Positions 1-64,000 of a stretch of DNA of 64,000 nucleotides are shown piece by piece. The stretch comes from Phyllobacterium zundukense (GTDB taxonomy: Bacteria; Pseudomonadota; Alphaproteobacteria; Rhizobiales; Rhizobiaceae), in contig NZ_CP104973.1 in assembly GCF_025452195.1 (NCBI RefSeq), positions 744,001-808,000 on the forward strand, read 5' to 3'. How positions within the stretch are numbered: position 1 is the stretch's first letter; each line of letters begins with the position of its first letter. A model generated the notes under the pieces. It was not told the DNA's origin and ran no database searches. It worked only from the letters and a program-made list of their open reading frames with translations. The translations under genes were made by a program, and so were the position numbers.

Positions 1-198
1 GCCCGCAGACAGGGTCTGTGCTCAGCACATGGCAGAGAGCTTTTCTTCAGCGAGCAGGATCTGACTGATATTTGGGAAGTGATGAGGGTGGCGGCACGAG
101 ACAACATAAGGCCGGCACACGTATTCCCGTCTGAAGCGAGACTGATGGAGAAACTTCGGAAACTCACAGAAAAGAAAACACGTCGTACGGTACGCTGA
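1..198 (+). CDS. C-terminal fragment of an unidentified protein, possibly excisionase/HTH-like
   Basis: Frame 1 is open from the first base to a TGA at 196-198 and gives a basic, charged tail. It contains GRELFFSEQDLTDIWEVMR and ends KKTRRTVR. The gene starts left of the window. A 'hydrophobic FSE-x-D-hydrophobic' stretch followed by a basic tail recalls small HTH or excisionase-like proteins found beside integrases in rhizobial prophages. That likeness is from memory and weak. The 64-bp gap to the next plus-strand gene has no terminator that I can see. Confidence 0.5.
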   Translation, partial: ARRQGLCSAHGRELFFSEQDLTDIWEVMRVAARDNIRPAHVFPSEARLMEKLRKLTEKKTRRTVR

Positions 199-262
199 AT
201 ACAACTTGCATTCCTGCAGACCTGCACGCATAGATTGCATCCATTGGGTTGGGGGAATTCCT

Positions 263-709
263 ATGAAGTTCAAAATGGTGGCGCTAGCTTCTGCGTGCGC
301 TCTGACCGGCTGCATGAGCGCGAACGTGAACATGTATCCAATCCAAGGACCGCTCGCCAAACAAGTGCCGCTACCCACAGTGAAGGCCGTTGCGATGGGC
401 GTAGAGAATAACAGCGGGCCCATCAAGGCCACTCTCGCTGACGGTCAGTTGTGCAATGGCACCTGGTCGTCGGCTGCACCACGAATTGGCGCCGTCACCA
501 CAGGATCGCTCTTCAGCCTTTACGGTGGAGCTGTATACGGCTCATCCGTGACAACTGGCATCATGCCAGGCGTCAACAAGGGCCAAGCCTTCATGACTTG
601 CAATAGAGGCACCACGGTAGACGCTGAGTTTTATACGGGAAGCGGAACGGCAAGCGGATATGGAATCGCAAAGGATAGCGCAGGCAACGTTTACAAGATG
701 TTGTTCTAA
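263..709 (+). CDS. Small lipoprotein, prophage cargo
   Basis: The 148-residue product begins MKFKMVALASACALTGCMS, a type II signal peptide with lipobox LTGC at Cys16. It is predicted to be lipidated and exported. The ATG at 263 was preferred over upstream starts because a G-rich ribosome site (GGGGGAATTCCT) lies just before it and the signal peptide follows directly. The rest is rich in Gly, Thr and Ser, without a domain that I recognise. It sits on the opposite strand to the phage late genes, which fits a lysogenic-conversion (moron) gene. The function is unknown. Confidence 0.7.
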   Translation: MKFKMVALASACALTGCMSANVNMYPIQGPLAKQVPLPTVKAVAMGVENNSGPIKATLADGQLCNGTWSSAAPRIGAVTTGSLFSLYGGAVYGSSVTTGIMPGVNKGQAFMTCNRGTTVDAEFYTGSGTASGYGIAKDSAGNVYKMLF

Positions 710-711
710 GC

Positions 712-1239
712 TCAGTTATCGACTTTTTTTCTAGGTGCCGATTTCGCAACCATACGGCCTTTTTCCGCTGGACTCTTGACGGCCGGCTCTTTGTGAACAG
801 GAAGTGGTGGCAGGCTGGTCGCCGCGGCCCAATCTAAAGTGGCGAAGAGACTCCTAAAGTATGGGTAACATGCAAATACAGCTACCCGATTAAGGAAAAC
901 CATCGTGGCCTCTTCGTCGCAGTCGACCAAATTATCGTATGTAACTGCGTATTCAGCCTTACAGACAAGGGTTTTTTTCCTGCCGGTTTTAGCAGCGACT
1001 TCGAAGCCAATAAACGCCATGGCTACGCAGTCCTCATGTGAGAACTGCTGTCCACCTTTTATAACAACGTATCCAAGACTCCTGTCGGCTTCGTCAGAGA
1101 AAAATTCGGGCTTTACGTTAAATTCTACTGACGTCACTTGAACCGCCCTCAGCTGGGCAACTCCCACGACATGACTGTATTTTTCGAGCCGATCCTTTTT
1201 TTGGTCTGACGGCCCAGCTATTTCGGACTTTTTTGCCAT
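712..1239 (-). CDS. SecB-like chaperone of a toxin-antitoxin-chaperone (TAC) operon
   Basis: The product has 175 residues. The core (about 25-150) follows the SecB fold pattern: a first strand with VTSVEFNVKPEFF, then FIGFEVAAKTGRKKTLVCKAEYAVTY (quoted in parts), then an acidic turn, then a helix with FACYPYFRSL and a conserved LPPLPV near the end. SecB-like proteins of TAC modules such as M. tuberculosis Rv1957 share the YPYFR...LPPLP signature. The basic Lys/Ala tail (about 150-175) is extra. The ATG at 1239 comes one base after the stop of the antitoxin gene, so translation is probably coupled. By analogy the chaperone holds and folds the antitoxin so that it can neutralise the toxin. General export SecB is usually elsewhere on the chromosome. 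Confidence 0.75.
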   Translation of the reverse strand: MAKKSEIAGPSDQKKDRLEKYSHVVGVAQLRAVQVTSVEFNVKPEFFSDEADRSLGYVVIKGGQQFSHEDCVAMAFIGFEVAAKTGRKKTLVCKAEYAVTYDNLVDCDEEATMVFLNRVAVFACYPYFRSLFATLDWAAATSLPPLPVHKEPAVKSPAEKGRMVAKSAPRKKVDN

Positions 1240-1240
1240 G

Positions 1241-1666
1241 CTAAGCTGCTTCGAGTATGAGGTCGTCTGCGTAGTTCTCGTTCGCATATGTTTCTTGTGC
1301 GCCCCAAGCTCTGTACGCCTCGCGAGCCTGACAGGCCATAATTGCGAAACCTCTGTCCGCCGTAGCTTCGACCACACGGTTTTCGCGATCGGTGTGACGG
1401 CGCCCATACTTTACGAGCTTCGACTGGTAGTCAGCCTTGATATCCAGAACGTGCAATGCGCGCCCGACCAACTTAATCGTAGGGTTGGCTTCGGAAGAGA
1501 GGAGTTGGCTAACACGTGCACGCGTTACGCCCAGCAACTCTGCGAGACGAGCCTGCGTGATACCCTTGCTCTTCATGGCATCAAGAATAGCGAACTGAAA
1601 ATCCATCAAAGCATTTTCTTCTGCCTCGATGAAATCATACTCTGCCCGTTTTGCTACGTTCTTCAT
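1241..1666 (-). CDS. higA: HigA-like XRE antitoxin with C-terminal extension
   Basis: The product has 141 residues. Residues about 20-85 form a Cro/C1-type helix-turn-helix (AILDAMKSKGITQARLAELL, then VTRARVSQLLS). The tail of about 55 residues after the HTH is hydrophobic and aromatic and contains AYRAWGAQETYANENY. Ordinary HigA proteins lack such a tail. In TAC systems this region is the chaperone-addiction segment bound by the SecB-like partner; that role here is inferred. The ATG at 1666 overlaps the toxin stop codon (TGATG), and an AGAGGTAGGG ribosome site lies inside the toxin gene. It probably also represses the operon. Confidence 0.8.
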   Translation of the reverse strand: MKNVAKRAEYDFIEAEENALMDFQFAILDAMKSKGITQARLAELLGVTRARVSQLLSSEANPTIKLVGRALHVLDIKADYQSKLVKYGRRHTDRENRVVEATADRGFAIMACQAREAYRAWGAQETYANENYADDLILEAA

Positions 1667-2127
1667 CACCCTACCTCTTCTGATTTCTCAGCCGCCTTTT
1701 TTATTTTTTTTGGATCGGCTTTATCTTGTTTTTTGCTGGGATCGCACGCTGTTCCTACATACGCTTTCCTGCCTTTATATTGCTTGATGACGCCATATAT
1801 TCGAAATTGATACGACTTAAACTCATGTATCTGCACCGTGTTCCCAGCGCCGTCTTTCGCGCGGCCCAACGACTTGAACATCTTCTCGCCAAGAGGCTGG
1901 CCGTTCGAGAACCTTTCAAAGTACCGAGGAAGCTGCGCTGCAGATCGACGACTAGTCTCGTCCGTACGGTCGAGGAGGGCCTCGTACTCTTCCCTGGCTT
2001 CACCAAACAACCAGACATCTGCATGAGACCCGGACGCAACCAGACCTTCGCGGCCGTTGTCGGAAGCGTCTTTTCCAGGCTGTCGCCTATGAGAATGTGC
2101 ATTGCGATCGCGGCTTCTTCTGTCCAT
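1666..2127 (-). CDS. higB: HigB/RelE-like toxin (phage Gp49-like family)
   Basis: The product is up to 153 residues. The toxin fold spans about 38-150: VWLFGEAREEYEALL, then LPRYFERFSNGQPLGEKMFK, then FKSYQFRIYGVIKQYKGRK, ending in a Lys-rich helix with KKQDKADPKKIKKAA. This order fits the HigB/Gp49-like ribosome-dependent mRNA interferases. The first 37 residues are unusually basic and His-rich, and the true start could lie further in, although no in-frame ATG is available there. It is the first gene of the toxin-antitoxin-chaperone operon, the order also seen for HigB1-HigA1-Rv1957. The antitoxin gene overlaps it by one base. Confidence 0.75.
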   Translation of the reverse strand: MDRRSRDRNAHSHRRQPGKDASDNGREGLVASGSHADVWLFGEAREEYEALLDRTDETSRRSAAQLPRYFERFSNGQPLGEKMFKSLGRAKDGAGNTVQIHEFKSYQFRIYGVIKQYKGRKAYVGTACDPSKKQDKADPKKIKKAAEKSEEVG

Positions 2128-2399
2128 ATTTCACTTCAAGAGTTAAGATATGCCTAAACACGAATCAAGAGGTATGGCAATGGTTAACACATCAACTTTT
2201 CTTTATTTCGATCGAAACTACCTCAAATAGATTAGATTTGTATTTGCACTATCGCATAAATGTAACAACTTTCCATGAAAGCTTTGAACCATCAACAGAA
2301 ACTATGTGCTTGAGAAACCATAAGTTTTTGCATCATCGGTTCGCCCCACATCCACACAATGATCACCCCCCCCCGTGCAAATTCAGGGCTCATAGACTA

Positions 2400-2431
2400 G
2401 ACGGTGAGCGCCAAACCTCACCGTCATTTTT
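2400..2431 (+). terminator. Rho-independent terminator
   Basis: A perfect 9-bp stem (GACGGTGAG / CTCACCGTC, loop of 8) is followed by ATTTTT. The T run is only on the plus-strand side. No convincing gene ends just upstream on the plus strand (2130-2400 is A+T-rich and shows only shadow frames), so it may end an untranslated transcript. Confidence 0.65.
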
Positions 2432-2563
2432 AATTGAAATCTGTGTATAGGATGAGCCGTAGGCCTTTAGTCCGTATTGCCACTGCCAATTGAAGGGCAG
2501 TTTGGAAGCGTCGGCTCCCCCGGGCCGGCAACGCCTGCCAAAGAGGATACCGCTTCTTTTTCA

Positions 2564-2620
2564 CAGCAGGCCCAACGAGGCTCGAACCTCTGGTAATTTG
2601 CGTTCTGGAGGATCGGGCCT
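2564..2620 (-). other. Shortened tRNA-like sequence or tRNA relic
   Basis: On the minus strand AGGCCCG (2620-2614) pairs over 7 bases with TGGGCCT (2574-2568). This is followed by G-CTG, resembling an acceptor stem plus a degenerate CCA. Just before the 3' half is GAGGTTCGAGCCTC, which looks like a T-arm core. Only 39 bases lie between the acceptor halves, against about 59 in a full tRNA, and the T stem does not pair in the normal register. It is therefore not a functional canonical tRNA. It could be a decayed phage tRNA or an attachment-site relic. Confidence 0.3.
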
Positions 2621-2727
2621 CACCTTTTGTTAACCATACAGGCGCACGCTTTGCACTGACTATAGTGCCCACTTTGTCGGCACCCGGCCTGCTATCGTTG
2701 TTGTGCGTATGTGACAGGCAGGTCGGG

Positions 2728-2862
2728 ATGTTCTATCCAGATTGGGAGATGGTGCCCGTAATGCGTAAGAATGACATGACCCGCTTATCTGTGTTCGACT
2801 TAATTTTCATTGTTTCGGCCGTCGCCTCTTTGTCGGTTCTCTGCTGGTTCTTCCCGTCATAG
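2728..2862 (+). CDS. Possible small membrane protein
   Basis: The 44-residue frame ends in a strongly hydrophobic helix (VFDLIFIVSAVASLSVLCWF). Possible starts are ATG 2728 (after GCAGGTCGGG), 2749 or 2761. Its stop overlaps the stop of the convergent phage gene by 6 bp, a tight packing also seen for the 3422-3754 and 3755-5782 pair. There is no homology that I recognise, and it could be spurious. Confidence 0.35.
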   Translation: MFYPDWEMVPVMRKNDMTRLSVFDLIFIVSAVASLSVLCWFFPS

Positions 2863-3141
2863 CCGCGCCGCCTCGGTAAAGAACTGATCAACCTGCTCTT
2901 CCGTAAACCCGAGCGCGTCAAACCCGAGCACCAGCATTTCATCTGTCCGGACGAATGAACCCGATTCTTCGAAGGCTATTTGGACAAGCTCCGGCTGAGA
3001 GGCGATCCAAGTCTCCACCTGCGCACTCAAACCCGAAATGGCGAGTTGCATCTTGAATTGTCTACGAGAGACGGTAGAGGGCACTGATGCGCGTGCCTTA
3101 TCTTCCGCCGTGATCAGTTTCGACCAATCTATGTTATTCAC
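2857..3141 (-). CDS. Phage tail-associated hypothetical protein
   Basis: The 94-residue product begins MNNIDWSKLITAEDKARA and ends LGFTEEQVDQFFTEAARL. The GTG start at 3141 has a strong GGAGGAG ribosome site. Proteins with a 'W-x-K-L-I-T-A-E-D-K' head and a short helical C-terminus are common downstream of tail genes in temperate phages, but I cannot assign a role. It lies downstream of the tape measure gene on the same strand, which supports a tail-region origin. The preceding frame (stop at 3134-3136) overlaps its start by 8 bp. Confidence 0.6.
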   Translation of the reverse strand: MNNIDWSKLITAEDKARASVPSTVSRRQFKMQLAISGLSAQVETWIASQPELVQIAFEESGSFVRTDEMLVLGFDALGFTEEQVDQFFTEAARL

Positions 3142-3317
3142 TTTCGGGCTCCTCCGATGGAATTGCTACCGCCCCGTCGGGCGCGTTCAGTATCGGTTCC
3201 GGGAATGCGACGATTGGCGAAGGGTTAGGCCCGTGAGGAAGGAGCAACGTAGTCGGCTTCCCATTGGGCGTGCGCAGGACACGGCTTCTCGGCCGCCGTT
3301 TTCACGTCGTTGTTCAT
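3134..3317 (-). pseudogene. Small phage gene apparently split by a frameshift
   Basis: An ATG at 3317 with ribosome site AAGGAATCC opens MNNDVKTAAEKP and then runs out at a TAA (3225-3227). A second frame open from about 3300 reads RVLRTPNGKPTTLLLPHGPN and ends with AIPSEEPESE at 3134, overlapping the next gene by 8 bp as operon genes often do. Neither half is a good gene alone: the second has no ATG or GTG. Joined near 3283 they make a coherent protein of about 60 residues. A one-base deletion, or a sequencing error, would explain this. Confidence 0.4.
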
Positions 3318-3421
3318 GTTGGATTCCTTGATTTTTCAGCCGATCGATTCAAATTCGAGAGAGTTTGAGCGGCAAGTTTTTACAGTTCGGTGGTGAAATC
3401 GCGCGTGGGGAGTACGTGCCA

Positions 3422-3754
3422 ATGTCGCCGTGGAAAAAGAGTTCAGCAGAGATTGTCGAGTTCAACTCGGTGCGGTATCGGCGCAAGGTCAGGTCGTACT
3501 ACGATAGGGTGCGATCAGTACTTAGCTTCGCGTTCAAGCTCTGTGTATTAGCAATGGCTGGCATCGGGCTATATATTGCGAGTTCGTTCGAACCTCCCGA
3601 GTATTCTAGCGCAAGCAGCCTGATTACCCGGCCATCATACGTTCCGCGGACCTGCAGGACGGCCCAACCTTCCGCACGTCGTGGTCAGCCAGGTTATTTT
3701 GCGCACCTCGATCGCGATAAGGATGGCATTTCCTGCGAGCCCCGGCCGAGGTAG
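3422..3754 (+). CDS. Membrane-anchored excalibur calcium-binding domain protein
   Basis: The product has 110 residues. A basic N-terminus is followed by one transmembrane helix (about 31-53, SFAFKLCVLAMAGIGLYIAS), a spacer, and a C-terminal excalibur motif with CRTAQPSARRGQPGYFAHLD, then RDKDGISCEP. The DxDxDG loop and paired cysteines are typical of that extracellular domain. ATG 3422 has GGGGAG upstream; an in-frame TTG at 3365 would add 19 residues. Its TAG touches the stop of the convergent tape measure gene. It is plus-strand cargo within the prophage, probably facing the periplasm. Confidence 0.7.
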   Translation: MSPWKKSSAEIVEFNSVRYRRKVRSYYDRVRSVLSFAFKLCVLAMAGIGLYIASSFEPPEYSSASSLITRPSYVPRTCRTAQPSARRGQPGYFAHLDRDKDGISCEPRPR

Positions 3755-5782
3755 CTATCTCAACTTCACATTCGATTGATTGGCCTTGCGAACGGTGGCA
3801 ACGATGGTCGCAGGAAGCTCTCGCCTCATCTGTGCGAGTGCCTGTTCGGTTCGTGCCACGGCTTCTACGGAGGCGCCGCGGTTGTCGATTGTGGGATTAA
3901 AGTTCACCACGACACTCTGGCCACCGCCGCTTACGCCTCGCAGTGGCGGCATGCTCGGGGCGGTCAGTCGATGGTTCGGGATGATTTGCGCACCTTTCGG
4001 CACATTCATGAGTTCGGGGCCCTTTTCTCCCACCCATGCTAGGCCGCCAGGTGCATTGTTCGTGCCACCTGCAAACCCCATAATTTTGCCGAGGCCCGAG
4101 AAGATGTTGCCGAAAGAGCCGCCAGCGTCATTTCCGGATGCTGGTTTGAACAGTGAATCAAAAGCCTGATTGAGCAGCATGTCTCCAAGCTTCTTCGCCA
4201 GATCTGACAATGCGTCGCCAAGACTTTTCGCACCTGTAATCGCGTCGATCGCACCGCTTTTGAATGTATCGTAAAACTCGCCAGCAGCTTGCTCTGACTT
4301 ATCTTGCGCATCCTGAACTTTGCGGAGCTCATTGGCCTGGTTGGCATACGCGGCCGACACCTCGTCGATTTTAGCCTTCTGATCGTCGGACAACTTGATG
4401 TTCTCGAGGTCCGTCTGGCCTTTTCTACGGGCCTCTTCGCGAAGGTCAGCCAGAGCGGACTGCTCTAGGTCAAGTGCCATGCGTCGGCGTTCTTGTGCCT
4501 CGTAGCCTTTGCCCACCATGGCTGTTTCTTCGGCTAAAGCGGCAGTTCGGTCCTTCGTGGCCTGTATGTCGTCGTTGAATCTACTGTCTGCAGTCTTCTT
4601 TACCGCTGGTGCGCCTTTCGCCTTTGTGGCCTTCGCGGGCACCTTATAATCCGCCAACGACACAGGGCGGATTGGTTTTCCGCCTGTTACGTCGAGCGTG
4701 GTGCCTGGTTTGTCCTCAGTCGCAGTAGCGCCAAACGCATCATTAATGCGCTGTTGAATCTGACGGTCAGAACGATACGGCGTGGCGCCAAGCGATCGGC
4801 CTACCTCGTCAAGGCCCGTGGCAGCACCGAACGCAGCGGACATCTCAAGGGCAGCTGTAGTGACAGCGCTGACCCACCCATGAAGTTTTTCCAAGGGCCC
4901 GACGAGCGAATTGATGATGTTGCCGGACTCTTTCATAGCTCTGGCCATCCTGTCGATGGTTTGTGCTAGAAGGACCGCTGCATCCGAATTGTTATCGAAC
5001 TGGCGGGCGGTATCGATCAGGATATTCTGAAGACGAGTAAAACCCTGCGAAACCGTTAGCTGCGAACCGCCGACCTTATCTTGCAGTGTGCTGGCGCCTG
5101 CCTCGAATGCACGGAAGAACGCTTTGGACGACACCTTCCCATCCTTCACCAGGCGGGTTAGCGCCGAGACCGAGCCGCCAGCTTCCTTGAGACCGGCCGC
5201 TGTTGCCTGCAGGAGGGGCTGGGCGCCATCCAGCAAGGAATTGTACTCCTCTGCTTGAACAACGCCATTGCCGAGTGCCTGGGACAATTGCAGGAGTGCG
5301 CCACTAGCTTCTTGCGCCGAGGTACCGCCAACGCGCAACGACAGTGCAACGTTGTCTGTGAACTTGAGCAACTCCTGCTGACTCACGCCCAAATCCGTGG
5401 CGGACTGCGAGGCGCGTCCGTACAGTGTTACTAGATCCTCGATCGGCGCGGCGTTCTTCTGCGCGCTGGCGAACAGACTGTCATACACAACGTTAAGCTG
5501 CTCACCAGATTGGCCGGCAACCTTAAGGGCGTTGGAAATACGCGTCGACGTATCAATAAGCGACTGAGCACCCTTCAGTGCGCCAGCCGCTGCAAACGCT
5601 CCAGCAAAACCCTTGCCTGCAGAGGCAAAGGACGCCGACAAGTTGCTGTTCATCTTTTTAGCTCGCGCCTCGACTGCACGCATTTGTTTGTTCGAGATGC
5701 CGTTCGCGCGATTCATCGCGTTTTCGAATTTTTTGATATCGGCCGATAACGAAACGACGAGAGCTTGAAGGTCCTGAGCCAT
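3755..5782 (-). CDS. Phage tail tape measure protein
   Basis: The product has 675 residues. The N-terminal half (about 60-250) matches the tape measure N-terminal domain, with LKVAGQSGEQLNVVYDSLFA, then YGRASQSATDLGVSQQELL, GALLQLSQALGNGVVQAEEY and SSKAFFRAFEAG. Hydrophobic and coiled segments follow. The end carries GGLAWVGEKGPELMNVPKGA, common in lambda-like tape measure C-termini. Size predicts a short siphovirus tail (roughly 100 nm by the usual 0.15 nm per residue rule). The start MAQDLQALVVSL at 5782 overlaps the preceding stop (TAATG). An intact reading frame among missing structural genes is notable. Confidence 0.9.
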   Translation of the reverse strand: MAQDLQALVVSLSADIKKFENAMNRANGISNKQMRAVEARAKKMNSNLSASFASAGKGFAGAFAAAGALKGAQSLIDTSTRISNALKVAGQSGEQLNVVYDSLFASAQKNAAPIEDLVTLYGRASQSATDLGVSQQELLKFTDNVALSLRVGGTSAQEASGALLQLSQALGNGVVQAEEYNSLLDGAQPLLQATAAGLKEAGGSVSALTRLVKDGKVSSKAFFRAFEAGASTLQDKVGGSQLTVSQGFTRLQNILIDTARQFDNNSDAAVLLAQTIDRMARAMKESGNIINSLVGPLEKLHGWVSAVTTAALEMSAAFGAATGLDEVGRSLGATPYRSDRQIQQRINDAFGATATEDKPGTTLDVTGGKPIRPVSLADYKVPAKATKAKGAPAVKKTADSRFNDDIQATKDRTAALAEETAMVGKGYEAQERRRMALDLEQSALADLREEARRKGQTDLENIKLSDDQKAKIDEVSAAYANQANELRKVQDAQDKSEQAAGEFYDTFKSGAIDAITGAKSLGDALSDLAKKLGDMLLNQAFDSLFKPASGNDAGGSFGNIFSGLGKIMGFAGGTNNAPGGLAWVGEKGPELMNVPKGAQIIPNHRLTAPSMPPLRGVSGGGQSVVVNFNPTIDNRGASVEAVARTEQALAQMRRELPATIVATVRKANQSNVKLR

Positions 5783-5976
5783 TACTGCTCGCCTCGCGGT
5801 GCGGCCCATGCCAACAAGAAGCATGTTGCATCGGCCTTACGGCCAGTGTCTGCACCCCACAGCGCAAGCGCCTGAGTGATAAACGCATCCGCAACGGTAG
5901 TTGGCTCGATATCGCCGGCAACAAGTCGATCGATGAGACGGTGGGCACCGCGTGTTGCGGTTTCAAATTGAGTCAT
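5782..5976 (-). CDS. Small phage protein upstream of tape measure
   Basis: The 64-residue product begins MTQFETATRGAHRLIDRLVA and contains ADAFITQALALWGADTG. The ATG at 5976 is chosen because GGAGAAGAAG precedes it; an upstream in-frame ATG (5994) lacks such a site. The stop overlaps the tape measure start. Its position matches that of tail assembly chaperones, but size and sequence do not let me claim that. Probably a tail morphogenesis accessory. Confidence 0.6.
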   Translation of the reverse strand: MTQFETATRGAHRLIDRLVAGDIEPTTVADAFITQALALWGADTGRKADATCFLLAWAAPRGEQ

Positions 5977-6125
5977 GGATTTCTTCTTCTCCATATGAAA
6001 GGCCCGCTCGATGGCGGGCAAAGATGGTTAATAATTGGAGCTAGGTCCAAGTGACTAAATCGTAGTGTTTGCTCTGTTGGTAACGGAGTGTTAAGGATTG
6101 TTACGTCCGCAAAAGCGGCACGCCT

Positions 6126-6392
6126 ATGTTGAAAATACTTGTATCGTCATCGATACACTTCAAATTCAAAGGAAAGCATGTGCCAGACCCAGAACACGGC
6201 CTCATCGGCCGCGGACAAACAGTATTAATGGCGATTCTACTAGTTGGCGTATTAACTCTATCTTGGAGTGTGGGCGCATGGTTGGCCCCGACCAATGACG
6301 ATACTGCCATTGAAACTTACGCCTCTGAGGCGGGGATAGACCTCACCGGAACAAATCCTCATCAGGATCCGCAGCTTCAGGCGACCAACTGA
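6126..6392 (+). CDS. Small membrane protein
   Basis: The 88-residue frame has one clear transmembrane helix (about 34-53, MAILLVGVLTLSWSVGAWLA) and an acidic tail. ATG 6126 lacks a strong ribosome site. The last 50 bases overlap the 3' end of the convergent gene at 6343-6717. It has the pattern of other plus-strand cargo in this prophage. No family is recognised. Confidence 0.45.
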   Translation: MLKILVSSSIHFKFKGKHVPDPEHGLIGRGQTVLMAILLVGVLTLSWSVGAWLAPTNDDTAIETYASEAGIDLTGTNPHQDPQLQATN

Positions 6393-6717
6393 TCTTGCCC
6401 GCACTGACGGGCGTCGCGCCAAGCTGACCAAGAACTTGCCTCAAAAGCTGCATTCCTGGGACGCCGAGTGTGCCAGCCTGCATACTGGCCTGGAGATGAG
6501 CGGCCAATGCAACGATGCAGCGATGACTGCGGTTCAGCCAAGGCAGGCGGTTGGCCATGTCATGCCAAGCCTCGCTTTGCGGCTTGTTCAGCCAAAACGG
6601 AGGCGAGCCAAGGCCCTCCGCAACGTTAGGCTCAGTTCGGTTGCGATAACGCTGCGGATTCTTTGCGATTGCACCCGATAAACGGGCTGCTGCAAGTGGT
6701 TTACGAGGTGGTGCCAT
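6343..6717 (-). CDS. Terminase small-subunit-like phage protein
   Basis: The product has 124 residues. A basic start (MAPPRKPLAAARLSGAIAKN) is followed by PPFWLNKPQSEAWHDMANRL, PWLNRSHRCIVALAAHLQAS, then LLRQVLGQLGATPVSAGKI and an acidic end. This matches my memory of phage small-terminase-like proteins that precede large terminases. No large terminase follows here, and the gene sits downstream of the capsid gene, which is unusual. ATG 6717 was chosen because residues upstream in the longer frame look non-coding. Confidence 0.55.
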   Translation of the reverse strand: MAPPRKPLAAARLSGAIAKNPQRYRNRTEPNVAEGLGSPPFWLNKPQSEAWHDMANRLPWLNRSHRCIVALAAHLQASMQAGTLGVPGMQLLRQVLGQLGATPVSAGKISWSPEAADPDEDLFR

Positions 6718-6855
6718 AAGCTTGACCCATTGTTTGATACGTGGAAATGCGCGCGATGCGGGGGCACAGGTCCGCGGAAACGACCAAGCGACGAGTTGCG
6801 AGGCACCCCCGGCCATGCCACTCTGAGACTGCGTAAGCATAACGGGAGATTCGCG

Positions 6856-7116
6856 GTGTCAGACTGGAATGCAGAAGAGTTCTACGAGGAGAACAGACAG
6901 AACGAAGCGACCTTCATCATAGCAACTCAACCCATGCATGAAGACCTTAGATCTACGCTGAACGTTGTGCTTTCACAGATATTGCATATGAAGATTGGTG
7001 GTTATGGATGTCTCGGTGTGGTACATACTGATGAGGGCGACGTCCATTTATCGCCAGAACAGTATGCTGATCTGCTTCGCATGCAGCAACGGTTCGAGGA
7101 CGAGCAGCTAACCTGA
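6856..7116 (+). CDS. Hypothetical cargo protein
   Basis: The 86-residue acidic product contains NAEEFYEENRQNEATFIIAT and ends LLRMQQRFEDEQLT. The GTG at 6856 has CGGGAG eight bases upstream; the longer frame from 6730 overlaps the opposite-strand gene. It looks like a compact alpha/beta protein without membrane segments. No family recognised. It lies between two minus-strand phage genes. Confidence 0.55.
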   Translation: MSDWNAEEFYEENRQNEATFIIATQPMHEDLRSTLNVVLSQILHMKIGGYGCLGVVHTDEGDVHLSPEQYADLLRMQQRFEDEQLT

Positions 7117-7183
7117 GTTGTAAGAAGAAGACGCCGCGCGCAAGGCCTAAGCCAAGGGGACTCGCGCAGCGCCGTGCTCAAGA

Positions 7184-7221
7184 TGAATGAAGGAAGAAAG
7201 GTTATGGCGGGCCTTCATTCA
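7184..7221. repeat. Perfect 10-bp inverted repeat between convergent genes
   Basis: TGAATGAAGG (7184-7193) pairs with CCTTCATTCA (7212-7221) across an 18-base loop. It lies between the ends of the plus-strand gene at 6856 and the minus-strand capsid gene. No T run follows on either strand, so it is a weak terminator candidate or an mRNA-stabilising hairpin. Confidence 0.4.
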
Positions 7222-7260
7222 CCGCGACCGAGCAGGTCGTCAACACCCCCCGCCGAATAG

Positions 7261-8391
7261 TTAGCCGCTCACCGTGCCGTACAGATCGCCTGTGATGAAT
7301 GCATCAGGACGAAACACAGCCAATGCCAAACGTGACTCGATGCGTATGGTGGCACGGTTGGTAACAAAGTCGTCTTCGTTCTCAGTCGAGAGAAGGACTT
7401 CAGTTTCCAATCGATCGTATATGGAAGCTCCCTCACCGAAGGCACCGGTAAGAAACTCACCCGAAGCCATGGCGTTCGTCGCAACAATCTGAACGTTCCA
7501 CAAACGCGGGTCAGTCAGACCGAATGGCGACTGCCCGGATATGTACCGGCCTTCACCATCTTTCACGTTTGTAATACGACGCCAGTCCCGCTTGTTGAGG
7601 ATGACAGCGTTGACTGGAATGTCAGAGTCCTCGGCCTGGCTGATAGCCTGCAGGATGCGGTCAATGGCGGTTTCGCTGGTCGAGGTAAACTGCGGATCGA
7701 ACGCGGTTGCCTGCGGAACAATACCCAGCAGATTTTGGCCAGTACCAGAGCCGTTAAGAACCTGTTGCTCTTCCACAAACTGGAGGCCATAGGTGCCGCG
7801 TCGACCAATGTATGCCGCGAGCGCAGGAGCGTCGTCCAGCATCTGCCTAGATATCTTAAACGTATGGGCCAGTGTACGAACTGGCGCAGACTCCATATTA
7901 AAAGCCAGATCAGACTTCGGCTTCAGGGTCGTTTCAGCAACTGGAGCAGCGTTGTTGGTGAAGCTAGTTTCACGGACGAACTCGACGCTGTTAGACGTTG
8001 TGCGAGCGCTGCCAATAACGTCGCGAATTTTCAGCTCGCGTTCGTATGGAGTGATGATACCAGCGACGCGATGTCCAGCAACCAGTGATGTGCCCTGAGA
8101 ACGGCCAGCGCCCACCGTAGTATTTCCAGACGTGATGTCCGCCCGTTCACCCGCAAGCTTGACTACAGCCTTGCCACGGAAAGACGATGTCAGGTCCTGA
8201 ATCTCCTGGGAAGCTGCAATGGCAGCCGCTAGGGGATTATTGTCGTTTGCGGCGCCAATGTAATTGTCATTATCGTAGTGTGGATCGCGGGCCATTCGCT
8301 TTTCGATTTCCGAAACGCGTGTGCCGTATTCACTCTTAAAATCATTGATAGAGTCGGCGATTGCGCCAATTTTACTTGCTAGTTCAGACAT
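7261..8391 (-). CDS. HK97-type phage major capsid protein
   Basis: The product has 376 residues. A helical, acidic N-terminal delta-like region (1-75) is followed by the HK97 fold: the E-loop area near VGAGRSQGTSLVAGHRVAGI, then RDVIGSARTTSNSVEFVRET, MLDDAPALAAYIGRRGTYGL, GSGTGQNLLGIVPQATAF and NAVILNKRDWRRITNVKDGE, ending in A-domain strands TIRIESRLALAVFRPDAFIT. Such proteins are normally cut by a prohead protease after the delta domain, but no protease gene is present nearby. The ATG at 8391 has a purine-rich site just after the stop of the preceding gene. Confidence 0.93.
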   Translation of the reverse strand: MSELASKIGAIADSINDFKSEYGTRVSEIEKRMARDPHYDNDNYIGAANDNNPLAAAIAASQEIQDLTSSFRGKAVVKLAGERADITSGNTTVGAGRSQGTSLVAGHRVAGIITPYERELKIRDVIGSARTTSNSVEFVRETSFTNNAAPVAETTLKPKSDLAFNMESAPVRTLAHTFKISRQMLDDAPALAAYIGRRGTYGLQFVEEQQVLNGSGTGQNLLGIVPQATAFDPQFTSTSETAIDRILQAISQAEDSDIPVNAVILNKRDWRRITNVKDGEGRYISGQSPFGLTDPRLWNVQIVATNAMASGEFLTGAFGEGASIYDRLETEVLLSTENEDDFVTNRATIRIESRLALAVFRPDAFITGDLYGTVSG

Positions 8392-8400
8392 TTGGATTCC

Positions 8401-8799
8401 TTAAGGTTTGTAGCCGGCAGCTAATGCTGCCGTGCATGCGAGGCGTGCCTTCTGACGGGCGTCGATGCGTGCGGATTGTATGTTGGATGGATGTTGTGCG
8501 GTTTGGGTGGTGGCTAGCTTGGTGCCGAGGGACGCTGCCAACCTGGCGAGTGCGTCGCCGTGGTCGTCGTGAATAGCGTCCTGTTCCGCAATGAGCTCGT
8601 TCAATCGGTAAAAAACCGATTCTCGCTTCGCTTGCGAAGACATTCCGTATTGAGCGTTTAGCTGTCGTGATAGGACAGCAGGATCCGAAATGTCGCTGTC
8701 TGCGTAGTCTTTGTTAAAGACGCCCTCTACGTCTAGATCGGGAGGCAAGCCGATCAATCCGCCCTCGAGCCGAGGGAAGATATAGGTCTTTTCAGTCAT
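8401..8799 (-). CDS. Hypothetical phage protein before the capsid gene
   Basis: The 132-residue product begins MTEKTYIFPRLEGGLIGLPP and ends ARLACTAALAAGYKP. The middle is helical and charged (RLNELIAEQDAIHDDHGDAL). ATG 8799 follows AAGGAAATCA. It is separated by 9 bp from the capsid gene and from the gene upstream, so it belongs to the same transcript. The position is where a scaffold or protease would be expected, but no protease motif is present. Confidence 0.65.
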   Translation of the reverse strand: MTEKTYIFPRLEGGLIGLPPDLDVEGVFNKDYADSDISDPAVLSRQLNAQYGMSSQAKRESVFYRLNELIAEQDAIHDDHGDALARLAASLGTKLATTQTAQHPSNIQSARIDARQKARLACTAALAAGYKP

Positions 8800-8808
8800 T
8801 TGATTTCC

Positions 8809-9330
8809 TTATTGGAAGGCTCTCTGGAGCCGAGCGAGTTCGACTAACGAATCCGCCTGAGTTGGCACATGTCCCTGCAGTTCAGCAGCAATCGCCATGA
8901 GTGCGTAACCGGGCACTATTGAAGCCTTGGCTGCGGTCTTGGTCGGGGTGTCGCTACCGTAGACGTGATGAGCGCCGTCAATGATTACCGAAACGCCTGG
9001 TGGGTCGTGTCGAAGAATGACGTGACCTACGTCGGCAGGAGGACCAAACAATACTTCGGAGAGTGCATCCCCGAAACGCAGGCCATTCTGGCTTGTAAGG
9101 CGCGAGAACGCCTCGACCGATGAATGAACATTACCCAGCCCATTGTCTGCCAATGTCGCTAGGACGAGGCGAGTAACCTCGATTTCGTTAAGTTCGGGCG
9201 GATACCTGCGCGAGCCTTCTGCTTTTGATATCTGGCCATCATCCGCCAACCTGGCTGCGATGTGATGCACGCGGCTGGGTAAAATATTGAGCCGACGTGC
9301 TAGAATTTCGACGGCATGCGATTTCCGCAT
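8809..9330 (-). CDS. Hypothetical phage protein with N-terminal HTH-like segment
   Basis: The product has 173 residues. The first 40 form a likely helix-turn-helix (AVEILARRLNILPSRVHHIA, then ARLADDGQI). Later blocks include FGDALSEVLFGPPADVGHVI and VSVIIDGAHHVYG. A GGAGGCG site lies seven bases before ATG 9330. First gene of the capsid transcript. A DNA-binding role is possible, but a head-connector or packaging role cannot be excluded. Not a known family to me. Confidence 0.6.
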   Translation of the reverse strand: MRKSHAVEILARRLNILPSRVHHIAARLADDGQISKAEGSRRYPPELNEIEVTRLVLATLADNGLGNVHSSVEAFSRLTSQNGLRFGDALSEVLFGPPADVGHVILRHDPPGVSVIIDGAHHVYGSDTPTKTAAKASIVPGYALMAIAAELQGHVPTQADSLVELARLQRAFQ

Positions 9331-9574
9331 CACGACGCCTCCATTTGTTGGTAATTGATATTGAGCGCTTAAAAAAACGCGGCGGAGGCTGACGAGTCAC
9401 GGGAATGGGTGTGCCGTCCATTCCCGCGCTCAAGCCATCCACGATGAGGAGAAGCAAATCGTGGATTCGTTCGGGTCGCCAGTACATCCGTGGTCGACCA
9501 AAAAGTGTGGCGCTCGCCCCGCTACGGGAAACAAGCGCCGTATGCCGTGAGAACCGCCAAGAACGCACGGCAAA

Positions 9575-9599
9575 GAAAAAGGCCGCTCGAAAGCGACCT
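9575..9599 (-). terminator. Rho-independent terminator with UUCG tetraloop
   Basis: On the minus strand AGGTCGCT-TTCG-AGCGGCCT forms an 8-bp stem closed by a UUCG tetraloop and is followed by TTTTTC. It stands about 50 bp after the stop of the 9650-10651 gene and separates it from the capsid operon. Confidence 0.85.
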
Positions 9600-9649
9600 G
9601 AATTCTTGTCTCTACTATATACGCGCCCAGACGGCACGATTTGTAACAT

Positions 9650-10651
9650 TCATGCGGCTTTTTCTTTTTCCTGTCCGTTGTCGTTCGCCACAAGCACCGA
9701 AACTGCGCGCAGGAAGGCATGCTTGCCAGCCTTGTCGGCATACCTGCCTTTGTATCCAAGTCGAGTTCCAATATCGGTAAAGGTCGAGTTTGAGAGTGCC
9801 TCCTCGAGAACGCGCGCCTCGGCCTCTGGCAATTCTGGCTTCTCGTACTGCTGCGCCAATGGTATCGCGCCCCGCGATGAAGTTTGCTTTGCTCTTACCA
9901 CGCCACCAAGCCATATGGCGCCCTGGTAAGCGATGCCAGGCGGGCATTTGGTGACTGGAAATGCTGCGATTCTGTCCCGCCACACTGCAAGCTCGTTGTC
10001 CGCGTCTATCGCGCTGTCAGTACGCGACGCAGCTACATGCGCACCTCCCCGGAAGGACACTGGTACACGGTATTCATCGCTGCGATCGACGCCGCGCAAA
10101 TCGAGATAACCAAGCTTGCGTGGATTGCGCTCGCCTACCGTGGGCAGCTTAACAACGCGTTTCTGCGTCTTGCCTCCCCTCGGCTTTTTAGTCTTGACCT
10201 CGGGTGCTACTGGCTTGCCTGCCTTGTCGGTTTGGTAGGAGACCATCAGGCCCGATGCGCGGCCATGCTCGCGGCGGATGGGATTGCTGCTGAAAACTAG
10301 GTCGCCAACACGTGTAGTGCGTCCTTCAGTGGCAGGCTGGTCGCCGTGCTCTAATGCAATCCATGTGGATGGCTTGGAGCTCTTTAACTGGCGCCTGCGC
10401 TCTACGGTGTTCGTTGCACGCGTGCGGTACGCCTGCGAAACCATGTCATCGGGCTTTGGCTTGGTTTCATGCAGATATTCAATAGATGGCTTTAGCGGGG
10501 TGTTGCCGTCTATATCTGTTTCACGTTCTAATGTTTGGTGGTTGTCATTGGCTGGCTTGCCGTATTGGCGCAGAACGTAACCTGCCTTTGGGTCTTGCTT
10601 TAACAGCCAGGTTACGAGGCGAGCGCCTCCGCGGAATCTATATGTGCTCAT
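9650..10651 (-). CDS. Hypothetical phage/rhizobial protein
   Basis: The 333-residue product begins MSTYRFRGGARLVTWLLKQD. It is basic in the middle (KTKKPRGGKTQKRVVKLP) and ends with VLVANDNGQEKEKAA; an ANDN string near the end is common in Rhizobiales hypothetical proteins. Residues about 265-320 (PELPEAEARVLEEALSNSTF, then GTRLGYKGRYADKAGKHAF) resemble a small HTH-like helical domain. Not recognised as a known enzyme. It is the only gene in its transcript and has its own terminator at 9575-9599. Confidence 0.6.
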   Translation of the reverse strand: MSTYRFRGGARLVTWLLKQDPKAGYVLRQYGKPANDNHQTLERETDIDGNTPLKPSIEYLHETKPKPDDMVSQAYRTRATNTVERRRQLKSSKPSTWIALEHGDQPATEGRTTRVGDLVFSSNPIRREHGRASGLMVSYQTDKAGKPVAPEVKTKKPRGGKTQKRVVKLPTVGERNPRKLGYLDLRGVDRSDEYRVPVSFRGGAHVAASRTDSAIDADNELAVWRDRIAAFPVTKCPPGIAYQGAIWLGGVVRAKQTSSRGAIPLAQQYEKPELPEAEARVLEEALSNSTFTDIGTRLGYKGRYADKAGKHAFLRAVSVLVANDNGQEKEKAA

Positions 10652-11101
10652 GCGTGTGAAATCATTTTGGCGGTTCCTTTGTTGAAGCCGGCGTCATTGC
10701 TGGCGTTTCTACAGTGTCTGATAAACATTAGATCGCGCAATCGAATGCGTGAATCTATGCCCTCTATACTGTTAGCAGATGATATCAGACCCACTTCTGA
10801 TCTGTGTTAAGGGGCCATTTACTCAAAAAATAAATGTGGTGGAGGAGGCTATCGCTCTGGCAAGCGGTGTCTAAATGGGCGCCTCATCAGGAAAAAACAC
10901 TCGCGGAGGATGGCAAGCGGGAACGTCAGCAACTCTAAGGGGCGCAAGACTCACTCTCTGGTTGGAGTCTACTCCAGTCCCAGAAGTTCTTGGCCGTTGG
11001 CTCCGGTCATTCTTGTCAACGTATGCCACACACAAGATAGAGTGTGTCGTTCCAGTTATGTTCACGCTATATGTTGCGTGAGCAATGTTGATGTGAGATA
11101 A
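10652..11101. other. 450-bp stretch with no confident gene
   Basis: The promoter of the minus-strand gene at 10651 should lie at the left of this stretch. A plus-strand frame (10875-11081, 68 residues) and an overlapping shifted frame (10910-11101) are open. Neither has a well-spaced ribosome site or a recognisable motif. The bidirectional terminator at 11102-11140 follows, so a short plus-strand transcript is possible. Confidence 0.4.
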
Positions 11102-11140
11102 TAAAAAAACGGTCACGAAGGTTCGTAACCGTCTTTCTTT
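11102..11140. terminator. Bidirectional rho-independent terminator
   Basis: ACGGTCACGAA and TTCGTAACCGT form an 11-bp stem with one mismatch. Seven A's precede it and CTTTCTTT follows, so it can work in both directions. Confidence 0.75.
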
Positions 11141-11261
11141 GTTTCTGGTGTTGCTGCGGTTTCGTGCTGCCGTCTCTACAACAGAAGGCGCGAATCCAAC
11201 GTCCTGACAGGCTTGGTGTAGCGCTAAGAGGGATCCAATTCAAGCACAACGGAATACTCGA

Positions 11262-11594
11262 ATGCTAAATGGTTTGTATAGGGTTCAATTCTCTACCCCT
11301 CAGGGCGGTATGGGCGCAGGTGTTGTGTTTGCGCAAGACGGTAAGATGTATGGAGGCGATTCGGGAATTTATTACTTGGGTGCTTATCGTGCAGCTAACG
11401 GGCAGATGCAGGCGCAAGTACACATAAACCGCCATACTTACGATCCAAACATCGTATCAGTGTTTGGCAAGGATCAAGTGACAATTGATATCGTTGGCAG
11501 TTACGATAACCAGAACAATGTTAAATGCACGGGAACGTCTGCCCAGGCGCCAGGGGTACCCTTTACCGCTGAGCTTAATTTGCTGCCCGGCTGA
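11262..11594 (+). CDS. GrlR-family regulatory-like protein
   Basis: The product has 110 residues: MLNGLYRVQFSTPQGGMGAG, then GGDSGIYYLGAYRAANGQM, then VSVFGKDQVTIDIVG and APGVPFTAELNLL. The order matches the small beta-barrel GrlR family, in which 'GGDS' plus a lone Tyr/Gly strand is typical. In enteropathogenic E. coli GrlR is the anti-activator of GrlA. No GrlA or type III secretion gene is visible here, so the target is unknown. A terminator follows at 11607. Confidence 0.7.
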   Translation: MLNGLYRVQFSTPQGGMGAGVVFAQDGKMYGGDSGIYYLGAYRAANGQMQAQVHINRHTYDPNIVSVFGKDQVTIDIVGSYDNQNNVKCTGTSAQAPGVPFTAELNLLPG

Positions 11595-11606
11595 TATACT
11601 CGTTAC

Positions 11607-11645
11607 AACGCCCCTGCTTCACGGCCGGGGCGTTTATTCCTTTTT
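11607..11645 (+). terminator. Rho-independent terminator after the GrlR-like gene
   Basis: AACGCCCC and GGGGCGTT form an 8-bp stem with a 12-base loop, followed by TATTCCTTTTT. Confidence 0.8.
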
Positions 11646-11704
11646 ACGATGCTGGCCTGCTTAGAAAAAGTAATTGCAGCCTATTACAACTCAGGGGACA
11701 AGTA

Positions 11705-11905
11705 ATGAACCCACACTCACACTGGCTTGAAGAACAAATAGCAAACCTCAAGCAAATAATTGCGGCGCTTGAAGGCGGCAACTATCGAACTTGGGATTGG
11801 AACCACGGCGAGAAGCAAAGGGAAACCACGCAAGACAATTTGGCCAAAGCCAAAAAGGATTTGCCCGAATTAGAGTCCCTGCTCGCCAGATTGAAGGCTG
11901 AATAA
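11705..11905 (+). CDS. Small helical hypothetical protein
   Basis: The 66-residue product reads as two helices: WLEEQIANLKQIIAALEGG and, after RTWDWNHGEKQ, a Lys/Glu/Leu coiled-coil-like end (DLPELESLLARLKAE). AGGGGAC lies six bases before ATG 11705. No family recognised. Same strand as the neighbouring cargo genes. Confidence 0.6.
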   Translation: MNPHSHWLEEQIANLKQIIAALEGGNYRTWDWNHGEKQRETTQDNLAKAKKDLPELESLLARLKAE

Positions 11906-11988
11906 GAAGACACCTGAAGATCGCGGCGGCCTCCAGTAGTCTTGATACGTGAAGCGTGCGATATCTTTGCCTGTTGGGGGACAGAGTC

Positions 11989-12498
11989 ATGAATAGCAAC
12001 ACCGCATCAATTATCGCATCAGTGTTTACCGCCTTGGCCACCATCGTCATTGGCTATGTCGGCTATTCTGTTAAGGCGGATAGCGAGAGAACGGTCGAGG
12101 CGATTCGGTCGCAAACAGCCCTACAGCAATCACTTATGAACTCACAATACCAAGCCAGACAGCTTGATATTGAAATGGTCAAACTAGCCCTCAACATACT
12201 CGGCGGCGATATCAGTGACAAAACCAACCAAAGCCGGCAGTTCGCAGTACAGGTCCTTCAACGCTATTCAGGAGTGGAGTTGAAGGACGAAGTAGTTGCG
12301 GAATGGGTTAAGACGGGTACTGTGGCTTTCAAACTGCCAGATCAAGGATTGTCTTCCGGTACATGGAAAGACCTACTGTCAGAGCGCACCGCTGTAATGC
12401 GCCAATTGGAAAACCTAGGAAAATACGGAGCAGACGGAGCGGATGCCTATCCTCAATTGAGACAGATTGAGCCTACTCCTCAATTGAAGCAGAGATAA
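11989..12498 (+). CDS. Membrane-anchored hypothetical protein
   Basis: The product has 169 residues. One N-terminal transmembrane helix (about 6-28, SIIASVFTALATIVIGYVGY) is followed by a long charged helix (SERTVEAIRSQTALQQSLMN) and a soluble C-terminal half with a 'LERYSGV'-like helix (FAVQVLQRYSGVELKDEVVA). ATG 11989 follows GGGGGAC, better supported than the longer start at 11956. N-out or N-in topology is not clear. No known family. Confidence 0.6.
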   Translation: MNSNTASIIASVFTALATIVIGYVGYSVKADSERTVEAIRSQTALQQSLMNSQYQARQLDIEMVKLALNILGGDISDKTNQSRQFAVQVLQRYSGVELKDEVVAEWVKTGTVAFKLPDQGLSSGTWKDLLSERTAVMRQLENLGKYGADGADAYPQLRQIEPTPQLKQR

Positions 12499-12697
12499 CG
12501 TCCATATCTAGAGATGGCGACATAAATATACGGTACGATCCCTATTTGACGGCGGACACATCTCAATATCTTGATTGATATATACAATATTATAGCAATC
12601 AGTGGCTTGCGCAGCACAGCGACTCATCGGATTCTATTCGATAGCCCTGTCAACCCCTGGCAGAGCTCGTCAAGAATAGAAAGGCAGGTGAGTTCAA

Positions 12698-12808
12698 ATG
12701 AGTAAGATTGGCCGTAACGCAGGTAGTGGGAAGTTTACATCGGTGAAAACCGCCGTAACACATCCCAAAACCCACGTCGTTGAAACGATCAAACCGACTA
12801 AGAAATAG
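12698..12808 (+). CDS. 36-residue basic small protein
   Basis: The reading frame MSKIGRNAGSGKFTSVKTAV continues to ETIKPTKK and stops at 12806-12808. A textbook AGGTGAG ribosome site lies six bases upstream and a strong terminator starts 18 bp downstream, so it is very probably expressed. Small proteins beginning 'MSKIGRNA-x-x-G-x-F' recur in rhizobial genomes, phages and plasmids without known function; that is from memory. It is highly basic and could bind nucleic acid. Confidence 0.7.
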   Translation: MSKIGRNAGSGKFTSVKTAVTHPKTHVVETIKPTKK

Positions 12809-12826
12809 TCTGGAATGATCGGGGAT

Positions 12827-12867
12827 CTGGGCGGTTGCTTTGGAACGGAGCCGCCCAGGTTCTTTTA
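12827..12867 (+). terminator. Rho-independent terminator
   Basis: CTGGGCGG and CCGCCCAG form an 8-bp stem, extended by a GC pair inside, followed by GTTCTTTT. It ends the transcript of the 36-residue gene. Confidence 0.8.
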
Positions 12868-12927
12868 GTAAGCGTATTCGCTTACTGTGTCACGTGAACT
12901 GTTAAAAAGTTTCCACACATTTGAGTG

Positions 12928-13212
12928 TCACGCCGCTTCCTGCAGATTGTCATTCTCGGGATGAGGCAAGTCACCTTCCAGTGAGCTAGCCACGTCACAG
13001 AAAATCAATCCGTCTTCTTGATTGATGACGACAAACTCAAACGACGAGTCTGTGCTTAAGGCCGGTCTGATGCCAACCACACTCACTGGTACGAGCGTGC
13101 CGCGTCTGTTCCACAACGCGCTAAACGGTGTGATCGGTGTGACTACAGGCTGAGGAACTGTGACCGCAGCAATGCGTTCCTCGATCAACGCTTCTATTTC
13201 ATACGGTTCCAT
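12928..13212 (-). CDS. Hypothetical protein in phage replication operon
   Basis: The 94-residue product begins MEPYEIEALIEERIAAVTVP, contains FVVINQEDGLIFCDVAS and ends ENDNLQEAA. Its ATG overlaps the stop of the replication gene (TAATG), so it is translationally coupled. It is acidic, with a likely beta-rich centre. No family recognised. Confidence 0.6.
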   Translation of the reverse strand: MEPYEIEALIEERIAAVTVPQPVVTPITPFSALWNRRGTLVPVSVVGIRPALSTDSSFEFVVINQEDGLIFCDVASSLEGDLPHPENDNLQEAA

Positions 13213-14405
13213 TATGCGGCCTCCTTGAGTGGTGCGTAGGAGATGATGCCTCGGTCAATCGTGACACTCAGGGGCGTGTAGTGCAGAGAGCAGGTGTCGT
13301 TTAACGTTCCTTCAAATCCAACAGCCCGCATGACGTCGAACAGAAATTGCTGCCCGCGCTCTTGCTTCGCCTGGTCTGAAGATTGGACAAGGAAAGTGTG
13401 GTCTACGGTGTTGCCTTGAACACCGCCTAACTCAATGGTTAGGACAACCTGCTCGTTATGCGGATCCAAGGTCGTGACCTCACTGCCGACGATCTGGGCA
13501 TTGAACGTTCCAAATGGTGAGAACGGGCCAACGTCCCATTCGCTAGCCGGAGTCATCGGCAAGTCATCGTTGTCGGCAACGGCTGGTTTCTTCTTGGCTG
13601 GCTTAGGTTCGCGTTCCTTCTTCACATACGCGGAAGGCGGGTCTTCAAGGTAGTGCCGATCACGAAGCCACACATGCAGCCGTTTACGCGGTGCGTCTGG
13701 ATTGTTCTGCGCCTTCCATGCATCGCGCCAGGCGGTTGCTGCTGCTAAGAGCGCCTCCATGTCCCATGTGCGTTTGGCAAATTCAGCCTCTGCCTCGGCC
13801 AGACTCTTCTTTACGCCATACGCAAGCCATAGAGTGTGGAAAGCTGAATCCTCCTTCCGTGCGTTTGCCGTGGCGGGCACCAGCCCAGCCACGGGCGGAA
13901 CGCATGCATCCATATCTACCCCCGTCTCCGGGTCTGGTACCCGGGTCGGGGTAGATGGGTCTTCGTTCGCAGAATCCCGAACGCTATCGTCCGTAGTGTA
14001 CGTATTTTCCAGAACGCATGTGTTAGTGTTTTCCCGAACGCTAGCTTCATCTTCTGTAGTGTTCGGGATTTTACGAACGCTAGCTAGTTTTTCCCAAATT
14101 GGGACATAGCGGCTGGCTTTGCGACCGCTCCCTTTTTGCTGATCCAGATACCCCCATGTCACAAGGTCAGTCAGTGCCTTGTGTATATCCCCGGCGTAAA
14201 GCCCCCTCTCGGATGGATCTCGTTCTTTTGTGATGCCGACAATATGGCGGACGCTTGCGAGAGCATCACCATATTTCGAATGGTACCAGTCGAGAATAAA
14301 CCCATATACAAGGATATGTTTTCTCTTGGCGCGCGGGTCGTAGGGTAGCATCTGCAGGAGTTTGAACTTGGTTTCAAGAGATCCTGGCTTATCTGTGGTG
14401 GTCAT
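13212..14405 (-). CDS. Phage replication initiator-like protein
   Basis: The product has 397 residues. The N-terminal 110 form a winged-helix-like domain (HILVYGFILDWYHSKYGDAL, then GDIHKALTDLVTWGYLDQQK). Next comes a linker of about 50 residues with repeated SVR(E/D/K) units, encoded by iteron-like DNA repeats. A helical segment follows (HTLWLAYGVKKSLAEAEAEF, then AWKAQNNPDAPRKRLHVWLR), as in phage and plasmid initiators or helicase loaders. The C-terminal 120 residues (GTFNAQIVGSEVTTLDPHNE) look like a beta domain. The layout parallels lambda O, whose origin lies within its gene. Initiator function is inferred from the fold pattern and repeats. Confidence 0.6.
   Translation of the reverse strand: MTTTDKPGSLETKFKLLQMLPYDPRAKRKHILVYGFILDWYHSKYGDALASVRHIVGITKERDPSERGLYAGDIHKALTDLVTWGYLDQQKGSGRKASRYVPIWEKLASVRKIPNTTEDEASVRENTNTCVLENTYTTDDSVRDSANEDPSTPTRVPDPETGVDMDACVPPVAGLVPATANARKEDSAFHTLWLAYGVKKSLAEAEAEFAKRTWDMEALLAAATAWRDAWKAQNNPDAPRKRLHVWLRDRHYLEDPPSAYVKKEREPKPAKKKPAVADNDDLPMTPASEWDVGPFSPFGTFNAQIVGSEVTTLDPHNEQVVLTIELGGVQGNTVDHTFLVQSSDQAKQERGQQFLFDVMRAVGFEGTLNDTCSLHYTPLSVTIDRGIISYAPLKEAA
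13975..14084. repeat. Iteron-like repeats inside the initiator gene, candidate phage origin
   Basis: Four copies of a motif around TTTTCCCGAACGCTAG lie at 13975-13988, 14005-14020, 14029-14045 and 14068-14084. Three are also preceded by a GTAGTGT-like or TTAGTGT block. GAACGC occurs at 13979, 14012, 14036 and 14075, at steps of 33, 24 and 39 bp, so codon phase is kept. GTTCGGGA at 14061 is an inverted copy. A+T-rich DNA lies between copies. Confidence 0.55.
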
Positions 14406-14634
14406 AGGCTGTCGCCTCCAAGGCTGCTATCGCAGCTTCTGTGATTTCTTGAGCAATGATGGGGTGGAAGGTGGCAACGTTCTTCCCGCAAGAATGCGGG
14501 GAATGGATCCTGACCTTGCCATCGGCATTCTTTTTCAGCAGCAAGCTGTAGAGCCTGACGTGCTCGGTTAGCTCGACATCGACGCGAGCTAAAGCGGCCG
14601 GCCCATCTAGGCGCCGGATCGAAAGGATTCTCAT
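14389..14634 (-). CDS. Conserved small phage/rhizobial protein
   Basis: The 81-residue product begins MRILSIRRLDGPAALARVDV, contains VRLYSLLLKKNADGKVRI and ends with a helix (AQEITEAAIAALEATAY). AGGAGA is six bases before ATG 14634. It overlaps the start of the replication gene by 17 bp and is the first gene of that operon. The strand pattern and an HSPHSCGKN loop resemble SpoVG-like small nucleic-acid-binding proteins, but the match is loose. Confidence 0.6.
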   Translation of the reverse strand: MRILSIRRLDGPAALARVDVELTEHVRLYSLLLKKNADGKVRIHSPHSCGKNVATFHPIIAQEITEAAIAALEATAYDHHR

Positions 14635-14892
14635 GGAATCTCCTAGTTGGATGACTTCGGTAACTGCCTGCAATCAAATCAAAGGCTTGATGCTAAGGTG
14701 CGGTTAAAGCCGCTTCAGTTAATTAATGTTAAGGATCAAGGCATTGGAACTATGGACCCCCTCTCAGCCGGAATTGATGCGCTTCGAGCAGGACTAACTC
14801 TTCACACATACGGCTCCAGCATATAATGTTCGGTACGACTGCGGGTGCCCCTGCAGCCCCCTGCATGTATCGAGCTGGGAGAGTACACCGCC

Positions 14893-15513
14893 ATGGCCGG
14901 AACGCGGCGCAAGCTGACGACGATCTTCTCCGGAGATGTCCAGGACTATACACGCTTGATGCGTACGGATGAGGAAGGAACCCTCGACACCCTGAGAAAA
15001 TACCGCGACGCAATGTCCCGGTTGATCGAAATCCATGGTGGCAGGGTCGTCAACACCTGGGGCGATGGACTGATCGCTGAATTCGCCAGCGTGGTCGAGG
15101 CGCTGCGCGCAGCGCTCGATGTGCAGAACGAGCTTGCGGGCTACAACGCCGACCGCCCCGACGACACACGCATGTTGTTTCGTATCGGCATCAATCTTGG
15201 CGATGTTATCGCCGAAGGAGACGATATCTACGGCGACGGTGTGAACGTGGCTGCACGCCTGCAGGCATCTGCGTCGGCTGGCGGCATCGTCATATCCAAC
15301 ACGGTGTACGACCACGTGCGCAACAAGGTTGCGGTGGGTTTCGATTGCTTGGGACAGCTGCCCGTCAAGAACATCGAAGGTGGTGTGCTCAGCTACGCCG
15401 TCAGGATCGGAGAAGATCCTGCCCGTTCTGCGCAACAGGACCCCATTTCAGTCAGGGGCACAGCCGATGAAAAAACATGGGACCCAGTACCACCTACGAC
15501 CCGGGCTCCATGA
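14893..15513 (+). CDS. Class III nucleotide cyclase (CHD domain)
   Basis: The product has 206 residues and is almost all cyclase homology domain (about 6-180). Metal-binding Asp residues are in FSGDVQDYTRL and WGDGLIAEF; FRIGINLGDVIAEGDDIYGD follows, then the NVAARL segment with the Asn and Arg that act in catalysis. It therefore looks active and soluble. Rhizobial relatives often carry a long TPR or OmpR-like partner region; here nothing follows but a short tail. The stop overlaps the start of the 2TM gene (ATGA). cAMP, cGMP or a pyrimidine cNMP could be the product. Confidence 0.85.
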   Translation: MAGTRRKLTTIFSGDVQDYTRLMRTDEEGTLDTLRKYRDAMSRLIEIHGGRVVNTWGDGLIAEFASVVEALRAALDVQNELAGYNADRPDDTRMLFRIGINLGDVIAEGDDIYGDGVNVAARLQASASAGGIVISNTVYDHVRNKVAVGFDCLGQLPVKNIEGGVLSYAVRIGEDPARSAQQDPISVRGTADEKTWDPVPPTTRAP

Positions 15514-15827
15514 CACCAAAGTGGCGCAACTACGGCGTATTAGGCGCAATCTCAGCCGGAATCGTCGTCGTCAATTTGCTGTCGTGGGACGGCGAGTTCT
15601 GGGCGCCATGGCCAATCCTCGCTATAGCAACCGTGGCTGCACTGTCGTGGATGCGCACCAACCGACAGGTTGATCAGGTTCTGACGGTTCTCACGATAGT
15701 CGGTCTTGCCCTCACCTGCATCAATCTGCTTTCCTGGCACGGCACTTTCTGGGCCGCTTGGCCACTGCTTGCGATGGCTGTCCTCGGCAGCATCCGCTGG
15801 TTTACGCGCCGCCGCGCGGAGCCCTGA
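15510..15827 (+). CDS. Duplicated 2TM-domain membrane protein
   Basis: The 105-residue product has two homologous hydrophobic units: VVVNLLSWDGEFWAPWPILA and TCINLLSWHGTFWAAWPLLA. Each makes two membrane-spanning segments around a conserved NLLSWxGxFWAxWPxLA turn, giving four segments. It matches the bacterial 2TM domain. ATG 15510 overlaps the cyclase stop by 4 bp, so the two proteins are co-translated. It ends with a basic cytoplasmic tail (WFTRRRAEP). An effector or membrane anchor for the cyclase is a reasonable inference. Confidence 0.75.
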   Translation: MTPKWRNYGVLGAISAGIVVVNLLSWDGEFWAPWPILAIATVAALSWMRTNRQVDQVLTVLTIVGLALTCINLLSWHGTFWAAWPLLAMAVLGSIRWFTRRRAEP

Positions 15828-15864
15828 ACGCCAGGGTGTCAGATACAACCTCACGGAGTAAACT

Positions 15865-16041
15865 ATGCGTTTTGTCGTTTTTGCTGGTTTGGTGGTGATT
15901 TTGAGCGGTTGTGGCGGTGGCGCGTTCCAGCGGCTCAATCCAAGCCCTGACGCGGAAGCGCAATATCGCCTCGGCGGCTGTCAGCTGCGCGGACATGGCG
16001 TTTGCAAGGACCTGCAGGAATTCTCTGTTCCCAGCCAATAA
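15865..16041 (+). CDS. Very small lipoprotein
   Basis: A 58-residue frame begins MRFVVFAGLVVILSGCGGGA, a compact lipoprotein signal with lipobox LSGC at Cys16. GGAG is seven bases before ATG 15865. The mature part has two more cysteines (GGCQLRGHGVCKDLQEF) that could form a disulfide. It lies 37 bp after the 2TM gene and may be in the same transcript. Function unknown. Confidence 0.65.
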   Translation: MRFVVFAGLVVILSGCGGGAFQRLNPSPDAEAQYRLGGCQLRGHGVCKDLQEFSVPSQ

Positions 16042-16105
16042 GCGCACTGATATCCGGGATTCCGTATAAAAATCATCGCGCGCGTAAAATATTATTTTGC
16101 GGCCC

Positions 16106-16134
16106 TTGAAAACTTGCCCGGGTAGTTCTACTTT
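16106..16134 (+). promoter_or_regulatory. Sigma-70-type promoter of the sRNA
   Basis: TTGAAA (16106-16111) and TACTTT (16129-16134) are separated by 17 bp. The predicted start near 16141 is at the base of the sRNA's first hairpin. Confidence 0.6.
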
Positions 16135-16140
16135 AATCCT

Positions 16141-16241
16141 TGCGTAACGAGTGGTTCTCCTCCCATTTTTTCACTCGTTGCGTGTTCCCCTCTGGACGCT
16201 TTAGCGTTCACAATTCGCCGGGCTTCTGCCCGGCTTTTTTG
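16141..16241 (+). ncRNA. Trans-acting sRNA with anti-Shine-Dalgarno loop (alpha-r14-like)
   Basis: A 12-bp stem (16142-16153 with 16172-16183, one G-T near the base and a terminal G-T) exposes an 18-base loop that holds CTCCTCCC (16157-16164), complementary to Shine-Dalgarno sequences. A second small hairpin GGACGC-TTTA-GCGTTC follows. The RNA ends in a strong terminator, GCCGGGC-TTCT-GCCCGGC plus TTTTTT (16217-16240). The roughly 100-nt length, aSD loops and terminal hairpin fit the alphaproteobacterial alpha-r14 and cuckoo-type sRNAs, which are repeated in genomes and block translation initiation. Family assignment is from memory. Confidence 0.65.
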
Positions 16242-16335
16242 TTTCTTCGATTTCGACTGGGTATCACCCGAATTTTACTTTCCCTTCTCAATTTTCGCGT
16301 ATCAAAGGGAAATGGGTTCTGGGGTACACAATGTT

Positions 16336-17451
16336 ATGAGCACGGGTGAAAAGGCACGCGTCGACTGGGTCGATATCGCCAAGGGTATCTGCATCATCTT
16401 TGTCGTGATGATGCATTCGGTGCTCGGCGTCGAGAACGAAGCCGGTGCGCGTGGCTGGATGCATCCTGTCGTCGCTTTCGCCCAGCCTTTCCGCATGCCG
16501 GATTTCTTCATGATCTCGGGTCTGTTTCTCGGCCTTGTCATCGACCGCTCGTGGCTGCGCTATGCCGATCGCAAAATCGTGCACTTCGCCTATTTCTACG
16601 TGCTCTGGCTGACCATCCAGTTCCTGTTCAAGGCGCCAGGCATAGTGGCGGAGAGCGGTCCAGGGGGCGCGGTATCCGCCTATTTGCTGGCTTTCATCCA
16701 GCCATTCGGCACGTTGTGGTTCATCTATCTTCTGCCGGTTTTCTTTGTTGTCACGCGCCTCGTGAAAGGCGCCAACCTCTGGCTCGTCCTGCTGATCGCT
16801 GCCGGGCTCGAAACATTGCCGATCCATACGGGCTGGCTGGTGATCGATGAATTTTGCAGCCGTTTCGTCTATTTCTTCGCCGGCTATGCATTTGCACCGG
16901 CGATATTCCGCCTGGCCGAATGGCTGAGGCAGCGGCCCGTTACCGCCCTCCTCATCCTCGGCGTATGGGCACTGATCAATGGTTGGCTGGTGTTCACGCC
17001 CGCATCCGAGGCCTTCGCTGCCTGGATACCCCCGGAAGCCTATACGTCGGGCGGGCTTGGCGGATGGGCTAACGTGCCGCTGATCTCACTCGCAGCCGGA
17101 GGCGCCGGAGCGCTGGCGATCGTGTCTGTTTCCGCGCTGATTGCCCATATGGCGCAATCGTGGGACGCTATCGTGAAACCATTGCGCTGGCTTGGCGCGC
17201 ATTCGATCGTCGTCTACCTCGCGTTCTTTTTGCCGATGGCGCTGGCTCGCACCGTTCTCCTGAAGAGCGGAATCATTACCGATATCGGCACGATCTCGCT
17301 TCTGACCGTCATCTGCGGCGTGATCGGTCCGGTCGTTCTCTATTGGCTGATCCAGTGGAGCGGCTACGGCCAGTTTCTGTTCAGACGGCCGCAATGGGCC
17401 CATATCGATCGCGCCCCTGCGCCACGGGGCGCGCTGGCTTCAGCCGAGTGA
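16336..17451 (+). CDS. Acyltransferase family 3 membrane protein
   Basis: The product has 371 residues and about ten membrane helices. The N-terminus has RVDWVDIAKGICIIFVVMMH (conserved His in helix 1) and then PDFFMISGLFLGLVIDRSW, characteristic of acyltransferase_3 (OafA/NodX-type) proteins, which O-acylate surface sugars in the inner membrane using cytoplasmic acyl-CoA. ATG 16336 (MSTGEKARVDW) is preferred because relatives start at this point; ATG 16312, after AAAGGGAA, would add 8 residues. It appears monocistronic. The substrate is unknown. Confidence 0.85.
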   Translation: MSTGEKARVDWVDIAKGICIIFVVMMHSVLGVENEAGARGWMHPVVAFAQPFRMPDFFMISGLFLGLVIDRSWLRYADRKIVHFAYFYVLWLTIQFLFKAPGIVAESGPGGAVSAYLLAFIQPFGTLWFIYLLPVFFVVTRLVKGANLWLVLLIAAGLETLPIHTGWLVIDEFCSRFVYFFAGYAFAPAIFRLAEWLRQRPVTALLILGVWALINGWLVFTPASEAFAAWIPPEAYTSGGLGGWANVPLISLAAGGAGALAIVSVSALIAHMAQSWDAIVKPLRWLGAHSIVVYLAFFLPMALARTVLLKSGIITDIGTISLLTVICGVIGPVVLYWLIQWSGYGQFLFRRPQWAHIDRAPAPRGALASAE

Positions 17452-17650
17452 TATTCACGCCACGACGGCCTGCAAAATGGTGTAAATCATAGACTAGTTG
17501 TGTTGACAAAGTGGATTCCCAAATCAGCTTCGGTATGATTCAAGGCTGCCTTTTAGGAGGTAGCTTTGGCTCGCGGAGACAGATGCCGAGTGGCGGATTA
17601 TTAAAACGCTTCTCCGACCTCTTGCCGCTGCCGCCTCTTACACGCCAATC

Positions 17651-18532
17651 CTACGCGCTCATCTCTGTATGCCGCATGTCGCGCGCTGGGGGGCTACCAA
17701 ACAAACGGCCGTATTCGCGGGTGAACTGCTGTACGCTTTCGTAACCAACGGCAAACGCCGCTGAGCTTATGCTCATGCCATCTGCCAGCATCCGTCTGCG
17801 TGCCTCGATCAGGCGCAAGTGCTTTTGGAACTGCAATGGCGATAGAGTGGTGATTTCGCGAAAATGTTGGTGGAACGATGAGGTACTCATGCCCGCCGCA
17901 GCAGCTAACTCTTCTACGCGCATAGGTCTGGCATAATACTGTCTGATCATTGAGACGGCGCGCGCGACGCGTTGTGCGTGGCTGTCAGTGATGCCGAGAC
18001 GGCGAATTGCCGTGCCATGCTTACCTGTCAGCAGCCAGAAATGGATTTCGCGAAGAAGTTGTTTTCCCAGCATCGGCAGCGCTGCGGGTCGGTCCAAAAG
18101 CCGCATCAAGCGCAGTGCCGCATCGGAAACATCTTCATCTGTTGGTTCGATCCGCACGGGGCTGTCGTCCCCATCGGGAATGGCCGCGATCTCGACTGAA
18201 AGTTCTCGCACCAAGGCTGGGTCGAGTTCAAGCACCAGCGAATAGTACGGCGCAGCGGGGCTTGCTTGTATGATCTGGCTGACCGTGGGAACGTCTGCCG
18301 AGATCAACAGCGACTCGCCTGGCCCGAATTCGAAACTGTCGGCCCCCATCGAAACGCGTTTCCTGCCTTGCAGCAGTATGGCCACCAGCGGTTTGTTGAC
18401 AGCGACTTGCAATTCGTCTGTCTGAATCGCGCGTATCGCGGCCATCCCGGGAATGGGAGTCGGAGCAGCGCCGAAATGGTCGGCATGATCGTCGGCGTAT
18501 CGCCGCACAAGATCCAGCAGGTTTCCTGTCAT
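17651..18532 (-). CDS. AraC-family transcriptional regulator
   Basis: The product has 293 residues. The N-terminal domain (about 25-165) is the AraC_N type (QVAVNKPLVAILLQGRKRVS, then GESLLISADVPTVSQI). The C-terminal pair of helix-turn-helix motifs spans about 190-285 (MRVEELAAAAGMSTSSFHQH, then GMSISSAAFAVGYESVQQFT, REYGRLFG). It is divergent from an SDR gene, and three direct repeats lie between them, so it most likely controls that gene and itself. Proteins with this N-domain often respond to aldehydes or alcohols. Confidence 0.88.
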   Translation of the reverse strand: MTGNLLDLVRRYADDHADHFGAAPTPIPGMAAIRAIQTDELQVAVNKPLVAILLQGRKRVSMGADSFEFGPGESLLISADVPTVSQIIQASPAAPYYSLVLELDPALVRELSVEIAAIPDGDDSPVRIEPTDEDVSDAALRLMRLLDRPAALPMLGKQLLREIHFWLLTGKHGTAIRRLGITDSHAQRVARAVSMIRQYYARPMRVEELAAAAGMSTSSFHQHFREITTLSPLQFQKHLRLIEARRRMLADGMSISSAAFAVGYESVQQFTREYGRLFGSPPARDMRHTEMSA

Positions 18533-18558
18533 GCCATAAGAATGGACTTTGTCGTAGC

Positions 18559-18656
18559 TTCAGGCAAGGAGATATCTGGGATCAAGCAAGGTAATTCGAC
18601 GTTTTCCGCACGACAGCGAGTATGATCAACGCTACATTTGTAGGATCAGGCAAAGT
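18559..18656. promoter_or_regulatory. Direct repeats, candidate AraC binding sites
   Basis: Three related 10-12-mers occur in the divergent intergenic region: TTCAGGCAAGGA (18559-18570), ATCAAGCAAGGT (18581-18592) and ATCAGGCAAAGT (18645-18656). The first two are 22 bp apart, two helical turns, as expected for an AraC monomer's two HTHs or two monomers on one DNA face. Confidence 0.45.
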
Positions 18657-18733
18657 AGCGCGAGGAACGGGCAACACAAGACGCAGCATTTACTCCATCT
18701 TCCCGACATCACTTTTGATGAAAGGAAACTACT

Positions 18734-19489
18734 ATGACCAGCATCTCTCTCGTAACAGGCGCAAACCGCGGCCTCGGACGAAACACGGCCATCAGCATCG
18801 CCAGACTTGGCGGGGACGTAATCATTACCTATCGCGGCAACGACGTTCAGGCTCGTGAAGTGGTGGCCGAGATCGAGGCTCTAGGTCGCAGGGCCATCGC
18901 GCTACAACTCGACATCGCCAGAATCGACAGCTTCCCCGTTTTTGCGGACACCTTGCGCGCCGCACTGCTACAGACCTGGGACCGCGACACGTTCGATCAT
19001 CTGATCAACAACGCTGGCCATGGCGAATTCGCCATGATCGGCGAGACCACCGAGAGCCAGTTCGATGGGCTATTCGATGTCCATGTCAAAGGAGTCTTCT
19101 TCCTCGTACAGACTCTTTTGCCTCTTATCGCCGATGGGGGTCGGATCGTGAACTTCTCCTCCGGCTTGACCCGGGTCTCTTATCCAGGTTTTTCTGCATA
19201 TGCCGCCGCGAAAGGAGCGATTGAGATTCTGACCGTTTATATGGCTCGTGAGTTGGGTAGTCGCGGAATCACGGTAAACACCGTCGCTCCAGGGGCTATA
19301 GAGACCGATTTCGGTGGCGGACTTGTCCGGGATAATGCCGACGTAAACGCCCAATTCGCAAGTATGACGGCACTTGGCCGAGTGGGGGTGCCAGACGATA
19401 TCGGGCCGATGGTTGCAGGCCTGTTAGGTAATGACAATCGATGGGTTACCGCGCAGCGGATCGAGGTATCAGGTGGTCAGGTGATTTGA
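18734..19489 (+). CDS. Short-chain dehydrogenase/reductase
   Basis: The product has 251 residues. The Rossmann glycine motif TGANRGLGR is at about 8-16, NNAGHGEF near 95, the catalytic Ser in VNFSSGLTRV, and YAAAKGAIE holds the Tyr and Lys. IETDFGGGLVRDN forms the substrate lid. NADPH use is suggested by Arg after the second strand (YRGND). It is expressed divergently from the AraC regulator, which suggests induction by the substrate or a related compound. Substrate unknown. Confidence 0.88.
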   Translation: MTSISLVTGANRGLGRNTAISIARLGGDVIITYRGNDVQAREVVAEIEALGRRAIALQLDIARIDSFPVFADTLRAALLQTWDRDTFDHLINNAGHGEFAMIGETTESQFDGLFDVHVKGVFFLVQTLLPLIADGGRIVNFSSGLTRVSYPGFSAYAAAKGAIEILTVYMARELGSRGITVNTVAPGAIETDFGGGLVRDNADVNAQFASMTALGRVGVPDDIGPMVAGLLGNDNRWVTAQRIEVSGGQVI

Positions 19490-19559
19490 CCTGACCACTT
19501 GTCGTCCAAGGCAACTCATTTCCTGTAAGTGCCGGCCCGATAAGTCTAGTTATCGGGCC
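19471..19559 (+). terminator. Two consecutive strong hairpins after the SDR gene
   Basis: Hairpin 1 has a 12-bp stem (19471-19482 with 19489-19500) and includes the stop codon in its loop. Hairpin 2 has a 10-bp stem (GGCCCGATAA 19534-19543 with TTATCGGGCC 19550-19559). Neither has a T run, so they may act as 3'-end stabilisers or factor-dependent terminators. Confidence 0.45.
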
Positions 19560-19625
19560 GCCCGATGGCAAAAGGGAAAGCCAGATAAATTATAGGGCTT
19601 GTCCCGCTCAGGTCCTACAGTTCGA

Positions 19626-19808
19626 TTACGTTCCAGAGCCACCAGAGACCGCCCCAGTCATGCAAAGTGTGAGAACGAGGCGGACCCGCCTGACGTTGCG
19701 GACGAATCGTTCTCCGTCCGGTGTAGCTTTGAATTTTTGATATCGCCGATGCCACCAATCAATGGCAGCTATAAACGCGGCGAAGGAGAGGACAGCGCCG
19801 ACATACAA
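19626..19808 (-). CDS. Possible small membrane protein
   Basis: The 60-residue frame starts at TTG with a hydrophobic helix (VGAVLSFAAFIAAIDWW) and then has a basic segment (RRYQKFKATPDGERFVRNVR) typical of a cytoplasmic tail. No ATG or GTG start exists in frame before the upstream stop, and the ribosome site AGAGAGG is too close to the TTG. It could be the remnant of a longer gene. The rest of 19560-19931 shows nothing else. Confidence 0.35.
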   Translation of the reverse strand: MYVGAVLSFAAFIAAIDWWHRRYQKFKATPDGERFVRNVRRVRLVLTLCMTGAVSGGSGT

Positions 19809-19931
19809 GCCTCTCTGGTAAGCCGCTCGTCTCGATTATGCCAAACGAATAGTTTTTTAAGTTCCGTATAGGCAACTATTTCTTATAGACCCATTTGGAA
19901 GATGCGCCCGACACCACTTTGTCAACACGGC

Positions 19932-20549
19932 CTAGCTATGCGCAAAGATATCCTGCTCGTCCCATCCCATCAGATCAAGCCTGGAGCGGGTTGGCAGGAA
20001 CTCGAAGCAAGCGGCCGCTTCCTCCGAACGCCCATCGCGAATGAGCCGTTGCTGCAGGATCGTGCGCAAACGGTGCAGATAGAGTACGTCTGAAGCGGCA
20101 TATTCAAGCTGCGCCTGCGACAGATCGGGCGCCCCCCAATCCGATGATTGCTGCTGCTTGGAGAGATTGACTTCCAAAAGCTCGCTGCAGATATCCTTCA
20201 GACCATGGCGGTCGGTGTATGTACGCACCAGACGCGAGGCGATCTTCGTGCAGAACACCGGCCTCGGCATGACCCCGAAAGCGTGGAAAAGCACCGCGAG
20301 GTCAAACCGTCCGAAATGAAAGATCTTGGTGATGGCGTCATCGCCAAGCAATTTGACGAGATTGGGCGCCGCCGTCTGACCCTTGTCGATCTGGATCACA
20401 TCCGCCGAACCATTGCCCGGAGATATCTGCACCACGCAGAGCCGGTCGCGGTGCGGATTGAGCCCGAGCGTTTCGGTGTCGATGGCAACGGCATCGACCT
20501 GATAGTTCGTGAGATCGGGCAGATCATTGCGGTGAAAGCGGATGGTCAT
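19932..20549 (-). CDS. rnd: Ribonuclease D-like 3'-5' exonuclease
   Basis: The product has 205 residues and is a DEDDy exonuclease domain: VAIDTETLGLN (Exo I Asp and Glu), IFHFGRFDLAVL (Exo II Asp) and the Exo III block LEYAASDVLYL with Tyr and Asp. HRDC domains found in E. coli RNase D are absent; this short form is usual in Rhizobiales. Role: trimming 3' ends of tRNA and other stable RNAs. It lies 57 bp after the dipeptidase gene on the same strand, with a palindromic repeat between them. Confidence 0.88.
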   Translation of the reverse strand: MTIRFHRNDLPDLTNYQVDAVAIDTETLGLNPHRDRLCVVQISPGNGSADVIQIDKGQTAAPNLVKLLGDDAITKIFHFGRFDLAVLFHAFGVMPRPVFCTKIASRLVRTYTDRHGLKDICSELLEVNLSKQQQSSDWGAPDLSQAQLEYAASDVLYLHRLRTILQQRLIRDGRSEEAAACFEFLPTRSRLDLMGWDEQDIFAHS

Positions 20550-20583
20550 TGTCGTTTCCTGTCACTTCTATTTTTTGTCCGCG

Positions 20584-20626
20584 AACTTCCAAACGGAAAA
20601 CCGTTTCACACTTGTCCTGGAATTGC
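20584..20626. repeat. Short palindromic repeat at gene 3' end (copy 1)
   Basis: The sequence around ACGGAAAACCGT, then TCCTGGAATTGC, matches a second copy at 34815-34858. It covers the last codons and stop of the dipeptidase gene. The inverted parts form a small stem, so it may terminate or protect transcripts. Confidence 0.55.
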
Positions 20627-22006
20627 CAAAGCGTCGAGAATGCGCGCCCAGGAGCGCTGACCCTTGTGGAAGGAGGTCAGTTCGTATTTTTCATTCGGAG
20701 AGTGGATGCGGTCATCTTCCAAACCGAAACCAACGAGCAGCGATTCCATGCCGAGCATACGCTGAAAATCCCCGACGATCGGAATTGATCCGCCCATGGC
20801 GATCAAAACGGCAGGCTTCGGCCACTCGTCGCTCAAAGCATTCTTCGCCTTGCTGAGCAGTGGCGATTCGTAGGAAAGCTGGATTGCGGGAGATGCACCG
20901 TGTTCATGGAACTCGACCGAGCAATCGGCGGGAACACGTTCGCGTACGAAAGCACGAAAAGCTTCGCGGATTTTCGCCGGATCCTGCTTGTGCACAAGCC
21001 GAAACGACACTTTAGCAGAGGCTTCGGCCGCGATCACCGTCTTGAAGCCCTGCCCCGTATAGCCGCCGGTGATGCCATTGAATTCGGCTGTCGGGCGCGC
21101 CCAGATCAGTTCAAGGAGCGAACGGCCCTTTTCTCCGGATGGTATCGAAAGGCCGACTGGCCCCAGGAAATTCTCCGGCGTAGCATCGAGCCCCTTCCAC
21201 ATCTGCAGGATCTGCGTCGGCGTTTCCTCAACGCCGTCATAGAAGCCTGGAATGGTTACCGCGCCATTCTCGTCGTGAATATCGGCAAGAATCTTGGTGA
21301 GGATGCGGATGGGGTTGGCGGCAGCACCGCCGAACATGCCGGAATGAAGATCACGATCCGCAGCCTTGATGACGATTTCTTCGCCGACAAGACCGCGCAG
21401 ACCAACCGAGATAGCGGGTGTCTCTCCGTCCCACATGCCCGTGTCGCAGACGAGAGCAAAATCCGCCTTCAATTCGTCCCGGTGAGCGTCGAGAAACGGC
21501 TTCAACGAAGGGGAGCCTGATTCCTCTTCGCCTTCGAAGAGAATGGAAATCTTGACCGGCAACTTGCCATGCACCTGCTTGTAGGCGCGGCAAGCTTCGA
21601 CGAACGTCATCAGCTGGCCCTTGTCATCGGATGTGCCGCGACCCGTCAGGATCTTGCGGCCATTGCCGACGTCCTTGATCGCCGGTTCGAAAGGATCGTG
21701 ATCCCACAGATTGAGCGGATCGACCGGCTGCACGTCGTAATGACCATAGAACAATACATGGGGAGCGTCGGCGCCTGGGCCTTCATGATGACCAACGACC
21801 ATGGGATGACCCGGTGTGTCGCGAACGCTGGCTTCAAAGCCGATCGACTTCAGATCAGCAGCCAGCCATTCGGCTGCCCTGCGGCACTCGGATTTGAAGG
21901 CGGGATCCGTCGAGATCGACTTGATTTTCAGGAGATCGAAAAGTCGCTCCAGACTTTTGTCCAAATTATTATCGAGCGTATTCAACACAGGTTCGAGAGC
22001 TGACAT
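20606..22006 (-). CDS. M20 family dipeptidase
   Basis: The product has 466 residues. Metal-site motifs: VLFYGHYDVQPVDP (His and Asp), GRGTSDDKGQLM (bridging Asp), LFEGEEESGSPS (catalytic Glu pair), then VCDTGMWDGETPAISVGLRG. A lid or dimerisation domain covers about 190-350. The layout is that of the M20F carnosinase/CNDP-type di-zinc dipeptidases; cytosolic. ATG 22006 (MSALEPVLNTL) is preferred to the ORF start 24 codons further up, which has no homologous look. rnd follows on the same strand. Confidence 0.88.
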   Translation of the reverse strand: MSALEPVLNTLDNNLDKSLERLFDLLKIKSISTDPAFKSECRRAAEWLAADLKSIGFEASVRDTPGHPMVVGHHEGPGADAPHVLFYGHYDVQPVDPLNLWDHDPFEPAIKDVGNGRKILTGRGTSDDKGQLMTFVEACRAYKQVHGKLPVKISILFEGEEESGSPSLKPFLDAHRDELKADFALVCDTGMWDGETPAISVGLRGLVGEEIVIKAADRDLHSGMFGGAAANPIRILTKILADIHDENGAVTIPGFYDGVEETPTQILQMWKGLDATPENFLGPVGLSIPSGEKGRSLLELIWARPTAEFNGITGGYTGQGFKTVIAAEASAKVSFRLVHKQDPAKIREAFRAFVRERVPADCSVEFHEHGASPAIQLSYESPLLSKAKNALSDEWPKPAVLIAMGGSIPIVGDFQRMLGMESLLVGFGLEDDRIHSPNEKYELTSFHKGQRSWARILDALAIPGQV

Positions 22007-22144
22007 GCTATTTCCTGATTCTGGGCCGGAATTCGTGAAGGGAGTTCTTCTTAGCGCATTTTGCCGGGAGGAGCACAAAAAAGTACCAATATGCCGAGCA
22101 AGTTTTGTTCAGCCACAATAAAATTGCCGCATGAAACACCAAGC

Positions 22145-22260
22145 GTGGTTCGACAAGCTCACCACGAGGGAGATTGGCGGACTGCACGATAATCGCCGCC
22201 ATTGCGGAACCTGGCTCCTTGTAACCCACGACTTCCCTCATGGTGAGCTTGTCGAACAAC
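22145..22260. repeat. Palindromic intergenic element, copy A
   Basis: The left arm GTGGTTCGACAAGCTCACCA with ...GAGGGAG and the right arm CTCATGGTGAGCTTGTCGAA are inverted copies. About 60 bp of unrelated sequence lies between. The same arms recur in copies B (25607-25763), C (36389-36612) and D (54107-54256). All are intergenic. Confidence 0.8.
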
Positions 22261-22636
22261 GGACAACGGAAGGGCGGCTCTTTTTTGCCGCTGGCTTACG
22301 ACAACGCCACAAAAGAAATGGCCGCCGTGGCGGGGGGACCACAGGCGACCAGATCACTACACTCACTTTGCGGTCAACCCTGGAGAGGGGGATGAGGCTG
22401 GCCGCAAGTCCGGTGTTAGGCGGGGGACGAGCCTTATAAACCGGACATCGATCTAACGTCGACAAGTATGGATTTGGGGGGCAAACCGTGGCAATTCAAG
22501 GGCACAAGAGATTACATATTTGTAACAAAGGTGTGATGCGCAAATGTCAGGATGATTATGTTTCCAAGGGTAGTTTCCTCGAAACCGAAAGACACCGCAT
22601 TTCCTTTTTCCCGATCATCATTTAATCGTAGGCGCC
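22261..22636. other. 376-bp stretch upstream of polA, no gene seen
   Basis: This stretch contains a G+C-rich part (22270-22440) that looks like further repeat debris, then A+T-richer DNA that should hold the polA promoter. A minus-strand frame across 22238-22465 starts and ends in repeat DNA and is not credible. Confidence 0.5.
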
Positions 22637-25588
22637 ATGAAAAAAGGTGATCATCTCTTCCTCGTCGACGGTTCCGGTTATATCTTCAGAGCCTATCACG
22701 CACTACCTCCCCTGACCCGCAAATCCGACGGTTTGCCGGTTGGCGCTGTGTCAGGTTTCTGCAACATGCTGTGGAAGCTGCTGCGGGAAGCGCGCGACAC
22801 GTCCGTCCGCGATACGCCCACACACTTTGCCGTGATCTTCGATTATTCGTCGCATACATTCCGCAAGGAAATCTATCCGGACTACAAGGCAAACCGCTCG
22901 GCACCGCCGGAGGATCTCATTCCGCAGTTCGGCCTTATTCGCCAGGCAACCAAGGCTTTCAATCTGCCCTGCATCGAAAAAGACGGCTACGAGGCGGACG
23001 ATCTGATCGCCACCTATGCCCGCCAGGCCGAAGCGGCAGGCGCGGAGGTCACCATCATCTCTTCAGACAAGGATCTGATGCAGCTCGTCACGCCGATGGT
23101 GACGATGTACGACAGCATGAAGGACAAGCAGATCCGCATCCCCGACGTCATAGAGAAATGGGGCGTGCCGCCCGAGAAGATGATCGACCTGCAGGCGATG
23201 ACCGGAGATTCAACCGATAATGTGCCGGGAATTCCGGGCATCGGACCGAAAACGGCGGCGCAATTGCTGGAGGAATTCGGTGATCTCGATACGCTGCTTG
23301 CAAGGGCCGGCGAGATCAAGCAGCAAAAGCGGCGCGAGAATATCATCCAGTATGCGGAACAGGCCCGCATCTCGCGCCAGTTGGTCACTTTGAAGACAGA
23401 CACTCCGGTCGACGTCGGCATCGAGGATTTTAGCCTTGAACCCCAGAACGGCCCCAAGCTCGTCGCGTTTCTCAAGGCAATGGAGTTCAATGCGCTGACG
23501 CGGCGCGCGGCAGAGGCAACAGGCGTCGAGGCCAGCGAGATCGAACCGGCAAACGTGCTCATCCAGGCGGTTGCAGAGGCGCACGGCCCGGACCTCGATG
23601 TGGCATCCGAAGACGATCTCCCCAGCCCGCCAAAACCGGCTTCATCCGCATCGAACGGCGCCAAGCCGGCTTTTGGCAATGTGGAGGGGACACCGGCGGG
23701 CCTGGTGAAGGCCCGCACCGACCAGGCACTTGCCGCCAAGATCGATCGCAATTCCTATGCGACCATTCGGGATGTTGCTGCACTGCAGGTCTGGATCGAC
23801 GAAGCGATGGCATCGGGTGTCATCGCCTTCGACACGGAAACCACCTCCGCAGACCCTATGCAGACCGAAGTCGTTGGACTATCGCTGGCGACGCGGCCGG
23901 GACGTGCCGCCTATATCCCGATCAATCATGTATCCGGCGACGGCGATCTTCTCGGCGGTGGGCTGGTCGAGCACCAGATACCCGAGCGCGAAGTGTTTCG
24001 CATGCTGAAGCCGCTGCTCGAAGACGCGTCGGTCCTCAAGATAGCGCACAGCATGAAATATGAGTGGCTGGTCATGCACCGCTACGGCATCGATCTTCAT
24101 CCACTCGACGATACGATGCTTATCTCCTATGTGCTCGATGCCGGTGAAGGCAGTCACAGCATGGACAGTCTTTGCGATCGCTGGCTGGGCCACAAGCCTC
24201 TCGCCCATAAGGAGTTGATCGGCTCGGGCAAGTCTTCGGTCACCTTCGACAAGGTTTCCATCGAGCGGGCAACGGAATATGCGGCGGAAGATGCCGATGT
24301 CACCTTGCAGCTCTGGCGTTTGCTAAAGCCTCGTCTCGTCGCCGACGGGCTGGTGTCGGTGTATGAGCGGCTGGAGCGGCCGCTTATACCTGTGCTCGCG
24401 CGCATGGAAGAGCGCGGCATTTCCGTCGACCGGCAGATACTTTCGCGCCTGTCGGGCGACCTTGCCCAATCCGCCGCAGCGATCGAAGAAGAGATTTACC
24501 GGCTTGCTGGCGAGAAGATCAATATCGGCTCACCGAAACAGATGGGCGATATCCTGTTTGGCAAGATGGGCTTGCCAGGTGGTTCCAAGACGAAGACCGG
24601 GCAATGGTCCACATCGGCCCAACTCCTTGAAGATCTTGCTGCGGAGGGACACGAGCTGCCACGCAAGATCGTCGACTGGCGCCAGCTGACGAAGCTCAAA
24701 TCGACCTATACCGACGCCCTGCCCGGCTATATCAACCCCCGGACCAAGCGCGTGCACACCTCATACGCCATGGCGGCAACCTCCACAGGCCGCCTTTCAT
24801 CGTCCGAGCCGAACCTGCAGAACATTCCGGTACGCACGAGCGAGGGCCGCAAGATCCGCACCGCCTTTATTGCCGAGCCGGGAAACAAGCTGATTTCCGC
24901 CGATTACAGCCAGATCGAATTGCGGGTCCTTGCGCATGTCGCCGAAATTCCGCAACTGACGCAAGCTTTTGCCGATGGCATCGACATCCACGCCATGACT
25001 GCCTCCGAAATGTTTGGCGTGCCGGTGAAGGATATGCCGTCGGAGGTGCGCCGCCGCGCCAAGGCGATCAATTTCGGCATCATCTATGGCATTTCGGCAT
25101 TCGGTCTCGCCAATCAGCTGTCCATTCCGCGCGAGGAGGCCGGCCAATATATCCGCACCTATTTCGATCGTTTCCCGGGAATCAAGGACTACATGGAAGC
25201 GACGAAAGCCTTCGCCCGCCAGCATGGCTATGTCGAGACGATCTTCGGCCGGCGCGCGCACTATCCGGAGATACGTTCGTCCAACCCGACACACAGGGCA
25301 TTCAACGAGCGTGCCGCCATCAATGCGCCGATCCAGGGCTCAGCGGCCGACATCATTCGCCGCGCCATGGTACGAATGGAACCCGCCTTGAATGAAGCCA
25401 AGCTCTCGGCGCGCATGCTGCTGCAAGTGCATGACGAATTGATCTTCGAGACTGCCGAGGAAGAGGTCGAAGCGACTATTCCGGTCATTCGTCATGTGAT
25501 GGAAAATGCCGCCATGCCTGCAGTGTCGCTGTCAGTGCCGCTGCAGGTCGATGCGCGTGCGGCGCATAATTGGGATGAAGCACACTAA
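22637..25588 (+). CDS. polA: DNA polymerase I
   Basis: The product has 983 residues. The N-terminal 5'-3' exonuclease has DGSGYIFRAYHAL, EADDLIATYARQ and GDSTDNVPGIPGIGPKTA. The 3'-5' proofreading domain is intact, with FDTETT at about 398-403. Polymerase motif A is DYSQIELRVLAH near 756, motif B RRRAKAINFGIIYG near 805-818, and motif C VHDELIFE near 931. Acts in Okazaki fragment processing and excision repair. Length is normal for alphaproteobacteria. Followed by palindromic element B; probably monocistronic. Confidence 0.97.
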   Translation: MKKGDHLFLVDGSGYIFRAYHALPPLTRKSDGLPVGAVSGFCNMLWKLLREARDTSVRDTPTHFAVIFDYSSHTFRKEIYPDYKANRSAPPEDLIPQFGLIRQATKAFNLPCIEKDGYEADDLIATYARQAEAAGAEVTIISSDKDLMQLVTPMVTMYDSMKDKQIRIPDVIEKWGVPPEKMIDLQAMTGDSTDNVPGIPGIGPKTAAQLLEEFGDLDTLLARAGEIKQQKRRENIIQYAEQARISRQLVTLKTDTPVDVGIEDFSLEPQNGPKLVAFLKAMEFNALTRRAAEATGVEASEIEPANVLIQAVAEAHGPDLDVASEDDLPSPPKPASSASNGAKPAFGNVEGTPAGLVKARTDQALAAKIDRNSYATIRDVAALQVWIDEAMASGVIAFDTETTSADPMQTEVVGLSLATRPGRAAYIPINHVSGDGDLLGGGLVEHQIPEREVFRMLKPLLEDASVLKIAHSMKYEWLVMHRYGIDLHPLDDTMLISYVLDAGEGSHSMDSLCDRWLGHKPLAHKELIGSGKSSVTFDKVSIERATEYAAEDADVTLQLWRLLKPRLVADGLVSVYERLERPLIPVLARMEERGISVDRQILSRLSGDLAQSAAAIEEEIYRLAGEKINIGSPKQMGDILFGKMGLPGGSKTKTGQWSTSAQLLEDLAAEGHELPRKIVDWRQLTKLKSTYTDALPGYINPRTKRVHTSYAMAATSTGRLSSSEPNLQNIPVRTSEGRKIRTAFIAEPGNKLISADYSQIELRVLAHVAEIPQLTQAFADGIDIHAMTASEMFGVPVKDMPSEVRRRAKAINFGIIYGISAFGLANQLSIPREEAGQYIRTYFDRFPGIKDYMEATKAFARQHGYVETIFGRRAHYPEIRSSNPTHRAFNERAAINAPIQGSAADIIRRAMVRMEPALNEAKLSARMLLQVHDELIFETAEEEVEATIPVIRHVMENAAMPAVSLSVPLQVDARAAHNWDEAH

Positions 25589-25606
25589 TCCATGCGCTGC
25601 ATGATT

Positions 25607-25763
25607 ATTGTGCGTGATTCGCCCTTCGACAAGCTCAGGATGGGGCTCACCATGAGGGAGGTGGGTTGTTTGCAGTAGGGAGATCAAGAAATTGCAACAT
25701 ATGCGATTATCGTTGCAAAACTACTACCTCCCTCATGGTGAGCCCCGTCGAACCACGCACAAT
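25607..25763. repeat. Palindromic intergenic element, copy B
   Basis: ATTGTGCGTG...GGGCTCACCATGAGGGAG is mirrored by CTCCCTCATGGTGAGCCCCG...CACGCACAAT. The left arm carries a 15-bp insertion (CCCTTCGACAAGCTC) relative to the right one. It sits between the converging 3' ends of polA and the FGGY kinase. Confidence 0.8.
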
Positions 25764-25786
25764 CGCAATGCAACCTTCCTCAATAA

Positions 25787-27370
25787 TTACTGCAGCGAAT
25801 CCAGCACTTTGCGCTGGGCGTGCATTTCAAGAAAAATACGATAGTCGCGATCGAGGCGAGCCCGGGCGGTCGGGTCAGGCTGGCGCGATCGGCCACCCTG
25901 TTTCATGGCCAAACAAGCAGCAGGCAAGTCGGGATAGAGACCGGCTGCCGTCGCAGCCACCATGGCCGTGCCGAGCAGTACGGCGTCTTCGGCCGCCGAC
26001 GTGATCACCGTGCAGCCGGTAGCGTCGGCATAGAGCTCCATCAGCAAAGGGCTTTTGGTATGACCGCCTGTCACATGCATCGTGTCGATGGCATAGCCCT
26101 TGTCGTTGAGCGCATCGAGAATGTGCCGGACACCCAGCGCAATCCCGACGCAGGTGCGCCAGTAGAGGCGGCACAGGCTGTCGAAAGATGCATCGAGTGT
26201 CAGACCGCTGATCACACCCACCGCGTGCGGATCAGCGAGCGGTGAGCGGTTGCCATGAAAATCCGGAAGAACGTGCAGGCGGCTGGCGAGATCCGGCCCT
26301 TCGCTTTCGCGCAGTTCCATGATGCGTTCGGTGATTTTCCTGTGTACGGCAGCATTTGGATCACCGACGGCTCCATGCCAGCGGGTGATATGGTCCAGCA
26401 ACGCTCCGGTCACGGACTGGCCGCCTTCGCTGAGCCAGCAATCCGGCAGAGCAACGCCATAATACGGCCCCCAGCCGCCGCTGAAGGAAATCGGCTCCGG
26501 CGAGAGCGCCATGAGGCAGCTCGATGTACCGGCGATCAGCGCAAGGTGGCGATCGATTTGCGACAGATCGCCGGCAAAGCCGCCGAGTACGCCGAGCGCG
26601 CCAGCATAGGCATCGATCAACCCCGCTCCGACGTGGCAGGAAGTGGTCAGTCCGAGCGCCTTGGCAGCTTCGGGCGTCAATCGCCCGACATCTGCCCCCA
26701 CGGGACTGGCACGGTCGGGCAGATTGCCGCGTTCGACCAGATCTTCGAGGCCGATGGTTTCAAGGTAGTCCGGCTGCCAGCCCTCCAGCTCATGCGCAAG
26801 GTACGTCCATTTGCAGGTCAACGTGCATTGCGAACGAGCGAGCGAACCCGATGCTCTCCAGCTCAGATAATCTGCAAGGTCGAAGAAATAGCCGGCTTTG
26901 TTCCATGTCTCCGGCAAATGCCGTTTCAGCCACATCAGCTTCGGGGTCTGCATTTCCGGCGACATGACGCCGCCAAGATAGCTCAGCACTTTGTGGCCGG
27001 TCGCCGTGCATTCATCCGCCTCGTCGAGCGCGCGGTGATCGAGCCAGACGATTGTATCCCAACGTTTCTCGTCGGAAGTCGAGACAGTGAGCGGCCTGCC
27101 GTCCCCGTCCCGGACAACGAGGGAACAGGTGGCGTCAAAACTTATGCCAACGACATGAGAAGGATCGACCCTGGAGGCGGCGACGGCGCCCTGTACGGCG
27201 ATACAGACAGACTTCCATATGTCTTCAGAATCATGCTCTGCATGACCCGCAAGCGGCTGATTCATCAGGATTGGATGTTCGACGCGACCAAGGAGTTTTC
27301 CGCTGGCATCAAGAATGCCCGCACGCGCGCTCCCTGTCCCGACATCTACCGCGCAGACAAATTCCGGCAT
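25787..27370 (-). CDS. FGGY-family pentulose kinase (ribulokinase-like)
   Basis: The product has 527 residues. The N-terminal ATP-site motif is VDVGTGSARAGI; the substrate region holds FDATCSLVV and WLDHRALDEA; the C-terminal FGGY part has DTMHVTGGHTKSPLLMELYA and AAEDAVLLGTAM. It fits the FGGY pentulose kinase subfamily (D-ribulose or related ketose). As last gene of the polyol operon it probably phosphorylates the ketose made by the dehydrogenases. Its ATG overlaps the HAD stop by one base. Confidence 0.88.
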   Translation of the reverse strand: MPEFVCAVDVGTGSARAGILDASGKLLGRVEHPILMNQPLAGHAEHDSEDIWKSVCIAVQGAVAASRVDPSHVVGISFDATCSLVVRDGDGRPLTVSTSDEKRWDTIVWLDHRALDEADECTATGHKVLSYLGGVMSPEMQTPKLMWLKRHLPETWNKAGYFFDLADYLSWRASGSLARSQCTLTCKWTYLAHELEGWQPDYLETIGLEDLVERGNLPDRASPVGADVGRLTPEAAKALGLTTSCHVGAGLIDAYAGALGVLGGFAGDLSQIDRHLALIAGTSSCLMALSPEPISFSGGWGPYYGVALPDCWLSEGGQSVTGALLDHITRWHGAVGDPNAAVHRKITERIMELRESEGPDLASRLHVLPDFHGNRSPLADPHAVGVISGLTLDASFDSLCRLYWRTCVGIALGVRHILDALNDKGYAIDTMHVTGGHTKSPLLMELYADATGCTVITSAAEDAVLLGTAMVAATAAGLYPDLPAACLAMKQGGRSRQPDPTARARLDRDYRIFLEMHAQRKVLDSLQ

Positions 27371-28056
27371 CAACGAACTTTCGGTGTGACCTGCGTGAGC
27401 AAGCCCGGCAACTCCAACATGTCGCTGAATATACGGTCTGGATTGCGGGACGCAAGTGCAGCCTCAAGCCGTCCGCCGCGCGAGTGCGTACCGCCTGTGA
27501 AAGCAAAGACCCGCATGCCGGCGCTCTTGGCCGCCTCGATTCCTGCCGGGCTATCCTCGATCACGAGGCAGTCCTTTGGTTCGACCTTCATCGTTTTCGC
27601 AGCCAGCAGAAAAAGATCCGGTGCGGGCTTGCCATGTTTGACCATGGTGGCACTGAAAATATGCGGATCCAGAAGGTCGAGCAATCCCGTCAACTTCAAT
27701 GACAGGCGAATGCGATCGGGCTGGCTTGATGAGGCCACGCAGCGCGGCACATCAAGTTTGCGCAGAGTCTCGGCTATACCCGGTATCGGCTGCAGATCAA
27801 GCTCAAAGCGAGCGAACAGATTGGCCCGCATCTCGTCGAGATCTGCCTCGCTTGCGGCGAAACCGTAATCTTCATGCAGGACCTTGCTGATCGTCGTCAT
27901 GCTGCGCCCGAGGAAGCGGTCATAGGCGTCATCCTCCGACATCACAGTGCCATTCTTGGCGATCATCTCGAGCAGGACGGCGATGGAAATCGGTTCGCTA
28001 TCGACGAGAACACCGTCGCAGTCGAATATCACCAGATCTGGTTTCGCTGTCGTCAA
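27370..28056 (-). CDS. HAD-superfamily phosphatase
   Basis: The product has 228 residues. Motif I is FDCDGVLVDSEP (nucleophile and acid Asp), motif II CVASSSQPDRI, motif III Lys in KHGKPAPDLFL, and motif IV CLVIEDSPAGI. The cap domain is helical (about 18-85), as in beta-phosphoglucomutase-like phosphatases. It overlaps mtlK by 4 bp and the kinase by 1 bp. A homologous HAD gene is at 62078-62734. Likely substrate: a sugar phosphate from polyol metabolism. Confidence 0.87.
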   Translation of the reverse strand: MTTAKPDLVIFDCDGVLVDSEPISIAVLLEMIAKNGTVMSEDDAYDRFLGRSMTTISKVLHEDYGFAASEADLDEMRANLFARFELDLQPIPGIAETLRKLDVPRCVASSSQPDRIRLSLKLTGLLDLLDPHIFSATMVKHGKPAPDLFLLAAKTMKVEPKDCLVIEDSPAGIEAAKSAGMRVFAFTGGTHSRGGRLEAALASRNPDRIFSDMLELPGLLTQVTPKVR

Positions 28057-29531
28057 AGCTTGTCATCCAGGTAAAGCCTGAGGGTGTCGCGAGCGCCCTT
28101 GTCCCAGAGCGTCCGGAGGATTCGCGAGAACGATTCGGCGAAAATCGGCGATGTGCCGACCTCTCCGAAAATATCGGTCATCGCGAGGAATGCTTTCGGA
28201 TCGTCCTTGGCCTTCAAGGCTTCAACTTTCAAGCGTTCAGCACTGGCGTCAAGATAGTTCGTCGGCTTGCCTGTATCGGTCGTCCCTGCACAGAAGCGGC
28301 ACCAAAGTGCTGAAACCAGCGACAGGCCGGTGACGCTCTTGCCCGCTTTCAGCCGGTCGGCAGTCGTCGGCAGAATGAACTTCGGCTGGCGATTGGAGCC
28401 ATCCTGGCAGAGGCGCTGGATCGTATCGCCGATCTTCGGATTGGAGAAACGCCGTACGATGAGGTCGAAATAGTCCTCGAACGGCATGTCGGGAACGGGC
28501 GGCAGGACCGGAATGATCTCCTCCCGCTCAAGTTTGGTCAAGAATTCGCGAATCAACGGTTCTTCCATGGCCTCGTGGACAAAATGAATATCCATCAAAG
28601 CTGCGGGATAGGCAATCGCCGCGTGACCACCATTGAGAATGCGGATTTTCATCAGCTCATAGGGTGCGACGTCCTTGACGAAGGTAACACCAACCTTTTC
28701 AAGCGCTGGCCGGCCTGTCGGGAAATGATCCTCCAGCACCCATTGCTTGAATGGCTCGCAGAAGACCGGCCAATTGTCGTCTATGCCGAAATCCGTGGCC
28801 AAGAGGTTGCGTTCGCGATCGGTCGTCGCAGGCGTGATGCGATCAACCATGCTGTTTGGGAACGCAACGTTTTGCCTGATCCATTCGGCGAGATTCGCAT
28901 CCACAAGGGTGGCCAGACCGCTGACGGCATCGCTGGTTACGTGGCCATTGCCTGGAATATTATCGCAGGACATGACCGTGAACGGCGCGGTGCCTTCGTT
29001 GCGGCGGCGAATGAGGCCGGCGAGGATCAGGCCAAACACGGTCTTCGGATTTGCGATGTCGGCTGCATCGGCCACGATGGCGGGATGCTGGGGGTTGAAA
29101 ACACCCGAAGCCGGATCGATGAAATAACCGCCCTCGGTGATGGTCATCGAAACGATACGGATTTCGGGATCCGCAAGTCGGGCGATGGTGTTGGCGCTGT
29201 CTCCAGGTTGCAGATAATCGATCATCGACGACGTGACATGCGCGACCCGGTGTCCGCTGTCCTGTTCGACGACCGTGGTCAGCCAATCCTGCTCCTTGAG
29301 CTTCTGCCGCATGACCTCATCGGAGGCAAGCACACCTGCACCGACAAGACCCCATTCGTGATCTGTCCCCGCCTTGAACAACGCATCGAGATAGACGGCC
29401 TGATGTGCACGGTGGAAATTCCCGATGCCGAAGTGAACGATCCCGGCCTTGAGGTCGGACTGGCTATAGCCCGGAACGCCGACATTCTCCGGCAGCTTTT
29501 GCAGCGCGGCTTTCGAAAGTTTTACAGTCAT
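28053..29531 (-). CDS. mtlK: Mannitol 2-dehydrogenase
   Basis: The product has 492 residues, typical for long-chain polyol dehydrogenases. The NAD-binding start is IVHFGIGNFHRAHQAVYLD. The family signature region reads SCDNIPGNGHV, and the catalytic block is MKIRILNGGHAAIAY with Lys, Asn and His. It oxidises D-mannitol, and possibly arabitol or sorbitol, to the ketose with NAD+. In rhizobia it is co-transcribed with smoS and smoEFGK, as here. Confidence 0.92.
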   Translation of the reverse strand: MTVKLSKAALQKLPENVGVPGYSQSDLKAGIVHFGIGNFHRAHQAVYLDALFKAGTDHEWGLVGAGVLASDEVMRQKLKEQDWLTTVVEQDSGHRVAHVTSSMIDYLQPGDSANTIARLADPEIRIVSMTITEGGYFIDPASGVFNPQHPAIVADAADIANPKTVFGLILAGLIRRRNEGTAPFTVMSCDNIPGNGHVTSDAVSGLATLVDANLAEWIRQNVAFPNSMVDRITPATTDRERNLLATDFGIDDNWPVFCEPFKQWVLEDHFPTGRPALEKVGVTFVKDVAPYELMKIRILNGGHAAIAYPAALMDIHFVHEAMEEPLIREFLTKLEREEIIPVLPPVPDMPFEDYFDLIVRRFSNPKIGDTIQRLCQDGSNRQPKFILPTTADRLKAGKSVTGLSLVSALWCRFCAGTTDTGKPTNYLDASAERLKVEALKAKDDPKAFLAMTDIFGEVGTSPIFAESFSRILRTLWDKGARDTLRLYLDDKL

Positions 29532-29588
29532 CGGGCCTAACCCTTCTATTCTTATAGGTTGCGTGCACCGTTCAGCGCCGCTGAAACG

Positions 29589-30365
29589 TCAGCTCATCCA
29601 ATTGCCGCCGTCGACATTGTAGGTCTGCGCGACGATGTAATCGCTCTCGCTGCTTGCGAGGAAAATCGCCATGCCAGTCAGATCTTCGGCGGTGCCCATG
29701 CGGCCATAGGGCACGGCTTCACCGACGAGGCGTTTCTTCTCGCCGCGCGGCCTGTTTTCATACTTGGCAAAGAGCGCATCGACGCCTTCCCAGTGCTCGC
29801 CGTCGACCACACCCGGAGCAATCGCGTTCACGTTGATGCCATGTTCGATAAGGTTCAGGCCGGCGGACTGGGTCAGGCTGATGACGGCCGCCTTCGTGGC
29901 GCAGTAAATCGCCACCAGTGGCTCGCCGCGACGTCCCGCCTGACTTGCCATGTTGATGATCTTGCCGCCCTTGCCGCGTGCGATCATCGCCTTGGCGACA
30001 GCTTGCAAGGTGAACAGCGTGCCGGAGAAATTGACCGCGAACAGCTTTTCATAGCTCTCGCGACTGATTTCGACGATCGGTGCCAGATCGAACAGAGCGG
30101 CATTGTTGATCAGCACATCGACGCCGCCAAACTTGTCGATTGTTTCCTTGACCGCAGCATCAATAGACGCCTGATCCGTAACATCAAGGCGGACGGCGTG
30201 CGCCTGGCTGCCAAGTTCCCTGGCGGTCTCCTGCGCACGCTCCAGATTGATATCGGCGATCACCACATGCGCGGCGCCTTCGCGTATGTAAGCCTCCGCG
30301 AACGTTCGGCCGATGCCCCGCGCCGAGCCAGTGATAAATGCCGTCTTGCCTGCCAGTCTGTTCAT
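29589..30365 (-). CDS. smoS: Sorbitol (L-iditol) dehydrogenase, SDR type
   Basis: The product has 258 residues. TGSARGIGRTFAEAY is the cofactor motif, DVLINNAALFD the NNA block, and MASQAGRRGEPLVAIYCATK holds catalytic Ser, Tyr and Lys. The end DGGNWMS matches SmoS proteins of Rhodobacter and Sinorhizobium. It converts sorbitol to fructose and galactitol to tagatose. It lies 57 bp before mtlK. The gap to smoK contains a RIME-like palindrome that may lower read-through. Confidence 0.92.
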   Translation of the reverse strand: MNRLAGKTAFITGSARGIGRTFAEAYIREGAAHVVIADINLERAQETARELGSQAHAVRLDVTDQASIDAAVKETIDKFGGVDVLINNAALFDLAPIVEISRESYEKLFAVNFSGTLFTLQAVAKAMIARGKGGKIINMASQAGRRGEPLVAIYCATKAAVISLTQSAGLNLIEHGINVNAIAPGVVDGEHWEGVDALFAKYENRPRGEKKRLVGEAVPYGRMGTAEDLTGMAIFLASSESDYIVAQTYNVDGGNWMS

Positions 30366-30390
30366 TTCAAATTGCCTGTCTTTCCATATT

Positions 30391-30508
30391 CACCCCCACC
30401 CGCAGCTTCGCTGCGACCTCCCCCATCAAGGGGGCGGTGGAAGATGCCACGACCCTCTTCACCCTCCCCTTGATGGGGAGGGTCGGACCGAAGGACCGGG
30501 GTGGGGTG
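30391..30508. repeat. RIME-like palindromic repeat between smoK and smoS
   Basis: Two arms, CACCCCCACCC...CCCCCATCAAGGGGG and CCCCTTGATGGGG...GGGTGGGGTG, form a long imperfect palindrome. Each arm holds a TTCG-loop hairpin (GCAGCTTCGCTGC; CGGTCCTTCGGTCCG). It resembles Rhizobium intergenic mosaic elements in size and design. Confidence 0.7.
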
Positions 30509-30553
30509 AAATGTGCCTGATACGCCAGTTATGAGCATAATTCGAGCTAACCT

Positions 30554-31552
30554 CTAAATTGCCTGGCCGTTCGCATCGAAGCGATGCAGGCGCGCGGGCT
30601 CTGGTGTCAGGTAGACCTGCTGGCCGAAATCGGTGCTGAAATCGCCATCGGTCCGCACGGTGATCTTGCCGACGCCGTCGACCTGTACGTGGATGAAGGT
30701 GTCGGAGCCGAGATGTTCCGTCACGCCTACAGTGCCCTTCCAGGCGCCCTCGGTCTTCGAGATACGGACATGTTCCGGCCGCACGCCGAGTGTGACCGCA
30801 TTTTGTTTCGCGGCTTCCTGTCCCTCGACGAGGTTCATGCGCGGCGAGCCGATGAACCCGGCAACGAAAACGTTCCGCGGGCTGCGGTAGAGGTCGAGTG
30901 GCGATCCGACCTGCTCAATGCGTCCGGCATTCAGGACGACGATCTTGTCGGCCATGGTCATCGCCTCGACCTGATCGTGGGTGACGTAAATCATCGTCGT
31001 TTTCAGCTGGTGATGCAGATCACTTATCTCCAGCCGCATGTTGCCGCGCAGCGCAGCGTCGAGATTGGATAGCGGTTCGTCGAAGAGAAACGCCTTGGGT
31101 TGGCGCACGATTGCACGGCCGATTGCGACACGCTGGCGCTGACCGCCGGATAGTTGTCCGGGCCGGCGATCGAGATAGTTGGTGAGATTGAGGATATGCG
31201 CCGCGTCCTTGACCTTCTTGTCGATCGCAGCCTTGTCCTGGCCATCCATCTTCAGGGGAAACGCGATGTTGCCGTAGACGCTCATATGAGGATAAAGCGC
31301 GTAGGACTGGAATACCATGGAGAGGCCGCGCTTGGCGGGCGCCTCGCTCGACATATCCTTGCCATCGATGATGATGCGGCCACCGCTCAAATCTTCAAGT
31401 CCCGCGATCATCCGCAAGAGTGTGGACTTGCCACAGCCCGAGGGACCGACGAAGACAACGAATTCACCATCAACGATTTCAAGGTCGATTTCCGGAATCA
31501 CCGCTGTGGTTCCAAATGATTTCGATACTTTTTCGAGTGTAATGCTTCCCAT
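30554..31552 (-). CDS. smoK: Polyol ABC transporter ATP-binding protein
   Basis: The product has 332 residues. Walker A is [14 protein letters not shown]-loop [10 protein letters not shown], signature [19 protein letters not shown], Walker [12 protein letters not shown], and a switch His lies in [10 protein letters not shown]. The C-terminal TOBE-like domain (about 240-332) places it in the UgpC/MalK class that energises sugar importers. GGGGGAAA precedes ATG 31552. It is 12 bp after smoG, fourth of the transporter genes. Confidence 0.93.
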
Positions 31553-31564
31553 AATATTTCCCCC

Positions 31565-32395
31565 TTATTTCACAGCGCCGAAGGTCAGGCCCCGTACCAG
31601 CTGCTTTTGCGAAAACCATCCCATGATCAGGATCGGTGCAATCGCCATGGTGGATGCGGCCGACAATTTGGCCCAGAAAAGGCCCTCGGGACTGGAGTAG
31701 GACGCGATGAAGGCGGTGAGAGGTGCGGCATTCGCGGCTGTCAGGTTCAGCGTCCAGAACGCCTCGTTCCATGCAAGGATAATGTTGAGGAGCATGGTCG
31801 ATGCGATCCCCGGTACGGCCATCGGCGTCAGCACATAGACGATCTCCTTCATCAGCGATGCGCCGTCCATGCGCGCCGCTTCGAGGATTTCACCCGGAAT
31901 TTCCTTGAAGTACGTGTAAAGCATCCAAACAATGATCGGCAGGTTGATCATGGTCAGGACCGCTACAAGGCCAAGACGCGAGTCCAGAAGCCCCCAATCG
32001 CGGAAGATCAGGTAGAGCGGAACCAGGACGCCGACCGGCGGCATCATCTTGGTGGACAGCATCCACATCAACACGTCCTTGGTGCGCTTGGTTGGCGAGA
32101 ACGCCATCGCCCATGCTGCGGGAATGGCGAGAGCCAGACCTATCAGTGTCGAGCCGACCGAGATGACGACCGAATTCGTGACGTGTTTCATATAGTCGGA
32201 TCGGCTTTGCACCTCGTGGTAGTTTTCCAGGGTCCAGTCGAAGAACAAGAACTGCGGAGGCGTCGCCACCGCCGTTCCTTCCGTCTTGAAGCTGGTCAGG
32301 AACGTCCACAGGATCGGAAAGAAGATCAACAGGCCGATAGCCCAACCGAGAATGGTGAATGTCAATTTGCGGCGATTTGTGACTGCTCGGGCCAT
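31565..32395 (-). CDS. smoG: Polyol ABC transporter permease
   Basis: The product has 276 residues and six predicted membrane helices. The MalG-type cytoplasmic EAA loop EAARMDGASLMKEIVYVLTP contacts the ATPase. It begins with a basic stretch and WAIGLLIFFPILWTFLTSFK. Five bases separate it from smoF. It forms the inner-membrane channel together with SmoF. Confidence 0.93.
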   Translation of the reverse strand: MARAVTNRRKLTFTILGWAIGLLIFFPILWTFLTSFKTEGTAVATPPQFLFFDWTLENYHEVQSRSDYMKHVTNSVVISVGSTLIGLALAIPAAWAMAFSPTKRTKDVLMWMLSTKMMPPVGVLVPLYLIFRDWGLLDSRLGLVAVLTMINLPIIVWMLYTYFKEIPGEILEAARMDGASLMKEIVYVLTPMAVPGIASTMLLNIILAWNEAFWTLNLTAANAAPLTAFIASYSSPEGLFWAKLSAASTMAIAPILIMGWFSQKQLVRGLTFGAVK

Positions 32396-32399
32396 GACT

Positions 32400-33272
32400 C
32401 TACCTCTCCAGGTTCTTGCCGATGAGGCGAATGAGGAAGAAGGCGACGATGTTGGCGAGGATCACCGCGACGATACCGCCGGCCGAAGCGCCGCCTACGT
32501 CGAACTGAAGAAGCGCCTGTGCGTAAATCAGATAGGTGATGTTCGTCGTCTGAAGTCCCGGACCACCGTTGGTCGTCACCAGAATTTCGGCGAAGACGCT
32601 GAGCAGGAAGATGGTCTGGATGAGGATGACGACCGTGATGGCGCGCGACATATGCGGCAGGACCAGATAGAAAAACCGAGAGAGCGCCCCGGCACCATCC
32701 ATTTCCGCCGCCTCTATCTGTTCGCCGTCGAGCGACTGCAAAGCGGTCAGCAGGATCAGCGTGGCGAAAGGCAGCCACTGCCAAGCGACGATGAGAATGA
32801 TCGAAAACAGCGGCAGCTGGGCGAACCAGTCGATGGGCTGGAACCCGAACGAGCGGGCGATCCACGCGAACAGGCCGTTTACGGGATGCATCAGCATATT
32901 CTTCCACACCAGCGCCGAAACAGTCGGCATGACGAAGAACGGCGCGATGACCAGAAGCCGGACGATGCCCTGCCCCCAGAATGGCTGGTCAAGTACCAGC
33001 GCCAGCAGGACGCCGCCAATGACTGTGATGAGCAGCGTGCCGCCGACCAGCATGAGCGTGTTGCCAAGAGCGGTGAAGAAAGCCGGGTCAGTAAGAAAGT
33101 ACTGATAATTGAGAAAGCCGATAAATTCCTCGGTTCCCGGCATCAAAAGATTGTAGCGCAGGAACGAAAAATACAGCGTCATGACAAGCGGCACGATCAT
33201 CCACAAAAACAGGAGGATGACGGCGGGCGACATCATGAGACGGGCGGTTGCACGTGTCTGAAGCGTAGCCAT
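32400..33272 (-). CDS. smoF: Polyol ABC transporter permease
   Basis: The product has 290 residues of the MalF type: an N-terminal helix (MMSPAVILLFLWMIVPLVMT), a periplasmic segment with YQYFLTDPAFFTALGNT, and the EAA loop EAAEMDGAGALSRFFYLVLP. Six transmembrane helices. Lies 106 bp after the binding protein gene smoE; that gap may hold a processing or attenuating element. Confidence 0.93.
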   Translation of the reverse strand: MATLQTRATARLMMSPAVILLFLWMIVPLVMTLYFSFLRYNLLMPGTEEFIGFLNYQYFLTDPAFFTALGNTLMLVGGTLLITVIGGVLLALVLDQPFWGQGIVRLLVIAPFFVMPTVSALVWKNMLMHPVNGLFAWIARSFGFQPIDWFAQLPLFSIILIVAWQWLPFATLILLTALQSLDGEQIEAAEMDGAGALSRFFYLVLPHMSRAITVVILIQTIFLLSVFAEILVTTNGGPGLQTTNITYLIYAQALLQFDVGGASAGGIVAVILANIVAFFLIRLIGKNLER

Positions 33273-33378
33273 GGTCAGGGTTCCAATACAGCAATCATCA
33301 AAAAGCGAGAATGCAGAAGGAGGCCCGGGCGGATCCTGACATTCGCGTCAGGAAACCGTCCGGATGCCTGAGAGGACT

Positions 33379-34689
33379 CTACTTGATGTAGCCGCCCTTG
33401 GTCATCTCGCGAGTCGTGAGCGCTTGCGCACTCTGCAATGCCTGATCAACCTTCATCGAGCCGGCAAGCGCCGCCGAAAACTGCTGACCTACAGCTGTGC
33501 CGATACCCTGGAACTCGGGAATGGCGACAAACTGGCCACCCGTATAAGGCACCGGCTTGACAGTCGGCTTGGTGGTATTGGCAGCATTCATCGCATCGAG
33601 CGTAATCTTGGCGAAGGGAGCCGCCTTCTCGTATTCAGGGTTGGCATAAAGCGACTTGCGTGTGCCCGGAGGAACGTTGGCCCAGCCTTCCTTGCTCGCG
33701 ACAAGCTCCGTATAGGCCTTGTCGGTTGCCCAGGAGACGAACTTCTGCGCAGCTTCCGCCTTCTTGGTGCCTGCCGGAATACCGAGGTTCCAGGCCCACA
33801 GCCAGTTACCATGGTTTTCGACGCCGCCTGTCGGGAACAGCGCATAGCCCACCTTGTCGGCAACCTTGGAATCCTTCGGGTTGGTCACGAAGGACGCAGC
33901 CACCGTCGCATCGATCCAGATGCCGCATTTGCCGGTCTGGAACAGCGCGAGATTTTCGTTGAAGCCATTGGACGAAGCTCCGGGAGGGCCCGCTTCCTTC
34001 ATCAGGTCGACGTAGAAGGTCAGCGCCTTCTTCCATTCGGGCTGGTCGAACTGCGGGGTCCACTTTTCATCGAACCAGCGCCCGCCAAACGAATTCGACA
34101 TTGCGGTCAGGAGCGCCATGTTCTCGCCCCAGCCGGCCTTGCCACGCAGGCAGATGCCGTAGGTCTCGGTCGACTTGTCCGTCATCTTCTTCGCCGCGTC
34201 GGCGATCTCGTCCCAGGTCGGCTTTTCGGAAATCTTGACACCGGCCTTTTCGGCCAGGTCCTTGCGATACATGACCATTGCGCTTTCGCCGTAGAACGGC
34301 GAGGCATAGAGCTTGCCGTCAACGGAGACGGCGGCATCGATAGCCGGCAAAAGGTCTGACTTGTCATAGTCGGCGCCAAGGCCGTCGAGCGGCAGGAGCC
34401 AGCCCTGCTTGGCCCAGATCGGCACTTCGTAGGTGCCGATGGTCATGACATCGTACTGACCGCCCTTGGTGGCGATGTCGGTCGTGACGCGCTGACGCAA
34501 TACGTTTTCTTCGAGCGTCACCCACTCAAGCTTGATGTCCGGATTTTTCTTGGTGAAATCTTCGGTCAATTTCTGCATGCGGACCATGTCGCCATTGTTG
34601 ACCGTGGCGATGGTCAGCGTTTCCGCATGCGCGAAACTCGACATGGCGAGTACCGACGCCGCGCCGAGCAGAAGCGTTCTTGATAACAT
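33379..34689 (-). CDS. smoE: Polyol ABC transporter substrate-binding protein
   Basis: The product has 436 residues. A Sec signal peptide, MLSRTLLLGAASVLAMSSFA with cleavage after AHA, precedes a family 1 solute-binding protein (LTIATVNNGDMVRMQKLTED, then GVKISEKPTWDEIADAAKKM, and W-rich LWAWNLGIPAGTKKAEAAQK). The periplasmic protein captures sorbitol or mannitol. ATG 34689 has GGGAGGAATGAG directly upstream; the longer frame has no support. First gene of the transport part; the regulator gene smoC lies just upstream. Confidence 0.93.
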   Translation of the reverse strand: MLSRTLLLGAASVLAMSSFAHAETLTIATVNNGDMVRMQKLTEDFTKKNPDIKLEWVTLEENVLRQRVTTDIATKGGQYDVMTIGTYEVPIWAKQGWLLPLDGLGADYDKSDLLPAIDAAVSVDGKLYASPFYGESAMVMYRKDLAEKAGVKISEKPTWDEIADAAKKMTDKSTETYGICLRGKAGWGENMALLTAMSNSFGGRWFDEKWTPQFDQPEWKKALTFYVDLMKEAGPPGASSNGFNENLALFQTGKCGIWIDATVAASFVTNPKDSKVADKVGYALFPTGGVENHGNWLWAWNLGIPAGTKKAEAAQKFVSWATDKAYTELVASKEGWANVPPGTRKSLYANPEYEKAAPFAKITLDAMNAANTTKPTVKPVPYTGGQFVAIPEFQGIGTAVGQQFSAALAGSMKVDQALQSAQALTTREMTKGGYIK

Positions 34690-34710
34690 CTCATTCCTCC
34701 CGAATGTTAT

Positions 34711-34771
34711 GAGCAATTGCTTGTGGTATGGGCAAATACTCACACAATGGCAAAACAAGTCAAGAGCAATT
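34711..34771. promoter_or_regulatory. Repeated GAGCAATT sites upstream of smoE
   Basis: GAGCAATT is at 34711-34718 within the perfect palindrome AGCAATTGCT (34712-34721), and again at 34764-34771. A further AATTGCT is at 34853-34859. They sit between the SorC regulator gene and smoE and are candidate regulator sites, although one lies in the smoE leader. Confidence 0.35.
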
Positions 34772-34814
34772 CGTCGCTGCACTGCAATATTGAGAAGGAT
34801 TTTTGCCTATTAAC

Positions 34815-34858
34815 CCAATTCCGGACGGAAAACCGGTTCCCAATTTTCCTGGAATTGC
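34815..34858. repeat. Short palindromic repeat at gene 3' end (copy 2)
   Basis: AATTCCGGACGGAAAACCGG, then TTTTCCTGGAATT, is a second copy of the repeat at 20584-20626. It ends two bases from the stop of the SorC regulator gene, as copy 1 does at the dipeptidase stop. Confidence 0.55.
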
Positions 34859-34859
34859 T

Positions 34860-35813
34860 TTAGCCCGCGAGCAAGGTTTCCGCCGTGGCCTCATCGGTGA
34901 TCAAGCCATTGATAAGACTGCCTTTTAGCGCCGCCTCGATGCCCGGCAGCTTTTTCGGCCCCTTGGCGATGGCGATGACCATGGCGGTGTCGCGCGAAGG
35001 AATATGCGCGCTGGCGACGCGGTCATTGGTCAGGCCCTTGAGCGGCACGCCGTTGCGGTCGAAGGCGCGCCCGACGATTTCGCAGACCCCGCCAGCCTGC
35101 CTGAGCGCCAGAAGTTCCTCGCGCGAGATGAAGCCATCGATGAAGAGTGGCGCATCCTCCGACAGGTCCCCGATGCCGAGGAAGGCGACATTCGCCTGTG
35201 CCGACAATTCAAGCACCGGGCGGATCATCGCCTGGCTATGCAGGAGCTCGCGCTCCTCCGGCGAAGAGGCGATGACCGGCAGCGGCATCGGGAAGGAGCG
35301 CGCCTTGATCTTGTCGGCAATATTGAAAATAACGTTGTAGAAAGCCGCCGAACCATCCGGCGCGATATTGCCGGTCAGCGACACCACCTTGTGCTGCGGG
35401 CATTCGATCGGTGACAGCAGCTCGATTGCCGCCTTCAGCGTGCGGCCCGTGCCGATGCCGAGAACAATCGGCGTTTCCGATTTCAGCCAGCGCGTCATCT
35501 CCGCCGCCGCCGCATCGGCAACGCCGAGCGTCGTCGAGGTTGAACCCGGGTCGGTCGGCACCACTTCCGCCATCTTCAGACCGAAGCGCTGCTTCAACTG
35601 CTCGGCGAGATCGAGACAGCGGGCGATCGGGTGGTCAAGCCGGACCTTGACCAGCCCTTCCGACACGGCGAGCGACACCATGCGCTGCGCCGACTGGCGC
35701 GAAATGCCAAGCTTGGCGGCAATCTCATCCTGAGTGTTGCCGGCGACATAATAGAGCCAGCCGGCGCGCGCCGCATCGTCCAATCTCGTTGTGGTGAGGT
35801 CGGGCTTGCTCAC
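34860..35813 (-). CDS. smoC: SorC/DeoR-family sugar-responsive regulator
   Basis: The product has 317 residues. The N-terminal HTH (YYVAGNTQDEIAAKLGISRQ, then SAQRMVSLAV) is followed by a sugar-binding SorC domain related to sugar isomerases (VLGIGTGRTLKAAIELLSPI, VVSLTGNIAPDGSAAFYNV, VAFLGIGDLSEDAPLF). GTG 35813 is used as start and overlaps the stop of the SelW-like gene (GTGA). It probably senses a polyol phosphate or polyol and controls smoEFGKS-mtlK. The gene name follows the Sinorhizobium locus. Confidence 0.85.
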   Translation of the reverse strand: MSKPDLTTTRLDDAARAGWLYYVAGNTQDEIAAKLGISRQSAQRMVSLAVSEGLVKVRLDHPIARCLDLAEQLKQRFGLKMAEVVPTDPGSTSTTLGVADAAAAEMTRWLKSETPIVLGIGTGRTLKAAIELLSPIECPQHKVVSLTGNIAPDGSAAFYNVIFNIADKIKARSFPMPLPVIASSPEERELLHSQAMIRPVLELSAQANVAFLGIGDLSEDAPLFIDGFISREELLALRQAGGVCEIVGRAFDRNGVPLKGLTNDRVASAHIPSRDTAMVIAIAKGPKKLPGIEAALKGSLINGLITDEATAETLLAG

Positions 35814-36148
35814 TTGTCTGCCCCGCCCTTAAGCTTCTCGCTTTGCTCGGCGCTGGCGGGGACCCCGGTATGCCCGTCCGAGTGGCCGAGATCGCGTTCC
35901 GGCCAGACGATATCGCGCACCTTTTGCTTCAGCACCTTCGCCTCGGGAAAGCCGCCATCGCGCTTGCGCTCCCAGATGAGATCGCCGTTGACATGGATCT
36001 CGAAGATGCCGCCGGTGCCGGGGATCAGGGCCACCTCGCCAAGATCGGCGCCGAAGGTGGACAGCAGTTCCTGCCCCATCCAGGCGGCGCGCAGCATCCA
36101 GCTGCATTGGGTGCAATAGGTGATGGTGATGCGCGGTTTCGTTGTCAT
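35810..36148 (-). CDS. SelT/SelW/SelH-family redox protein
   Basis: The product has 112 residues. ITYCTQCSWMLRAAWMGQEL contains the CxxC pair of the Rdx/SelW thioredoxin-like fold, with Cys in place of Sec. GEVALIPGTGGIFEIHVNG follows, then the DGGFPEAKVLKQKVRD helix. The tail of about 25 residues is polar. ATG 36148 chosen because the upstream 21 residues look non-coding. It is the first gene before smoC and overlaps it by 4 bp, although its function seems unrelated. Confidence 0.85.
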   Translation of the reverse strand: MTTKPRITITYCTQCSWMLRAAWMGQELLSTFGADLGEVALIPGTGGIFEIHVNGDLIWERKRDGGFPEAKVLKQKVRDIVWPERDLGHSDGHTGVPASAEQSEKLKGGADK

Positions 36149-36306
36149 GGTTCGTCTTCTAGCATTTCCGCACCCGGATGTAAGCTGCCGTCTGGCGCAA
36201 CCATTGCACAATGGTTCGTGGCAACAATCCGGGACATCGCGACGATCCCACTACGAGCCCGTTCGGCCATCTCGACGGTACCGCAGAGCGGAAACAGCGG
36301 ATCTGG

Positions 36307-36462
36307 ATGATCGTCCTTCGAGTCCTCCAGCCTTATTCCGGTACAGCGGTGCTTGCTCCGGCATTGCGGATTCTTGCAGGTCTTGTGGTTTTGGGGGCGT
36401 TGATTTACTGGATGGCATCGCTGCTGTGCGTGGTTCGACAAGCTCACCATGAGGGAGATTGA
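36307..36462 (+). CDS. Possible small membrane protein running into element C
   Basis: The 51-residue frame has one hydrophobic helix (ALRILAGLVVLGALIYWMAS). Its C-terminal 13 residues are encoded by the arm of palindromic element C. It may be a real short gene whose end was replaced by the element, or may be chance. No clear ribosome site. Confidence 0.25.
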   Translation: MIVLRVLQPYSGTAVLAPALRILAGLVVLGALIYWMASLLCVVRQAHHEGD

Positions 36463-36612
36463 GGACTGCACCGCTGGCCACAGACTCCACTTGGCTGCAC
36501 CGCTAGTCACCGACCCTACTTGCCTCCACTGCAACCAACCCACTTCCCTCATGGTGAGCTCGTCGAACCACGCACAGCAGCGATGCCATCCGGAAAATCA
36601 ACCCACCCAAAA
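36389..36612. repeat. Palindromic intergenic element, copy C, with long locus-specific arms
   Basis: The shared core GTGCGTGGTTCGACAAGCTC ... is mirrored at the right end by GAGCTCGTCGAACCACGCAC. Outside the core, GGATGGCATCGCTGCT (from 36410) is perfectly mirrored by AGCAGCGATGCCATCC (to 36591). Further out, TTTTGGG...GTTGATTT is mirrored with a few mismatches. These outer arms are not found in copies A, B and D. Confidence 0.75.
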
Positions 36613-36633
36613 AATTCCCCACTTCCTGACATC

Positions 36634-36657
36634 CTCCTGACAGTAGGTTGTCAGGAG
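36634..36657. promoter_or_regulatory. Perfect inverted repeat upstream of the DUF1579-like gene
   Basis: CTCCTGACA-GTAGGT-TGTCAGGAG is a perfect 9-bp inverted repeat; a further half-site TTCCTGACA lies at 36623-36631. The spacing and the position about 55 bp before the start codon fit a repressor operator. Confidence 0.45.
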
Positions 36658-36710
36658 CCCTGCGCTATATCTATCCACGAAACGGGATGAAATAACGGGA
36701 GGACAGCATC

Positions 36711-37187
36711 ATGGACGGAGCGATCGACACCCTTGGCAGCGCAGCCGATTTTGATTTTTTCATCGGCGACTGGAACATCCGCAATCTCCGTCTGAAGGAA
36801 CGTTTTGCCGGCTCCGATAACTGGGAGATCTTCCCCGCCACGTCGAGCGTGCGCAAGATTCTCGAAGGCACGGGGAATTTCGAAGAGATGCACATGCCCT
36901 CGCAGGGCTTTACCGGGATGACGCTGCGCCTGTTCAACCCGCGCGATGGATCATGGTCGCTGCATTGGGCCGACAGCCGCGCGAATGTGCTGTTTCCGCC
37001 GGTGATCGGCCATTTCGACAACGGCAAGGGCGTTTTCTACGGCGAGGATATGGATGACGGCGTGCCGGTGCGCGTGCGCTTCCTTTGGACCCCCTCGCCC
37101 GAAGCGCCACTTTGGGCGCAGGCGTTTTCCAGGGATGGCGGCGAAACCTGGGAAACCAACTGGGTGATGGAGTTTACGCGAGCGTAG
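36711..37187 (+). CDS. DUF1579-like hypothetical protein
   Basis: The 158-residue product opens FDFFIGDWNIRNLRLKERFA, the 'DW-N' start of DUF1579-type lipocalin-like proteins. It continues SVRKILEGTGNFEEM, LRLFNPRDGSWSLHWADSRA and a closing RDGGETWETNWVMEFTRA. Such proteins are small beta-barrels, function unknown, perhaps ligand binding. A strong GGGAGGA site precedes ATG 36711. Single gene with a likely operator at 36634. Confidence 0.75.
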   Translation: MDGAIDTLGSAADFDFFIGDWNIRNLRLKERFAGSDNWEIFPATSSVRKILEGTGNFEEMHMPSQGFTGMTLRLFNPRDGSWSLHWADSRANVLFPPVIGHFDNGKGVFYGEDMDDGVPVRVRFLWTPSPEAPLWAQAFSRDGGETWETNWVMEFTRA

Positions 37188-37312
37188 CGTAAAGATCGTC
37201 CGCGCGCGGGTCGACGCTTTCCATCAATGCGGCACAAAATTAGCGTATTGCATAGTCTGATTGCCCTGCTTTGCGCCACGCCGCCCAAGGGTGAGCAGCG
37301 TGGCGCGATAGT

Positions 37313-39760
37313 TCAATGATTGATAATCAGCAGCTTGTCCTCGGGCTTGCCAGAGGCGGACTTGGGAGGTCCCCCATTGCCGCCGAGAGCAATGCCGCCG
37401 CTTGCCCCACCGAGCATCCCGGCCTGTGCCAACGCAATCTCAGCCAACCGCTGTTCACGCCCGAAGTTCTGCAGCTCGATATCGGTGATGGCAACCTTGC
37501 CACTCTCCTTTGGGAAAGCCAGCTTCAGTTCCTTGAGGTGTTCAAGATCGATGCCCTCGAAAGCCTTGAGCGGGATGGCAACCATGTTCATCAGGATCTT
37601 CACCTGCCCGTTGGCGTAGGGTGCGTCGGCCATATGATCGAGGAAAGGAATGTCTTTTTTGGGATCAGGTTGGCCAATCGATACAGCTGTGACCGAAATT
37701 CCCAAGGCAGGATCAGGTTGGCCGATCGAAGCTACCGCAGGCGGGGTTTCCGGGAACGGTGCGTCTCCTGCTTTGCGTCTCGGCGCATAGAGGGCATTGG
37801 TGAAATTGCTCGCTGTCACGGTGGCCGATTTGCCGGCAGTATCTGTTAACTTCACCAACACTTCCTGACCCATCGGACGCACGACGGCGATGCGGAATGT
37901 CAGGGAGTCGAAGTCTTTGGTAGAGAGATCTTTGAGATCGGTGGTGATCGCTCGCTCTACCGGCTGCGTATCCGTTTTTGGTTTCGACCAGGCAAGCTCC
38001 GCATGATCGGCAATGGAACGTAGCCCATTAACTCCGCCGCCATTGAATTCGAATCCTGACAGCCGTTTGGGCGTGCAGGCGCCCTCGCGATAGGCACCCG
38101 CGGGCATTTCGCAGCGGGCTATATCATCGAAACCGGACAAATTGATTGTTCCGTCAAGCAGATTTGTTGTTAGACTATTGCCGGATCCAAACCGCTGGAT
38201 CAGCTTGCGTTTTGCTCCATCCTTTTGCACGGTCAGAACGAACCGCTCGTCGCATCGCCCGTGTGTCTTGGGGCAGGCCGCCTCGGGCACCTGGGCCAAA
38301 CCATTCCAATAGGTGGCAAATATCTTCTCACCGCCGACGTGATACCGCATGAAAGAGTTTATGACGAACAACCCGGTGTTACGCTGATCTTCATCGCTCA
38401 GGCGAATGCTGTCCGTCCTGTTTTTGTCCCTCAAGCAAAAGTCTGGGCCTCTACCGAAACGGAAGTCATCATTTGTCCAGATCGTATTGTAGTCGTTGTG
38501 ATTGGCGCCGTTGACCATGATCTGATAGCGCGGCGCGCGATCTTCATCGGTGCCAAAACGATTGTGATCGTAGGCCACAGCACCTTGCAACTCGGCCATG
38601 TCTCCATCGCAGGACGGCAATAGCACTGCGAGCGGTACGTGATAGATACCCGTACTACCGCCGAAGTCTGTGGGCGCCAGCAAGAATGCGCCTTTGAATT
38701 GATAGGACGGTGGTTCGTTTGCATTGCCGCTGCCGGCTGCGAAGAAGATGTTATGTTTCGTGATTGCGCTGGCAAGCTTTGCTTCGTCAACGCTTCCAGC
38801 TGTAGTAATGGCGGCAGTAAGATCGGGATAGCCGGAAAATCGAGGCCGGACTGCGGCGACGGCTGCGATCAGATCCCGCTCGGTTGTGCCGCGCCGGACC
38901 ATATTGAACAGGATCGTGTTTGTAACGCCCTGACCGCCGCGCGAATGGCCCATGATGCCGATGCGCGAGAAATCCAGCTTGCCTTTCAAACCATTGAGGG
39001 CGCCTGGCGTGCCATCCGGATTGATCTGACCCTGCTCGTTGACTTGGCGAAGACGGTCGAGCGTGCCCAGCATCAGTTGTGCACGTGATTGACTTGAAGC
39101 ATCACCAGCCCAAGGGTCAACCCCCCGAGTGCCGAGGCCATTGATTGCATTTGCATCGATCGACAGCACGACGTAGCCATGTGTCGCAAGGTGTTCAGCA
39201 AGATAATCATAGCCTTTGTAGCTTGCGTCCGCTGCGCTATGGTTGCCGTGCAAGAGAATAATAACCGGGAAGGTCGTTGATAGCGGCGGTCTGATCGCGT
39301 CTCGGGGATAGCGGATCCAGCCATGGATCGGTGTGAGAAGCGTGGTCCCATCGCCGAATGTGGTGGAATCACCACTTGCCACGGCAACCAAATTGCCAAG
39401 ATTATACTCGTAGGCCGGTGAGGACCAGAATGTCTGCCCACCAATGGTATCCGGTGCTACCTCGATAAACCGGCTTGCCCCCTTGCTGGCGGCGGTATCG
39501 AGCAAACCTTCGATGGGGCTGGGCTCACCGCCGGTCGTCACTGGCGGCTTCGGGTCGGTTTCTGGAACCTTTGTGACATCACCAACGACCGGCTCCTTCG
39601 GCACCTTTGTGTCATCGATTACCGTTGTCTTAATTTCGGGAAAGGTTGGTTCCGGGTTGGGTTCAGGCGCGCTACTGTCATTGTTACAGCCCATCAATAG
39701 GGCAAGCAGCGCACTAAACAGGCACGCGCGGGTCAATTCCCGCGTCTTCGATTTCTTCAT
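37313..39760 (-). CDS. Secreted alpha/beta-hydrolase lipoprotein
   Basis: The product has 815 residues. The signal MKKSKTRELTRACLFSALLA ends in lipobox LLMGC; a Pro/Glu-rich linker (about 25-75) follows. The hydrolase domain has VIILLHGNHSAADASYKGYD (oxyanion region) and the nucleophile elbow IGIMGHSRGGQGV. Later sections give NGANHNDYN (possible catalytic His) and a C-terminal beta part with a tandem SIGQPDP unit. It resembles chlorophyllase/lipase-like esterases; substrate unknown. AGGAG precedes ATG 39760. Confidence 0.8.
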   Translation of the reverse strand: MKKSKTRELTRACLFSALLALLMGCNNDSSAPEPNPEPTFPEIKTTVIDDTKVPKEPVVGDVTKVPETDPKPPVTTGGEPSPIEGLLDTAASKGASRFIEVAPDTIGGQTFWSSPAYEYNLGNLVAVASGDSTTFGDGTTLLTPIHGWIRYPRDAIRPPLSTTFPVIILLHGNHSAADASYKGYDYLAEHLATHGYVVLSIDANAINGLGTRGVDPWAGDASSQSRAQLMLGTLDRLRQVNEQGQINPDGTPGALNGLKGKLDFSRIGIMGHSRGGQGVTNTILFNMVRRGTTERDLIAAVAAVRPRFSGYPDLTAAITTAGSVDEAKLASAITKHNIFFAAGSGNANEPPSYQFKGAFLLAPTDFGGSTGIYHVPLAVLLPSCDGDMAELQGAVAYDHNRFGTDEDRAPRYQIMVNGANHNDYNTIWTNDDFRFGRGPDFCLRDKNRTDSIRLSDEDQRNTGLFVINSFMRYHVGGEKIFATYWNGLAQVPEAACPKTHGRCDERFVLTVQKDGAKRKLIQRFGSGNSLTTNLLDGTINLSGFDDIARCEMPAGAYREGACTPKRLSGFEFNGGGVNGLRSIADHAELAWSKPKTDTQPVERAITTDLKDLSTKDFDSLTFRIAVVRPMGQEVLVKLTDTAGKSATVTASNFTNALYAPRRKAGDAPFPETPPAVASIGQPDPALGISVTAVSIGQPDPKKDIPFLDHMADAPYANGQVKILMNMVAIPLKAFEGIDLEHLKELKLAFPKESGKVAITDIELQNFGREQRLAEIALAQAGMLGGASGGIALGGNGGPPKSASGKPEDKLLIINH

Positions 39761-39943
39761 TGGAAACTCCTGACCTGGCAGATGCCCGCCGCAGCGAACG
39801 ATCCGCCTTGAAAACACACAAAATATCGATGGCAGGGCCGCTTAAAATGGATGCGGCCGGCCGGCTAACAGAACTTGAAATGCAACAAGCGTGCCAGATC
39901 CTGTCGTTCTAGACAAAGGTATGAGTTGTCCACCGGACGCTCG

Positions 39944-40504
39944 TCAGTCCTCCCAGCCAAACGCCGGTTCGCTCAATCTGCGTACATGGTCGCGCACATC
40001 CGCGGGCCAGCCTTCCGTCAAATCCGTAAAGCGCTGAACGTTGCCGGCATAGAGCGCCCGCGCCGCTTCCTCGTAATGCGGCTCGTTGCCGGCGATCACC
40101 ATCATGAAACGGTCGGCCGCACCTTGCGCCTGTCGCTTCCTTTCGCGCCCGCCATTTTCGTTACGTGCCGCATCGACGAGCTTGCGCAACGTAACGGAAG
40201 CGCCGCCCGGCTGGCCGCTCAGCCAGTCCCACTGCCGCGGCAGCAGCGTTACCTCACGTGCCGTAACGCCGAGCTTCGGCCGCCCCGGCTTGCGCGGCTC
40301 ACTTTGGTCCAGCCGCGCGGCGATTTCCACATCGCTGCCGCGCAGGTCGAATTCGACCTGTTTCCCCGTGGCATCGTCGAAGACGAGGATCGCCTCGCCA
40401 GTATCCCCCGCGCGCTTCAGCGCCAGCGCCACCTCGACACGCGTTCCGCTTGCAATCTTCCGCATGCCCTGAAAGGCCGTGCATGTCTGTTCCGTCGTTT
40501 CCAT
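39944..40504 (-). CDS. DUF2239 family protein
   Basis: The product has 186 residues. The family core is clear: TAFQGMRKIASGTRVEVALA, LVFDDATGKQVEFDLRGSDV, GRPKLGVTAREVTLLPRQWD, WLSGQPGGASVTLRKLV and RFMMVIAGNEPHYEEAARAL. The middle block resembles a ribbon-helix-helix DNA-binding segment; the true role is unknown. ATG 40504 with AGGTG upstream is used. Two operator-like palindromes lie just before it, which suggests regulated expression. Confidence 0.85.
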   Translation of the reverse strand: METTEQTCTAFQGMRKIASGTRVEVALALKRAGDTGEAILVFDDATGKQVEFDLRGSDVEIAARLDQSEPRKPGRPKLGVTAREVTLLPRQWDWLSGQPGGASVTLRKLVDAARNENGGRERKRQAQGAADRFMMVIAGNEPHYEEAARALYAGNVQRFTDLTEGWPADVRDHVRRLSEPAFGWED

Positions 40505-40532
40505 GTTCCTGTTCACCTGTTGGATGGCAGGC

Positions 40533-40574
40533 TTTTACCCGGTAAAACACCTTCGTCAATATACCCGGGTAAAA
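40533..40574. promoter_or_regulatory. Two operator-like palindromes between DUF2239 gene and lepA
   Basis: TTTTACCCGGTAAAA (40533-40547) is a perfect palindrome around its central base; ATACCCGGGTAAAA (40561-40574) carries the related palindrome TACCCGGGTA. Centres are about 26 bp apart. They overlap the expected DUF2239 promoter. Confidence 0.5.
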
Positions 40575-40647
40575 TTATTCTCCGCTATTCTATGACCACC
40601 CGCACGCTACCCTTCCAAATCCGCCCGAAATGCTCTATGTGGCGCGC

Positions 40648-42456
40648 ATGAGCACTCCACTAGATCACATTCGTAATTTCTCCATCGTCGCCCATATCGA
40701 CCATGGCAAATCCACCCTTGCCGACCGGCTGATCCAATCGACCGGCGGGCTGGAGCTGCGCGACATGAAGGAGCAGGTGCTCGACTCGATGGATATCGAG
40801 CGCGAGCGCGGCATCACCATCAAGGCGCAGACCGTCCGGCTGAACTACAAGGCCAACAATGGCGAGACCTATGTCCTCAATCTGATCGACACGCCCGGCC
40901 ACGTCGATTTCGCCTATGAGGTGTCGCGGTCGCTGTCTGCCTGCGAAGGTTCGCTGCTTGTCGTCGATGCCTCGCAGGGCGTCGAGGCGCAGACACTCGC
41001 CAATGTCTATCAGGCCATCGACAACAACCACGAGATCGTCGTTGTCCTCAACAAGGTCGATCTCCCCGCCGCCGAGCCCGAGCGTATCCGCGAACAGGTC
41101 GAGGAAGTCATCGGCATCGATGCGAGCCAGGCCGTCCTTATTTCCGCCAAGACCGGCCTCGGCATTCCGGATGTACTCGAAGCCATCGTCAACCAGCTGC
41201 CGCCGCCGCGCGAAGGCGACCGCACCAAGCCGCTCAAGGCCATGCTGGTCGATAGCTGGTACGATGCCTATCTCGGCGTCATCGTCCTCGTGCGCATCAT
41301 CGATGGCGTGCTGAAAAAGGGCCAAACCATCCGCATGATGGGCACCGGCGCCAAATATCCGGTCGAGCGTACCGGCGTGTTCACGCCGAAGATGCTCGCC
41401 GTCGATGAGCTTGGCCCGGGCGAATTCGGCTTCATCACCGCGTCGATCAAAGAAGTCGCCGACACCCGCGTCGGCGATACCATCACCGAGGACAAGCGCC
41501 CGACCGCGTCGATCCTGCCCGGCTTCAAGCCGGCGCAGCCCGTCGTCTTCTGCGGCCTCTTCCCCGTCGATGCGGCCGATTTCGAGGATCTGCGCGCCGC
41601 CATGGGCCGCCTGCGCCTCAACGATGCCTCCTTCTCCTTCGAGATGGAAAGCTCCGCTGCGCTCGGCTTCGGCTTCCGCTGCGGCTTCTTGGGGCTGCTG
41701 CATCTCGAGATCATCCAGGAACGGCTGGAGCGCGAGTTCAACCTCGATCTTATCGCCACCGCGCCGAGCGTCGTCTACAAGCTCAACATGACCGACGGCA
41801 CCCAGCGCGAGTTGCACAATCCCGCCGACATGCCGGAGGTGATGAAGATCGCATCCATCGAGGAGCCGTGGATCCGCGCGACGATCCTCACCCCCGACGA
41901 TTATCTCGGCTCGATCCTCAAGCTCTGCCAGGACCGCCGCGGCATCCAGATCGATCTGAACTATGTCGGCAAGCGCGCCATGGTCACCTATGACCTGCCG
42001 CTCAACGAGGTGGTGTTCGATTTCTACGACCGGCTGAAGTCCATCAGCCAGGGCTATGCCTCCTTCGACTATCATTTGTCGGATTACCGCGAGGGCAACC
42101 TCGTCAAGATGTCGGTACTGGTGAATGGCGAGCCGGTGGACGCATTGTCGATGATGGTGCACCGCGCCGCCGCCGAAAAGCGCGGCCGCGACCTTTGCGA
42201 AAAGCTCAAGGACCTGATCCCCAAGCACATGTTCAAGATCCCGATCCAGGCGGCCATTGGCGGCACGGTGATCGCGCGCGAAACCATCTCGGCGCTGCGC
42301 AAGGACGTGACGGCCAAGTGCTATGGCGGCGACGTCTCGCGCAAGCGCAAGCTTCTGGAAAAGCAGAAGGAAGGCAAGAAGCGCATGCGGCAGTTCGGCA
42401 AGGTCGAAATCCCGCAGGAAGCCTTCATCCAGGCGCTGAAGATGGGCGATAGTTGA
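40648..42456 (+). CDS. lepA: Elongation factor 4 (LepA)
   Basis: The product has 602 residues. G1 is [11 protein letters not shown]2 [11 protein letters not shown]3 DTPGHVDF and G4 NKVDLP. The LepA-specific C-terminal domain ends [20 protein letters not shown], then [16 protein letters not shown]. It binds the ribosome and back-translocates or remodels stalled complexes. Start [14 protein letters not shown] at 40648 matches relatives; an in-frame ATG at 40630 would add 6 residues. Confidence 0.97.
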
Positions 42457-42484
42457 GCGCTTTGGCCCTCAACTCCCCGTCTTG

Positions 42485-42682
42485 ATGATCCCGATGCGCC
42501 CAGCCACTCTCTCGCTTCTCGCCCTGATCCTGTGCAGCGCGGCGTTTGCCGGCTGCAGCACGACCGCGCCGCGCACCCCGCCTGTACCCGCGCCCATCGC
42601 GCAGGGCGACGACCAGCCCGAACCACTGACGCCCGGCATCAAACCACTGACGGTGGAACAGGAAGAGCAGTTCGGGGGGTAG
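42485..42682 (+). CDS. Small proline-rich lipoprotein
   Basis: The product has 65 residues. The signal peptide (LSLLALILCSAAFAGC) has lipobox FAGC; the mature part is Pro-rich (TTAPRTPPVPAPIAQGDDQP) and ends EQEEQFGG. Starts at 42485 or 42494 are both possible. It begins 28 bp after lepA and may be co-transcribed. No known function. Confidence 0.6.
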   Translation: MIPMRPATLSLLALILCSAAFAGCSTTAPRTPPVPAPIAQGDDQPEPLTPGIKPLTVEQEEQFGG

Positions 42683-42690
42683 TGCCGAAT

Positions 42691-44231
42691 TTATGACGCT
42701 GGAGATGTTGCCGCTTTAATTGGTCTAAGGCCCTTGAGGATTAATGTTCCCGAAACTTCGTTCTCAACATAAGCTGGGCTGCGGTCCTCGATGCGCGGGA
42801 CCTTTTTGCCATCCGACCATTCTTGTGCCTTGCCCGTGCTGTCTTTTCGCTTCCTTTTTTCAAAAATATCGCGGTATCGGCGGGGAGATATCCCAATAAA
42901 AGGCTCAAAAATTACGTGCGAATCAGCATCATTTGAATAGAACGAAATTGAATCAGAATGCAGTTTTTCAGCATAACTTTTTGGATAAGGCTCCAGAAAA
43001 ACTAAGCGTCTGATACCTGATGCCACTATATGCTTTGCACAGACGTGGCAGGGGAATGTTGTACAAAAAAGAATCGAGTTCTTTACAGCTTTACCGAGGC
43101 GGGCGGCATCCGTAATTGCGAGCATTTCCGCATGGATCATTCGACCATATTCAATGATGTCCATTAATTGCGATTCTTTGATAAGCGGATTTTCGGTTAA
43201 TACTCCGACTTGTTCGTATACGTCTCCTTTGCTTGTTAATGTGTCCGACAAATATCCTTGCTTTCCAAGCCTCTCTACAAAGTCATGAAGAATTTCCATC
43301 TTTCGTTGTTGGTTTGCATCGCCACCCTCATCGAAGTCGCGATGAGTAGCACCCAAATCATCGCACCAATAAGATCCTCCAAACGCTTTTGGAACTTCAT
43401 TACAACCAGCAGAGATGATTTCACCATCAGGTGAAAATATAGCTGCGCCTACTTGGCGTGAAAGATCAATGGACCGTAACGCCGCGCCTGCAGCGGCATA
43501 CATTCCATATTCCATCTTTGTCGGTGAGACACCGTTGTTTCCAAAAAATGATTCAATGAACCTATTGATAGTCCGGTAAGCCTCAGTTTTCTCTCGACCT
43601 AGAACAAATACGTCGCCGAGATGAAAAACGTCCGAAATCCTTTGACCGAATTCATCGTTTTTTTCGTGGTTGTCTACATCAATCAAATCGATTGCTTGTT
43701 TCTCGCAATCTGCATCTCCAATACTTTTCATGGAGAAGGCTCTTATTTTCTTCATTATTATTTTTTTGCGCTCTTCCTTATCGAGAAAAATTGAAATTTG
43801 AACGAACTTCCTTCCATAAATAGAACGAAGGAGACGAATTTCTTCCTCACGCTTAAATTGACGGATTATATAGGCTGTACCGAGCAGTGGAATGCTAGCT
43901 TTGTCCTCCGGCTTGAGATCTTTGTTCTCATCTGACTTCGAGCGTATCTGCCTAATTTTTTGTATGGCTAACGCCGCTAATGCAGCATTATTTCTGGCAC
44001 TCTTTCGGATATCATCCGCAAAGCGAATTAAGGAAAATAGTCTTTTTTATCGACCAAAATATCAGAGCTAAATGACTGCATAAGCTCGGTCACCCGGATG
44101 ATTTGTGTCTTATACCCAACTGATTGGAGAGATTCTACCAACGACTCCTGAACTACATCGAGATCAACTCCGATAGGCCCCACTAAACCGAAAAACAGCT
44201 CGGGATTCTCCACGCCACTCGTATTTTCCAT
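42691..44231 (-). pseudogene. avcD: AvcD-type antiphage dCTP/dCMP deaminase, frameshifted
   Basis: Two frames together encode one protein of about 513 residues. The 5' frame (44231-44028) has the P-loop kinase-like start ELFFGLVGPIGVDLDVVQES and IRVTELMQSF, then stops. The other frame continues without a gap: LIRFADDIRKSARNNAALAA, GTAYIIRQFKREEEIRLLRS, and the deaminase domain with Zn motifs HAEM and PCHVC (TTFPCHVCAKHIVASGIRRL). One extra base near 44030-44052, in the A6 or T4 run, would restore the frame. Intact relatives deplete dCTP/dCMP during phage infection. ATG 43755 could start a deaminase-only product. A+T-rich, unlike the flanking genes. Confidence 0.8.
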
Positions 44232-44356
44232 GTTATGGTTTATCGCCCCCGCTAATGAATTTTTAACAAATTGTGCTCAACTTTCGTTTGGCTCAATCAT
44301 TAACACGTACTACCTTACGTGTGATTCGAGGCCATCCTTTGGAGGAGGATATTTTA

Positions 44357-44536
44357 ATGCAGCAGAAAAAGACAGAAGCTCAAATAAGCAAGCAAGCTGA
44401 TGAATTCTCTGCGTTTGTATTTAATCAAATCGAAGATGCAATAGAACGCAATCGTGAAACTCCACTTTCACGTAGAGGCCCCATACTATTTTCAGATGAT
44501 GATTTTCAAGGGCAATTTCAGTTGAATAGAGATTGA
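44357..44536 (+). CDS. 59-residue protein divergent from the deaminase
   Basis: The product begins MQQKKTEAQISKQADEFSAF and ends DDDFQGQFQLNRD. It is charged and mostly helical, without membrane segments. A very strong GGAGGAGG site precedes ATG 44357. It shares the low G+C of the deaminase gene and is divergent from it, with 125 bp between. It could be part of the same defence island; no family recognised. Confidence 0.6.
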   Translation: MQQKKTEAQISKQADEFSAFVFNQIEDAIERNRETPLSRRGPILFSDDDFQGQFQLNRD

Positions 44537-44704
44537 AATATAGAGGCGTTAGGTTCGGAGTAACGCAATCTACTACTAACCTACAATGTTGGTGGCCGGA
44601 ACTATAACGTCCGATCATACCACCCATGCGCATATTGCACTGCACAATATCCACCTCTGCGCCTATGCTGTGTCTGTTGAACCAGACCCACCAGGAAACA
44701 GGCC

Positions 44705-44866
44705 ATGAGCTTTCTTATTGATTTTGCTACGCGCGGCCGCCGCAATGACAGTGCTTATCGCGAGGCGCTTGCCATGCTGCAGGGCATGAGCGCGCGGGAT
44801 CGCGCCGATATCGGCATCAAGCAGGGTGATTTCGCCCGCATCGCGCGCGAGATGTCGCGCCGCTGA
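44705..44866 (+). CDS. DUF1127-like small protein
   Basis: A 53-residue frame: MSFLIDFATRGRRNDSAYRE, then ALAMLQGMSARDRADIGIKQ and GDFARIAREMSRR. The helix 'L-x-x-M-S-x-R-D-R-A-D-I-G-I' is the DUF1127 (YjiS-like) signature, an Arg-rich domain often in small alphaproteobacterial RNA-linked proteins. Followed by two hairpins. Convergent with phoX. Confidence 0.75.
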   Translation: MSFLIDFATRGRRNDSAYREALAMLQGMSARDRADIGIKQGDFARIAREMSRR

Positions 44867-44901
44867 TTTCCGGGGCTTGTGCGACGGCTGCCCGCGCCGA
44901 T

Positions 44902-44981
44902 TATCGGAGAGCGCGTTCCTCTCCGATATCTTGAGCTGCCACCTCTCCGTTATCCTCGGGCCTGACCTGAGGATAACGGAG
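44902..44981. repeat. Two perfect hairpins between DUF1127 gene and phoX
   Basis: Stem 1 is TATCGGAGAG (44902-44911) with CTCTCCGATA (44919-44928). Stem 2 is CTCCGTTATCCTC (44945-44957) with GAGGATAACGGAG (44969-44981). Both share the ATCGGAG/TAACGGAG theme. No T run follows. They probably form a shared 3' end for the convergent genes. Confidence 0.55.
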
Positions 44982-45037
44982 TGGATGCAGTAGCCCCGGC
45001 TGAATGAAAGATCATCCCCGAGCGCGACCAACAGTAA

Positions 45038-47038
45038 TCAAACGCCGATCTTGCCGCCGCCCTTTTTGGTGATGGCGAGGACAGAGGGGCGAACCGGCAT
45101 ATTGTCCTTGAAATCCGGCCAGCGGGTGGAGAGGTCCTCGTAATAGGATGGACGGCCGAAGGGCTTCCAATCCTCGCCGCCATCGCCCGGATGCTGGACG
45201 GCAACCATGAAGGTCGCCATATCCGGCAGCATGAGCGGACCGCACATTTCGGCGCCGACCGGCACGCGGAAAAACAGTTTCGACGTGCCGCGGGCGGGAC
45301 CGTCCGTATCCACGGCCCAGATGCCATCGGTGCGGCCAGTGTCCTTGGGTGAATTGCCATCTGTTGACACCCAAAGGCGGCCTTCCGCATCGACAGCACA
45401 ATTGTCCGGCATGCCGAACCAGCCATTCTTGGTGGTATCGGTGGAGAAGGATGCACCGACATCGGCAACCGATGGATCACCGCATTTCAAGAGGATTTCC
45501 CACTTGCCCTTGGTGGCGGCGAAGTTTCCATCTTCCTCGGCGATCTCGACAATATGGCCGAAGGCGTTTTTGGCGCGCGGATTGACGGCATCGACCTGAT
45601 CGTCCTTGCGCTTGGTGTTGTTGGTGAGCATCACATAGACCTTGCCATTGACCCCGTTCGGGCCAATGTCTTCGGGGCGATCCATCTTCGTCGCGCCAAG
45701 CAGGTCGCCAGCACGGCGGGTTTCGATCAACACGTCTGCCTGGCTGGCAAAGCCGTTGGCTTCCGTCAGCGGGCCTTGGCCAAAGACGACCGGCAGCCAG
45801 TTGATGGTGCCGTCGACATCGAATTTGGCAACGTAAAGCGTGCCATCATCAAGAAGATTCATATTGGCAGCGCGGTCATCCGGGTTGAATTTGCCGGTGG
45901 TGACGAACTTATAGACATAATCGAAACGCTCATCATCGCCGAGGTAGAAAACAACCCGGCCATCCTTGGCGACGATGGAATCGGCGCCCTCATGCTTGAA
46001 CCGGCCCATGGCAGTGCGCTTCTTGGGAATGGAATTGGGATCGTTCACATCGATCTCGACCACCCAGCCAAAACGGTTGGCTTCGTTCGGGTCCTTCGAC
46101 AGATCAAAGCGATCATGGAAGTTGCCCCAGTCGTAAACGCCTTCAGGAATGCCCATGCGCTTGTAATTGGCGGCTTCCTTGCTGCCTTCCGGCAGTTTGC
46201 CGGTGAAATAGCCATGGATATTTTCTTCGCCCGAAACATAGGTGCCCCAGGGCGTAACACCGCCAGAGCAATTATTGATCATGCCGAAAACTTTTTTGCC
46301 GGAAGAATCGGCATTGGTCTTGACGCGGTCATGGCCGGCAACCGGGCCGGACAATTGCATTTCCGTGTTGGCAGTGATGCGGCGGTTGAGCTTGCCGTCC
46401 TTGACGACCTGCCACTTGCCGTCGGTCTTTTTGATTTCGACAACTGTGCCGCCATGGGCGGCCATTTCGATATCGACACGCTTCTGGTCAGCCGGCGCGA
46501 TCTCGATCTTGGCGTCGCCCTTGTCATCCTTGACGACTTTGACGATACCCGGGAACATCAGATGTTCATTGGTGTATTCGTGATTGACGACGAGCAGACC
46601 GTGCTCGGAAGAACCGTCGATCGGAATATAGCCGACATAATCATTATTGTAGCCGAACTGCTTGGCCTGGCTTTCCGGTGTCTGGTTCAAGGGATCGAAC
46701 TCGGGCGAATCGGCAAAAATGCCATCACCCCAGCGCAGAAGGACATCCGCGTCATAACCGGCGGCGACGTGGTGCGTCTCATCGATGCCGACCTCGACTT
46801 CCTCAAAAGTGAAAGCCGACTTGCTCTCGCCGGCGCGCGCATCGTCGGCCATCATCAGGGCCATGGGGCTGACAGTTGCGGCGATGGCGGATACGGCAAG
46901 AGAGCCCTTGAGAAAACCCCGCCGCGAGAAGCGCGCGGCAATGAGTTCGCCCATGGTGGCATTGTCGGTCGGGTTGTGGCCCGGACCGTCATTCTCCTCG
47001 AGCTGGCTGGTGCGGAATGGCTGAGACTGGTCGTTCAT
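45038..47038 (-). CDS. phoX: PhoX-family alkaline phosphatase
   Basis: The product has 666 residues. The Tat signal (RFSRRGFLKGSLAVSAIAAT) implies folded export. PhoX (DUF839) features include VGYIPIDGSSEHGLLVVNHE, NCSGGVTPWGTYVSGEENIH, GRFKHEGADSIVAKDGRVVF and DNCAVDAEGRLWVSTDGN. The Ca/Fe-dependent periplasmic enzyme releases phosphate from organic esters. A Pho box lies about 70 bp upstream, so PhoB control under phosphate starvation is expected. Confidence 0.93.
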   Translation of the reverse strand: MNDQSQPFRTSQLEENDGPGHNPTDNATMGELIAARFSRRGFLKGSLAVSAIAATVSPMALMMADDARAGESKSAFTFEEVEVGIDETHHVAAGYDADVLLRWGDGIFADSPEFDPLNQTPESQAKQFGYNNDYVGYIPIDGSSEHGLLVVNHEYTNEHLMFPGIVKVVKDDKGDAKIEIAPADQKRVDIEMAAHGGTVVEIKKTDGKWQVVKDGKLNRRITANTEMQLSGPVAGHDRVKTNADSSGKKVFGMINNCSGGVTPWGTYVSGEENIHGYFTGKLPEGSKEAANYKRMGIPEGVYDWGNFHDRFDLSKDPNEANRFGWVVEIDVNDPNSIPKKRTAMGRFKHEGADSIVAKDGRVVFYLGDDERFDYVYKFVTTGKFNPDDRAANMNLLDDGTLYVAKFDVDGTINWLPVVFGQGPLTEANGFASQADVLIETRRAGDLLGATKMDRPEDIGPNGVNGKVYVMLTNNTKRKDDQVDAVNPRAKNAFGHIVEIAEEDGNFAATKGKWEILLKCGDPSVADVGASFSTDTTKNGWFGMPDNCAVDAEGRLWVSTDGNSPKDTGRTDGIWAVDTDGPARGTSKLFFRVPVGAEMCGPLMLPDMATFMVAVQHPGDGGEDWKPFGRPSYYEDLSTRWPDFKDNMPVRPSVLAITKKGGGKIGV

Positions 47039-47109
47039 GGCGCTTACCTCTGGCTATCTGGCTGGGTCGTCAACGTCTCTTAAACGTACCTCCCCGCTAT
47101 GACGCCAGA

Positions 47110-47127
47110 GTAACAATATGATGACAG
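47110..47127 (-). promoter_or_regulatory. Pho box upstream of phoX
   Basis: On the minus strand CTGTCAT-CATA-TTGTTAC shows two 7-bp half-sites in the 11-bp register of PhoB sites; a weaker third (GGCGTCAT) follows. Position is right for activation of phoX. Confidence 0.7.
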
Positions 47128-47159
47128 ACGCGCGTGTTTTGTGCCTCTGAGACGAAGGT

Positions 47160-48149
47160 CTAAGCTGCCGCGATGAATTCGCCATAGAGGTCGAGATCGA
47201 CATTGCCGCCGGATAGCACGACAGCAACCGTCTTGCCCTCGATATCGACTTCGCCGCTCGCCAAAGCCGCGAGCCCGACGCAGCCGCCGGGTTCGACAAT
47301 CAATTTCAGGTGGTTCGCTGCGTCGCGCATCGCGGCCTTCACGGCGTCATCGGTGACCGCGATGCCGCCGGCGAGATTGCGCTTGTTGACCGGGAAAGTG
47401 AGATTGCCCGGCTGCGGCGTCAGGATCGCATCGCAGATCGAACGATGACCGGGTTCATTGGCAACCGGCTGACCCGCGACGAGCGAACGGCGCAGATCAT
47501 CGAAATTTTCCGGCTCGACGCCCCAGATGCGCGTTCCGGGAGAACCAGCCTTCACCGCCACGGAAATGCCGCTGATAAGGCCGCCGCCACCGCTCGGTAC
47601 GAACAATTCGTCAAGTGTCAGCCCGCGCTCATTGGCATCGGCCACAAGTTCAAGCCCGATCGTTCCTTGCCCCGCCATGATGGAAGGATCATCATATGGC
47701 GGCACCAGGACCATGCCGCGCTCCTCGATATAGGGTGCGGCGACCTCATCGCGGGTCTGATTGTAGCGGTCGTAAAACACGACCTCCGCGCCATATGAAC
47801 GCGTGTTTGCAACCTTTGTCTGCGGCGCATCAAGCGGCATGATGATGGTGGCACGAATTCCGAAAAGCCTGGCTGAGCTGGCAACGCCCTGGGCGTGATT
47901 ACCCGAGGAATAGGCGATGATGCCGCGCTTGTGTTCGTCCCCGGTGAACTGGCTGATACGGTTGTAAGCCCCACGGAATTTGAACGAGCCCGTGCGCTGC
48001 AGACATTCCGGCTTGAACAGGATACGCGCCTTGTACTTCGCGTTCAGGGCTTCGGATTCGACAAACCGCGTCGACACGATCTGGCCCTTGAGCCTTGCGG
48101 CAGCGGCCTCGACGTCACCTATATCAATTGCCAAGCCCTGACTGTCCAT
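47160..48149 (-). CDS. Threonine/serine dehydratase, PLP-dependent
   Basis: The product has 329 residues, a single catalytic domain without the ACT-like regulatory domain, so catabolic or racemase-like rather than biosynthetic IlvA. RTGSFKFRGAYNRI holds the PLP lysine; SSGNHAQGVASSARL and VPSGGGGLISGISVAV bind the cofactor phosphate. The end VVLSGGNVDLDLYGE is typical of TdcB/serine racemase relatives. Ends 33 bp before the Pho box of phoX. Confidence 0.9.
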   Translation of the reverse strand: MDSQGLAIDIGDVEAAAARLKGQIVSTRFVESEALNAKYKARILFKPECLQRTGSFKFRGAYNRISQFTGDEHKRGIIAYSSGNHAQGVASSARLFGIRATIIMPLDAPQTKVANTRSYGAEVVFYDRYNQTRDEVAAPYIEERGMVLVPPYDDPSIMAGQGTIGLELVADANERGLTLDELFVPSGGGGLISGISVAVKAGSPGTRIWGVEPENFDDLRRSLVAGQPVANEPGHRSICDAILTPQPGNLTFPVNKRNLAGGIAVTDDAVKAAMRDAANHLKLIVEPGGCVGLAALASGEVDIEGKTVAVVLSGGNVDLDLYGEFIAAA

Positions 48150-48257
48150 GCTGTCCTCGCTTTAGGTCTTACAATGCGAAGGATTGATAGCACCGCGATC
48201 CGTAACAGGCACTCAAATCATTGTCATCATAGCAATCGGAGGGGGCGGTGCTCCAGA

Positions 48258-48989
48258 TCAAGATTGAGCACGCTTTTCCAGAAACTGCGGCAATTCGGCG
48301 ATGGAACCCAGGATGGCATCGCTGAGATGCGCAAGGTCGTCCAGCGTGCTGTTGCCGGACAGGACGCCGATGGCAAGGCCGGCGCCAGCTGCATGGGCCA
48401 TTTCCAGATCGTGCGCATTGTCGCCGACCATGGCGACAGAATTTGGCTCAAGGCCGGTCTTGGCCGCAAACAAATGCAGCTGGTCCGCATGCGGTTTGGC
48501 GCGCGTCACGGAATCATAACCGATAATCACGCTGAAAAATGCAGTCAGGCCGAGCGCTTCCGCCGTTGCTCGGGCGCCGGCTTCCGAGTCGTTGGTGGCG
48601 ATGCCGAGGACAAACCCTTGCGCGACCAGCGCTTCCAGCGTCGCGTACAAACCTTCGATGCCGATGGCACGGCGCGAACCTTCCTGCACGGCATAGGTGT
48701 TGTAAGCGCTGATGCGCTCACGCTTCTCCTCAAGCGTCAATTCGGGATGCCACAGATCGACAATGTCATTGACAGTTCCCGCGGCGATGACGGAGCCGCC
48801 GCGAAACTTTTCCATCTCCCAATCATAACCGCCCGCTTCGACCAGTGCCCGCGCCCGTGCCTCATCACCATCGGCTGCCTTGTGCGCCAGTTCCATCGTG
48901 ATTCCGAACCAGGTGCGGTTGAAATCGACGAGCGTGCCATCCTTGTCGAAGAGGATGCCCCGTATAGCAGTGGAACGAGCCGTCGGCAT
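48258..48989 (-). CDS. HAD hydrolase, phosphoglycolate phosphatase-like
   Basis: The product has 243 residues. Motif I is FDKDGTLVDFNRTW, motif II LGIATNDSEAG, motif III Lys in RAKPHADQLHLF and motif IV SVAMVGDNAHDLEMA. Cap type C1, helical. Its ATG shares the terminal base of the aspartoacylase-like gene, so the two are coupled. Substrate unknown. Confidence 0.87.
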   Translation of the reverse strand: MPTARSTAIRGILFDKDGTLVDFNRTWFGITMELAHKAADGDEARARALVEAGGYDWEMEKFRGGSVIAAGTVNDIVDLWHPELTLEEKRERISAYNTYAVQEGSRRAIGIEGLYATLEALVAQGFVLGIATNDSEAGARATAEALGLTAFFSVIIGYDSVTRAKPHADQLHLFAAKTGLEPNSVAMVGDNAHDLEMAHAAGAGLAIGVLSGNSTLDDLAHLSDAILGSIAELPQFLEKRAQS

Positions 48990-50044
48990 CAGGCTTCCAG
49001 TGAGCCAGGCCGGGCGTTTTCCGAACGCTTGTCGCCGAGGAGTTTCAACAAATCATCGCCGCGACGGGTATAACGGTGGCTACGGCGCGTGAGAATCCGC
49101 CCTGCCTGCGGTGCGGTCAGCGTGATATCGCCTTGCGGATCACCTGGGATAGTTACCACTGTCACCAGCTTGGCGCCGGCTTCGACCTCAGTACCGATAT
49201 CGACGTGGAACAGGATCATCCCGCCCTGCGGAGCACGGATCATCTCGACATTCTCGAGTGGCGTCACCGGGCCATTGAAATCTACATTCAGCTTGACGCT
49301 GTCGTCGATGATCACACCGCGATGGACCAGGAACCTGTACAGGCCATCGGCGTCGTGTTTGCCGGTTTCGATATCGACATCGTTCAGGCCGCGAAACTCG
49401 ACGGTGGTAACCGCGCGAGCCTTTCGCTCCTGCTCGGACAGATGCAATGCCGGATGCGCACACGCCTCTTCGAAGGCGGCGTCGGCCGTGCTGTCCCATG
49501 AAAGGATGGCGGTCGAACCAAGCGCGGAAGCAAGATCGTACATTTCCGGCAGGAAAGCCTGATGGATATAAAGGTAGTTCTCGCTCTCGTCGTCGCAGTG
49601 CAGGTCGAGCACGATTTCGTGCGGCAACGCCAGACGCAGGAGCTGCGCCTTCAACCGCTCCGCCAGAGATTTCGGTGCATCGATGGCGGGGAGCCCAGTG
49701 GTATCGAAGGATTCGAGCAGCGGGAAAGAACGGTTGAAATTGACACCGGAAAAATAGTCGAAACGGCCAAGATGCTGATGCGCCTGCCATTGCGCCGAGC
49801 CAATCGGATTGGCCTGCGGAACCACGGTGATGTTGCCCGCGACGCGGCCTTCGCTCTCGGCCCTCTCGAGCATCGGAATGAGGAAATGCAATGCCGCCTG
49901 GCCCGGCAATTCCGAACCATGCAGCGACGATTGCAAATAAGCGCTCACAGCTTCGTTGTTTCCGCCCTCAAAGCGCAGGACGCGCAGTTCAATGCTGTTG
50001 CCCGGCACATCGCCGGCCAGCGTGATCTTTTCCGTCTTCATCAT
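48989..50044 (-). CDS. Succinylglutamate desuccinylase/aspartoacylase-like zinc hydrolase
   Basis: The product has 351 residues. The zinc site is visible in SSLHGSELPGQAALHFLIPM (His and Glu) and IVLDLHCDDESENYLYIHQA (third His and neighbours). The C-terminal part has a lipoyl-like barrel (VDIGTEVEAGAKLVTVVTIP) seen in many AstE-like proteins. Cleaves an N-acyl or amide bond; the real substrate is unknown. ATG 50044 or 50041, both after GGAAAAG. Coupled to the HAD gene downstream. Confidence 0.85.
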   Translation of the reverse strand: MMKTEKITLAGDVPGNSIELRVLRFEGGNNEAVSAYLQSSLHGSELPGQAALHFLIPMLERAESEGRVAGNITVVPQANPIGSAQWQAHQHLGRFDYFSGVNFNRSFPLLESFDTTGLPAIDAPKSLAERLKAQLLRLALPHEIVLDLHCDDESENYLYIHQAFLPEMYDLASALGSTAILSWDSTADAAFEEACAHPALHLSEQERKARAVTTVEFRGLNDVDIETGKHDADGLYRFLVHRGVIIDDSVKLNVDFNGPVTPLENVEMIRAPQGGMILFHVDIGTEVEAGAKLVTVVTIPGDPQGDITLTAPQAGRILTRRSHRYTRRGDDLLKLLGDKRSENARPGSLEA

Positions 50045-50075
50045 TCTTTTCCGATTATTTCGTGTGACTTTAGCT

Positions 50076-51728
50076 TTATTTGCCGCGGCGCTTGCGCAGG
50101 TGCGCGACAAGACCTTGCGTGGAAGCGTCCTTGTCCTTCGGCTTCACCTCACCGGAGACTACCGGCAGAAGTTCCGTCGCCAGTTCCTTGCCAAGTTCGA
50201 CACCCCACTGATCGAAGGCATTGATGCCGTAAAGCTGCGCTTCGACAAACACCCGGTGCTCGTAAAGAGCAATCAGGCGTCCAAGCGTATAGGGATCGAG
50301 AATGTCATGGATAATGGTAATCGACGGGCGGTTGCCGGTGAAAACCCTGTGCGGCGCTATGCGGTTCACCTCGGATTTGGGCAGGTTCTTTGCTGCGAGT
50401 TGCGCCTTGGCTTCGTCCAGTGTACGGCCGCGCATCAAGGCTTCCGATTGGGCGAGGCAGTTTGCGAGCAGCATTTCGTGCTGGTTGTCGAGCTGCGGCT
50501 CGTGACCCTTGGCGGCAACGATGAACTCCACAGGAATTGTGTCTGTACCCTGATGCAGAAGCTGGAAGAAAGCGTGCTGACCGTTGGTGCCGGGCTCACC
50601 CCAGACGACGGGTCCGGTCGGCCCGGTAACCGGCTTGCCATCGATGGTCACGCCTTTGCCGTTCGATTCCATGTCGAGTTGCTGCAAATAAGCAGGCAAC
50701 CGGGCGAGCCGCTGGTCGTAAGGGATTACAGCGCGACTGGTGTAGCCGGAAATGGCGCGATGCCAATAACCGACGAGTCCGAGCATCATCGGCAGGTTCT
50801 TCTTCAGTGGAGTTTTGCGGAAGTGCTCGTCCATGGCATGGGCGCCATCGAGAAAGCGGCCGAAATTCTCCGGTCCGATGGCGATCATCAGCGGGAGACC
50901 GATCGCCGACCAGATGGAATAGCGGCCGCCGACCCAATCCCAGAAACCGAAAATGCGGTCTGCGGGAATACCAAAGGCGTCGACCTTGTCGAGTGCGGTG
51001 GAGACAGCAGCGAAGTGCTTGCCGACGGCCTTCTCGCCCAGCGCATCGGCGATCCACTTGCGCGCCGCCTTGGCGTTGGTCATGGTCTCGATGGTGGTGA
51101 AGGTTTTCGAGGCGATGATGATCAGCGTCGTCGCCGGATCGAGACCGGCAAGCGTGTCGGCGATATGCGCACCATCGATATTGGAGACGAAATGCGCTTT
51201 GGGCCCATCATGGTAGGGCGACATGGCCAGCGTGGCCATGGCCGGACCGAGATCCGAACCGCCGATGCCTATATTGACGATATCGGTGATCGGCTTGTTC
51301 TTCGCGCCCTTGATTTCGCCGGAGCGCAGACCGTTGGCGAAGGCGGCCATGCGATCGAGCACCTCCTTGACGCCCGGCATGACGTCTTCACCATCAACCT
51401 TGATCGGCTTGCCGGAGCGGTTGCGCAATGCAATGTGCAGCACTGCGCGGCCTTCCGTATTGTTGATTGGTTTGCCGGCAAACATTGCATCGCGGCGTTC
51501 TTCTACCTTGGCTAACTTGGCCAGTTCCCCAAGCAGCGACAGCGCTTCGTCGTCTACGAGGCATTTCGACCAGTCGAGGAGCAAATCGTCCAACTGAAGC
51601 GAATAGCGGGAGAATCGCTTCGGGTCATCGGCGAAGGTCGCGCGCATATTTTTTGGTGCGCCATTTTTCCAATGAGCCTTCAATGCCTGAACCGACCGCT
51701 TGAGATCGTTCGCTTGTCCTGACGCCAT
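50076..51728 (-). CDS. pgi: Glucose-6-phosphate isomerase
   Basis: The product has 550 residues, normal length. Signature regions: [60 protein letters not shown] and the closing [17 protein letters not shown]. Interconverts glucose-6-P and fructose-6-P in the cytosol, mainly the gluconeogenic and cyclic Entner-Doudoroff route in rhizobia. Lies 31 bp before the aspartoacylase-like gene. Confidence 0.97.
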
Positions 51729-51925
51729 GTCTGTCTCCTGAAATCACGCTTGATGGTGGGCAAACTGCCACCGGAATGGTTTTAGTTCAATCAACCGGAA
51801 GAAGAATCTCGGTGTTTCCATAATACGGCAAGTCTGTGCCGCAAATGCTGGCGGAACTGCGGCGCCGCGCCACTTCTATTTGCCAGAATATTATTCTAGC
51901 TTTGTGACAGCAGGGAGGGCTGAGC

Positions 51926-52369
51926 ATGGACTTGACCGGAGAAGAACGAATTGCCGCATCGCGCGACACCGTCTGGAAAGCCTTGAACGATCCGGAAGTA
52001 TTGAAGGCATGCATACCCGGATGCGAAAGCCTTGAGAAAATCTCGGATACGGAGCTCGAAGCCACCGTCAGCGTCAAGATGGGACCCGTGAAGGCACGCT
52101 TCAGCGGCAAGGTTGAACTTACAAATCTCAATCCCCCCTCTTCCTATACGATCTCCGGCGAAGGCAAGGGCGGGGTTGCCGGATTTGCCAAGGGTGGAGC
52201 GGATGTGGTCTTGACTGACGAGGGCGCCGAAACCGTGCTGGCATATACGGTCAATGCGGATGTTGGCGGCAAGATCGCCCAACTCGGCAGCCGGTTGATC
52301 GCCTCGACCTCCAAGAAACTCGCCACCCAGTTTTTCGAGAACTTCAACGCGGCGGTGAGCGGGACCTAG
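51926..52369 (+). CDS. CoxG-like SRPBCC protein
   Basis: The product has 147 residues. MDLTGEERIAASRDTVWKAL, then IPGCESLEKISDTELEATV and TYTVNADVGGKIAQLGSRL-type blocks fit the CO dehydrogenase subunit G family (START/SRPBCC fold), which bind lipid or quinone and recruit molybdenum hydroxylases to the membrane. No coxMSL genes are near. The usual long C-terminal membrane anchor is absent, so this is the short form. Confidence 0.85.
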   Translation: MDLTGEERIAASRDTVWKALNDPEVLKACIPGCESLEKISDTELEATVSVKMGPVKARFSGKVELTNLNPPSSYTISGEGKGGVAGFAKGGADVVLTDEGAETVLAYTVNADVGGKIAQLGSRLIASTSKKLATQFFENFNAAVSGT

Positions 52370-52482
52370 GAAACGACCATCTGTCGCAATTTCCATAAGC
52401 CATGGCGGAAAGCCGTTTGGGTTTACGGACTCGAAGCCGGATATCCTGAGCGCATGCAATAACGCATTTGGAAATGGCATGC

Positions 52483-54096
52483 ATGCGCTCCTTTGATTTC
52501 ATCATTGTCGGATCAGGATCGGCCGGATCAGTCGTCGCGGAGCGACTTTCAGCAAATGGACGACATTCCGTGCTGGTGTTGGAGGCCGGTGGCTCGGACC
52601 GGCGCTTCTTCGTGACCATGCCGCTCGGCTATGGCAAGACGTTTTACGACAAATCCGTCAACTGGATGTACCGTGCGGAACCTGATCCCGGCCTTGACGG
52701 CAATACCGACTACTGGCCGCGCGGCAAAGTGCTCGGCGGATCGAGTTCGATCAATGCCATGGTCTATGTTCGCGGCGCACCCGAAGACTTTGACGAGTGG
52801 CGCGACAGGGGCAATCCGGGCTGGGGCTATGCGGATGTTCTCCCGGTCTTTCGCTCGCTTGAGGATCATGACGGGCCAGCACAAAACCTTGGCAAGGGCG
52901 GGCCGCTGCATATCAGCGACTGCGCAAAGCTGTTTCATCCGCTAGCCAACCAGCTGATCAAGGCGGCACAGGAAGCCGGACTTGCCTATAATCCTGATTT
53001 CAATGGCATGCGCCAGGAAGGTGTCGGGCCTTTTCAATTGACAACGAAAGGCGGAAGGCGAGTGTCCGCGGCGCGGGCTTTCTTGCGACCCGCGATGAAG
53101 CGGCCCAACGTCACCGTCATCACGCAAGCCATGGTGACACGCATACTTTTCGATGGAAAACGCGCCTCTGGCGTCGAATTCACCCGCCACGGCAAGAGCG
53201 AGACTGTCATGGCTGGCCGCGAGGTCATACTCTGCGGCGGCACGATCAATACACCGCAGCTCCTGGAGCTGTCGGGTATCGGCGATGCCGCGCGTCTGCA
53301 CGATCTTGGCGTTGCTGTGGTACACGACAACGCCCAGGTGGGCGAAAATCTGCAGGACCATCTCGGCATCAACTACACCTACCGGGCCAATGTTCCCTCG
53401 CTCAACCAGGTGTTGCGGCCATGGTGGGGAAAGGCGCTTGCGGGCATGGAATACCTGCTGCTGCGGAGCGGACCCCTGTCAATCAGCATGAACCAGGGCG
53501 GCGGCTTTTTTCGCAGCGATCCATCGCGCAAGCGCGCCAACATGCAGCTCTATTTCCAGGCTTTTTCAACGCTGGTCCCCAAGAATGGCGAACGGCCGAT
53601 CCTGACGCCCGACCCATGGCCAGGCTTTTCCATCGGGCTTTCGAATTGTCGCCCGACCAGTACGGGTTCGATCCACATTCGCTCAAGCAATCCGATGGAG
53701 CAGCCGCGCATCGTACCGAACGCGTTTTCCACTGACCATGACGTGGCCGAGATGCTCGATGCGGTGAAATTCCTGCGCAAGATCGCCGCAACGCCGACAA
53801 TGTCCAAGCTGATCGTCGACGAATTGTTGCCGGGCCCAGCCTGCCAGGGCGACGAAGAATTGATCACGGATTTCCGGCGGCGTAGTGGCACGGTCTACCA
53901 TCCCGTTTCCACCTGCCGCATGGGTCCCGATCCGACGCAATCCGTGGTCGATCCGCGTTTGCGGGTTCACGGTGTGGAGGGCCTGCGTATCATCGACTGC
54001 TCGGTATTTCCCAATATCGTTTCCGGCAATACCAACGCCGCGGCCTTGATGGTCGGTGCCAAGGGAGCTGAACTCGTGTTGGAGGATCAGCTATAG
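52483..54096 (+). CDS. GMC-family FAD oxidoreductase
   Basis: The product has 537 residues. The FAD-binding start is FDFIIVGSGSAGSVVAERLS; VLGGSSSINAMVYVRGAPED and VILCGGTINTPQLLELSGIG are GMC signatures 1 and 2; YHPVSTCRMG holds a catalytic His, and NIVSGNTNAAALMVGAKGAE follows. Relatives include choline and polyethylene glycol dehydrogenases. ATG 52483 used; 52474 also possible. The alcohol substrate is unknown. Element D follows. Confidence 0.9.
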   Translation: MRSFDFIIVGSGSAGSVVAERLSANGRHSVLVLEAGGSDRRFFVTMPLGYGKTFYDKSVNWMYRAEPDPGLDGNTDYWPRGKVLGGSSSINAMVYVRGAPEDFDEWRDRGNPGWGYADVLPVFRSLEDHDGPAQNLGKGGPLHISDCAKLFHPLANQLIKAAQEAGLAYNPDFNGMRQEGVGPFQLTTKGGRRVSAARAFLRPAMKRPNVTVITQAMVTRILFDGKRASGVEFTRHGKSETVMAGREVILCGGTINTPQLLELSGIGDAARLHDLGVAVVHDNAQVGENLQDHLGINYTYRANVPSLNQVLRPWWGKALAGMEYLLLRSGPLSISMNQGGGFFRSDPSRKRANMQLYFQAFSTLVPKNGERPILTPDPWPGFSIGLSNCRPTSTGSIHIRSSNPMEQPRIVPNAFSTDHDVAEMLDAVKFLRKIAATPTMSKLIVDELLPGPACQGDEELITDFRRRSGTVYHPVSTCRMGPDPTQSVVDPRLRVHGVEGLRIIDCSVFPNIVSGNTNAAALMVGAKGAELVLEDQL

Positions 54097-54106
54097 TTTA
54101 GAACTT

Positions 54107-54256
54107 GCCTGTCCCTTGTGCGTGGTTCGACGGGGCTCACCATGAGGGAGATTTGTGGGCTGCACAGATAATCGTCATTGTTGCAGAACTTGGCTCCCTG
54201 CAATCAACCTAATTCCCTCATGGTGAGCCCCGTCGAACCACGCACAAGGGACAGGC
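54107..54256. repeat. Palindromic intergenic element, copy D
   Basis: GCCTGTCCCTTGTGCGTGG... is mirrored by ...CCACGCACAAGGGACAGGC. The inner arms GTTCGACGGGGCTCACCATG and CATGGTGAGCCCCGTCGAAC are shared with copies A-C. The outer GCCTGTCCCTT arm is unique to this copy. Between convergent genes. Confidence 0.8.
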
Positions 54257-54282
54257 AATCTTCCCAAGGAGGGTACAAGAGC

Positions 54283-55917
54283 TCAGCTATATCTGGCTTC
54301 GAGCAGATCGATATCCCGCACCATTTTGCTGGCCACGGTGCTTTCCAGCCGCCGCGCCCGCACCAGACGGTAGATTTCCTGCCGCTCTGCCTTCAGCGCG
54401 GTAATGTGCAGCTGTTTTCCGATTTCCTCGCTTCGTGCCGCCTGTTCGCGTTCCTCACCGAGGTGCATGCGCCCGTCGATCCGTTTCCGATAGAGCTCCA
54501 TGATCTGCGTGGCAACATCGGTGAAAGCATCGGCGTCGGCACGGCCGGATGCGAGTTCGTGTTGGGCCTTTTCGATGGCCATGATCGCGGCTTCGGCGGC
54601 GGCAATACGGGCGTAGTCCTCCTCCCGCTGGTGGGAATCTTCTATCGGCAGGTCGATATTCTTAAGCACGCGCGGAAGACAAATGCTTGCCATAATGAGG
54701 GACAGGATAATGACGCCTGCCGCCAGGAATATTACAAGATCACGGGCGGGAAACAGGCTTCCATCGTTGAGGAAAAACGGCAGCGTCAGGATACCGGCCA
54801 AGGTGATGGCGCCACGAACCCCGGCAAAGGACATGGCGGCAACGAGCTGCCAACTTGGCCTCACGCCGGGCTGTCCACTTTTGGAAGACTGCCGGAAGGC
54901 GACGCGCCACGAGACCCAGACCCATGCGAAGCGAAGCGCGACCAGCGACGCATAAATAATCACCACGTAGACCGGCAACCACCAGTAACTCGCCCTCCCC
55001 ACGTGATGGACGTTGTCGACCGCACCTGAAAATATGCCCGGAAGCTGCTCGCCCAGAAGCACGAAAATGGCGCCGTTGGCAGCAAATTGTGCCGTGTCCC
55101 AGACGGCGGTGCGTCTTACCCTTGTCAGAGCCAGAGACTGGCCGGTGTTCTCGGCGTAGCTCATGGTGATGCCGGCGGCGACGGCTGCAAGAATGCCGGA
55201 GGCATGTACGTGTTCTGCCAGAAGATAAGCACCGAAGGGGATGAGCAGGCTGATAAGGATTTGCGAGCCGCTTTCTTCACCAAGATGCCGGGTCAGGAAC
55301 GCCTTGCCCCTGGTGACGCCAAGGGTGACACCAACACCGATTACAATCCCCGCAAAGGCAAGCCAGAGGAATGTCAGGAATGCCGCCTGCAGCGAAAACG
55401 CGCCGGTAAGCATGGCGGCAACTGCAAAGCGCATGCAGACAAGGCCGGACGCATCGTTCAGCAGCGATTCGCCTTCGAGAATATGCATCATGCGCGAGGG
55501 GATTGGCACGCGTGCCGCAATGGCGGAAACGGCGATCGGGTCGGTTGGCGAAAGGATTGCGGCAAGCGCAAAGGCGACCGGCAAGGGCACGGACGGGATC
55601 ATCCAATGGACGAAGAAGCCCACGCCGACAACCGTAAAAATAACAAGCCCAAGCGCCATCTCGAGAATGATGCCCTTGTCACGGAATAGCCCTTCCTTGG
55701 GAATGCGCCAGCCATCGAGGAACAGCAGAGGCGGGAGAAACAGCAGGAAGAAGATGTCCGGATCGAGCTGGACGCGAATATCCGTCACCGAGGCGATCGC
55801 CGCCCCAAGACCGATTTGCACCAGCGGCAGCGGTACTGGAAGGGGAAGGATCCGGATGATGGAATCGCTGACCACCACGGCCAGGAGCATCAGCAGGACA
55901 ATGGTTATTGTTTCCAC
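54283..55917 (-). CDS. CPA1-family Na+/H+ antiporter
   Basis: The product has 544 residues and about twelve membrane helices (VETITIVLLMLLAVVVSDSI start). LFLPPLLFLDGWRIP, FALAAILSPTDPIAVSAIAA (transport-site Asp) and ESLLNDASGLVCMRFA (Asn-Asp) are antiporter motifs. A cytoplasmic charged tail of about 130 residues follows. GTG 55917 is chosen because the much longer upstream frame is only the antisense of the neighbouring gene's Lys/Ala-rich tail. Confidence 0.88.
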   Translation of the reverse strand: METITIVLLMLLAVVVSDSIIRILPLPVPLPLVQIGLGAAIASVTDIRVQLDPDIFFLLFLPPLLFLDGWRIPKEGLFRDKGIILEMALGLVIFTVVGVGFFVHWMIPSVPLPVAFALAAILSPTDPIAVSAIAARVPIPSRMMHILEGESLLNDASGLVCMRFAVAAMLTGAFSLQAAFLTFLWLAFAGIVIGVGVTLGVTRGKAFLTRHLGEESGSQILISLLIPFGAYLLAEHVHASGILAAVAAGITMSYAENTGQSLALTRVRRTAVWDTAQFAANGAIFVLLGEQLPGIFSGAVDNVHHVGRASYWWLPVYVVIIYASLVALRFAWVWVSWRVAFRQSSKSGQPGVRPSWQLVAAMSFAGVRGAITLAGILTLPFFLNDGSLFPARDLVIFLAAGVIILSLIMASICLPRVLKNIDLPIEDSHQREEDYARIAAAEAAIMAIEKAQHELASGRADADAFTDVATQIMELYRKRIDGRMHLGEEREQAARSEEIGKQLHITALKAERQEIYRLVRARRLESTVASKMVRDIDLLEARYS

Positions 55918-56182
55918 GGAGAATCCAGTTTTGATCGGGAACAGGATGGAGGAGATGCGGGTGCTTTGTCGAGCCGAACCTTGGCGACTTTGTGCCCAGA
56001 TAGTGCCAAAGAGGTGAATTGCACGATTTCGTCGAAGGATCTGGCAGAATGATTTTACGTTTACGTCAATGTAAATACTTGCAAGCAACCTGCCTCTCGC
56101 AATAGATTGCGTTGTTAAGTAGCATGTATGCGGGTTTGGAGAACCGCGTGCAGGCTTCAAGGAAATCAACTGGGAGGTTAAT

Positions 56183-58222
56183 GTGGCGAAAGAGACGACA
56201 CCGGCAAAAATAACCAAGAACGCCGCGGCAAAAGCGCAAGTTGATAAAGTGGTGAAGACCACCGCGCCAGCTTTGAAAAAGCAAACCGGTAATATCAGGA
56301 AGGCCGCAACGGACAAATCGGTAAAAGCGCCTGCGAGACCAACCGCAAGCGCTTCAAAGGCGACCCAAGCAAAAGCCGGTGTGCTTGCTGAAGTCCCAGC
56401 GAAAACGAGAACTGCGCGTGAGTCCAAGGCAGCAGCTGTCCCAACAAAATCTGTTGCGGAAGCCGCTACAAAACCGGTTGCGAAAGCAACACCTGCCAAG
56501 GCGAAATCGCTGGCAAAGGCAAAGGCGGTGACTGTCAAGGTGGCCAGCGCCAGGCCTATGCCGCGCGAGTGGGTGAAATCCTATCCGGAAGGTGTTCCGG
56601 CGGAGATCTCTGCATCGCAATATGACTCGGTCGGCGATTTACTTGCGAGGGCTTTCAAGCAATATGCCGACCAACCCGCATTCAGCTGCATGGGCAAGAG
56701 CATGACCTATGCTGATCTCAATCGCCACTCACGCGCCATGGCGGCATGGCTGCAATCGCGCGGACTGGTCAAGGGCGATCGCGTCGCTGTCATGATGCCC
56801 AATATTTTGCAATATCCAGTCATGATCGCCGCGATCCTTCGGGCGGGCCTGACGGTCGTCAATATCAATCCGCTTTATACGCCGCGCGAGCTCGAACACC
56901 AGTTGAAGGACAGCGGTGCCAAGGCAATTATTATTCTAGAAAACTTTGCCTCAACACTGGCAAAAGTTGTCACCAAAACGCCTGTTCAGCACGTGATCGT
57001 AGCGGCGATGGGCGATATGCTGGGCCTGAAGGGTCATCTCGTGAATCTCGTCGTGCGGCGCGTCAAGAAGATGGTTCCCGCGTGGTCTTTGCCGGGCCAT
57101 ACGCCATTCAGAACAGCACTCGCCCAAGGCGCAGCTCAGAAGCTGAAACCCGTCGAGGTTACCGGAGCTGACGTCGCCTTCCTGCAATATACCGGTGGCA
57201 CAACGGGCATCTCCAAAGGCGCAATCCTCACACACAGCAATATTGTTTCCAATGTCGCACAAATGCGGCTGTGGTGCGATGTCGGGTTTCGAGTGAAAGG
57301 ACGCCCAAAGGACATCGTCTACATTTGCGCGCTGCCGCTCTATCACATTTTCGCTCTGACGGTGAATGCGATGATGGGCATCGATCAAGGCGCGCTGAAT
57401 GTGCTCATTCCAAATCCCCGCGATATTCCCGGCTTTGTCAAAGAGCTGCAGAAGTACAAGTTCCACATTTTCCCCGGGCTGAACACGCTGTTCAACGGCC
57501 TTCTCAATAATGAAGAATTCCGCAAGCTCGACTTCAAGGAATTGATCCTTTCGCTTGGCGGCGGCATGGCGGTGCAGAAGCCGGTAGCAGAGCGCTGGAA
57601 GGAAGTAACGGGCTGCCTGATCACCGAAGGTTATGGCCTGTCGGAGACATCTCCGGTTGCTTCGGCAAACCGGCTCGATGCAACCGAATTCTCCGGCACG
57701 ATCGGATTGCCGCTCCCCTCGACGGATTTCTCCATCCGCGATGATGAAGGCAAGGAGCTTCCATTGATGGAGGTCGGCGAGATCTGCATCCGCGGTCCGC
57801 AGGTCATGGCGGGCTACTGGAACCGCCCGGACGAAACCGCGAAGGCGATGACCGCCGACGGCTTTTTTCGTTCCGGCGATATGGGCTACATGGATGAGCG
57901 TGGCTATACCAAGATCGTCGATCGCAAGAAGGACATGATCCTGGTCTCGGGCTTCAATGTCTATCCCAACGAGATCGAGGAAGTGGCGATGGAGCACGTT
58001 GGCATACGCGAGGCGGCGGCTATCGGCGTGCCGAACGAGCATTCGGGAGAGATCGTCAAACTCTTTATCGTTCGCAAGGATCCGGCGCTGACCGAGGAGG
58101 CCGTGAAAGCCTTCTGTGCCGAACGGCTGACCAACTATAAACGTCCGCGCATCGTGGAGTTTCGCGATGAGTTGCCGAAGAGCAATGTCGGCAAGATATT
58201 GCGGCGCGAACTACGGGATTGA
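56183..58222 (+). CDS. fadD: Long-chain acyl-CoA ligase with histone H1-like N-terminal tail
   Basis: The product has 679 residues. Residues 1 to about 125 are Lys/Ala/Thr/Pro-rich (TKPVAKATPAKAKSLAKAKA) and low-complexity. The ligase follows: FLQYTGGTTGISKGAILTHS (P-loop), EGYGLSETSPVASANRL, GFFRSGDMGYMDERGYTKIV and DRKKDMILVSGFNVYPNEIE, with the end PKSNVGKILRRELRD carrying the catalytic Lys. GTG 56183 has GGGAGG upstream. It activates fatty acids with ATP and CoA. The tail is not part of usual FadD (about 560 residues) and could bind nucleic acid or membranes. Confidence 0.9.
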   Translation: MAKETTPAKITKNAAAKAQVDKVVKTTAPALKKQTGNIRKAATDKSVKAPARPTASASKATQAKAGVLAEVPAKTRTARESKAAAVPTKSVAEAATKPVAKATPAKAKSLAKAKAVTVKVASARPMPREWVKSYPEGVPAEISASQYDSVGDLLARAFKQYADQPAFSCMGKSMTYADLNRHSRAMAAWLQSRGLVKGDRVAVMMPNILQYPVMIAAILRAGLTVVNINPLYTPRELEHQLKDSGAKAIIILENFASTLAKVVTKTPVQHVIVAAMGDMLGLKGHLVNLVVRRVKKMVPAWSLPGHTPFRTALAQGAAQKLKPVEVTGADVAFLQYTGGTTGISKGAILTHSNIVSNVAQMRLWCDVGFRVKGRPKDIVYICALPLYHIFALTVNAMMGIDQGALNVLIPNPRDIPGFVKELQKYKFHIFPGLNTLFNGLLNNEEFRKLDFKELILSLGGGMAVQKPVAERWKEVTGCLITEGYGLSETSPVASANRLDATEFSGTIGLPLPSTDFSIRDDEGKELPLMEVGEICIRGPQVMAGYWNRPDETAKAMTADGFFRSGDMGYMDERGYTKIVDRKKDMILVSGFNVYPNEIEEVAMEHVGIREAAAIGVPNEHSGEIVKLFIVRKDPALTEEAVKAFCAERLTNYKRPRIVEFRDELPKSNVGKILRRELRD

Positions 58223-58229
58223 TCAGGGG

Positions 58230-59819
58230 CTACGCCGCCTTGTCGCGAACCTGATAATCCTTGATCGCGGCGAAGCGGATCGCCTTCCAGCGCTCCGCTT
58301 CGTAAGACAGCGAAAAAGTATTCTGGGCGAGAAACACCGGATCACTGTCGAGATCGTGTGCGATATCCGCGCGATGTGAATTGATGAAACGCTGCAACTC
58401 TGCCGGATCGTCCGCGGAAATCCAGCGTGCGACAGTAAAGCGGGCGGCTTCGAAGCCCACGGGCAAAGTATACTCGACCTTCAACCGCTCGGTCAGAACA
58501 TCAATCTGCAGGGCGCCAACAACGCCGACGATAGCGGGGGAGCCGTCATCCGGCAGGAAGAGCTGGACCACACCCTCCTCGGCCATCTGCTGCAGGGCCT
58601 CGCGCAGCTTCTTTGCTTTCATCGCATCATCGAGACGCACGCGGCGCAGGATTTCCGGCGCGAAATTGGGCACGCCGCGGAACAGAAGGTCCTCGCCCTC
58701 TGTCAGCGTGTCGCCGATGCGCAGCGTTCCGTGATTGGGAATGCCCACCACATCGCCGGCCCAAGCCTCATCGGCGATCTGGCGGCTGCGCGCAAAGAAG
58801 AACTGCGGCGCAGACAGGCTCATCGGCTTGCCCGTGCGCACCAGCTTGGCTTTCATGCCACGCGACAGTTTCCCGGAGCAGACACGCAGAAAAGCGATGC
58901 GGTCGCGATGATTGGGATCCATGTTCGCCTGAATCTTGAAAACAAAGCCGGTCATCTTGTCTTCGGTTGCCTCGACCTTGCGCGTATCGGCGTCCTGCGC
59001 GCGCGGGCTCGGGCCATAATCGCAGAAAGCTTCGATCAGATCCCGCACGCCGTAATTGCGTAGTGCCGAACCGAAATACACGGGGGTAAGATGACCCTCA
59101 CGGAAAGCCTGCGGATCGAACGGATTGCAGGCGTCGCGCGCCAGCGTCACCTCGTCAATCCACGCTTGACGTTCATTTTCCGGTAAAAGACCGGATGCGG
59201 CGGAGGATTCCGGACCATTGACCGGGGTCGGCACCTCTTCCTCGTCGCGCCGGCGCACCGTGTTGTTCTGCAAATTATACGTTCCGGCAAAGCTCTTGGC
59301 GCGGCCAATGGGCCAGGTGATTGGCGCGGTGTCCAGCGCAAGTTTCTGCTCGATCTCGTCGAGAATTTCGTAAGGGTCGCGGCTTTCGCGGTCCATCTTG
59401 TTGATGAAAGTAACGATTGGAATATCGCGCATGCGGCAGACTTCGAAGAGCTTGAGCGTACGCGCTTCGATACCCTTGGCGGCATCGATAACCATGACTG
59501 CGCTATCGACGGCTGTCAGCGTGCGATAGGTGTCGTCGGCGAAGTCTTCATGGCCAGGCGTATCAAGCAGGTTGAAGATGCAATCCCTATACTCGAAAGT
59601 CATGACTGAAGTGACCACCGAAATACCGCGATCACGCTCGATATTCATCCAATCGGAGCGTGTCTGGATACGGTCCTTCTTGGCCTTGACCTCACCCGCG
59701 AGCTGGATCGCTCCACCGAACAATAGCAGCTTTTCGGTCAATGTGGTTTTACCGGCGTCAGGGTGTGCGATGATCGCAAAGGTACGGCGCTTGGAAACGG
59801 GATGGTCAGCAGAAGACAT
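58230..59819 (-). CDS. prfC: Peptide chain release factor 3
   Basis: The product has 529 residues, usual length. G1 is AHPDAGKTTLTEKLLLFGGA, G2 RGISVVTSVM, G3 DTPGHEDFADDTYR, and G4 NKMDRE. Then domain II and RF3 C-terminal domain (TLPVGFEAARFTVARWISAD). Translational GTPase that removes RF1/RF2 after termination. Convergent with the acyl-CoA ligase gene. Confidence 0.96.
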   Translation of the reverse strand: MSSADHPVSKRRTFAIIAHPDAGKTTLTEKLLLFGGAIQLAGEVKAKKDRIQTRSDWMNIERDRGISVVTSVMTFEYRDCIFNLLDTPGHEDFADDTYRTLTAVDSAVMVIDAAKGIEARTLKLFEVCRMRDIPIVTFINKMDRESRDPYEILDEIEQKLALDTAPITWPIGRAKSFAGTYNLQNNTVRRRDEEEVPTPVNGPESSAASGLLPENERQAWIDEVTLARDACNPFDPQAFREGHLTPVYFGSALRNYGVRDLIEAFCDYGPSPRAQDADTRKVEATEDKMTGFVFKIQANMDPNHRDRIAFLRVCSGKLSRGMKAKLVRTGKPMSLSAPQFFFARSRQIADEAWAGDVVGIPNHGTLRIGDTLTEGEDLLFRGVPNFAPEILRRVRLDDAMKAKKLREALQQMAEEGVVQLFLPDDGSPAIVGVVGALQIDVLTERLKVEYTLPVGFEAARFTVARWISADDPAELQRFINSHRADIAHDLDSDPVFLAQNTFSLSYEAERWKAIRFAAIKDYQVRDKAA

Positions 59820-59915
59820 GGAAACTCAAACTCGGTGAAGGAACGGTTGCGCGCCTTCTATCAGCCGCAGGCTTCGCAGTCGATGGCAATTCCAGATGGG
59901 TCTTATACGAAGGTC

Positions 59916-59969
59916 GTATCACGCCACGATACATCTTGATTGACTATGACTTGTATCAACATATGATAC
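59916..59969 (+). promoter_or_regulatory. higBA promoter with two operator-like palindromes
   Basis: GTATCA-N5-CGATAC (59916-59932) and GTATCA-N5-TGATAC (59953-59969) are near-identical palindromes 37 bp apart. TTGACT (59940-59945) and TATGAT (59962-59967), 16 bp apart, form a likely promoter covered by the second site. Typical for an autoregulated antitoxin. Confidence 0.55.
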
Positions 59970-60268
59970 GCATATTTGAGGCGATAATAATATGTTCGTT
60001 CAAGGACAAATTAACGGAAGCGGTTTTTTATGGAGTGATCAAAAAAGGCTTCCCAACGGATATCATACGGAGAGCTCAACAGCTTTTGACACTTATGGAT
60101 ATTGCGACTGATTTGAACGAACTTCGTTCACCGCCCGGGAATAGGTTGGAAAGACTGGCAGGTAGCCGTCAAGGCGAGTATTCAGTCCGTATCAACCAAC
60201 AATGGCGCATTTGCTTTATCTGGACCAGTGCTGGTCCAGATAAAGTGGAAATCACAGATTACCATTAG
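59963..60268 (+). CDS. higB: HigB-family toxin (RelE/ParE superfamily)
   Basis: The product has up to 101 residues. The family core is clear: IICSFKDKLTEAVFYGV, RAQQLLTLMDIATDLNELRS, PPGNRLERLAGSR and GEYSVRINQQWRICFIW, ending VEITDYH. mRNA-cleaving toxin acting at the ribosome. ATG 59963 lies inside the predicted -10 region, so the true start could be later; a good ribosome site (TTGAGGCG) at 59976-59983 is followed in frame only by ATA codons. Upstream of its antitoxin, normal for higBA. Confidence 0.85.
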   Translation: MIRIFEAIIICSFKDKLTEAVFYGVIKKGFPTDIIRRAQQLLTLMDIATDLNELRSPPGNRLERLAGSRQGEYSVRINQQWRICFIWTSAGPDKVEITDYH

Positions 60269-60295
60269 TGCGCTAGCTCAATAGGAACGGGTACT

Positions 60296-60637
60296 ATGAC
60301 AAGAGGCCTTAATCGCCCCATCCGCCCCGGAGACCTTTTGCCTCCGATACATCCGGGTGAAATATTACGAGAAATCTATTTGGAGCCCCTCAACATGAGT
60401 GCCGGTGCTTTGGCGAAAGCACTCCACGTTCCCCGTACGCGCATCGAACGTCTGGTGACCGAGCAGACTTCCGTGACACCCGATACCGCATTACGGCTCG
60501 GCAAATTCTTTAAAACGTCTGCCGAGCTCTGGTTAGGCATGCAGACCAGCTATGATCTCAAAATTGCCCGCCGCGACAAGCAGGCCGAGATCGAGAAAAT
60601 AACAGAACTTGACGCGGCAACCCACGAGGCTGCCTAG
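60296..60637 (+). CDS. higA: HigA-family antitoxin
   Basis: The product has 113 residues. IHPGEILREIYLEPLNMSAG starts the VapI/HigA-type XRE domain; LAKALHVPRTRIERLVTEQT is the HTH and TPDTALRLGKFFKTSAELWL the following helix. Short tail only, unlike the TAC antitoxin at 1241-1666. 27 bp after higB. Binds and neutralises HigB and represses the operon. Confidence 0.92.
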   Translation: MTRGLNRPIRPGDLLPPIHPGEILREIYLEPLNMSAGALAKALHVPRTRIERLVTEQTSVTPDTALRLGKFFKTSAELWLGMQTSYDLKIARRDKQAEIEKITELDAATHEAA

Positions 60638-60739
60638 CATCCTCTACGCGCTGCTTCCGGCGTGTATCATGTGCAAACAACGCACCCTTCATATCTTGTG
60701 AGTTGACCGTGGCCGCCGTCTGGTGAAAAAGGTCTTTTC

Positions 60740-61225
60740 ATGTCCAAATTATCCGATTCCGTTCGTCACAAGAATCCCGCTCTCGGTATCATCCGGTTGC
60801 CGCATGGGCTGGATCTTGAATTGCCCTCCTATGAAACGTCAGGCTCGGCCGGCATGGACCTTCGAGCTGCCGTGCCGGAAGACCGGCCATTGCTGCTTTT
60901 GCCCGGCCGGAGAGCACTCGTGCCCAGCGGCTTGATCTTTGAAATACCACAAGGTTTCGAGGCGCAGATCCGGCCACGTTCGGGCCTCGCACTGAAAAAC
61001 GGAATTACCTGTCTCAACACCCCAGGAACGATTGATTCCGACTATCGTGGTGAGGTAAAAGTATTGCTGATCAATCTCGGCGATGACGATTTCTATGTGA
61101 CGCGCGGCATGCGTATTGCACAGGTCATCCTCGCTCCGGTCGTGCAGCTTGATGTCGAAGAACGGCAGCATGTCGGCGAGACCGTTCGAGGCGCCGGAGG
61201 ATTCGGTTCAACAGGTACGTCCTAA
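60740..61225 (+). CDS. dut: dUTP diphosphatase
   Basis: The product has 161 residues, trimeric dUTPase. Five motifs in order: [57 protein letters not shown]. Hydrolyses dUTP to dUMP and PPi, preventing uracil in DNA. The first gene of a plus-strand run; the next gene begins 29 bp later. Confidence 0.97.
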
Positions 61226-61254
61226 CATAAAGGATGTCCGCACTGGAGGTCGCC

Positions 61255-62073
61255 ATGGACAAGGGCAGGGTTTTTCGTCAGCTGCATGAAGCCCCGGGGA
61301 TATTTCTCATGCCCAACCCGTGGGATCCCGGCACAACGGTGCTGCTGGCGTCGCTGGGGTTCAAGGCACTTGCGACAAGCAGCGCGGGTTTTGCATTTTC
61401 GCGTGGCCTTCCTGACGGCGGTGTGCCGTTTGACATGATGATCCAGCATTGCAGGGATCTCATTTCTGCCACGGGCCTTCCCATGAATGCCGACCTCGAA
61501 AAGGGCAAGGGTGACAGCCCAGACAGCGCGGGCGAAACGATTTTCGCGGCCGAAGCTGCAGGGCTCGCCGGCTGTTCGATCGAAGACTATTCAGGGAACG
61601 ATCATAACCCCATCTACGATTTCTCGCTTGCCGTCGAGCGTGTCGCTGCAGCGAGTGAAGCAGCCAAGGCCTTGAAGGGCGATTTCATCTTTACCGCCCG
61701 CGCGGAAAACTTCCTGCATGGCAGACCCGATATCGACGACACGATCAAGCGGCTGCAGGCGTTCGAGGCTGCTGGTGCCGACGTTCTCTATGCGCCCGGT
61801 ATCCGCGATATCAATCTTGTCCGGCAAGTCTGCTCGTCGGTTTCCAAGCCGGTCAACGTGATGGCCGGCCCCACCTTCACGGTTGCGCAGCTTTCAGAGG
61901 CGGGCGTCAAGCGTGTATCGCTTGGTCCGTATTTGACGACCATCGCCTTTGCGGCGGTCCGGGATGCGGCGCGCGCGATGTTGGACAAAGGCACTTTTGA
62001 ATTCAGTCAACAGGCGATGCCCTTCGGCGAATTGCAGCAACTCTTTTCGCAGGGCGCAGACGAGGACATCTGA
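61255..62073 (+). CDS. Isocitrate lyase/PEP mutase superfamily protein
   Basis: The product has 272 residues. FLMPNPWDPGTTVLLASLGF and LATSSAGFAFSRGLPDG open the barrel; MNADLEKGKGDSPD and GLAGCSIEDYSGNDHNPIYD hold metal ligands. The loop Cys of true isocitrate lyases (KKCGH) is missing, as in phosphonomutase/oxaloacetase-like members. ATG 61255 has GGAGG nine bases upstream. Function within the operon: possible C-C lyase in hydroxyproline or keto-acid breakdown; uncertain. Confidence 0.85.
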   Translation: MDKGRVFRQLHEAPGIFLMPNPWDPGTTVLLASLGFKALATSSAGFAFSRGLPDGGVPFDMMIQHCRDLISATGLPMNADLEKGKGDSPDSAGETIFAAEAAGLAGCSIEDYSGNDHNPIYDFSLAVERVAAASEAAKALKGDFIFTARAENFLHGRPDIDDTIKRLQAFEAAGADVLYAPGIRDINLVRQVCSSVSKPVNVMAGPTFTVAQLSEAGVKRVSLGPYLTTIAFAAVRDAARAMLDKGTFEFSQQAMPFGELQQLFSQGADEDI

Positions 62074-62077
62074 AATA

Positions 62078-62734
62078 ATGACAAAACCCGAGCTGGTGAT
62101 TTTCGACTGTGACGGAGTTCTGGTCGATACGGAGACACTCGGCAACCACCATCTCGTCAAAATGCTCGACGCTTCCGGCTACGCAACCACTTTCGAGGCT
62201 GTCCGCAAAGATTTCTGCGGCATGCCCATGCGCGCAGTGAAAGAAAAGATCGAGGCCGAAGGCTATTCGCTTGGCGACGATTTCGTCGACCGCTGGTATC
62301 AGGCGATACCGGTCATCTTCGAAAACGGCGTCGAGGCCATCCCGCATATCGAAGAGGTCATCGCCGCGGTTCGAAAGGCGGAACTTCCCTACTGTGTTGC
62401 TTCATCGGCCAATGTCGAGAAGATGCACATCACGCTGGGCAAGACCGGTCTGATCGAGCATTTTCAAGATGTGCTCTACAGCGCCTCGATGGTTGCGCGC
62501 GGCAAGCCGTTCCCCGACCTGTTCCTGCATGCGGCCAAGGAAATGGGTTACGAGCCATCGCGGTCTGTTGTCATCGAGGACAGTGTTGCCGGAACGAAGG
62601 CGGGCACAGCCGCCGGCATGCGCGTGTTTTCCTATTGCGGCGACAAGCATGCGGACCACGAGGGTCTGGCTGCTGCCGGTGGCATACTCTTCGACGACAT
62701 GCGCAAACTACCCGCGCTACTGGGAGTCGCCTGA
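62078..62734 (+). CDS. HAD-superfamily phosphatase
   Basis: The product has 218 residues. Motifs FDCDGVLVDTETLGNHHLVK, CVASSANVEKM, ARGKPFPDLFLHAAKEMG and SVVIEDSVAGTKAG. It is a homologue of the HAD gene in the polyol operon (27370-28056), with the same FDCDGVLVD start and cap type. It lies 4 bp after the PEP-mutase-like gene, and its TGA overlaps the next ATG, so the three genes form one transcript. Confidence 0.88.
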   Translation: MTKPELVIFDCDGVLVDTETLGNHHLVKMLDASGYATTFEAVRKDFCGMPMRAVKEKIEAEGYSLGDDFVDRWYQAIPVIFENGVEAIPHIEEVIAAVRKAELPYCVASSANVEKMHITLGKTGLIEHFQDVLYSASMVARGKPFPDLFLHAAKEMGYEPSRSVVIEDSVAGTKAGTAAGMRVFSYCGDKHADHEGLAAAGGILFDDMRKLPALLGVA

Positions 62735-63738
62735 TGGCCGAGCCCTTGACCGTTGTCGACATGCACACTGGCGGTGAACCCTTGCGCATTGTTACCGGCG
62801 GTTATCCCAAACTGCCAAAGGGCACGATCCTCGAAAAGCGGGTCTATGTGCGCGAAAGGCTGGATCACCTCCGCAAGATACTGATATTCGAGCCACGCGG
62901 CCATTTTGATATGTATGGCGCGGTTCTGGTCGAGCCAAACCTGCCCGGCGCCGACCTGGCAGTGCTGTTCATGCACAATGAAGGCTACTCCACCATGTGC
63001 GGCCACGCCATCATGGCGCTTGGCCGCTACGCCGTGGACTATGGTATTGTGCCCAAGGTCGAGCCTGTGACGACGGTTCAAATCGAATGCCCGTGCGGCA
63101 TGGTCGTGGCGTCCGTCGAAGTTCGCGACGGCAAATCCGGCGGTGTATCATTCGAGAGCGTGCCTGCCTTTCTTTATGCTGGGGAGCAGATGATCGAGCT
63201 GCCGGGATTCGGCAAGATCAATTTCGATGTGGCCTATGGCGGAGCCTTCTATGCCTTGGCGGACTGTCATCAGTTTGGTCTCGAATTCGGCCGCGATCCG
63301 GCAAGGACCTTCATTGACGCTGCAACCATCCTCACCGAGGCGGTAAAGGAGGCGGTGTCGCTCGACCATCCAGACCATAAGGACCTGGCGTTTCTCTACG
63401 GATCGATCCTGACAGATGGAGCGGACGACTGGAATGAAGGCCCGACGAAGAATGTCTGCATCTTCGCCGACGCGCAGCTTGACCGCTCGCCGACGGGTTC
63501 GGGCGTGACCGCGCGGCTGGCTGCGATGTTCGCCAAAGGACAAATACGCGAAGGGAATGCGCGGATATTCGAAAGCATTGTAGGCTCACGCTTTGCGGGC
63601 TTCGTTGCCTCTACGACCAAGGCGGGCGATTTCGACGCTATTACCGCCCGCGTTTCCGGCCACGCTTATTATAGCGGCAAGGCTGAGTTTATCGTCGAGG
63701 ACGACGATCCTTTGGGCCAAGGATTTCTGGTTCTCTAG
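62734..63738 (+). CDS. trans-3-hydroxy-L-proline dehydratase (proline racemase family)
   Basis: The product has 334 residues. The first catalytic Cys is kept (YSTMCGHAIM, Cys89), but the second position is Thr (DRSPTGSG, Thr254). In this superfamily Cys/Thr enzymes are trans-3-hydroxy-L-proline dehydratases, whereas racemases and 4-hydroxyproline epimerases have Cys/Cys. The product Delta1-pyrroline-2-carboxylate is then reduced to proline. The start overlaps the HAD stop (TGATG). Confidence 0.9.
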   Translation: MAEPLTVVDMHTGGEPLRIVTGGYPKLPKGTILEKRVYVRERLDHLRKILIFEPRGHFDMYGAVLVEPNLPGADLAVLFMHNEGYSTMCGHAIMALGRYAVDYGIVPKVEPVTTVQIECPCGMVVASVEVRDGKSGGVSFESVPAFLYAGEQMIELPGFGKINFDVAYGGAFYALADCHQFGLEFGRDPARTFIDAATILTEAVKEAVSLDHPDHKDLAFLYGSILTDGADDWNEGPTKNVCIFADAQLDRSPTGSGVTARLAAMFAKGQIREGNARIFESIVGSRFAGFVASTTKAGDFDAITARVSGHAYYSGKAEFIVEDDDPLGQGFLVL

Positions 63739-63787
63739 AGCAAATTCGCTCCGTTTTCACAGGTCCAAAACCGTTGCTTGAAAATAT

Positions 63788-63843
63788 ATTAAACCAAATG
63801 GTTGACTATCGAATATTACGATGTTATTAAACCATATGGTTGA
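63788..63843 (+). promoter_or_regulatory. Two near-identical operator-like repeats for the ArsR gene
   Basis: ATTAAACCAAATGGTTGA (63788-63805) and ATTAAACCATATGGTTGA (63826-63843) differ by one base. Each contains the palindrome AACCA(A/T)ATGGTT. They are 38 bp apart; the second includes the ArsR start codon. Confidence 0.65.
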
Positions 63844-64000
63844 ATTTCAGACACCGCACCTCGACGCCGTTTTCCACGCTCTCTCCGATCCAACACGGAG
63901 GGCCATTCTTCACCGGCTGACCGAGGGCGAACGTACCGTCAGCGAGCTTGCAACGCCCTTCAACATGTCGCTCGCTGGCGCGTCGAAACATATCAAGGTG
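63836..64000 (+). CDS. ArsR-family transcriptional regulator, partial
   Basis: The first 55 residues are visible, cut by the window edge: HLDAVFHALSDPTRRAILHR, LTEGERTVSELATPFNMSLA, then GASKHIKV. This is the winged-helix ArsR pattern 'ALSDPTRRAIL...V-ELA-PF-MS-A-SKHI' of regulators that often precede AHSA1/SRPBCC genes. No metal-binding Cys in the visible part. The start codon lies within its own putative operator. Confidence 0.9.
   Translation, partial: MVEFQTPHLDAVFHALSDPTRRAILHRLTEGERTVSELATPFNMSLAGASKHIKV

Follow-up and report, generated by a model that had tools for sequence, protein, structure and literature searches.

Known toxin-antitoxin-chaperone systems

The closest described relatives of the locus presented here are toxin-antitoxin-chaperone (TAC) systems. 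A 2014 survey placed 52 of 688 SecB sequences beside toxin-antitoxin genes and assigned most TAC chaperones to eight diverged groups (PMC4257090). The chaperone of known TACs binds the ChAD extension of the antitoxin (PMC6377645). In the Mycobacterium tuberculosis TAC (HigB1-HigA1-Rv1957), residues W108, R110 and Y114 of HigA1 contact the chaperone, Y114 also touching L154-P155-P156-L157 (PMC6377645), and the ClpX degron of HigA1 (Val-Ala) sits within the ChAD extension (PMC8165232). Escherichia coli HigBAC (C496) consists of a RelE-superfamily toxin, an antitoxin and a SecB-like chaperone, and its phage trigger is the major tail protein of lambda (PMC11980606). CmdA, the antitoxin of CmdTAC, ends in LAA, as do other TAC antitoxins according to its authors. 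It is lost through ClpP when CmdC is missing, and the T4 capsid protein draws CmdC away (PMC11618068). The tmRNA (ssrA) tag is modular, with one part for SspB and another for ClpXP (PMC8512704).

Anatomy of the module

We analysed a 64,000-nucleotide stretch of Phyllobacterium zundukense DNA (the window). At 712..2127, its minus strand carries three coupled genes in the order that the original prediction gave: a toxin (1666..2127, 153 aa), an antitoxin (1241..1666, 141 aa) and a SecB-like chaperone (712..1239, 175 aa). The toxin stop codon TGA and the antitoxin ATG overlap by 1 bp (TGATG), and 1 nt lies between the antitoxin stop and the chaperone ATG. We use the antitoxin ATG at 1666; the ORF list starts this protein at GTG 1669. 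The predicted XRE/Cro-type antitoxin was recovered by a match to PF01381 HTH_3 (E 3.8e-10, 40.1 bits). Scans for promoters and terminators gave signals no more frequent than in shuffled sequences. The module shows the anatomical features of a TAC, namely coupled genes, a SecB fold of the chaperone, membership of the toxin in a toxin superfamily and a C-terminal extension of the antitoxin. Its assignment as a TAC by anatomy is supported; it fails the cut-offs of the ordinary two-component HigBA families (PF05015 with TIGR02607), the antitoxin reaching 16.6 bits against the 47.7 of TIGR02607. The three-part make-up is that of E. coli HigBAC as the latter is described, and the present copy is itself phage-borne.

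The toxin had been called HigB/Gp49-like. The HigB half of this name is supported by the structure model, and the Gp49 half stays below threshold: PF05973 gives E 0.071 and 13.6 bits where 23.9 are required, with two of ten family members matching at E <= 1, and PF05015 gives no match at E <= 1. No Pfam model recognises the toxin family above its cut-off. The toxin model matches HigB/RelE entries, and M. tuberculosis HigB1, with which the toxin shares no recognisable sequence similarity, is among the best of them. Foldseek alone returned no match under E 0.29, with RelE entries first; a second-look comparison (VIA) singled out HigB. Against PDB sequences, the toxin profile found no match with alignment A5 and ten unrelated ones with alignment A7. 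CmdTAC shares the TAC logic (PMC11618068) but employs an ADP-ribosyltransferase where the present module has a predicted RelE/HigB fold. The toxin head (residues 1-29) is basic, as predicted (pI 11.2), with pLDDT under 50 at residues 6-25. R89, K104, R109, K132 and K136 are candidate active-site residues, and the fold suggests that the protein would be toxic as a ribosome-dependent mRNA cleaver.

The chaperone carries both motifs ascribed to it, YPYFR and LPPLP, the latter kept across the family. Y125-R129, L143-P145 and P147 are invariant in 21 aligned sequences. One of the two results named as refuting the original prediction was the lack of a SecB-fold match for this third protein; the structure model (pLDDT 88) has the TAC chaperone Rv1957 as its best PDB match, followed by SecB. 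The C-terminal tail is modelled with low confidence and is basic (pI 10.6) as claimed. Several relatives have Lys-rich tails of variable length too. As a single sequence, the chaperone had no match in Pfam, PADLOC, NCBIfam or PDB and one chance match in PHROGs (E 0.18). A first viral scan with one sequence and a single-sequence tblastn search of phages found no match, and the search of plasmids found three Sphingobium records. Since single-sequence searches failed, alignment-based searches were needed. PADLOC-DB 2.0.0 held no match at E <= 1 for the toxin or the chaperone and 16 weak ones over the HTH region of the antitoxin.

The antitoxin tail and the host tmRNA tag

The antitoxin was originally described as having a hydrophobic tail of about 55 residues. 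The tail comprises 62 residues after the HTH (1244..1429, minus strand) and is hydrophilic (GRAVY -0.78), and the claim of hydrophobicity was rejected on this value. At E <= 0.001, a profile built from seven antitoxins found at least 238 homologs. We examined the best 120 and aligned the 108 that are at least 125 aa long, all of them different sequences. Past residue 80, six columns hold one residue in at least 50% of the 108 sequences: W (106), A (81), N (102), N (93, two positions after the first N), A (65) and A (106). The conserved columns of the tail thus include A-N-x-N and A-A. Tyr80, at the start of the tail, is found in 69 of the 108, and a Trp lies within the last 45 residues of 100.

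The box N[DEGSNTH]N occurs in the last 25 residues of 87 of the best 120 homologs (86 of the 108 aligned), every one of which ends in A, and 85 of the best 120 end in AA; the profile contained the tail, so these 120 are biased towards similar tails and the 20 modules are the fairer sample. Among the 20 modules the strict box is present in 8, a final A in 20 and AA in 16. The box is found in all five genomes of the host family detected by the toxin and chaperone profiles (the window, L004, L005, L007 and L008). It is missing from 12 of the 20, including G335 and G311, though their tags are of the ANDN type; the antitoxin of L099 ends EANDNFYDAAEMKAA. A looser pattern, N[DE] with a final A, fits 12 of the 20 modules and, in 400 kb of the own genome, 5 of 368 crudely called ORFs, but it was chosen after the tails were seen. 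In the same 368 ORFs the strict box occurs twice, an AA end nine times and the box with a final A once. The box is absent from 102 toxin and 14 chaperone homologs, and tails shuffled in 1000 rounds contain it in a mean of 2.8 and a maximum of 10 of 108. Of 30 HigA antitoxins taken from the own and related genomes, 2 of them with an ambiguous choice of ORF, none has the box, 16 end in AA and 22 in A.

ARAGORN gives the tag of the host's own tmRNA as ANDNYAEARLAA, and in all 11 tmRNAs of 10 genomes the encoded tag has AN[DS]N at its start and AA at its end. The antitoxin end ANENYADDLILEAA (1244..1285, minus strand) resembles it: both have A-N-[DE]-N-Y-A and then A-A, the box starting 13 residues from the end in the antitoxin and 11 in the tag. 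The antitoxin's version is encoded in its gene and has a longer, variable middle, whereas the tag is added by trans-translation. In 61 of 86 antitoxins the box begins 11-14 residues before the end, and in 35 of 86 it does so at 10-12, on average slightly farther than in the tags (10-12); therefore the spacing is close but not identical. Aligned to the host's own tag, the window's tail scores 31, where the tag against itself scores 59 and the best controls reach 22 (368 ORFs) and 19 (30 HigA). Scores above the 99th percentile of the background (20) are found for 65 of the best 120 antitoxin homologs and for no HigA. Box codons and tmRNA-tag codons differ synonymously.

The alphaproteobacterial SspB adaptor is expected to read the A-N-D-N part of the tag. 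SspB (PF04386) is encoded in all 8 genomes searched. In P. zundukense (G000), which has both such a tag and SspB, the antitoxin shows the sequence features of an ssrA-type degron: an A-N-[DE]-N box and, close to the spacing of the tag, a terminal A-A. Judged from these motifs, the antitoxin end may be recognised by SspB and ClpXP. For M. tuberculosis ClpX, the available part of PMC8165232 describes no adaptor. It is only suggestive that the box may track the host tag (n=5): three modules in hosts with ANDNYAEARLAA have [DE]NYA, and two in hosts with ANDNNAKGYALAA have ANSN and ANGN. We found no alpha-tmRNA in G953 or G863, although the antitoxins of both carry NDN boxes. In a Devosia metagenome-assembled genome (G681, locus L006), the tags of the two tmRNA genes differ (ANDNNKAPVALAA and ANSNYAKVSLAA), which may reflect contamination of the assembly or a mobile tmRNA.

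We consider it probable that 712..2127 is a TAC module of a small prophage or phage satellite whose antitoxin tail combines a Trp segment with a counterfeit tmRNA tag. An appreciable, though less than even, chance is left for an ordinary TAC free of tmRNA mimicry, with the box belonging to the chaperone-binding site and AA either marking the protein for ClpX in a generic way or arising as a by-product of the chaperone gene's ribosome-binding site. Because 16 of the 30 HigA proteins, the window's own included, also end in AA, this end is not specific to TACs, and AA alone was dropped as a TAC mark. In most of the 20 modules, L003 and L099 being exceptions, the antitoxin end overlaps or almost reaches the chaperone start, as a by-product would have it; the box, however, lies some 30-45 nt upstream, beyond the reach of a ribosome-binding site. 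HigA1 has its degron inside the ChAD, and its last 13 residues, as pieced together from residues 137-144 and a primer, hold no N-x-N; the present tail differs from it in sequence and has an ssrA-like box, which those 13 residues do not show. Against a tail free of mimicry stand the position of the box near host-tag spacing and the median scores of the antitoxins, which are 21 with the own tag, 15 with the reversed and 13 with the scrambled one over a background of 11. Since the altered tags still exceed the background, part of the score, but not all, is composition. The Trp-to-box distance also differs among homologs, as two separate sites would predict.

With a counterfeit tag, the tail would have two jobs. 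The HTH antitoxin would bind the toxin and presumably repress the operon. By analogy with W108 of HigA1, the Trp-containing segment of the tail would serve the SecB-like chaperone, and the C-terminal forgery (A-N-[DE]-N-Y-A ... A-A) would hand free antitoxin to SspB and ClpXP, its A-N-D-N part serving the adaptor. As long as the chaperone holds the tail, the antitoxin would survive. If the chaperone were drawn off, for instance because an invading phage makes new capsid or tail proteins, the tag would be exposed, the antitoxin destroyed and translation stopped by the toxin, a presumed defence role. A borrowed ssrA-type tag, perhaps including an adaptor site, would offer a concrete molecular reason, beyond a hydrophobic end, why such antitoxins would die without their chaperone. 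It would also tie toxin-antitoxin control to the quality control of trans-translation, which a few point mutations could test, and would make tag forgeries worth seeking in other antitoxins and phage proteins. In searches of a collection with few subscription papers, for ssrA-like antitoxin ends and for alphaproteobacterial SecB-like toxin-antitoxin modules, no title or abstract opening among the matches listed describes such a module.

In an extension of the counterfeit-tag reading that we regard as rather unlikely, the module would sense two shared pools at once, the SecB-like chaperone and the SspB/ClpXP capacity, and the toxin would limit itself through ribosome rescue. If it cuts mRNA in the ribosome, the toxin would stall ribosomes and give rise to many truly tmRNA-tagged peptides. 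These would compete for SspB and ClpXP and so spare the antitoxin, with ribosome rescue as the feedback line. If this were true, a phage-borne copy could abort the infection of a rival yet spare its own host.

Spread and genomic contexts

In a host-family sample of 297 genomes, the chaperone and toxin profiles match an identical set of 5, at adjacent genes. The class sample (385 genomes) gives 3 with the chaperone and these plus G559 with the toxin; the order sample (288 genomes) gives 2 with the toxin and these plus G863 with the chaperone. The samples overlap, and all include the own genome. In G863, a RelE-like ORF (by eye) missed by the toxin profile lies upstream. Genome, plasmid and IMG/VR searches together yielded 20 distinct loci besides the window, of which the profiles recognise the antitoxin in 20, the chaperone in 19, the toxin in 18 and all three in 17; with the window, this makes 20 antitoxin-chaperone pairs. 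Because the loci were found via the chaperone or toxin, some being inside the profiles, the genome samples are the fairer count. Together these loci form an unannotated and often phage-borne TAC family.

Left out of the 20 for its other neighbours is L002 (1947-4483, Sphingobium baderi plasmid NZ_CP128178.1), where the gene before a chaperone relative encodes a 245-aa protein that ends EDLAA and has a sub-threshold MarR-like winged helix. Before that protein comes one of 417 aa, for which Pfam gives no match and the PDB no meaningful one. This is a possible TAC with another toxin, with what we take by eye to be nitrilase-like E, K and C motifs.

Several copies lie within phage structural modules. 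By PHROGs, L008 has a tape measure and a large terminase, L010 a tape measure and an integrase, and L032 a major head protein, and in L012 the module sits between the large terminase and portal genes. In L099 it lies between a portal-like gene (49% to the L012 portal) and a prohead-protease-like gene (by eye), and the terminase is 53% like that of L012. The related terminase-portal head modules of L099 (1288-4786) and L012 (1-4439), which we presume to be gene-transfer-agent-like, thus hold the TAC at different junctions, portal/protease and terminase/portal. Other copies are chromosomal, such as that of L007 beside uvrB. In L032 (3317-4282 and 6249-6737, G335), the module is flanked by the major head protein gene and, at the contig end, by an identical repeat of part of this gene (163 residues, from residue 139 on), which is either a duplication or an assembly effect.

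Such positions, and the toxin relative and HTH antitoxin of G559 (L030, 4650-6119), would fit a two-component pair with a merely neighbouring SecB-like gene that folds phage structural proteins. In G559, a genome that the toxin profile brought up, the two genes lack a SecB gene behind them. A DUF6941 protein (PF22091, 3e-10), its start overlapping, takes the place of SecB; might this be a third partner of a different kind? We hold mere neighbourhood to be very unlikely: of the 19 loci whose toxin is recognised by the profile (the window included), 18 have the chaperone gene after that of the antitoxin, on chromosomes and phages alike, and a divergent copy carried by a conjugative plasmid has kept it too. 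The G559 antitoxin, with no SecB beside it, ends LRK without the strict box and the final A, though it has an N-W-N 24 residues from its end. The divergent triad itself (L003, 3047-4471, Sphingobium baderi plasmid NZ_CP128179.1) has a first gene unrecognised by the toxin profile and adjoins a Mov34/MPN/PAD-1 protein and a metallohydrolase, possibly a defence-rich spot.

The prophage location given in the original prediction is supported. An integrase (L014 16883-18112) lies next to the left copy of a 57-bp direct repeat (L014 16819-16875), and the right copy, with 1 mismatch, is at 14694..14750 of the window; the repeats are likely the ends of the element. Between them, the element (window 1-14750 and L014 16819-20000) carries genes for the integrase, an excisionase, a replication initiator, a tail tape measure (3755..5824, minus strand; phrog_17300, E 6.2e-91) and a major head protein (7261..8391, minus strand; phrog_10, E 7.9e-62), and it is either satellite-like or a remnant. 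That the module is inactive cargo of a decaying prophage, as the distance of only about 17.9 kb between the repeats and the lack of a large terminase and portal among the ORFs scanned might suggest, is the least plausible reading, given three open frames, near-invariant residues kept in all three proteins and recurrence of the module in unrelated places.

A HigBA pair was proposed as an internal contrast. The pair is real, with HigB at 59936-60268 (plus strand; PF05015, 4.8e-16) and HigA at 60296-60637 (plus strand), but it is of little value as a contrast because its toxin belongs to another family and its HigA also ends EAA. A small lipoprotein-like ORF (by eye) at 206-709 (plus strand) converges on the chaperone gene, the two 3' ends lying 2 bases apart, and lipoprotein-like ORFs also lie near the modules of L008 (4484-4879) and L010 (4259-4924).
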